From Gracilaria domingensis (taxonomy: Eukaryota > Rhodophyta > Florideophyceae > Gracilariales > Gracilariaceae): DNA of 34,812 nt. A program made the position numbers and the translations under genes. The stretch's first letter is position 1; each line of letters opens with the position of its first letter. The notes below the pieces were generated by a model, which saw only the letters and a program-made list of their open reading frames with translations, ran no database searches and was not told the origin of the DNA. Below are positions 1 through 34,812 of the stretch, one piece after another. The DNA lies in NCBI GenBank assembly GCA_022539475.1, contig VCMS01000424.1:1-34812 (forward strand), written 5' to 3'.

Positions 1-6
1 CCGAAA

Positions 7-62
7 GTGCAGTAATCGGTAAAACTACGCACTCCGAGAGATGAGGCGCGAAGCCCCTCATC
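7..62. repeat. Dispersed repeat end with short hairpin (copy A)
   Basis: This stretch aligns by eye to 25083-25141, sharing ACGCACTCCGAGAG and then a hairpin. Here the hairpin is 40-62, with arms GATGAGGCGC and a partner carrying one mismatch; the copy at 25119-25141 is perfect, with 10-bp arms around a GAA loop. The family is unknown. A short hairpin near an element end is seen in Helitrons among others, but no diagnostic terminus is visible here. Confidence 0.6.
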
Positions 63-68
63 CTCTCC

Positions 69-120
69 GTTCCTCATGTAGGGAACCATGCCCAGATGCA
101 TGGTTCCCTACTTGAGGAAC
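69..120. repeat. Long fold-back hairpin, 23-bp arms
   Basis: Arms 69-91 and 98-120 are complementary with one mismatch and enclose a 6-nt loop. The arms begin GTTCCTCA and close on ACCATGC/GCATGGT. It follows directly on the dispersed repeat end. It could be a MITE tip, a cruciform-forming site or a small-RNA precursor; the sequence does not decide. Confidence 0.75.
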
Positions 121-540
121 CTGCACCTGAAACTCGTGAGCTACGTCCGCATCAAAAGTCATTTACCTGTATACGCAAGCAGAAAGTATCCATAAGTTAG
201 TCAAAGATCCGTTGGATACATTTGAAATGCGATGGAACGTACCATTGATAAAACAAAACAGAAACGTTGGGCTAGAAAAGTCGAGGGACTAGTAACTCGC
301 AAAAGGAAGAAGAAGAAGGAAAGGGATCGGTTAGATTACCAGCCCACCATCATCGTAAAGCGCAAAAGGTGTCGAAGCGAGAACTCACAAGCAACGGCAC
401 CAAGAATGCCCATGCAGCAAACATACCGCAACATGCGATAAACGAAAGAGCAGCCTATGTCCCAACCAAGTACCAGAATCGTCTATCCCGAACAGTCAGA
501 GATCCAAGATCGCCAAGAAACCAACTTGGTTTGTTGCGCT
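121..540. other. No recognised gene
   Basis: The only frame of any length is 232-441 (+), a 69-codon lysine- and arginine-rich stretch with no recognisable domain. It overlaps other short frames and is probably chance. No RNA gene or clear regulatory site is seen. Confidence 0.5.
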
Positions 541-609
541 ATAGGCTCTATCTTCTCGCGTCTTGCGCTACTTTTAAAAAGTAGCGCAAGAGGCGAAACT
601 AGAGCCTAT
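541..609. repeat. Long fold-back hairpin, about 33-bp arms
   Basis: The left arm starts ATAGGCTCTA and the right arm ends TAGAGCCTAT. The inner arms TTGCGCTACTTT and AAAGTAGCGCAA pair perfectly around a very short loop. A few mismatches lie mid-arm. The length and near-perfect pairing fit a small fold-back element or a small-RNA precursor. Confidence 0.75.
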
Positions 610-869
610 GGCGCACGAAATGAACCATTCGTCGCGTACTTACAGTCGTCGCTTTGGGTTACCAGGTTCCCGTTTTCACCCTTCAACTCGTTCTATATCT
701 TGAGCAAATAGAAGAAGTTGGGGGTGATTAGCTTATTTCCTGCCGTTTGCATGTCGCAGAGCGCGAAGAAACGTGGTGAGGATTGGTTAGTTTAGAGCAA
801 AGATACGTGGAAGGATATGGAAGAACGTACGAATAGACTGCACGGAATACATCCGTGAGATACGGATGA

Positions 870-943
870 CTCCGTCCTACTTTTTTCCGCCCTCTACTTT
901 AAGGAGCCTCCATAAAGTAGAGGGAGGAAAAAGAGGGACGGAG
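870..943. repeat. Long imperfect fold-back hairpin, about 31-bp arms
   Basis: The left arm 870-901 starts CTCCGTCC and the right arm 913-943 ends GGACGGAG. The arms close on CCCTCTACTTTA / TAAAGTAGAGGG, with a loop of about 11 nt and a few mismatches in the middle. A smaller hairpin, CATCCGT / ACGGATG, sits just upstream at about 850-868. A CGG-rich run follows near 1006-1030. Confidence 0.7.
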
Positions 944-1215
944 CGGAGTATAACGCGAGGATGTGGATGGCACGGATCACGACGGTAACGGAAGGTCGGA
1001 CGTCGGAGGCGCGGCGGCGGCGGCGGAGGGAAGAGATTTATTTTTCTGTGCGAGATTGGACAGGTGTACAGCTTACAACGTTGGAGACCACAGGTTTATA
1101 ACCAGTGGTAGATAATACGAGAAGTACACCCTTGTGTTGAGGTCGACGTGTACCTACGTTCGTTTTTGAACGAAAGCACGTGATTTAAACTCAAAATATA
1201 TTCTCCGTTCTCAGC

Positions 1216-2949
1216 ATGACGTCGATATTGACTGTCGCTCGACCTCCTTCTCCCTTCGGACGACCTTCCCTTGAAGTCTTTGTCGTCGTTTTTCGTTCAT
1301 TTCTTCTTCCCATGGTCTACTACTGTACACATAAGAAGCGTGGGTGTCCCTTCGTTACTCGCCGAGGAGTCTTATCTCTTCAACAGCATGTCAACCATTG
1401 CCCGTTTCGTCTGAAAGCAGCGCTGGAAGACGACAATAGGCGGCCCATTCGGAGAAGCAAACGTCTCAAGCTTTCCGCGCACGCGGCCGCATCTTCCGAA
1501 ACGGTCACTGCCCCTTGTCGCCTTCCCGAGCCTCCGGTGTCCGAGGACATCGTTGACCACACTCCGTGCGCCCCTCCCATTCCGGACACTTCGCATTGTG
1601 TTTCTCCTTCCCCGGGTCCCGCGTCATTAGAGCAAGAACACGGAAGCAGTTCCCGCCCAGTGCCTTCTGAGGAGGCCCTCGGTGATTTGCATATGGATTA
1701 TCTCACGGTTTGTCTGGCTTCAGTAGCTTCCAACCTTGGTCATCGTGAGGCGGACGAGCTAATTGGGCTACTTCGGGACCCGCGATTCTCGCAAAAGCGA
1801 TTCAACGAGACCATAACAAGTTCCAAGCGCTGTACAGAACTGAAAAACGCCATTTTCGAACGATACGCCTCAAAGGACGGTTTCAATCGAAGAACTGTCT
1901 GGCCAGAAGGATGTACGTTCAGCGCCACCCTCTACACGAGAGACCCCGTTCAGACACTTTTGAAACAGCTCCAGTTGGCTAACAACGAAAACACATTCTT
2001 CCACCCTATACCTCAGACCCACTCCACGAAAATATCTCACCCCATGTCCGGCTCTCTCGCGAGAGACGCCACCTCAAAACTTAAGGAAATGGTCATGGGC
2101 TCGTTGGATAGTAGAATAGTGTGGTACTCCCAAGAAATAAGTTACAGTGAATCTTTCGTAGGTCTTCTGCAGGTATACACCGATAAGTCTTCAACAACTC
2201 TAAAGCAAACATCAGTTACCGCCTATCCTCTTCACCTCATATTTCTCAACTTCTCCGACGAGCTACGCCGTAAGTGTATCCGTGATGACCTCACAGTAGT
2301 GGCATACTTCCCTACCACACTGATCGAGGTTTCCGCATCTGAAGCAGACGCAATGCCATTCGTTTCTAGCAAGTCTCTACGCGAGTCCAGGATGCAAATC
2401 CTTCAAGAATCTCTTCGTCAAGTCCTGGAGCCCATTCTAAATCTCACGCAGAAAGTTTTCAGTTCATCGGCGAAGACAAACTAAGTCGAGTGTGCCATCC
2501 TCTGCAAGTTTTCGTGCGGATACTTTTGAGGCTAAAGACATTCTGTTAACTCTTCACGGGACCAAAACGGGGATCTCCTGTCATAGATTCGAGGCCCCTC
2601 CCTCATCTTTATGCAGTAGTATTCTTACTTCATTCACTGGACCCTCTCAAGACCAAACCAAAAGCGTTAGAGATACATACTCAGTTATTCTAGAATATGC
2701 AAAGAAAGACGAGGCAGGAAGAAGTAAATGTCTTGCGAGGGAGAGTATATCTCAGGCGGTACTCTCAAGCGTTCTGATTACATATCTCTTATTCCGTCGT
2801 TCATCGAAACCCCCTTGACGGTAGGATTGATCCAGAGTTTGTTTCTATGCAGTCTGTTGGGAACAAGGAGAGCTCTCTTCGAACAGTTACGCAACTTGCA
2901 TCCAGACAAATTGAAGCTGATTAATACTCCAGAAATCGAAAACCTCTAG
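1216..2949 (+). pseudogene. Transposase-like gene, probably KDZ/Plavaka type, broken
   Basis: A 422-codon frame runs from 1216 to 2484; the better start is probably the ATG at 1312, just before a zinc-finger-like segment. That segment starts YYCTHKKRGCPF and ends QQHVNHCPF, then a basic NLS-like RRSKRLKL and a Ser/Pro-rich linker follow. Near residues 320-390 the order resembles the fungal Plavaka (KDZ superfamily) transposase core: VYTDKSSTTL, then AYPLHLIFLNFSDELRRK, then VVAYFPT. In that family the Asp of the SDK-like motif is catalytic. The frame stops at 2484. Shorter open pieces in other frames continue to 2949, but I could not recognise the C-terminal catalytic half, so this is a truncated relic. 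The family call rests on motif memory and should be tested by profile search. Confidence 0.5.
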
Positions 2950-4480
2950 TCAGAGACGCTACTCACTGCAATAGAATCATCACGTCACGTTTATTTCGAA
3001 CGATACGTACTCAAATCAGCAACTTTACAAACGCAAATCTATCCCCAATGCAATGCAACTTTTTTGCCAAAGGTTTACATATAGATTTGTCCACGTCGAA
3101 GAAAGGCAGGTCACTGAATGGAACCTTCACAAAGGCAGATCTCCTTTGAATGATGGAGGCCAAAGCATACAAAAACCTTGACATGGTTTTCCTTTCGTAA
3201 AGGAATTCTTTGAAATCTGATAGGGAGCGCAGGACAGGGCTTCAATCAAAACAGTTTTCTCTCAGTACTCGAGCGTCGCTTGGACTAGTTATAGGTGCAA
3301 TCGTGGCGCATGATGTAATGAAAACTCTATTTCGTCCCTTCGGTGGCAGATTGAAGCCTTTAACGCTCCTCGACAAAGTCGTGGGCAGGAATTCATAGCT
3401 CTAGAACTGGGAGTCTGAGGTTCTATCTCGACTCTCAACAGAAGAAAAACTAACACCATTGGCAGCCTTTTACGGCATCTCCGCAACACGTCGATTAATG
3501 TCTTCTCTTGTATTGTTGGTGACAGGCTTTGTTAACGGAAGGTGAAGCGATACGATTTCAAAATTGGAACGATAATCATGTGCTACCAGCTCAAGCACAC
3601 AGGGCTGAACGGTTTTCATGCCTACCATCTGTTTTGCTTTCTGCGACGACTCTCGTCGCCATTCTGTTTCATAGAGTTTTATACTGAATGAATTTAGCAT
3701 ATAAGAGCTGCTACAAACCCCGTTCTCTAAACCTCTGAAAATCATGTAGTAGTTAGCCTATCAGGACTCCATTTAGTTATTTATGGTGTTTCGCGGAGAG
3801 CTCGCTCTATTACCCCTATAAATCCGGTATTATATGGTCGTTGGAGGCCTTCATCGCTGTTTGTCAGACCGTCACAACGAACAAATTAGATTCAGATATA
3901 TAAATTGAACGCTAGAGCGGAAGCGCTCATGCTATTACATAATACCTTATCTTCATCCTCGGTAGAATTTGTATCTTCACGGGAAAAAGTGGTGGCGAGT
4001 ATTTAAGTAGCTACATACTGTCGTCACTCTGTTTTTTTATGCATCTCATCCCTGCGCATAACCACTTTTGTGCGTGAGGGTGTTGGCGCGCTTCGGTGGT
4101 ATGTCTCTTCGCCACTTTGATCAGTTTAAATAGTGTAGTGTGTCAGACACTACACAAATTGTAACAAGGTCGCGTATTATGTTACTGGTTGAGCATCAAT
4201 TGGATGAAAAAACTAGTTGATTTATCTCTAAAAGATCTGTACTGAGCTCGCAACAAAATCGTTGCAAGGAATGCAACCGATTGTGTTTTCGGAGGTATCA
4301 AAACGCTACAGAATGGCCTCAAAAAGTTCCTTCTAGCGAAGGGTTTTGGTGGACGTAGATTTATGCGAACAATAGCGCTCTCCTTTCATGCGTTTTGAAG
4401 CGCTCCTAATACTCAAGATATACTCTAATTAATGTACAGCTTTTTGCCATCCCGCCAATCCACGTAGACAGCGGTGCCAA
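2950..4480. other. No recognised gene
   Basis: Only short overlapping frames are present, for example 3210-3398 (+) and 3470-3745 (-), with no recognisable domains. The region is AT-richer than its right-hand neighbour. It may hold the decayed remainder of the transposase-like element to its left. Confidence 0.45.
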
Positions 4481-4572
4481 CGTGTTCGCGGGCGGGTGCA
4501 TGGTAATGAGTGCAAGAAGTGTTGAGGAAGGGGTTTTGGGAGGTCTCGGCATCGTGCTAAAATGTGACCAGA

Positions 4573-5111
4573 ACGTGCCCACCGGCGTGGGGGGGATCGG
4601 TTGTGTTAGGGTGGCTACCCTAACACAACCGCACCCCCCCGTCCGCGGGCACGTTTTGGCCGGTTTTTCAAAAAATGTGCTTTTTTATGCCCTCGGGCGG
4701 GGGGGTCCGTTCGTGTTAGGGTAGGTACCCTAACACGAACGGACCCCCCCGCCCGCGGGCACGTTTTGGCCGGTTTTTTAAAAAATGTGCTTTTTTATGC
4801 CCTCGGGCGGGGGGGTCCGTTCGTGTTAGGGTACCTACCCTAACACGAACGGACCCCCCGCCCGCGGGCAGGTTTTGGCCGATTTTTTCGAAAATGTGCG
4901 ATTTCATGCCCGCGGGCGGGGGGGTCCGGTCGTGTTAGGGTACCTACCCTAACACGACCGACCCCCCCCCGCCAGCGGGCTCGTTTTCGCCTCATTGTGG
5001 TAGCGTCCACAGACCTCCCAAAACACACACCGCACGCATATCCAGCCAAAACGTAACGTGCCCGCGGGCAGGGTGGTTGAGTTGTGTTAGGGTAGCGACC
5101 CTAACACAACT
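4573..5111. repeat. Tandem array of long perfect palindromes
   Basis: Four units of about 110 bp have palindromes at 4573-4654, 4689-4760, 4799-4869 and 4908-4980, plus a shorter fifth at 5080-5111. Each is centred on GTGTTAGGGTA / TACCCTAACAC and flanked by a G7 run and its C7 partner, giving hairpins of 70-80 nt. The spacers share TTTTGGCCG-like and T-rich AAATGTGC segments. The core contains the telomere-like hexamer TTAGGG in inverted orientation on both sides of each centre. Centres lie near 4614, 4725, 4835 and 4944, so the period is very regular. Units differ by paired substitutions that keep the palindrome, for example TTGTGTTAGGG versus TCGTGTTAGGG. Confidence 0.9.
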
Positions 5112-7419
5112 TGATCTCGCGCGCTGCCAATACGACAGAATCACATTACGACATGTCTGATGACACCCGTCTGCAACAACCCATCGCCAGCAAACCTCCG
5201 CGCCGCCCACGGAGCGCGCGGCGCCATTCCTGCAGGCGGTGCGTCGTTCAACGATGTTTGCGTGCCAGCTCATCCTGGATGGCCCATGCGTGCGAGACTT
5301 GGCTGCTGTGAGCGCGTCATCATGCTACGTGAATCAGCACCAGTTTATGTGCACCGCGCGTGACCAAGCGCCCTTCGCTATCATGGAGTGGAGACCGGAA
5401 ACCTCACGATTCGGGCGCCGCGCAGAGTGCGAGGAGTAGCGCGGCGGCGACCGCGCTTGTGTGCAGCGCGCGCGTCATGGCGACGAGCTCATTCCGCGCG
5501 GCGGCGATGCGTTATATTACCGCGCTCAAAGGCGCGGTAGCGGAGCTGGTTCGCTTTGGAGGCGCGAAGTAGTGACGAAGGCGCGCCTTTTGGTGAAGAC
5601 TCAAGCAACAACTGCGGCAAAAACGGCGAAGCTCGTTTACGCGCTCAATATGGTGTATTAACTCATGCAACAGTTGCACGCGCATCGCTCGCCCTTGGCG
5701 CACGCACACCCGGCTGCGAAGTGCGCGCCCCTCGCCGCGATACGCATCAGGCAGCGCTGCGCGTTGCGCGGCCGCTGTTTCGCGCTCGTCAGCGCATGGC
5801 GCCAAACTCGGCGAGCACGCCGCCGGCCACGAACGCGAGCGCGACGGCAAACGGCGGCGATGAGAAACGAGCGCTGCGGCTCGCACATCGCCACAAGCAT
5901 CACGGCGGCCTTGTCGGCGCGCGCAGTGCGGGTGTGCACGTCGGCGCCGATGACGCGCGTGATGGCGGCCTACAAAGGCGCGCGCCCACCAGCAGCACCT
6001 TGAAGCCCTTGATCAGAAGCGTCACGGCAGAGAGCACGTCAGTGAGCATCTTGTACAGCAACATGCTTAGCGTGTCAACGTCTGCGATGAGTTTTACCGG
6101 CATGAGGTTGAATAGCAACGGCAGCTTGAAGATGGCCACGCTGCTCACTGTGGGCGCGTCGTTGTCGCGCTGCAGCGTGCGCGCGCACAGCAGCAGGGCC
6201 AGCCGCATTGGCGTATAATCGCGCGCCGACGGCGACAGCAGCTCACTGCCGAGCGCCGCACTGCCTGGCAGTGCCACGAACGCCCGCGCTGGAACGAAGC
6301 TGGGTGCTGTCCAGTTGCGGCGCTCCGCCACCGTCGTCGCCACCAGCGTCGCAGCATCATAGGCGGCGCGCGCAGCCAGGGGTCCAGTTAGGCACTCACG
6401 AACGTGCGCACGCGTGGCGGCATGCCGAGACCCGGGTTGGCATTGGTGGCGGCAGTCGCCACGTACCACGCGCCGCCGCGCTTGGCGAACAACGCCGAGT
6501 CGCGCACGCAGTGCTGCCCGCCCAGCGCGGCCGCCGCGAGAAAGAGACGCCCGGCGCGGTGGCGTGGCAGTACCGACAGCACGGCCAGCGGCGGCGGCAA
6601 CGTCGCTGCGCTTGGCCTGACGAAGCGCGGCACGGCGCGAGCCAGCGCGGCGGAGAAGTCGGCGACGCTGCCACACAACGCGCCCGCGGGCAGCTGGCGC
6701 GCGGCGGAAGCCGCTAGCGCGTCGGAGACTAAACTAGGGTCGGGCACAGCCCAGACGCGCACCGTAACGTAGCGCCGCTGCACGCCGTGCCAAGGCGAGG
6801 GGGTTGGCGGCGCGCTGATCACACGTGGGCATGGCAGCGCGCTCGTCTACCAGCAGCGCCGATCGCAGCCGCGCCTCCAGAGGCGGCAGCTGGGCCAGCA
6901 ACGCCACTACCGAGCGCGCCAGCGCGCGTGCAGCCAAAACCGGCGCCTCTGGCAGCCCCAGCAGCGTGGCGTTTACCGCCACCACCGCCGGCCACGGCCG
7001 GCGCCGCCGAGGCTTCTGGCCGCGAGTCGGGCGTGGCCGGCTGGGCTCACGCGCGTTTGCAGTACAGCAGCAGCGCTACAGGGAGGGCAAGGACCCGGAG
7101 AGGGAACGCGGTACGGCGCGCTCATGGCACGTGAGTTGGCCATGGCGGTGGCAGCAGCGGAGTGAGACGCATAGCATGCTCGTTGGCGGTGCGCGCCGGG
7201 CGGCGCCGCGCGCGCGCACGGTGCCCTGTTTGAGCGCTCTGCGGCGGCATGGGGCTTTGCTGCCGGTGTCGCGTCATGCGATCCGCGTCCAGGATTGTAC
7301 TTCCATCTTTTCATCATACTGTTGGCCAAACACAATGGCGGGAAGTAAGCCCTTCGCGAAGAGAATCTTCTAGGGCCAGGTAAGCATATCATTATTTCTC
7401 AAGATGACCAGCACACCAT
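5112..7419 (-). other. GC-rich degenerate coding-like region, unidentified
   Basis: Base composition changes sharply here to very GC-rich, with many GCGC runs, and returns to normal beyond about 7400. Minus-strand frames at 6734-6985, 6388-6822 and 5900-6676 read as Ala/Leu/Arg-rich, protein-like sequence in changing frames. One part near 6010-6130 is hydrophobic (MLLYKMLTDVLSAVTLLI). I do not recognise the product. High GC opens frames in all phases, so overlapping frames are not evidence of several genes. The simplest reading is one decayed minus-strand gene, perhaps joined to the phytoene desaturase pseudogene as one relocated block. Confidence 0.4.
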
Positions 7420-7934
7420 TCAAGGGTGCTGGAACCAGGCAGAAAAGTCAAAGCGTAAGTAAAGAGACGGTATACGAATCAAGCCATCTTGTTCAACGCT
7501 CGGCATCCGCTTCATATTAAAAATCATGGAGTGCTCCTTCCACTGCAAGCGATTCTCAATTGCCAGTTCTTCAAACAGTCGCAGTATATTCGGATGAGCG
7601 CCAAAGAAGATATGCAAGGCTGTATCATACCAATTGCCGTCTTGATCCTTACAGGTTGCAAACTTGCCGCCAAGCACATCGCGTGCCTCATACACCACAT
7701 GGTCGCAGCCAGCATCGGCCAGATACTTGGCACAAGACAGACCAGCCAGCCAGGCGACCACAATAGCGAGGCACGACGGCGCGACATCCTGCGACAGTCA
7801 GAGCGTGGTGGTGAGACAGTAGCGTTTGCCTTGTTCATGCGCACGGCGCACAGACGCACGCTGGAACACAATGGCGGACGAGCGCGCGGCTGAAGCGGCA
7901 GTGATGAAGAAACGGCCTCCATTTGGGAGCTCAT
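7420..7934 (-). pseudogene. PDS: Phytoene desaturase N-terminal pseudogene
   Basis: The translated fragment matches plant and cyanobacterial phytoene desaturase, the FAD enzyme that desaturates phytoene early in carotenoid synthesis in plastids. Visible landmarks are [36 protein letters not shown] and [14 protein letters not shown] likely start at 7934-7932 begins a Ser/Arg-rich, transit-peptide-like leader. A -1 frame change near 7780 separates leader and enzyme. The dinucleotide-binding motif is damaged: the expected GxGxxG reads AWLAGL. Similarity fades after HSMIF, and the rest of the enzyme is absent. The family identification is secure; the fragment is surely non-functional as read. An intact copy presumably lies elsewhere in the genome. 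Confidence 0.85.
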
Positions 7935-8129
7935 AACGTGAGTCGGATGAGGAAGAATGTCGTCGACATTAAGCGAGGGCGGGAAATTGATAAAGTGTGT
8001 CGTGAAAATGTTTACAAAAAAGAAATGAGCTGCAGGCACGCTGCAGCCACGATGCAGTCATATGCGATTAGCTCATCGCCAATAGTCAGCTGGAGGAAGC
8101 CTCGCGAGACGCCTCCGCGGCATGCGGCC
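7935..8129. other. No recognised gene
   Basis: Short flank between the start of the desaturase pseudogene and the inverted repeat copy. It may retain the old promoter of the pseudogene. No motif is clear enough to call. Confidence 0.4.
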
Positions 8130-8600
8130 GTTTTGGGGCGAGGCGGGTGCACGAGATTGGGGACGGTTCTCACACGTACCTCTACAGAATAACTTTCCGG
8201 GAGACGGAGAGGGAGGATCCGAACTCGTGATGGGCGAGATATAGGTGAAAAGTGGGGACGGTGCGGAATGGGAAGGAATGGTGGGATAATTGAGGTGAGA
8301 TGCGTTGCGATTTGCATCGCAACTCGGGGAAAAATGGAAACGCAAACTAGCACAAGCGCAGATTAGAGAGAGGGTCGCGGAAAAGAGTGGATGGGGCGGT
8401 GCGGCGAAATAGAACCTTTACAAAAACTAGGAGACCCAAGAATTAAACTGCACGAGATGGAATTTAATATTCCAAAATTTCTTAATTTTTTGAGTGCCAG
8501 CCACTGCCACCCCCTCGCGCGCCCCAAAAAGCCCAAAAACTAGCTTAGTTTCCAAAGCGAACAGACTATATTCCACTTTGCAGAACACAGACGAAGCCTT
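8130..8600 (-). repeat. Dispersed repeat, inverted relative to 25137-25575
   Basis: The reverse complement aligns along most of its length with 25137-25575. Shared blocks include CAGAACACAGACGA at the outer end, AACTAGCTTAG, TTTTTTGAGTGCCAGCC, and CCGTTTTGGGGCGAGG at the inner end. This copy lacks the coiled-coil gene that follows the other one. The Copia element inserted about 20 bp beyond its outer end. Confidence 0.8.
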
Positions 8601-8607
8601 ATCTACT

Positions 8608-8612
8608 GAGAA
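8608..8612. repeat. Copia target site duplication, left copy GAGAA
   Basis: GAGAA directly precedes the 5' LTR and recurs at 15483-15487 after the 3' LTR. Five bp is the duplication length typical of Copia integrases. Confidence 0.9.
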
Positions 8613-9398
8613 TGTTGGATGTTGACCCTGTGCTGTCACTGAAAACCAAAAGTGCTGGGGAGCATGGGCTGTTTTGGAGGGTGCCGTTGGAAAAGCGCAT
8701 ATGCGCCTCTGAGCAAACTCAACGTGAAACGGGCTTCTGATTGGCTACTGCAAATGGTCATATGCATTGTGGTTTGTACAAGTGTTGTGGCGCTAATGGG
8801 TTGTTTCCGGGGTACACGTGTGTAGCTAGTACACTGGGCATACTGTACATGATGCACAGGGTACACACGTATGTACGTGGACATGTAGGACAGCTTCATG
8901 TGACTTTGGCACTATGGTGAAGAGTAGATGCGCTGTCAAGAGGTTTACACTGTGGTATTGTTGGTGACGTAGGACTTGGAGTGAGTTTGTGGTGACGTGT
9001 TAGTTGGTGAGCTTGTACGTAACTGTTATGGTGGCAGGTACGGATTACAGTGTGTTGGCACTATGTGAATCTGTGCATGGTCATGGTTATGTGTAGGCAC
9101 GTAACTTGATGTGCACGGTTGTGCACTGTTGTGCGTTGTTGTGCTTTGTTGTTGTAAGCTGTCATGATAGTGTGGCAGTGTTACCATGTTATGTTAGAAG
9201 ATGATTGGTAGTATTGAGTGTCTCTAGCTGGTGGTTTAGGTAATGCTTGGAGTTGGAGTTGTGCGATGGTGTCGCAAAGTAGTTCTATATAAGCGGTGAC
9301 TCGAGCGCCTCCAAGTAAATTCCGAGCCAGAGCTGGCGAACTTCCCTTCATTCCCCCATCCTTTCTTCAACCTTCCCTTTCAGCTTCAACCTCTATCA
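8613..9398 (+). repeat. Copia 5' LTR
   Basis: 786 bp, TG...CA ends. Contains the palindrome GCGCATATGCGC, a run of TTGTGC-type tandem repeats near 9119-9155, and a TATA box near its 3' third. No obvious AATAAA polyadenylation signal is seen. Confidence 0.95.
9286..9293 (+). promoter_or_regulatory. TATA box in 5' LTR
   Basis: TATATAAG lies 105 bp before the LTR end, a suitable place for the U3 promoter of the genomic RNA. The same motif is at 15370-15377 in the 3' LTR. Confidence 0.65.
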
Positions 9399-9413
9399 GG
9401 TTATGGGCCCAGC
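9399..9413 (+). promoter_or_regulatory. Primer-binding site for initiator-tRNA-Met half molecule
   Basis: GGTTATGGGCCCAGC begins right after the LTR. It is complementary to the anticodon stem-loop of eukaryotic initiator tRNA-Met (GCTGGGCCCATAACC), not to a tRNA 3' CCA end. Drosophila copia is known to prime from such an internally cut initiator tRNA, with nearly the same site. Confidence 0.85.
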
Positions 9414-10641
9414 CCCGCTGACCTCTGCCGTTATCGTTCCCTCTCGCCGCTGATTCTTGCCGCTCTCCCTCACCGCCGTTCATCCGCTTCGCTGTTTTCC
9501 CTTTCGTTCCCTTCTCCGTTGCGTCGGGTGTGTTGACCGTATCGTTGGTCGGTGTTGACTTTCTTCTTTCGGTCGTTCGTTCCTCCCTGAGGGCGTTTTG
9601 TTGGTGGTGGTTCGACGTTGACTTTCTATCGTGATTGTGTTTGGGCGCTCGTTGTTGCCCGTGTTGTCGATCGCTATCCGCTTCGTTTGGTCTCCCTCTG
9701 TTATTATTGTTGGGATCCCCACGTCGTCTTTGTGGGTTCTGATCCGAGAGGTTGAGGACCTTGTGTTGTTGAAGTCTGTGCACTTGTGTGTTGTGCTCAG
9801 CATTCGTTTCTGTTGAAGTCCGTGCACTGCGTGTGTGCTCGGCAGGTGTGGTGATCACTTGAGTTTCGGTGCGACGAGCGGTTGATCCGAGCAATCGGGG
9901 ACGTTAGTCTGGCGGCTTGAACCAAAGCATTTGTTCCGTCTTGCGAGTTTCCCACCGGTCCTTAGGGGCAGATAACGGTGTCGGTCGAAAGACCTGGTAT
10001 TCTTCGCGGGGGCATTTGTGGACGGGGTGCCGTGACGTACTGCACTGGACAGGAGGTGGTCCACCTTTATTGTTGCTGACCTGACTTTGTGTTGGGTTCT
10101 TGATCTGTGGCGAAGGCAAACTGAAACGAGCTTTTGATCCGTACTGCTTCGGTGGTGCGGGGAGGCGACGTGTCGTAGGCTGACCTCCTTTTTAGGATCA
10201 GGCCGCTTGTGAACTTCATTGTTTGCTTGCTAGAAGCGTACCTCGGTTTGTCATAGTACCTGCAGTTTCAGGGTCGCGCAAGTTCTTGCAAGAGACCAGA
10301 GAGGGTTTTACTTGGTGAAGGCATATCTTCGGTCATTAACCATCCTCTGGAAGTCTCGTAGAGAGCGACGCACCTTCTCCTAGAACGCAGGAGGAGGTAG
10401 ACTGCAGAAGTCGTTTCTTACCCGGAGAGTCTCCGGGGGTCAGGGGTCCGACTCCCTAGGGTACCAGGAATCTTAGTTCCTTTTGCACCCGACTATTCAT
10501 CTTTATTGTTGTTGTTGTTTGTTGTTATTGTTGTTTGTTGTTGTTTGTTGTTGTTTGCTGTTGTTGTTTACCGCTGTCGTTTGCTATTGCCGCCTGTCTG
10601 CCACCGCATTATCTGGTTCGCTGCAGTTCCTCTCTTACATC
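9414..10641 (+). other. Copia leader, 1.2 kb
   Basis: Long untranslated leader between the primer-binding site and the gag-pol start. It holds a hairpin CCCGGAGA-G-TCTCCGGG at 10421-10437 and a TTG-rich microsatellite-like run at about 10503-10570. The gag-pol frame stays open upstream to 10483 only through this repeat. Packaging or dimerisation signals may lie here; that is inference. Confidence 0.6.
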
Positions 10642-13600
10642 ATGGACTCGTTTAGTGGGCTCAAGATCGAGAAGTTGGGTGAGGATAACTTCCATACTTG
10701 GAAGCAGAAGATTCAGTATGTACTTGCACTGAAAGACCTCAAGAACCATCTCACCACTTCTGCACCCACGGATGAAGAGGAACTGGTAAAGTGGCAAATC
10801 CGCGACGAAAGGGCTAGAGCTATCATTGGACTCACGCTTGCCGACGAGCACTTGGATCACATTCGAGACATCGAGACTGCTGCTGACGCATGGAAGGCCA
10901 TTTGCAATGTGTTTCAACGTAAGACTCTTCTGAACCGAATCAACGCCAGACGTGCTTTCTACTCTGTCAAAATGCGCGAGGACGAGAAGATGTTGCAATT
11001 CATCAATCGTGTTCGGCACTTGGCCTCCGACCTCAAGAGTATGGACGTCAACGTTGAAGAAGAGGACATTGCTATGGCTGCCCTATGTGGACTTCCGGAT
11101 CGTTTTGAGCACCTCATTGTTGCAATTGACACCACGATCGGAGATCGCGAACTCACCATGGAGTTTGTGAAGAGCCGTCTATTGCAAGAAGAGCAACGTA
11201 TGAGTGATCGTGCCAAGGAGGAGTCCGGTGGTGATGCTGCACTCTTGGGACGCCAGTTTCGTAGGAAGTCATTGAAGTCGGTTGTGTGTTACTATTGTGG
11301 CATAAAGGGTCATATCCAGAAGAACTGTTTCAAAAAGCAACGTGATGGGGCTAACAAGGATCAGATCGATGCTGCTCACCCAAGTGTACATACCGCGCTC
11401 AACGATGAGCAAGGTACGGGCGGCAGCGATTCTGACTTTGTATGCCTCATTGCGAATGGTGCCGACAAGGCCACTAACAGTGACTGGATTGTTGACTCTG
11501 GAGCTACTGCGCACATGACTTATGACGACTCAATGTTCCAAACGTACGAGACAAAGGTGTCGTCGGGTGTGAGCATCGGCAATGATTCCAAGTTGCAGTC
11601 TGTTGGTCACGGAAGTGTGGAGCTCGATCTGACAGTTGAAGGGTCCAAGCGTAAGTGCAAGCTAAGGCAGGTGGTACACGTGCCCAACTTACGGTACCAT
11701 TTGTTGTCTGTGTCACAGATTTGTGATCTGGGCTGCACGGTAGTGTTTGACAAAGAAAAGGTATGTGTGTACAAGGGGTCAAAAGTGGTTGCCGTTGGGC
11801 GCCGCGTCAAAGACCTGTACTACCTTTGCACTGCTGCAGATCAGTTCACGGACACGGACAGTGCGCTTGTGTCAGACTTGTCTCTTTGGCATGCTCGAAT
11901 GGCTCATGTGAATGTGGAAGGCATCAAGCAGATGGCTCGAAACGGTGTTGTGTCAGGTCTGAATGTGGATGTGGCTCAGAAGCTGGATGTGTGTGGCTCT
12001 TGTGTAGTGGGCAAAGCAACCCGTGCTCCGACTCCCAAGCAAGGGGGGGAACGAGCTGAACACGTACTGGACCTGGTACACTCTGATATATCGGGTCCAG
12101 TGAACGTGAAGTCCTTGGGAGGCTCGCACTACTTTGTCACATTCATCGATGACCACAGCCGCTACTGCTTCTTGTACATGCTCAAGACGAAGGATGAGGT
12201 GTTCCGGATGTTCATCAAGTGGCTCAGGTTTGTGGAGAACCAGATGGGCAGGAAAGTGTTAACCATCACCGCTCGCAAGAGTGTGTTGCGTGCATTACGC
12301 ACTGACAATGGTGGTGAGTACTTGTCCAATCGGTTCTCCGAAAAGCTTGAGCAGTACGGTATTGAGCATCAGCGAACTGTGCCTTATAATCCACAGCAGA
12401 ACGGGCTTGCCGAGAGGTTCAACCGCACACTCATGGACTTGGTCAGGTCAATGTTGCATCACAAGAATGTGCCAAAAAGCTTTTGGGCTGAGGCTCTGAA
12501 TGTTTCTGTGTATGTGCGCAACAGAGTGACCTGCAAAGCGCTTCCGAGTGACGTGACGCCGTTTGAGCTGTGGCACGGACAGAAGCCTGATCTGAGCAAT
12601 CTGCGTGTGTTTGGTAGCCATTGCTGGTACAAGGTGGTTGATCACAAGTTGAAGAAGCTGGAAGAGCGTGCAGTGGAGGCCATCTTCATTGGGTACACTT
12701 CAGGCTCCCACGGGTACAAGTTGTGGGACAGCCAGAAGAAGAAGGTGATTGTGTCACGAGATGTGAGGTTTGACGAGTGCTCTGCAACTGAAAGTGACGA
12801 GCACTCTGAAGACGAGGACTATGCGGATATCGACTTGGTCGACAAGTCGGTATCTGCTGAAGCCCCAACCTCCGACACATCCGCCGATCATTCTGAAGAT
12901 GATCCTTCTGCACCAGCTTCTCATGAGAGTACCACGAATGCCAGTACGGATGAAGACACCACACCAGTTCCACAAGATGAGCCGGAAGTGACAGAGACGC
13001 AGCCCCTTCGTAGATCCACACGTCAGAGAAAGACGCCATCCTCGTGGTGGCGTGGTGCCAGTGCTTTCCTTACAGCCAGTGATGATACTCCTTCGTCGTA
13101 CGGTGACGCAGTGTCACGTCCTGATTCCGAAGCTTGGAAGAAGGCGATGAAGAGTGAGTACGAGTCATTGATGGAGCATGACACATGGGATCTAGTGCCA
13201 AGGCCAGCAGACAGCAACGTGATTTCGTCCAAGTGGGTGTATGTACAAAAGTATGAGGCTTCGTCATCTGGTGAACCGACAGTGCGTTACAAGGCTCGTG
13301 TGGTTGCAAGAGGTTTCCTGCAGATCGAGGGTGTGGACTTCTCAGAGACTTATGCACCTGTGGTGAAGTTCACATCCATCAGAATGATCCTGTCAGTGAC
13401 TGCCGTACGAGACTTCCACTTGCACCAGATGGATGTGAAGACTGCCTTTCTGAACGGTGACCTTGACGAGACAGTGTACATGGAGCAGCCAATGGGATTC
13501 ACACAGCAGGGAAAGGAGGACTTGGTGTGCCGACTGAAGAAAGCGATCTATGGGCTTAGACAAGCACCAAGACAGTGGCACGCCAAGATATACGCCTTCC

Positions 13601-14676
13601 TTGTTGGTGAAATGCACCTCAAGCCGAATGACGCAGACGAGTGTGTCTACACCGGGATCATACTGGGTTTCTTGGTTATCATTGCTCTGTATGTTGACGA
13701 CTTGCTGATTGCGAGTCCGAGCATGAAAACCGTGGAACGTGTGAAGGCAGAGCTGTCAAGTCGTTTCCGCATGAAGGACCTCAAAGAAGCTCGCATGGTT
13801 CTTGGATTTGAAATCCATCGAGACAGAACCAAGCGAGAGCTGTACTTGACTCAGTCAGCGTACACGAACAAGGTCCTGGAGCGATTTGGCATGCAGCTGT
13901 CGAAACCCGTTGACACTCCTATGGAGTGCGGTGTGGACTTGTCTGTTGAGGAGGAAGTGCTCACGCATGTACCGTATCGTCAGGCGATTGGCTGCCTCAT
14001 GTATCTGTCTGTGGGAACTCGTCCAGACATCTCATATGCTGTGGCTAAGCTGGCCAAGTATGTTGAGAAGCCGGGAAACACTCAGTGGAAGGCGGTCAAG
14101 CGTGTTCTTCGCTACCTCAATGGCACTACCACGTTCGGGTTGACGTATGGCTCCAGCACCGATTTGCAACTGCACGGCTATGTGGACTCTGACTGGGCTG
14201 GCGATGTTGCCAACCGCAAGTCCACTAGTGGATACTTGTTCATGATGTGCGGAGGTGCTGTGTCGTGGTCGTCTCGTCAACAGGAGGTAGTTGCTCTGTC
14301 GAGTGCGGAGGCTGAGTACGTGAGCTTGTGCTCTGGCACCAAGGAGGCGATCTGGCTTAGGCGACTTTGGAACGGCATTGGCAGTGTGATTGGCATGGAA
14401 GCAGACGGGTCTGTAAAGCTGCTGGTTGAACCAACTCCCATGTATGTTGACAACCAGGGCAGCATTGACCTTGCTCGAAATGGAGTGGTGAACAGGCGAA
14501 CCAAGCATATTGAAATTCGGTTCCACTTCACTCGAGAAGCTCTGCAGGCCAAGTCGATTGTGCTGTTCTACTGCCCGACGGATTCCATGGTTGCCGACAT
14601 GCTGAATAAGCCGCTTGCGCGAGTGAAGCACGAGAGGTTCCGCGAAGCCGGTGGTGTGATCCACATAGAAGTTTGA
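10642..14676 (+). CDS. gag-pol: Copia Gag-Pol polyprotein, 1344 aa
   Basis: The start is taken at MDSFSGLKIEKL because an earlier in-frame ATG leads into translated TTG repeats. Domains in order: Copia Gag (about 1-210); CCHC zinc knuckle CYYCGIKGHIQKNC (about 215); aspartic protease with WIVDSGATAHM (about 281); GAG-pre-integrase HHCC zinc site (LWHARMAH ... CGSC, about 413-455); integrase core with HSD, RTDNGGEY and the Glu of AERFNR (about 479-590); reverse transcriptase with HQMDVKTAFLNGDL (about 928) and YVDDLL (about 1016); RNase H with YVDSDWAG, SSAEAEY and YVDNQ (about 1180-1270). All catalytic residues are present. Gag and Pol share one frame, so Gag excess would need splicing or processing; no shift site is needed. 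It makes virus-like particles and inserts cDNA copies in the nucleus. Confidence 0.97.
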   Translation: MDSFSGLKIEKLGEDNFHTWKQKIQYVLALKDLKNHLTTSAPTDEEELVKWQIRDERARAIIGLTLADEHLDHIRDIETAADAWKAICNVFQRKTLLNRINARRAFYSVKMREDEKMLQFINRVRHLASDLKSMDVNVEEEDIAMAALCGLPDRFEHLIVAIDTTIGDRELTMEFVKSRLLQEEQRMSDRAKEESGGDAALLGRQFRRKSLKSVVCYYCGIKGHIQKNCFKKQRDGANKDQIDAAHPSVHTALNDEQGTGGSDSDFVCLIANGADKATNSDWIVDSGATAHMTYDDSMFQTYETKVSSGVSIGNDSKLQSVGHGSVELDLTVEGSKRKCKLRQVVHVPNLRYHLLSVSQICDLGCTVVFDKEKVCVYKGSKVVAVGRRVKDLYYLCTAADQFTDTDSALVSDLSLWHARMAHVNVEGIKQMARNGVVSGLNVDVAQKLDVCGSCVVGKATRAPTPKQGGERAEHVLDLVHSDISGPVNVKSLGGSHYFVTFIDDHSRYCFLYMLKTKDEVFRMFIKWLRFVENQMGRKVLTITARKSVLRALRTDNGGEYLSNRFSEKLEQYGIEHQRTVPYNPQQNGLAERFNRTLMDLVRSMLHHKNVPKSFWAEALNVSVYVRNRVTCKALPSDVTPFELWHGQKPDLSNLRVFGSHCWYKVVDHKLKKLEERAVEAIFIGYTSGSHGYKLWDSQKKKVIVSRDVRFDECSATESDEHSEDEDYADIDLVDKSVSAEAPTSDTSADHSEDDPSAPASHESTTNASTDEDTTPVPQDEPEVTETQPLRRSTRQRKTPSSWWRGASAFLTASDDTPSSYGDAVSRPDSEAWKKAMKSEYESLMEHDTWDLVPRPADSNVISSKWVYVQKYEASSSGEPTVRYKARVVARGFLQIEGVDFSETYAPVVKFTSIRMILSVTAVRDFHLHQMDVKTAFLNGDLDETVYMEQPMGFTQQGKEDLVCRLKKAIYGLRQAPRQWHAKIYAFLVGEMHLKPNDADECVYTGIILGFLVIIALYVDDLLIASPSMKTVERVKAELSSRFRMKDLKEARMVLGFEIHRDRTKRELYLTQSAYTNKVLERFGMQLSKPVDTPMECGVDLSVEEEVLTHVPYRQAIGCLMYLSVGTRPDISYAVAKLAKYVEKPGNTQWKAVKRVLRYLNGTTTFGLTYGSSTDLQLHGYVDSDWAGDVANRKSTSGYLFMMCGGAVSWSSRQQEVVALSSAEAEYVSLCSGTKEAIWLRRLWNGIGSVIGMEADGSVKLLVEPTPMYVDNQGSIDLARNGVVNRRTKHIEIRFHFTREALQAKSIVLFYCPTDSMVADMLNKPLARVKHERFREAGGVIHIEV

Positions 14677-14686
14677 AGTCAGTGAC

Positions 14687-14696
14687 AGAGGGGGGG
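14687..14696 (+). promoter_or_regulatory. Polypurine tract
   Basis: AGAGGGGGGG directly before the 3' LTR is the expected plus-strand DNA primer. It sits inside the loop of a 9-bp inverted repeat (CAGTGACAG at 14680-14688 and CTGTCACTG at 14717-14725). Confidence 0.85.
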
Positions 14697-15482
14697 TGTT
14701 GGATGTTGACCCTGTGCTGTCACTGAAAACCAAAAGTGCTGGGGAGCATGGGCTGTTTTGGAGGGTGCCGTTGGAAAAGCGCATATGCGCCTCTGAGCAA
14801 ACTCAACGTGAAACGGGCTTCTGATTGGCTACTGCAAATGGTCATATGCATTGTGGTTTGTACAAGTGTTGTGGCGCTAATGGGTTGTTTCCGGGGTACA
14901 CGTGTGTAGCTAGTACACTGGGCATACTGTACATGATGCACAGGGTACACACGTATGTACGTGGACATGTAGGACAGCTTCATGTGACTTTGGCACTATG
15001 GTGAAGAGTAGATGCGCTGTCAAGAGGTTTACACTGTGGTATTGTTGGTGACGTAGGACTTGGAGTGAGTTTGTGGTGACGTGTTAGTTGGTGAGCTTGT
15101 ACGTAACTGTTATGGTGGCAGGTACGGATTACAGTGTGTTGGCACTATGTGAATCTGTGCATGGTCATGGTTATGTGTAGGCACGTAACTTGATGTGCAC
15201 GGTTGTGCACTGTTGTGCGTTGTTGTGCTTTGTTGTTGTAAGCTGTCATGATAGTGTGGCAGTGTTACCATGTTATGTTAGAAGATGATTGGTAGTATTG
15301 AGTGTCTCTAGCTGGTGGTTTAGGTAATGCTTGGAGTTGGAGTTGTGCGATGGTGTCGCAAAGTAGTTCTATATAAGCGGTGACTCGAGCGCCTCCAAGT
15401 AAATTCCGAGCCAGAGCTGGCGAACTTCCCTTCATTCCCCCATCCTTTCTTCAACCTTCCCTTTCAGCTTCAACCTCTATCA
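14697..15482 (+). repeat. Copia 3' LTR
   Basis: 786 bp, the same as the 5' LTR on visual comparison. Followed by the target duplication GAGAA at 15483-15487. Confidence 0.95.
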
Positions 15483-15487
15483 GAGAA
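15483..15487. repeat. Copia target site duplication, right copy GAGAA
   Basis: Matches 8608-8612 exactly and directly follows the terminal CA of the 3' LTR. Confidence 0.9.
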
Positions 15488-16490
15488 CAATATGAAGATT
15501 CTATACGGAAGGTTCTGCCTGGGAGCGTAATCCAGGTTTACCAGGAAGTTCTACACAGACCCCGCGATTTGCAATGAGAGGGCGTTCTTTCACTTTACGA
15601 GCTCTCCAACATTGTGTTTCAAGTATGTCCAGTTCAAAAACATGGACTGCTGTTAAAGAGATGTTGTCAAGTACGGACAAAACGTCGATTCTTGACCAAA
15701 TTGGTGAATAGGCGCTTCCTTCTTTCCTCAGGCTCGTGAAAGAAACACTGGATGAACACTCTATTACATACTTCCCAGAAAAGAACAGGATAACTCTGGT
15801 GAATTCGGCCTTCGTGAAAGGCTGTTTCGTTCCGCCCTACAAGAAATTTTTGGAAAAAGAGAAGTGCAATTTGAGGCTGCCGGGCACTCATGGATGGTAC
15901 TTGGATGCCGGATGGACCTCATTTGGAGCGCACGCGATGTTTCTTTGGAGCTCAATTTCGAGGTGTCCAAATGGAGAACGTGCGCCATGCCGGGGGAGGG
16001 CATTATGAGTGCAAGCGATACATTTTGCACTCCATCTGCGCCCACATTGCTTTCATGTTGCACCCCGCGTTGTCAAGATGCACTCCAAGCGCACTCCGAA
16101 TAATGAAATCAACTATTAAAAAAAATTGATTTGCCGTTGCAGGGGTGTCCAAATGGAACGCGGATGGCATACACATGCAGTGCACTTGCAGGTTTAGCAG
16201 AGCGAAATTTGCACTCCAAATACGCGTACAAAAATGAAAAAATATCTTCAAGGGCCGACTCTTGAACACTTCGATTCGTCTTCTACGGCACTCAAGCAGG
16301 GAAGACCCAAATACCCCATCATCCAACGAGTCTTCGCTTCTCCAGCATTTTTCCGAGTACAAAGCTAAAGTTTTCCACTCTATTGGTAAGCGGAGAAGAT
16401 TCAGAGACTTGGGTTGCTCAGGTAGTCTCTCAGATTCGAGTATCTCTCCTTGATTCTTCACTTACCGCACCAAAGGTGGCATCCGTCCGC
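15488..16490. other. Unassigned DNA with small internal repeats
   Basis: Short frames such as 15736-16008 (+) show no known domain. The motif GTGTCCAAATGGA occurs at about 15963 and again at about 16145, and TGCACTCC recurs near 16028, 16080 and 16210. This suggests a small non-autonomous element or duplicated piece. A pyrimidine-rich stretch ending in TTTCCTCAG near 15730 could be an intron acceptor of a lost gene, but nothing confirms this. Confidence 0.4.
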
Positions 16491-16539
16491 CCAGAGAAGT
16501 ATACGGATGCTCGAATGATACCCCGTAGATTTGAAATAC

Positions 16540-16920
16540 GGATGTCTTTCGGATATCATCTGGATATCTTACGTATATCTATGATATCCATGTGACATCG
16601 AGTAGATATGACAGATGATGTACGAAATGATACTCTTTTGATGCCTCTGAGACATGCATCAACTACTTTGAGAGATAAAACAGGAGATATGACGAATGAT
16701 TTAAAAAACCAATATTGCTTCTCTTGGAATTGCTCGGACATCATTCGGACATCCAGGAATCAGACGAATATCATTGGTATGGATATTGTGAGCATTGTCG
16801 TGTATTCTATGTACATCAACGGTGTATCCAACTTCAAAAATCAGATGGATATCCAAGAAATCATTCGGATATCCAAAGCATATCTAAGGAATATCAAGCG
16901 GATATTAAAATGTTTCCCTA
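16540..16920. repeat. AT-rich stretch with recurring CGGATATC-like motifs
   Basis: GGATATC, CGGATAT, CGGACATC and close variants recur about ten or more times, for example near 16550, 16562, 16848, 16869 and 16905. Longer phrases such as ATCATTCGGAYATCCA appear at least twice. It reads like a decayed short tandem repeat. Frames across it are low-complexity by-products. Confidence 0.5.
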
Positions 16921-17139
16921 GGCCGGTATTTCGAGGTTTTACCCCCCGCCACAAACATCGACTACATACTGAAATGCATATCTTTACGGTGGGCTACAAA
17001 CGATGAAAAGAATGAAACTCTTCCGTTCCCTCGTCATTCAAAAACGAATAATATCATGCGGTTAACTCCTTGGTACGGGATGGTTCCCGCTTCTGCACTA
17101 CAGGAAACTGTTCATGTTGTTCGTTCAAACTACACTGCT

Positions 17140-17577
17140 TCACCTTTTGTCCTCCACTTCAATGGTTTCAACACTGATTCTACATCCAAACTGAGCGCGA
17201 AGCAGACGTAATATCGCGACCAGGCGGCTTTGGTATTCTCGCTCCGGCAGACAACGGACCCATTGCATATCCGTTGGAAGACCAGGATCCAGGCGGACAC
17301 CGATGTCGGAATGAAGGGGATTAACTCGCATGTGGGCCCACCGTGCTCTCCAGGCACTATCACGGAGGCGTTTGTTGCTGCAAAAGTACCCCACTGCGAG
17401 ATTAGATGGTATTGCTTCAAACCGTTGAGCGTCGAAGAATTCTCCGCCAAGGGATACATAATGATTAGCCGAGTACGGTAGCTCCACTGAGCGCGCGCCA
17501 GTTTGGTTGCGGTTGTCTAAGCGTCGATGCTCAAACTCCGTATCCGGACTTACCCATCGGTTACCAATCTGAGGCAT
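17140..17577 (-). CDS. Hypothetical protein, possible
   Basis: An open minus-strand frame of about 145 codons begins at the ATG 17577-17575 (MPQIGNRWVSPD). The frame stays open upstream, but without a further ATG. I recognise no domain, signal peptide or membrane segment. Composition is mixed and protein-like, but a long chance frame or a fragment of a decayed gene is just as likely. Confidence 0.25.
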   Translation of the reverse strand: MPQIGNRWVSPDTEFEHRRLDNRNQTGARSVELPYSANHYVSLGGEFFDAQRFEAIPSNLAVGYFCSNKRLRDSAWRARWAHMRVNPLHSDIGVRLDPGLPTDMQWVRCLPEREYQSRLVAILRLLRAQFGCRISVETIEVEDKR

Positions 17578-17679
17578 ACCTGTGAGGAACCGTTGCGGAG
17601 GAGGAGACGGGATTTGCTGGAAAAAGCGGGAGCGGGCGGCAACGGAAATCGGAAGTGGTGTGAGGGAGAAGCGAGACAA

Positions 17680-18190
17680 ATTGGGCCACGCACTGTATGA
17701 TGTAGAGCCCGAAATCGGACTTAGCTTTATCGAGGGGATGGTTGTCCGAGAACGGACAAAAAGCTAAGAAGGGGGGGGTCTGTAAGATACTGAGCCGTGA
17801 CGGTTGCAGTGTTGGCACTGTAAGGAAACCCGCTCCCGGATGGTGTTGTTGTAGTAGACATAGTAGTAATAGTAGTCCACATGTATGCCGGTGGCAACTA
17901 GTGCCTCGTGATCGGTGAGTCGTACAAGTGTGTGGCGACGCCGGACTAGGTATTTATTTTCGCCACTTCGGCTCTAGCCACAATGACAGTAAACCAAGGT
18001 GCTTCCTACTAGGTTCTTCGTCTTGTTTCCCGTGGCACGGATCCTAAGTGGTAGTAGGAACTCAGCTTGTCTAAGACCTGCACAGGCTGTTCTGCAGCGA
18101 TATCACTACCGTTGCACCGGCTCTTTGGCAAGGCGCGGGGTATCTTTTTGGACTGCGCGTGTCCCCGTACTCGGATTCATCACAGAGTGC
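17680..18190. other. No recognised gene
   Basis: No convincing frame. A 9-bp inverted repeat, TTCCTACTA near 18003 and TAGTAGGAA near 18050, encloses about 40 bp. This may be close to the edge of the hairpin-rich element that follows. Confidence 0.4.
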
Positions 18191-21100
18191 CGTAGACTAC
18201 TACGCACCTTCAACGACCGTCTTTTCCGACTCGGCAGCTCACACGGCCTTACACTCTGTGTGCCACACATCCACATCACCGTTCCCGGACATTCTCTTGA
18301 GTAGTTTGTAGAGCAAAACCCAAAAGGGTGATGATCCACAGGATGTCCGAGTCCTGCTCCCTGTATGGGCAGACTCAGCAGAAGAGCCCTCTGTCCGCAC
18401 TCAAGCCGAGGGGCTAGCCGGGTGTAAGACCGGAGACGGTGCCTGGATATACCTACAGAGGTGAGAAACCAAGAAAGGATGGTGATCAATACACAGTACG
18501 GAAACCCAGAGAAAGGGGGAAAGAAGGGGAAAGGAACTGTAAATACGAGGAATGCCTCAAAGGAAACCAACCCAGAAGCGGAGCCAAGGCCCGTGCCAAC
18601 CAGCGGAAACAGGGTCGAGAGCGGAGCGACAACGGCGACCAATGCCGAAATAAACCCAACACAGGGGCGGAAACCAAACCTAAACCAGGCGACTATGTCC
18701 AAAGCGACGCCACTCCAGGGCCAAGACGCTTGACACTAGCCGGAATCGGATCAACAACAAATGACCATTCAGTGGTGAGACAGAGCTTCCTAAGTGACCC
18801 TGAGGGGATAGTTGTACAGGAACCAAACGTGGTTACCGGCCTAAAAAGGGGTTGTAAACCTACGAAGGAAGTACGAACTAGCACCAAGCCTTTGGTTAAG
18901 CGAGGCGACCTCAGTTGACTTTACTTAGTGCCCGCGACCGGGAGGTCACGCTCACCTAAGTAGGTTCAACTAGACATTAAACTAACAATATTAACTAATG
19001 TAGTGCACACCTTACGAGGTCCATACACGTGGCTAACCCACTGTCAGGGTGTCTAGAGAGGTGGTGCACTAGCTAAAATCTACACACTATCCACGTGTCC
19101 ATGACCATGCAATGGTTCCAAGACCGACTTCACCAGACAAGGTTCAACAGAAACATCCCCAACATTACCCAAGTAGTGGGGCCAGTCTCGACAAGAACGG
19201 CACCTCATCCCAGATGGAGCGCCCATCCTAAGCAGGCTCAGCAGTACGCGTGAGGGGTGGTTTTGCACTACACATCCCCCTCCTTAGCCGAGGGTGCATG
19301 CGCCAGAAAGCGAGAACGAACCACTTTCACCTCGTATTGACGAGCATTCAACACTTACTTAACCGACTATCCGGTGGTAATCCACCATCACATCCGCATT
19401 GCTGCGAACGACGTTCACTTCCTCAACCGCACGGCGGTATCATCCATACATACCTCACACAGAGTGTTCTCCTTTCCAGGATCATTGGCCAGCCTCGTAC
19501 GACCACCCTTGTAGGTTTCATACCTACTTCCCATCCAATCAGATATTTGACAGGGCTGACAACAGCGTTCCGGGGTTTAACCTGTGAAGGTTTGACTCCC
19601 TCACTGTTCACCTTTCGAGGTCCAGATCGTGTAGCGAGAGACCAAAAACAGTAGCATTACAACACCGGTGTTCACGGTTCCAATGGCTTTCCCAGATATA
19701 GGGCGTCACACGAGAGGTAGTACCCAGCGGGTTCAGCTGTGTCTCCTTCGGATTCCGACTTCGGAGACATCCGACAAAACTTGTCTCAACGACGAAATTT
19801 GTCCTGACAGAGCTGTTCAGCTTCACCAGAAACTGGTTCTAACTCTTCCCGAGTGAGCCTAGCTGAAAGCCGTACACATACGGAGCCCCACAACCCTATG
19901 CCATCCCTACAGGGCAACATACCCGTGTGCGGTACAATCTGAAACTCAGCAGTAAATTTCTCTTCAGGAGATACAAACGTACGACAGAAATTCATTTTCT
20001 CATCCTCCCAGTGCAAAGCGAAAAGAACGAGTGACCACGACGTGATGTGAGTCATGTGCTCTCCTCGAGAATGCGCCCGAGCGAGATACACCGAGACCGG
20101 TATCATTAAGATATTGACACCGATAAGCGGTAGACACGGCAAGGTGCCCCGCCACTAGGCACAACCCGAAACGGGGGGACATGCATACACCACCTTGGTA
20201 TTTCACACCGCAACGCGGGCAACTATCTCCTTCACTGCGTGAAGTCACATCTTCTTCTACCCATATGGGTTCTCAAAACCTCTTCCTGCAAAAGGACACA
20301 TCCATGCATCCATGAGGATTCTTCCTTTCCAGACCCAAAAACAGGGTGACTGCACCGATATCGATCGCTTCATCTCCCAAGAAGGGCTGTCCGAGACCGA
20401 CTACGCGGTCGCTGTAATGCGCGAGAAACTGCATATGCATGCACAAACAAGTTCCACCAATATGGCTGAAATCCCGTTAGGGCCACTTCATATCTGTGTG
20501 AGGTCCTCCCTCAGTGAGGTTCCATGTCAATTGAGAGTCTCTCACTAAAGATGAATCCGTGTTGTCGGAGAAAACACTACTCCTGAAGTAGGATCACGTA
20601 TCATCAGCCATTTCCACCTTTGCCAACATCAGCCATGTACCGACGCATCCGGTTCATTGATATTCATCACCGTTGAACGGTTCCATGAACGCCTATTCAC
20701 TTCACCGGAAGCGGTTTGAATCTAATTGCCGAGACCGGAACAACAGTGTAGAACAAACCTGCAAAGATCACGCGCTACTTTGCTGAACCTCCAACCTCAC
20801 CTCAGGTATATTTCACTTTCGTACCGCACCATGCTCTGGTTGGTTTTCCTTACGAACCACAGGAACGTTTTTCCATTACATCCATGGGGCAAAAACCGAT
20901 GCGCGGTAGTTTTCCAGACTGGAACAAAGCGTAACATCCTTGCGCCATACCGTACTGACGGTGAACTTGCAGTCACTGCACTGCCTGTATCATTGGGACA
21001 GTTTGCGACACGTCGCGTTACCTTCTTCAACCCACACTGGGTACCAGAAACGTCAAAATATCCACCTTGGATTCATTCCGGCTGATGCGGCAATCCAGCA

Positions 21101-24100
21101 ATGCAACACCATGCCATTGGTTCTGCACTCTGACACGTGGAGTTGTGCCATGCATCCCGATTGGGCGATTTGAGTGCCAAGTGGCCATGTGCACTATCGT
21201 CCGATTCCGGAGTCTCCACGCGCCGTGGCAAGCCAAAAAATCAAATAAATTAATTTGGCGCGCCCAACTGAGCTGGCACCACAGGGGTGTACATTGCTGT
21301 ACGGCCTGCGCCGCGTACCGACAACGGTTGGCACTCAAAAAATTGAGAAAATAAACCGGCCAGCGGTTCCTGCGTGCACGCGCAGCCATGCGACACTGTC
21401 GAGCGTCAACTCCCGATCACGGTGCACATTTCCCTACATCAGGGCAGTACTTAAGCACACCTTCCAAGGTAAAGCTTCATCAATCTTCACCCCACAACTG
21501 GGTCTCGGACCAGGAATGGTTCATCAACACACCGGAAACGGTTCTTCTGCTACGCAACCTTCATTTAGGCGTTCTTCAGCGAATTTCCACAATGTGGCAC
21601 TACAGAGGCGCCAGCATTCACCGAACGTTTGGGACGGAACTGCGCGATGCCGAGCATATCGGAGTGACTCTGCAGCACACCAGAAATGAATACAGACCAC
21701 CAAGGTATCTTTCCGCTTGCGGCGAATGCATCAACCGAGTGCGGTTTTTACATGATCAAACCTTCCAAATGGTGACTCAAACTGACTTTCCACTGCGTGG
21801 CGCGAACAATCCGACAATGTACACCGGACGACGGGGGTTTTGCGATAAATTCCGGTAAAAAGGCAGCAATGAATGCAACCACCCGAAAGGGTTCAAGGTC
21901 AATCAGAAGCAATCCCGAGCGAGAGCGAACATCAAACAGAACTTCTACAGAGTGCGGGTACTCAGCGAACCCATAATTCAGGTTGTTCGAAACCGAATTC
22001 GGTGCAGTCCACGAACACGATAAGCGAGGGAAACCATCCGCAATGCGGCACGAATTTCCGGACAGGGAACACGTAGAACTCAGCAACAGCGTCCCTGCAA
22101 AGGGTTCAGACATCGGAAACGGAACTTTCTCCAACCCATGCGGTGTCCATAGCGCAACCTAGTGGGTCATTACCAGGACATAAAACACCGTGTTCGGTCA
22201 GCAGAAAACCATCTCGTGAGTACGAGGACTTCCAGAAACTGGAATTAAAGGCGACGTCGAACTAACCAGAGCGGTTTCTCAAGCTCCCTCCCCCTCCTTC
22301 GGCAGAGCCACCACAAGTGGTAATACCAAACCAGATGGGTAGGTTAACTTCACGAAGTGACGAGATAAACTTCGTTCGCTGATTCAAGACCTTCAGGGTA
22401 AAACACACAATACCAAGACCATTCCAAATTGGTGATAAACCTCACGTAGGTAAATCCAGATAACCGATCATTCTCGGGGATATCCAAGAATGGACATTCA
22501 CAACATGCGACATGTGTAGTAACAAACACAACCAGAAAAACTGGGAACCACTCGGGTAGAGTACGAAAACTATTCCCAAGTAGGGTTCGACAACGAACTC
22601 AACAGAGGTAGCATAAAATAATATTCCATGGTTTGGAGACTTCTCAAATGAGACGAAACAGTCTCCCACGATGGGAAAAAACCGCACTTACGGGGAAACC
22701 TACCCCGGTAGTCGGGTGAAAAAACCACCATGGTAACCACGACAAAAGATATTCACAGAACTCAAGTAGAGTGTAACACGAAAAAGCACAAGCATGTGAG
22801 CAGAATCACTTCTCCCTCAACTGGGCACAGTACTTCCGTGAAGAAATAACCGTTCCGCGGTGAGTAAAGTGACTCACTCAGAAATCACGAAACAAGCAAA
22901 CAACCAAAAACAATCCTTACATTAGAAAACAGTCCTCAACCCATATGGGTGTTCAAAGAAATAGTGTCCTTCCAGGAATCAGATGAAGCAGAACCCTGCG
23001 CAGGGTGAAAATCCTCATTAACGCCGGAAACTGAATTGAGCGTAACGCTTTCGCCTCCCATGCGGGCTTCACTACTCACCTCGGCTGGCAAGGGTTTAAA
23101 CTTGACCATCCCTGGTGACGCATCTCTTCCTTCATGAGGCTCAACAGTAGTGGCAACCACATTTCCATTGGACACAACCGCTTCTACGGTACCATCACAT
23201 CCTTCTGGATTACACACCGAATCAATCGGGTTCAGATACGATAGAACCGAAAAAGTCTCCCGAGTCTCCGGTACCAAAGAATCTTCCACCAAAACCTGGT
23301 TATCAACGACAACATCAACGAACCCAGCTTCAGGGTACACACCGTTTTTCATCGGCTTCATGCCATAGATTCCAACGGCATTCAGACCAACATGGCTGTA
23401 GTCTAGACAGAACTGGAGAGACCTATCCTTCTTAGGAACCACCAAAACTGGTGCCACCGAACGTTCGGTAGGAGTCGAATCAAAAAGAGACCGTACGAAC
23501 AAGACGAAAGTGAAGCGCTTCCTTCCTTTCAGGGTATCAACCACAGTAGACCACAGAGTGGTGAGCCCCTCAAGTAGGGAACCAGATTTCACAACATCAG
23601 AACTTTCAAACCCACGGTGGGTATCCAACTTCAAATCCTGTTTAGGGACCGACTTCTCCATACGTGGAACAACTGAGTCATGCCGCGACGGTTTCAAATC
23701 CCAAAGGGCGTTCAACTTCTCAGCTTCGAGCTTATCAGACAAGCCGACAACATCTGAAACACCCAAATCAGTGGCAAACATACTCAAAGGGTGCGCAGTA
23801 GTTTGACCAACCACTTGCTGGTGCTGTAGCGTCTGCGCGGAATGCGAGAAGTTAGCAACAAGAACCTGAAAATGTTTCCCACCTTCACAAACGGTAATGC
23901 CTCGAGCAACAGCGAGACCATACTTCTCCAAAAGAGACGGTAAGTGGTGCACAATTGCAAGTCCATTTATCTCAGTTGAGACAGTAACCCAAGTTTGGGA
24001 CATCGGAGGTATCCGGACAAACTCGGAAACGCGTACCTTCGAGGAATCAAGACCTTGAGATTCATACTGCTGAGCTGGTGGCAGCGGAGCCGCGTTACGT

Positions 24101-24640
24101 GCGGAGCGCTTCTTTGACCGTTCCCACGGTTTTCCAGCAAATGGAACAGACGAGCCATCTACCAGCTCCACCCTCGAAAGTCTGGGTTTTATAGACACCA
24201 CATGGAGGTCGCAAAAATCACAACCGAGCACAATCGGGGCTGCAAGCGTCTTGCACACAACAAAGTTAACCGAAACAGCGGTCATTCTTAAACGAACCAT
24301 AATTGGTATCATGCCCATCGTAACAATTGGGGGATCATTTGCATCAGCGATTTCCATCAGGGGACCGTAACGGATAAGTGCATGACACTTCTGCGGAAGG
24401 AACGATTCCAGTATACAGTTGGGACCGGCTCCGGTATCCAATAGAGCGACATGATGAACCATGAGATGGTCAGAGAAGCCGAAGTCGGCGTGAACCTTGT
24501 AACTTCTCTTCGAGAGCATCATAACACGTTCCGGACGCTTCGTATTGACCTTCCGTTTCCACGGCAGAACGAGTTGACCCATCTCAGGGTGCGAATCCGC
24601 AAGGGATAAAGATATCGTCTGTCTCTTGCAGATGCTAGTT
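18190..24640 (-). mobile_element. Ty3-like retroelement relic, dense in micro-hairpins
   Basis: The right part encodes a retropepsin and the beginning of a reverse transcriptase on the minus strand, so the element is read right to left. The left part (18190-22935) should hold the rest of pol, but I find no RNase H or integrase motif there, only short frames such as 18439-18918 (+) without known domains. The whole stretch is unusually full of short hyphenated palindromes, roughly one every 20-30 bp, mostly of the form ACC...GGT, CCC...GGG, TCC...GGA or CTC...GAG. LTRs were not found. Boundaries are approximate and set by where the hairpin density changes. Confidence 0.5.
21130..21370. repeat. 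Foreign patch inside the hairpin-rich element
   Basis: Micro-hairpins thin out here, and the sequence contains GGCACTCAAAAAATTGAG. A near match lies in the dispersed repeat at about 25236 (GGCACTCAAAAAATTAAG) and in its inverted copy near 8485. It is probably a small insertion or piece of that repeat family. Edges are estimates. Confidence 0.35.
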
Positions 24641-24669
24641 TTTGGCGAGGGTCGTCCAGAAAGTGGCAA
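22936..24669 (-). pseudogene. pol: Ty3-like Pol fragment: aspartic protease and start of reverse transcriptase
   Basis: The frame has 577 codons, opens with a TTG rather than an ATG, and is therefore a piece of a longer polyprotein. The retropepsin is clear: VALLDTGAGPNC at about residues 75-85 carries the catalytic DTG, and PIVLGCDFCDLH at about 145-156 is the usual second motif. Residues about 395-440 match the start of Ty3-type reverse transcriptase: VRSLFDS, then APVLVVPKKD, RSLQFCLDY and GLNAV. After that the match ends. The remaining 140 residues are acidic, unlike a polymerase, and no YxDD motif follows. Gag is also missing. The frame is intact over 1.7 kb even though it is packed with hairpins. 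It could be a domesticated protease gene; a relic is simpler. Confidence 0.75.
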
Positions 24670-24748
24670 GGGTCGTCCAGTAAATTTTTTGAAAAAATAT
24701 CGAGATCAATTATTTCAAAATTTGAAGATAATTGTTTGGGTCGTCCAG
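24649..24748 (+). repeat. Three direct repeats GGGTCGTCCAG
   Basis: GGGTCGTCCAG (first copy GGGTCGTCCAG read as AGGGTCGTCCAG) occurs at 24649-24659, 24670-24680 and 24738-24748, the last two around an AT-rich patch. They lie at the right edge of the Ty3-like relic. They may be remnants of its end or of a small nested element. Confidence 0.5.
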
Positions 24749-25082
24749 AATCGCTGTGCAGTAAATACTGGTGGGTTTTCCACTCGTGCTAGTTCTTTAG
24801 TCGAGGGCTACCTGAACGGTATTGCGCGAAGTCTAGGTTCAGTTTCCTTTAAGGTGCATATTACACGATACCTTCTGCGGAATGATACCCTGCAACGCAT
24901 GGAATACTAGTGCTAGTACAGATGATGCCCATTATGAAATCATACCGTTTTATTCGTATCTATTCTTCTATCGACCGCTTTTGCTAACCACTACTTCGCT
25001 ATATTACATGTACCATTTCCCCATGATGAGGCGGGTGTAGGCGCAATCTGCGGCAGATGCCGCAGAGGGCACCTGCACCAAA
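24749..25082. other. No recognised gene
   Basis: Contains the motif GTGCTAGT several times and a strong hairpin at 25048-25065 with 8-bp arms (CTGCGGCA / TGCCGCAG, loop GA). Frames are short and unassigned. Confidence 0.4.
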
Positions 25083-25141
25083 TTGCGGTAACGGTAGAAC
25101 ACATACGCACTCCGAGAGGATGAGGCGCGAAGCGCCTCATC
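25083..25141. repeat. Dispersed repeat end with perfect hairpin (copy B)
   Basis: Matches 7-62. The hairpin 25119-25141 has perfect 10-bp arms, GATGAGGCGC and GCGCCTCATC, around GAA. It directly joins the repeat that starts at about 25137. Confidence 0.65.
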
Positions 25142-25575
25142 GTCTGTGTTCTGCAAAGTGGAATATAGTCTGTTCGCTTTGGAAACTAAGCTAGTTTTGG
25201 GGCTATTTGGGGCGCGCGAGGGGGTAGCAGAGGCTGGCACTCAAAAAATTAAGAAATTTTGGAATATTAAATTCCATTTCGCGCAGTTTAGTGCTTGGGT
25301 CTCCTAGTTTTTGTAGAGGTTCTACTTCGCCGCACCACCCCATTCACTCTTTTCCGCGACCCTCTCTCAAAACTGCACTCGTGCTAGTTTGCGTTTCCAT
25401 TTTCTCCCATGTTGCAATGCCAATCGCAATTCATCCCACCTCAATCGTCCCATCACTTCTTCCCAGTCCACACCACTCCCGCTTTTTACCCATTTCTCGC
25501 CCATCACGCGTTCATTTTGTAGAAGTCAGGTGGACAACTCTCCCCCTTCTCGTATACCCGCCTCGCCCCAAAACG
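25137..25575 (+). repeat. Dispersed repeat, forward copy
   Basis: Direct counterpart of the inverted copy at 8130-8600. It starts CGTCTGTGTTCTG and ends near CCTCGCCCCAAAACGG, just before the stop of the coiled-coil gene. The repeat may be the 3' region of an element that encodes this gene on the minus strand. Confidence 0.8.
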
Positions 25576-25578
25576 GCT

Positions 25579-26508
25579 TCAAATCCCTCCCATCCTTCTC
25601 TCCTCCTGTCCCCTCAGAATCCCCTTCGCAGTCCGCGCTACCTCCGCCGCACTCCTAAACCCAGTCACCACCGGAGCTCCCACTCCCTCCCGCGGCACCT
25701 CCTCCACCACCTTCTTCATCTCCTTACGCCTCTTCTTCAGACGGCTCTTCTCATCCCCAACCCCACCACCCTTTGTCTTCGGTGTCACAGGAGACCCCTT
25801 CTGCACCGCCACCCTTCCCACACTTCCCTTCTCCGTCTTTCCCTCCACACCTCCTTTCACCGTCTCCTCTTCCACCAATCTTTGCCTCTTGCACAGCTCC
25901 TTCACCTCCTTCTCCAGCACGTCCAACCTCTCGTTCAGAACCCTATTCTCCTCCCGCAACTCTCCAACCTCCCTTCCCGCACACCCCACTATCCCATACA
26001 CATGATTTCTCATCTCCACTCCCAATACCGACAACGAATTCCGCAGGCTCGAAATCGCCTCAACCGAAACACCACTAATACTCCCACTCAGCACCACACC
26101 GCCCATTTCCGTTACAATCTCCACAATTCCATCGTCCAATTGCTCCTTCATCACCAACCCCAACATCCCCACCCTCGCCTTCATCTCCCCCACAAACCGC
26201 ATCTCCCTGTCACCCTCTCCGCCCCCACTCTCTATCTGGTCTCCAACCTCTAACTGACTCAGATGCACCGCACCCCTTCTCTCCATTGCGACCCCCTCCA
26301 CCTCCAATTCTACCCCCTTCTCCACCTCATCACCATCCCCTCTCCTCGCCTCACACTTCTTTCATTCCTCAGCCACTTCCTTCTTCTGCGACATCCGACC
26401 AGCCGCCGTAATCACGTCCTCTTCCCGCTTTGGTGACGGCGTCTGCGGTACCTCCTTCCCCTCCAACAGCACCCACAGCTCCTCATCCTTCACGTATCCG
26501 TTCGACAT
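25579..26508 (-). pseudogene. Coiled-coil protein gene of a repeat, one in-frame stop
   Basis: Starting at the ATG 26508-26506 (MSNGYVKDEELWVLLEGKEV), the frame runs to the stop at 25579 and is interrupted once by TGA at 26364-26362. Both halves are in the same frame, so a single nonsense change explains the break. The product would be about 308 residues. The middle has a heptad-like Leu/Glu/Lys region (VGELREENRVLNERLDVLEKEVKEL across about 25 residues), followed by a basic stretch with KSRLKKRRKEMKK. This architecture is seen in ORF1-type proteins of some retroelements and in many unrelated coiled-coil proteins; no family is recognised. Its 3' flank is a dispersed repeat, which supports an element origin. 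TGA readthrough is possible but unsupported. Confidence 0.55.
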
Positions 26509-26832
26509 CTTCAGAAAAAGAAGTAGTAGTTGGATCGAAGTTTCCGCTGCGATACAGTGCAATCGAGCTAAACTGTGCTGTCCACCCCCACTGTCCAACC
26601 ACACGGGCTATATCCAGCACCATGATTGTCCCTGTTTCCCTCATCTCATTTCCCGCCAAAACATCTACTGTACACCTCCGCACCTTCCACTATTTAAGCG
26701 CCATCTCTCTGTCCCCTCTTCACATAGTCCCCACCCACCTCGCCTCGACCGGCGATATTTTTCTCTTCCACCATAACCCCACTCGATGGTTATAGCAAAA
26801 CAGGAAGATATTGCCAGTGGAGGCAAGCTAGG
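26509..26832. other. No recognised gene; upstream flank of coiled-coil gene
   Basis: Likely 5' region of the minus-strand coiled-coil gene. A plus-strand frame at 26430-26795 overlaps it and shows no domain. CACTATTTAAG near 26690 gives CTTAAATAGTG on the minus strand, a weak TATA-like candidate about 180 bp upstream of the ATG. Confidence 0.35.
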
Positions 26833-27080
26833 GACTAGTGATTGTACTTAGAGTTGCTCACCCTCTGTCTCGACTGGGGGCATGTTCTTCTTCCGTCACA
26901 TCCTTTGTGGGTTGTGACAAAAAAAGAATATGTCACCACTCGACACCGGATGGGTAACAATGATAGCACGTAGAGTAGTTCATCCTCCCTCTCAGCGTCC
27001 ACTGGGGATATATTTATGTTCTCTCACATCCTTTCCCGGTTGTCATACAAGAGAAATACATCTCCAATGGAGACGGAGAA
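26833..27080. repeat. Two diverged tandem copies, about 120 bp each
   Basis: The first copy, about 26833-26952, and the second, about 26953-27078, share CACATCCTTT, GGTTGT, the CTCACCCTC/TTCATCCTCC phrase, ACTGGGG and the final ATACATCTCCA/ATATGTCACCA. Divergence is substantial. They lie just downstream of the epimerase fragment. Confidence 0.6.
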
Positions 27081-27141
27081 TTTAGTTGTGATAACACGTA
27101 AAGGTAACAATGTAATAAACAATAAATTTATGCTACTATCT

Positions 27142-27462
27142 CTAACCAACCTTTCGAAAACCAGCTATGACATGAGCTGGGTTACTCGAGCCAAAGATGG
27201 CAGATCCTGCAACTGAAATGTTTGCACCGGCCTTCACTACTGCTTTCACAGTACTCAGTCCAATACCTCCATCCACCTGTATCCCTATTCTTCGGTACAC
27301 CTTCCTTGCATGTCGCACCTTATCAAGAACACCCTCCATAAACGCCTGTCCTCCAAACCCTGGCTCCACCGTCATCAACAATAACATGTCTACAACTCCT
27401 TCGTTCATAAGTGCTTCTACGACCTTTATAGACGTATTCGGGCGCAATCCAACTCCATCCTT
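27142..27462 (-). pseudogene. RPE: Ribulose-phosphate 3-epimerase, C-terminal fragment
   Basis: The frame encodes the last half of the TIM-barrel enzyme that interconverts ribulose 5-phosphate and xylulose 5-phosphate in the pentose phosphate and Calvin cycles. Diagnostic motifs are MTVEPGFGGQAF, the catalytic Asp in QVDGGIG, and AGANISVAGSAIFG. It ends at the normal C-terminus. Upstream, the frame is closed by TAA at 27465-27463 just before KDGVGLRPNTS, and the first half of the barrel is not found in the next few hundred bases. The gene is either truncated or this is the last exon after an intron ending in AAAAG; no matching donor or upstream exon is seen, so a 5'-truncated pseudogene is more likely. 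Confidence 0.8.
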
Positions 27463-27859
27463 TTAATTATGGCAATCCAAGTGAAGCTATAGAACCCGTT
27501 CACGTCATTTATGAAGCCAAAATGGCTCCTTTCATCCTGTATTCAAGCTCCCCGTAACTCGTACTTTACAACTACTTTACAACTCAGGTTCGAAATCAGT
27601 TTCATTCATTGCACACTTTCTACTGTTCCACCTACCTTTCATAAAACATCATCACACTTTGTGGCTTGTCGTCTCATACAAGGCCTATCATTCATTCAGT
27701 ACAATCAAATATCATACATTTCGCTCACTTTCACAAAGTGAACCATGTTCCCGTTCTGCGCTTCCCAACCGTTTGTACTTACGTATCACTCTTTACCCCA
27801 GCAGTTCTCCGCCCCATCTTCCCTTTTTATCGTCACACAAAAACAATCGAACACTTGCA
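27463..27859. other. Intergenic; no recognised gene
   Basis: AT-rich spacer between divergent genes, the epimerase fragment to the left and the reductase-like gene to the right. It probably contains the reductase promoter. The plus frame stays open back to 27659, but the protein match begins only after the ATG at 27860. Confidence 0.45.
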
Positions 27860-28762
27860 ATGAACTCCCAGTCCGACATGCCTCCCACTCCGCCTCCGAG
27901 TCCCAGATACTCTGACGTCCCTCAGGCCTCATCTCCCGCCCGAAGGACTCGGGCCGTTATTGTTGGAAGGGGGCGTATAGGTACCATGCTGGCGAACGAA
28001 GAAGATACGGTCATTTCCGCACACGAATTCTGCAGCATGGCTGCTACCTCTCATCTTTCTGATGTACCGATACTAGTTTGTGGAAGAACGAACACCCTGG
28101 AGACCGTAATTCAGGCTTGCTTTTATTCGCTCAGAGAGAATCTCGTTTTCTTCCAGAATGGAGACATCATACCATTGCTTTCGAAGCTCGGTGTGGACAA
28201 ATGTTCAAAAGTTGTCCTATACGTTGGTGTCCCCTCAAGAAACGCAGCTCCGCAGGATGGTGTCACTCCTCAAAGTCCGGATGGTCTCACTGTCGCAACA
28301 GGAAAGTGGGCCTCCAACGTTGCAGACAGGTTTAGGTCTATGGGTCTCACTTGCGGGGTTGTCGACGAAGACACATTTCTCGTAAGCTATTATGAGAAGC
28401 TCGTGTGGCTATCAGCGTTCAACATCGTCGGGGCCTCAAGAGGTTTCATTCCTATGGACGTAGTCGGTACGGAGTGCAGTACGGTTGTGCTCACAATAAT
28501 GAAAGAGCTGTTGAAGATAGTTTCGCTTAAGACAGCTACTACTTTCAACCTGGAAGAGACCGTTGGGCGACTTCTTGCATATGGGAAAACTCTCGTTGGC
28601 TTCCCTACTTCTTTCTCCGACTTTCAGTTTAGGAACGCGTACTTCTACGACTTTTCCCGCCAAGAAAGAAACATTGTAGGCGGTGACCCCGCTCCTTTTC
28701 ATACAAACTACGTCAACGTTGTTAAGGAAAAGTTATCCCCCTCCCCATTCCCCCAGCTTTGA
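27860..28762 (+). CDS. Ketopantoate reductase-like (PanE/ApbA) protein, 300 aa
   Basis: The start at 27860 (MNSQSDMPPTPPPSP) is preferred because the upstream in-frame part is Ser/Arg/Tyr-rich leader-like DNA with no domain. The product has an NADP-binding Rossmann loop, VIVGRGRIGTMLA, near residue 35, followed by a typical middle domain. The segment YEKLVWLSAFNIVGA near residue 175 resembles the conserved K-x-x-x-N catalytic patch of ketopantoate reductases. The C-terminal helical domain includes TSFSDFQFRNAYFYD. True PanE makes pantoate for coenzyme A; many eukaryotic paralogues have unknown substrates, so the function is given only at family level. No transit peptide is obvious. It is an intact single-exon frame. 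Confidence 0.75.
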   Translation: MNSQSDMPPTPPPSPRYSDVPQASSPARRTRAVIVGRGRIGTMLANEEDTVISAHEFCSMAATSHLSDVPILVCGRTNTLETVIQACFYSLRENLVFFQNGDIIPLLSKLGVDKCSKVVLYVGVPSRNAAPQDGVTPQSPDGLTVATGKWASNVADRFRSMGLTCGVVDEDTFLVSYYEKLVWLSAFNIVGASRGFIPMDVVGTECSTVVLTIMKELLKIVSLKTATTFNLEETVGRLLAYGKTLVGFPTSFSDFQFRNAYFYDFSRQERNIVGGDPAPFHTNYVNVVKEKLSPSPFPQL

Positions 28763-29388
28763 GGTTAGAACACATGACTTTTCGGTGTTCTGAACCTTTT
28801 AGACATAGTTAGACATAAAATTTACTTTATCGAAATGACCTGTTCCTATTACATTACTTATATTGTTCTTCCTTCTGTGGTTCAAATATGCCCCTTTAAA
28901 TCCTACATCCGTTATCACTAATACTTCGCTAAGATTTTGCTAGATAGAAAATGGTCATTCCATATCATTAAAGTGCACGATACTAGTAACGAAACAAGTA
29001 CAAAAATTGTGATATTTCTGAAGAACTAAGCGTTTGCATTACTTGGGGCACCCGTATAAAGTAAGGTAAACCTTTTATGGGTTTCAACCCGTAATGGAGG
29101 TTGTTTTACTCTTCTTGATTTCTAAGCTCATGTTAAAGATATTTACAGTTTTCTTTACCAACTTGAACCCGTACATATAATTTATGACTAAATCATCCTT
29201 TCTTTACTTCAAATCGATGCAAAAACTTCTCCTCCTAGTAACGTTTTAAAACAGTACTACAATACCCGTATATGGTCGTTCTTAGACTCTTTTTATACTA
29301 CGAAACACCTTGTGAACATCAATCACATCCTTCAATTCGTATACCCACACCCATTTGCAAAACGAACCCTTTCGAAAGCTTTCAAAAC
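28763..29388. other. Intergenic; no recognised gene
   Basis: AT-rich spacer between two plus-strand genes. It should hold the 3' end of the reductase-like transcript and the promoter of the phosphatase gene. The repeated phrase TTATGGGTTTCAACCCGTAATGG near 29076-29098 includes the small palindrome GGGTTTCAACCC. Confidence 0.5.
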
Positions 29389-30261
29389 ATGTATAACTCA
29401 GAAGTTAGAGCCCAAGAAGTAACTCCTCAGCAGCTGGCTAACGAAATATTCGAAAATGGCTACGCCGTGATTAGTGATGTTGACGGTACTCTGAAAAGAG
29501 CTGGGGAGAACATTCCTGCCGAAACAGTCAAATGCATGAAGTACATCAACGCACTCGTTGGTTTCGGAATTGCTACTGGGCGAGATATAGAGGATGCCGA
29601 GAGTTTCATGGAGCACCTGGGTGGCTACACTTTTGGCATCTCTGGAAACCAAGGCGCACGGGTGAGATTATCCAATGGTACCGAAATTGATCAGGACCTT
29701 GACAGGGAAGGCTACGAAAGATGTGCAGCCGAACTTGAGAGACTTGAACTCTCCTTAAATGAATCGCACGGACTTCACGAAGAGCGTCAACAAGCAGTGG
29801 TGAGCACTAGAAAAGACAGTGGACTCCCTAACTTCACGTACAATGGACTGTCGAAGTGGAAAACAGAAGTTAACTCCGGTATTTCAAAAGTGTTGACATC
29901 CTTTCCGAACCTGGTTGCGTACCCTCAAGATGAAAACTGTGACATAGGGGACATTCGTTTCACGAAAAATAGTGGGGCGCTAGCCTTGGTTGAAAACGAC
30001 CCCCAGTTCGACACACATTTAATCGTTGCTTTCGGGAATGCTTCCAATGATGGCCCTCTATATGAAATAGCAACCCTGGCAGTTCATGTGAAGGGAGAAG
30101 ACCATCCAGCAGCGGTAACATATCTTGTTGATGGGGTGGAGGACGTGCATGAGACCATCAGAAGGGTGCCAGAACTGTACAGGTACAGAAAATGCAAGTG
30201 TCAATGGTTTAGAAATGCTCTTGGAATTTGTTTCAAGTGCTACGATGCCTGTAATACTTAG
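29389..30261 (+). CDS. HAD-superfamily (Cof/IIB-type) phosphatase, 290 aa
   Basis: The start at 29389 (MYNSEVRAQEVTP) fits the paralogue on the opposite strand, which begins similarly just before ANGYGILS; an earlier in-frame ATG at 29272 adds an unconserved leader. Motif I is VISDVDGTL with both Asp residues, at about residues 28-36. Motif II is the Thr of IATGRD at about 60. Motif IV is FGNASNDGPLYE at about 225-236. These are the hallmarks of Mg-dependent HAD phosphatases with a C2-type cap, such as sugar-phosphate phosphatases. The substrate cannot be told. The Cys-rich tail (KCKCQWFRNALGICFKCYDAC) is unusual and could bind metal or a membrane. The gene is intact and convergent with a broken copy. 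Confidence 0.8.
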   Translation: MYNSEVRAQEVTPQQLANEIFENGYAVISDVDGTLKRAGENIPAETVKCMKYINALVGFGIATGRDIEDAESFMEHLGGYTFGISGNQGARVRLSNGTEIDQDLDREGYERCAAELERLELSLNESHGLHEERQQAVVSTRKDSGLPNFTYNGLSKWKTEVNSGISKVLTSFPNLVAYPQDENCDIGDIRFTKNSGALALVENDPQFDTHLIVAFGNASNDGPLYEIATLAVHVKGEDHPAAVTYLVDGVEDVHETIRRVPELYRYRKCKCQWFRNALGICFKCYDACNT

Positions 30262-30312
30262 CTATGATATGAGATCTCAGTAATAAAAGTGTGTATATAT
30301 CTCAATACCCTT

Positions 30313-31190
30313 TTATGAATCATGGTGGTTTTTATCGTGCTGCTTTTCCTCGTAGCCATACAACAGAGCCACCAACATAATTGTCGAATGTACATCCTCC
30401 ACGCTTTCGAACAGGTTGTGTACTCCACCCGGGATACAATCTTCTTTGACGTGAACGCCGTACACGCCTACCTCATGCAAAGGCCCGTCGCTCAAAGCAC
30501 TTCCGAACGTCACGACGTCATCCGTATCAATAAATCTCGGTTCATTATCCACAAGATTTTCTCCTCCGCTTCCTTTTGTGTATCGCTTGTCCACAATTTC
30601 TCAACTTTTATCGCCGGGATAGATAACAAACGCATCCATCTTCTGCAACAGGTTCCCAATAGCAGAATCCACTTCTTCTTTCCACTGCCACAGTTTGTTG
30701 TACACGAAATTGGGAACGCCACTATCACTTCTGGTCTCCACGAACCCCTTGTCATCATCATTCACAATACCATGCCTCCTATTCAAATCCCTTGCCAGGA
30801 ACAGTAGTCCGTCAACAGTGTGGTCAAGGGTGTGATCATTGAATGCACCCTTAATTTCCCTCTGTCAGAGAAACGCAGGAAAGCTCCATAATTCGCCGAG
30901 ACACCAAACTTATAGTCTCCGAGTCCTTCCATTTTCCCCTCCACGTCGCCCACATCACCCCCTGTGACAAGTCCGAAACCAACACGTTCGTCAATGAACT
31001 TCATACACTTCACAACTTCTTCTGGAATTGACTCTCCTTCTCTTCTCAACGTTCCATCAACGGAACTTAATATACCGTAACCATTGGCATATATGAACTT
31101 AGACAAGGTATTTGGTGAAATTTCCGCCAAGTCTCTCTGTTCCTCTGCCATTTTTCCTGATACAGTCACCATACTGCCCAAGTACCGCAT
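30313..31190 (-). pseudogene. Broken HAD phosphatase paralogue
   Basis: This is a diverged copy of the gene at 29389-30261, on the other strand and tail to tail. Shared landmarks include VKCMKFIDERVGFG, DSGVPNFVYNKL, VDNEPRF and DGPLHEV. It has a -1 frame change near 30858 at a GGG run and an in-frame TGA at 30603-30601. The catalytic nucleophile is also lost: SDVDGT of the intact copy reads SSVDGT. Motif II reads VTGGD instead of ATGRD, and motif IV FGSALSDG instead of FGNASNDG. Loss of these residues means the copy would be inactive even if the frame breaks were sequence errors. Confidence 0.8.
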
Positions 31191-31485
31191 AGACAGGAAC
31201 TGTATAGACTTCTCAGTTTCATACTTCTCTTAAAAGCAACCTTAAGTGCAGTTTCAGAAATGTTAGGACGCTACATGTTCAATTGCGAATTGACTGGTGC
31301 CACCAATGATGTTAACGATACCGAGCATTTGGCATGTTGCAATTAGACGCAACTGGACCAAAGACGTTTGACATTTGTTCAATTACCAGCCTGCCGCACC
31401 TTTTCTTTGTTCATATGTAAGCCTTGTAATAGTATACTACTCTTAATACTCGCAAGACACACATAATTTACTAATCATCTCATTC
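31191..31485. other. Intergenic; no recognised gene
   Basis: AT-rich spacer between the start of the broken phosphatase copy and the end of the oxygenase-like frame, both on the minus strand. No motif is called. Confidence 0.5.
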
Positions 31486-33437
31486 TCATCCACTTCGAGG
31501 CGCTCGCAGCCTCATTATTGGCAAATCGTCATCACTACTACTCTCGAGCACTTCGGTTCTACCGGCGTCCGCTTCCACACCAATCTCCACGACCACTTGG
31601 TCTTCGTCCATGTCAACCGCCCCACCCTCCTTATCGGACAACAGTTCATCCTCCGCCTCCTCCTCCTCGTCACCATTGACAAACGTGGGTCGGAATCCCG
31701 CACCCGATGAACAGCATCAGGTAGTGCGTAGCCCTCTGGTACCATGTACATGTGGTATCTAACCAGCAAATCCATAGACTCGGGCCTATCCACCTTGTCC
31801 TTCCCACTTGCTCCAGCATGTGTCACATCACCACGGCCCACGAATACAGAGTACGGTGGGATGATTATCTTCTTCGCTGGATACACCTCAGACATCACTC
31901 GCAACTGTTGGTTGTTCATCCCCACCAGTTGATGGCTTCCAGCGCTCACCCAGAGAGGAAAGCCCTCTTTCCCAGAGGCCATTACAAAGTATCCGGGGTT
32001 GCCAGTATTCATTGTTTCCTTCGTAACCAGACCACTGAAGTCGGTGTGCAGCGTCTGGCGCTTGCACTTTCTCGTCGTCCCCAGAAATCGACCACCAGTT
32101 TTCGGAGTGTACATCTTCACAGCTTCCCTTTCATTGTCCCATAGTCCCAAAGCCGCAGCAATTGTACCCATTCGAACATGAAGTAAATCACGCGACCTTA
32201 CAACCCACCTGAGCTCCTCATTATCCTCCGGCTTCTCCACCCGTGTCGACATCACTCTCCCCTCAAATGGTCCATCGCTACCGTCCTTCCATCCTTCATC
32301 ATCGTTGATTATTTGAACAAACGACTTCTGTTCCTCTCCTTTCCGTATATCCGGCATCGCTCCATACTCATTCTCGAAGAAGTCCACCAACTTCCCCGAC
32401 ACATCTCCGAACTCCCGAACTTCTTCCAACTCCTCCCATTTAGGGACACCATTATCCGTCGCAAAGCCATCAAGCACGCAATATCCATTCTGCCTTAGCT
32501 CAGCTTGCATTCGGGCGAAGAACATTTGCCCAAATTCGTCATGCTCCTTCGCAGCAACCCACAGCACCTCTTCATCATCCATACCTGTCGGTCGAGTACG
32601 AGGATACTGCATACCAAATGTCTCCGCCCGTAGGCGATGTTCAGCCCTTGCAGCGTGCCAAAAGACAAGATGGTGTACATCTCTGAGATTCGAGACACTT
32701 AGCAGCTCCGACCTATGTCCCTTCGGCAAGTGAATGACTCTGAGCCAGGGGTCCTTGTGCTCAATTACGTTCTTCCCTTGCCATTCCTGCGGTCTCAGCC
32801 TGGCATACCCGCACCATGATGGGTTCAGTGGGCCATCATATGGGTCACCTCGAACAAGTCCGTGCTCCTCAGATTCCGGAAGAGCTGTAGGTAACTCGTC
32901 ATCAAATGACCCCCCACCTGTCTCTTGCTGATCGTCTGGCGCAGCATCTTTCTCGACGGTGACAACCCGTGGAACTGTCACAGAAAGAAGCTCTTCGTCA
33001 TCCACAAATGCAGAACTGCCTGCGTTCTCTGCATTCGCTCCCTCTCCCAATGCCACGAACTGAACCTTCATCGACCTTCCTCTCAGCACATGTTCATTTA
33101 GTTGAGACATCAGGTCATCCGGTGTCATGCTGTTCAGAGTAGATCTCATCTGTTGTGTGAAAGTCTTTCTCCGTTTCTTCCTCGGCGGAGCCCGCTGTTC
33201 TTCTTCAGAGCTATCCAGAACTTCTATGGCACCTCGATTTCGGCCGTGCTCAATTTCCCTATAACTCACCTGCGCCCGTTCTCGTGCACTTCTTCGCGGC
33301 TCCCCTTCTTCACTGGCAGATGTTGCAGCAGCAGCAGCGGGAGTCCTCCTCTTCGTCACGGACTGCTTCACTGGTGCGGGGGCGGAATTACCTTGAGCAT
33401 CGTCCGCAATCGATTCTGAACGGAAGTCGTGGCAGTT
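31486..33437 (-). CDS. 2OG-Fe(II) oxygenase-like region (second part of a probable ParB-oxygenase fusion)
   Basis: The main frame runs from an upstream stop at 33438-33440 to 31515. It has no ATG before residue 75 (counting from GTG at 33371), so it probably does not start on its own. It begins with a Ser/Glu linker and a strong NLS-like PRKKRRK. Near 291-303, ELRQNGYCVLDGF resembles the usual entry to a double-stranded beta-helix oxygenase. Iron ligands are likely His442 and Asp444 (QTLHTDF) and His518 (GRGDVTHAG), and the 2-oxoglutarate Arg is likely 538 (LVRYHMY). Near 31705 a -1 shift leads to an acidic tail (GDEEEEAEDELLSD ... SSSDDDLP) that stops at 31486; without the shift the tail becomes Arg/Trp-rich and unnatural. 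Substrate unknown; a nuclear nucleic-acid or protein hydroxylase is inference. Confidence 0.6.
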
Positions 33438-34789
33438 CTAATTGAGTTCGTCCTGCTCCGAACACGCGGCAATGTGTTGAAGTTCACAACTTGTCCCAAA
33501 AGGAACTGATACACAGCTGCGTTGTTGTCTGGGTCTTCAACGTCATCTTCATTCGATGGAGCAGAAAGACTGACTTCGCGTTTCAGGAACACTTCCATGG
33601 ACTCTTCCTCGTTCAGTTCATTCCTCACTGCTCTAGCCGCGCGGAACAGAGACACTGCTCTATCATAAAAGAAACCTCGAACCTCCTCAAAGCTTTTCCA
33701 TTGCTTTGTCTTCGTCGACTTGCCCTTCAATAGAAACATCTGAAGACAATCAAGAATGAAGGAAAACTCCTCGGCATCCAAAACATATAGCGGAGTATGG
33801 GACAGATGTGTGAGACCTATGTCACTCACAGTCTCACATATATCCTCGAAATGGGCCAGCATTCCCTCACGAGACATGAGTTGCAGGGCGACATTGGCAT
33901 ATCTCAGGTACTGACGCTCTTGCACAGTCCCAATCAGTTGGCTCTCCTTCAACACTTCTGTCACTTCTGCAGGATCCACGTCTGCCGGCGTCACCCCCTC
34001 AACATCTTCAATTAGAATGGCGACCACACTAACTATAGAGTGTATCTTGTCTGCAAACATCATCCTTCGCATGGTACTCGTCGACTCATTGAGGTACGAA
34101 GCAACACATAACAATTCCTTCATCCCAATGGGCCTCCCATCTCTTCGTATCAGCAGATTGCAACGCCAAAACTTGGCTAATCGCTTCCACTTCGGTGCAC
34201 CAGTCGCTGCCAAATATTGTATAGCTTTCAGACGATGCAAACCATCTACAATGAAGCACTTCTTCGTTAGGCGTCCCTTGTCAGTATCCCTCTCTCCCGT
34301 AGTAGCATCTTGTAAGGCCACCACTGGAGAACCCATCGACTGCAATATCCCCCGCTCCTCCATACTCTTCACAAGGGCTTCAACGTGGCGTTTACTTACT
34401 CCACGGAGTAAATTGGGCGGAGTGTCCACCAGAGTGATGTCAACAGTAACAACAACCATCCGGTACTGATTGAGGTTCACCTTTGGTACCTTCTGACGAA
34501 TTCGTCTGTACGTCTTGCTCCGAGTAGGTGTCCCTTGTGTTCCAGACCGCTCGCCAGAAACACTTGAACGTGCCATTCTTGCGGACAGAAGCACAACGTC
34601 ATCGTCCTGCTGCTCCGCAGTTTCTGGTGCAGTTTGGGGTACAGATGGACCAGCTCCTTGCGCGGATTGCGCATCCGCGTCTGGAAGGGGACCTTTCATG
34701 ATCTCATCTTCCTCCTCTTGCACAGCCGTCCCCTGCTGAACCGTCTGTTTCGACGCAGAAGTTCCCCTTGTGTCGACGGTCTGATTCAT
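33368..34789 (-). CDS. ParB-like nuclease-fold protein, 473 aa
   Basis: The start ATG is at 34789-34787, 24 bases from the window edge. An acidic, low-complexity N-terminus is followed at about 105-195 by a ParB/sulfiredoxin-type fold: VTVDITLVDTPPNLLRGV, then VEALVKSMEERGILQS and FIVDGLHRLKAIQYL. The DGLHR at about 182-186 takes the place of the GERR/GxHR signature used for nucleotide binding. The rest is helical and not recognised. The stop TGA at 33370-33368 overlaps the next frame, whose first usable GTG shares bases with it. The downstream frame lies in -1 phase and is open for 68 bases upstream of this stop. A single fused protein of about 1,100 residues is therefore plausible. ParB folds are rare in eukaryotic nuclear genes. 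Confidence 0.7.
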   Translation of the reverse strand: MNQTVDTRGTSASKQTVQQGTAVQEEEDEIMKGPLPDADAQSAQGAGPSVPQTAPETAEQQDDDVVLLSARMARSSVSGERSGTQGTPTRSKTYRRIRQKVPKVNLNQYRMVVVTVDITLVDTPPNLLRGVSKRHVEALVKSMEERGILQSMGSPVVALQDATTGERDTDKGRLTKKCFIVDGLHRLKAIQYLAATGAPKWKRLAKFWRCNLLIRRDGRPIGMKELLCVASYLNESTSTMRRMMFADKIHSIVSVVAILIEDVEGVTPADVDPAEVTEVLKESQLIGTVQERQYLRYANVALQLMSREGMLAHFEDICETVSDIGLTHLSHTPLYVLDAEEFSFILDCLQMFLLKGKSTKTKQWKSFEEVRGFFYDRAVSLFRAARAVRNELNEEESMEVFLKREVSLSAPSNEDDVEDPDNNAAVYQFLLGQVVNFNTLPRVRSRTNSIRTATTSVQNRLRTMLKVIPPPHQ

Positions 34790-34812
34790 CGCAGGAAGAA
34801 GCCTTTTTTCGA

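What the first reader, a model, noticed from the sequence alone, without database searches (positions are those of the whole stretch)
31486..34789. ParB-fold domain linked to a 2OG-Fe(II) oxygenase-like domain in one locus
Two domains normally seen apart sit head to tail on one strand: a ParB/sulfiredoxin-like fold (DGLHR) and a beta-helix oxygenase-like domain (HTD ... H ... R). A basic NLS-like linker joins them and an acidic tail ends the protein. ParB folds can bind nucleotides and DNA, and some oxygenases of this fold modify bases or chromatin proteins. In fungi, TET/JBP oxygenases are associated with KDZ transposons, and a KDZ-like relic lies in this same window. A new nucleic-acid or chromatin modification protein is a reasonable hypothesis. 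The domains are read by eye; the function is inference.
Basis: partly seen in the sequence, partly recalled or inferred. Interest (0 to 1): 0.75.

Follow-up and report, generated by a model that had tools for sequence, protein, structure and literature searches.

The report
Giant seaweed transposon with epigenetic enzymes
The odd two-domain gene is cargo of a roughly 23-kilobase jumping gene that has multiplied in the genome of the red seaweed Gracilaria domingensis; the element also carries a DNA-methylating enzyme, so it may write and erase chemical marks on itself to escape silencing.

Summary
On the minus strand the window encodes a ParB-like domain (VDGLHR) and a 2OG-Fe(II)-oxygenase-like domain (HTD, GSH, H, R), split here by a one-base frameshift; the acidic tail is in a third frame. 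Seven of 89 scored copies have one open frame of 1294-1308 aa, and three distant database proteins hold the same pair in one chain. ParB has weak but consistent profile support. The oxygenase rests on conserved motifs: Pfam, hhalign, PDB searches and AlphaFold2 did not confirm it.

It is not a single-copy gene. It is cargo of a giant Plavaka-type DNA transposon (22.8 and 23.5 kb in two copies seen with both ends) in Gracilaria domingensis. Order: Plavaka transposase; a convergent gene fusing an N4/N6 DNA methyltransferase to a SET domain; a hub of 30-bp palindromes (915 exact sites genome-wide, reversed control 0); the divergent ParB-2OG gene. The window's right terminus is base 25141.

Best reading: a self-directed writer/eraser pair, with ParB perhaps reading the palindromes. 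ParB-methyltransferase, SET and TET/JBP transposon cargo are in print; my searches found no ParB-2OG or methyltransferase-SET report, but the key Bostrychia paper is not held.

The parts
25141..34812 (-). Right-hand part of one copy of the giant Plavaka-type transposon; its left part lies beyond the assembly gap that begins at 34813
   Evidence: aligns over 9.3-9.7 kb to C120, C18 and C69 and in pieces to C22; gap 34813-41571
25141..25158 (-). Right terminus, CTTTGCAGAACACAGACG on the minus strand
   Evidence: same end with different flanks in window, C18, C22, C69, C120
33368..34810 (-). N-terminal frame of the ParB-2OG gene (first 201 codons of the open reference copy are missing beyond the gap)
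33911..34525 (-). ParB-like domain, VDGLHR at 34232-34249
   Evidence: four PHROG hits, all ParB-like, best 2.2e-4; no Pfam ParB_N hit
31515..33437 (-). C-terminal frame: basic linker (33162-33188) and oxygenase-like domain
31746..32099 (-). Oxygenase-like core: TGGRFL, HTD, GSH, distal H, R
   Evidence: invariant over four divergent proteins; fold not confirmed
31486..31700 (-). Acidic C-terminal tail in a third frame, stop at 31486
   Evidence: in frame in P0003, P0004 and L027
30783..31229 (-). Truncated HAD-like cargo gene; longer frame in other copies (L022:8262-9218)
   Evidence: L022 frame PF08282 0.0044, below cut-off
29242..30258 (+). HAD hydrolase cargo gene, opposite strand
   Evidence: PF08282 1.5e-12; HAD-IIB models just under cut-off
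27515..28759 (+). Cargo ORF, 415 aa, Rossmann-like by eye, no family match
27142..27462 (-). Ribulose-phosphate 3-epimerase fragment inside the element
   Evidence: PF00834 7.1e-26
24616..25145 (+). Left 530 bp of another copy, interrupted by this one
   Evidence: left terminus at 24616
1189..2481 (+). N-terminal part of a Plavaka transposase of another copy
   Evidence: PF18759 9.2e-7
4600..5110 (.). Five palindromes of the hub type, in another rearranged copy whose right end is at 8593

Best explanation
Shown: the locus is cargo of a giant Plavaka-type DNA transposon of Gracilaria domingensis. Left to right the element carries a Plavaka transposase, a convergent gene for a 1055-aa protein with an N4/N6 DNA methyltransferase and a SET domain, a hub of 30-bp palindromes, and, divergent from the methyltransferase gene, the ParB-2OG gene, then HAD-like and other cargo. 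Inferred: the ParB-like domain takes the protein to a DNA site, most plausibly the palindromes between the two divergent genes (a parS-like array or operator). There the oxygenase-like domain oxidises a methyl mark on DNA (6mA, 4mC or 5mC) or on histones, while the methyltransferase-SET protein writes marks on DNA and chromatin. Together they would form a self-directed writer/eraser pair that keeps the divergent promoter active or marks copies as the element's own. Rough odds by step: transposon and gene order 0.97; ParB domain 0.8; 2OG-type oxygenase 0.7; demodification of DNA or chromatin 0.45; palindromes as the ParB target 0.3.
For: At least 89 scored copies (of 729 candidates) at 92-100% identity. 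Sharp right end in five copies and left end with a short inverted-repeat match. Plavaka PF18759 1.7e-14 and 4.2e-18, 38 of 42 scored transposase copies without internal stops. N6_N4_Mtase 1.8e-16 and SET 1.2e-8, both in one 1055-aa frame and both over cut-off in two of five relatives. Fixed gene order: 37 methyltransferase-ParB pairs (89 ParB and 113 methyltransferase copies listed), 8 of 42 transposase-methyltransferase, 6 of 42 transposase-ParB, no other arrangement of these three pairings within the limits used. ParB-like PHROG hits. Motifs invariant over four divergent proteins. Active-site letters mostly kept in copies and pN/pS 0.55. 915 exact palindromes, reversed control 0, in 15 of 18 fetched copies, between the two divergent gene starts in C120. 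Precedents: PMC12477816 and PMC12730594 (passages and sections).
Against: No 2OG profile hit, hhalign probabilities at most 5%, failed structure models, nothing in PDB. Pfam ParB_N finds nothing and the three relatives have no ParB profile hit. Two of 18 covered copies lack the distal H. Eleven of 19 copies, the window's included, carry the frameshift between the domains. ParB pN/pS (0.58) and oxygenase pN/pS (0.54) show only moderate constraint, the linker 0.88. Three of 18 fetched copies have no palindrome. No binding, enzymatic, methylation or expression data.
Confidence: 0.45

Rival explanations
1. The ParB-2OG protein is a DNA-binding transposition cofactor or anti-silencing regulator, like TnpA of En/Spm or VANC of Vandal elements (TnpA recalled; Vandal mentioned in PMC12730594), and its C-terminal domain is structural or inactive.
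For: Oxygenase fold unconfirmed; clustered palindromes suit a site-specific regulator.
Against: H, D, H, R and GSH invariant over four divergent proteins and mostly kept in the copies.
Confidence: 0.25
2. The oxygenase-like domain acts on proteins (histone demethylase or hydroxylase) rather than on DNA, paired with the SET domain of the neighbour gene.
For: SET domain in the divergent gene; transposons with SET genes are in print (PMC12730594 introduction passage).
Against: The same neighbour is also a DNA methyltransferase, and the ParB-like domain suggests DNA addressing.
Confidence: 0.2
3. The cargo genes have little or no function for the element; they are captured sequences carried along, as the gene fragments elsewhere in the element suggest.
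For: Host-like fragments in or beside copies: ribulose-phosphate epimerase, phytoene desaturase; broken frames in 11 of 19 copies.
Against: The same two fusion proteins exist at 21-41% identity in other sources; pN/pS 0.55; fixed divergent pairing.
Confidence: 0.07
4. An endogenous virus or a host gene family rather than a transposon.
For: Phage-like methyltransferase and ParB matches.
Against: Plavaka transposase in the same unit, defined ends, many near-identical copies, no confirmed relative in IMG/VR; no viral structural family among the proteins scanned.
Confidence: 0.03

Closest known systems
[quoted passage not shown]
   Same: Giant algal DNA transposon; ParB-like domain and N4/N6 DNA methyltransferase as cargo; proposed to bind and modify its own element.
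   Different: There ParB and methyltransferase are one 1104-aa protein in a Sola-1 element. Here ParB is fused to an oxygenase-like domain, the methyltransferase to SET, as two divergent genes in a Plavaka-type element.
TET/JBP-encoding fungal DNA transposons, including Plavaka (PMC12730594, abstract, sections 3.2.2 and 4.2, passages)
   Same: DNA transposons, some Plavaka, carrying an oxygenase gene thought to counter silencing.
   Different: No TET/JBP profile match here, ParB fusion, and an added methyltransferase-SET gene.
SET-encoding transposons such as HarbingerS and oomycete MuDR (named in PMC12730594, passage)
   Same: A SET histone methyltransferase gene carried by a transposon.
   Different: Here SET is fused to a DNA methyltransferase, in a Plavaka-type element.
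Giant EnSpm elements with accessory genes in red algae (Petroll et al. 2025, Bostrychia; known only through PMC12477816; not held)
   Same: Giant red-algal transposons with several accessory genes.
   Different: Not readable here, so it may already describe relatives of these genes.
Bacterial ParB-parS (recalled)
   Same: ParB-like domain and palindromic sites near the gene.
   Different: parS is about 16 bp (recalled); no partition ATPase was looked for or seen; the domain is fused to an oxygenase-like domain in a nucleus.

Membership tests
Plavaka DNA transposon | Plavaka transposase domain (PF18759) | tested here: met
   1.7e-14 (L024), 4.2e-18 (L026), 9.2e-7 (window 1189-2481), over cut-off
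Plavaka DNA transposon | Termini TGT..ACA (PlavakaA) or CATCA..TGATG (PlavakaB), as given in PMC12730594 | tested here: not met
   Ends here read CGTCTGT..ACAGACG in most copies seen, with variants in C28 and C315; the published types are fungal, so I write Plavaka-type
Plavaka DNA transposon | 2-3 bp target site duplication | tested here: inconclusive
   AT/AT in C158, none in C315 or C28: 1 of 3 copies with both ends
KDZ transposon | KDZ transposase profile | tested here: not met
   Only Plavaka listed for the transposase ORFs L024 and L026 at E<=5
ParB N-terminal domain | Pfam ParB_N (PF02195) match | tested here: not met
   No hit in the protein or in the genome at E<=1
ParB N-terminal domain | Match to ParB-like phage families and the G/D-x-H-R box | tested here: met
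   Four PHROG hits, all ParB-like, best 2.2e-4; VDGxHR in four divergent proteins. The three relatives have no ParB PHROG hit
2OG-Fe(II) oxygenase superfamily | HxD..H..R iron and 2OG triad in conserved columns | tested here: met
   Invariant in four divergent proteins; 55 of 20000 shuffles
2OG-Fe(II) oxygenase superfamily | Profile match to a known 2OG family | tested here: not met
   No Pfam hit at E<=10; hhalign to two Gracilaria PhyH and phage 2OG proteins at most 5%
2OG-Fe(II) oxygenase superfamily | Double-stranded beta-helix fold | tested here: inconclusive
   AlphaFold2 mean pLDDT 33 with four sequences
TET/JBP dioxygenase | TET/JBP profile match | tested here: not met
   Not listed in Pfam scans
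Beta-class N4/N6 DNA methyltransferase | PF01555 and the DPPF/DPPY motif (motif recalled) | tested here: met
   1.8e-16; TDPPFN in the 1055-aa frame, DPPYN in P0008-P0012
SET domain methyltransferase | PF00856 match | tested here: met
   1.2e-8; over cut-off in P0008 and P0010, below in P0011, no hit in P0009 and P0012
Algal ParB-methyltransferase transposon proteins | ParB and methyltransferase in one protein | tested here: not met
   They are in two divergent genes here
ParB-parS system | ParB protein binds the palindromic site | not testable with these tools
   Palindrome array shown, binding not

The most novel reading that the evidence does not exclude
A eukaryotic transposon carries a complete self-recognition and marking system from bacteria-like parts: a parS-like array of perfect 30-bp palindromes between two divergent genes, a ParB-guided oxygenase that removes marks there, and a DNA methyltransferase fused to a histone methyltransferase that writes them, so that DNA and histone marks on the element are set by the element and not by the host.
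Probability: 0.3. Interest if true: 0.88.

Novelty: new variant of a known kind. Interest (0 to 1): 0.7.

Why it matters
Transposons with a single epigenetic cargo gene are in print. One with a probable writer (DNA methyltransferase fused to SET) and a probable eraser (ParB fused to an oxygenase-like domain), divergent around a palindromic array, would be a self-contained epigenetic control unit in a multicellular red alga. It makes testable whether transposons mark themselves, which base or histone is changed, and whether a ParB-type site can address an enzyme in a nucleus. It also explains two misnamed proteins in the public annotation.

Tried and rejected
Single host gene near a relic: rejected by copy number and linkage. 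KDZ: the profile is Plavaka. Virus: no confirmed relatives in IMG/VR; ParB-2OG proteins no match in phages; the methyltransferase part does match phage DNA methyltransferases, in 189 records at under 60% identity; the eight rows listed cover 26-28% of the query. TET/JBP: no profile match. Phytanoyl-CoA-dioxygenase kinship: two Gracilaria PhyH proteins and phage P-SSM2 2OG proteins compared by hhalign. Scores were 21.9-23.4 against PhyH L047 (60 shuffles, maximum 19.6) but 15.7-16.9 against PhyH L048 (shuffle maximum 23.3) and 16.4-17.5 against the phage set (shuffle maximum 17.4); probabilities at most 5%; the aligned stretch shown (L048) is the GSH motif. Not significant. More PhyH sequences: none found. 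Structure prediction failed for both domains, so I ran no fold search. Prokaryote relatives of the pair: none confirmed. A near-perfect 336-347 bp outer inverted repeat in C120 is not general: in the nine other hubs checked the inverted repeats have other lengths and 76-99% identity. Target duplication: 1 of 3.
Full report
Where it is. The window is contig C424:1-34812 of a 77.9 Mb assembly. Two proteins of the same family, on contigs of the lengths of C250 and C22, are labelled Gracilaria domingensis (lengths), and a paper gives that genome as 78 Mb (PMC10388701, passages). The window ends at an assembly gap (34813-41571), after which an inverted stretch of the same repeat follows.

Observation. 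Two minus-strand frames, 33368-34810 and 31515-33437, carry VDGLHR and HTD, GSH, HAGA, RYHMY, with a basic linker; the acidic tail is in the third frame and stops at 31486. The gene is broken in this copy by a frameshift between the domains and another before the tail. Of 19 copies compared, 11 (the window's included) share the first frameshift and 8 do not. Seven of 89 scored rows show an uninterrupted 1294-1308 aa frame. An assembly error, a spread frameshifted subfamily and programmed frameshifting were not separated.

It is a repeat. The ParB frame gave 89 scored matches of 92-100% identity among 729 candidates. Five copies end at the same base (window 25141) with different sequence beyond it. 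The left terminus begins CGTCTGTCTCTTGCAGATGC, the right ends GCAGAACACAGACG, with variants at the outermost bases in C28 and C315. Three copies were seen with both ends: C315 52962-75756, C28 18856-42335, and the shortened C158 41975-52641. A 2-bp target duplication shows in one of the three.

Gene order. At the left lies a 1100-aa ORF (L024:46-3345) matching Plavaka, 1.7e-14 (4.2e-18 in L026). Of 1758 candidates 42 were scored, 38 without internal stops. Convergent to it is a gene that in C164 is one 1055-aa frame; pieces from C22 and C120 match N6_N4_Mtase (1.8e-16) and SET (1.2e-8). Of 574 candidates 113 were scored. Divergent from that is the ParB-2OG gene, then HAD-like and unassigned ORFs to the right end. 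Linkage over these lists: 37 methyltransferase-ParB pairs (89 ParB, 113 methyltransferase copies), 1592-3929 bp apart; 8 of 42 transposase-methyltransferase, 3554-3774 bp; 6 of 42 transposase-ParB, 933-11673 bp; no other arrangement of these three pairings within the distance limits used. Pairings with the right end were few: ParB 4 of 89 (1 other arrangement), transposase 3 of 42 (none), methyltransferase 3 of 113 (3 others). By chance 0.0073 methyltransferase copies are expected beside each ParB copy. The lists hold only the best-scoring copies.

Relatives. P0005 (1102 aa) matches at 32% over 26% of the query and has VDGQHR near its N-terminus. P0006 and P0007 match the C-terminal region of P0005 at 29% over 91% and have VDGMHR. 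Over the whole length Gracilaria is 28, 21 and 21% identical to P0005, P0006 and P0007; V, D, G, H and R of the ParB box and H, D, GSH, H and R of the oxygenase-like domain are invariant. Their contigs could not be read. No relative was confirmed in IMG/VR, GTDB contigs or phages. The methyltransferase-SET protein has five relatives: P0008 (41% over 96%) and P0010 (28% over 89%) carry both domains over the cut-off, P0011 has SET below it, P0009 and P0012 have no SET hit.

Domain identity. ParB: the isolated window piece has four PHROG hits at E<=1, all ParB-like (best 2.2e-4); the same piece of L027 has four, three of them ParB-like; the full frame has four, three ParB-like. Pfam ParB_N has no hit, and the three relatives have no ParB PHROG hit. 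Oxygenase: 53 of 341 aligned columns are invariant, among them HxD, distal H and R; 55 of 20000 shuffles place such a set. By eye the order HxD, PLWVxxGSH, HAGA, R resembles phytanoyl-CoA-dioxygenase-type enzymes, but Pfam, hhalign, PDB and AlphaFold2 do not confirm it. Over 19 copies VDGLHR is kept in 17; HTD in 17 (one partly, one not covered); GSH and R in 18 (one not covered); the distal H in 16 (two changed, one not covered). pN/pS is 0.55 overall, 0.58 for ParB, 0.54 for the oxygenase-like part, 0.28 for residues 471-668 and 0.88 for the linker.

Hub. Between the divergent genes lie nested inverted repeats and a 30-bp palindrome, GTCGTGTTAGGGTA-NN-TACCCTAACACGAC. Allowing four substitutions it occurs one to six times in 15 of 18 fetched copies (none in L020, L021, L024), often about 110 bp apart. 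Genome-wide there are 915 exact places and none of the reversed control; the first 50 places were listed, so how many lie in intact hubs is not known. The window has five, with up to three mismatches, at 4600-5110 in another rearranged copy. That the palindromes are the ParB target is inference from ParB-parS (recalled).

Prior work. [quoted passage not shown] 2025 for giant EnSpm elements in red algae; that paper is not held, nor are two papers by Iyer and colleagues. PMC12730594 (abstract, sections 3.2.2 and 4.2, passages) describes TET/JBP genes in fungal transposons, Plavaka among them, and mentions SET-encoding transposons. PMC11244446 (passages) reports Plavaka-flanked giant repeats in Amoebidium. 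Ten paper searches ran; in their listings I saw no report of a ParB-2OG or methyltransferase-SET transposon protein. Most subscription papers are outside that library.

Verdict. The oxygenase fold and the mechanism remain to be shown. My confidence in the full mechanism is 0.45, in the transposon and its gene order 0.97.

Noticed in passing
window 7420-7797 (-), with palindromes 4600-5110 and an element right end at 8593: A phytoene desaturase fragment (TIGR02731 1.2e-40) beside hub palindromes and a right terminus: perhaps a rearranged copy that captured part of a host gene.
   Followed up: partly
window 27142-27462 (-): Ribulose-phosphate 3-epimerase fragment (PF00834 7.1e-26) inside the element near its right end.
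   Followed up: partly
window 24616-25145: Left 530 bp of another copy, cut by the insertion of the copy described here.
   Followed up: partly
window 10477-14676 (+): A 1399-aa open frame of a Copia retrotransposon (RVT_2 1.9e-70, gag, integrase).
   Followed up: no
contig C424 41572-45139, beyond the window: An inverted stretch of the same element follows the assembly gap; real or a scaffolding artefact.
   Followed up: no
P0003 and P0004: Public annotation calls these element proteins cell-wall-anchored protein SasA and mediator subunit 15-like, most likely misnamed; in both, the part with the HxD motif is missing from the predicted product.
   Followed up: no
hub palindrome, e.g. window 4929-4958: The palindrome contains TTAGGG/CCCTAA, the form of a common telomere repeat (recalled); possibly coincidence.
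   Followed up: no
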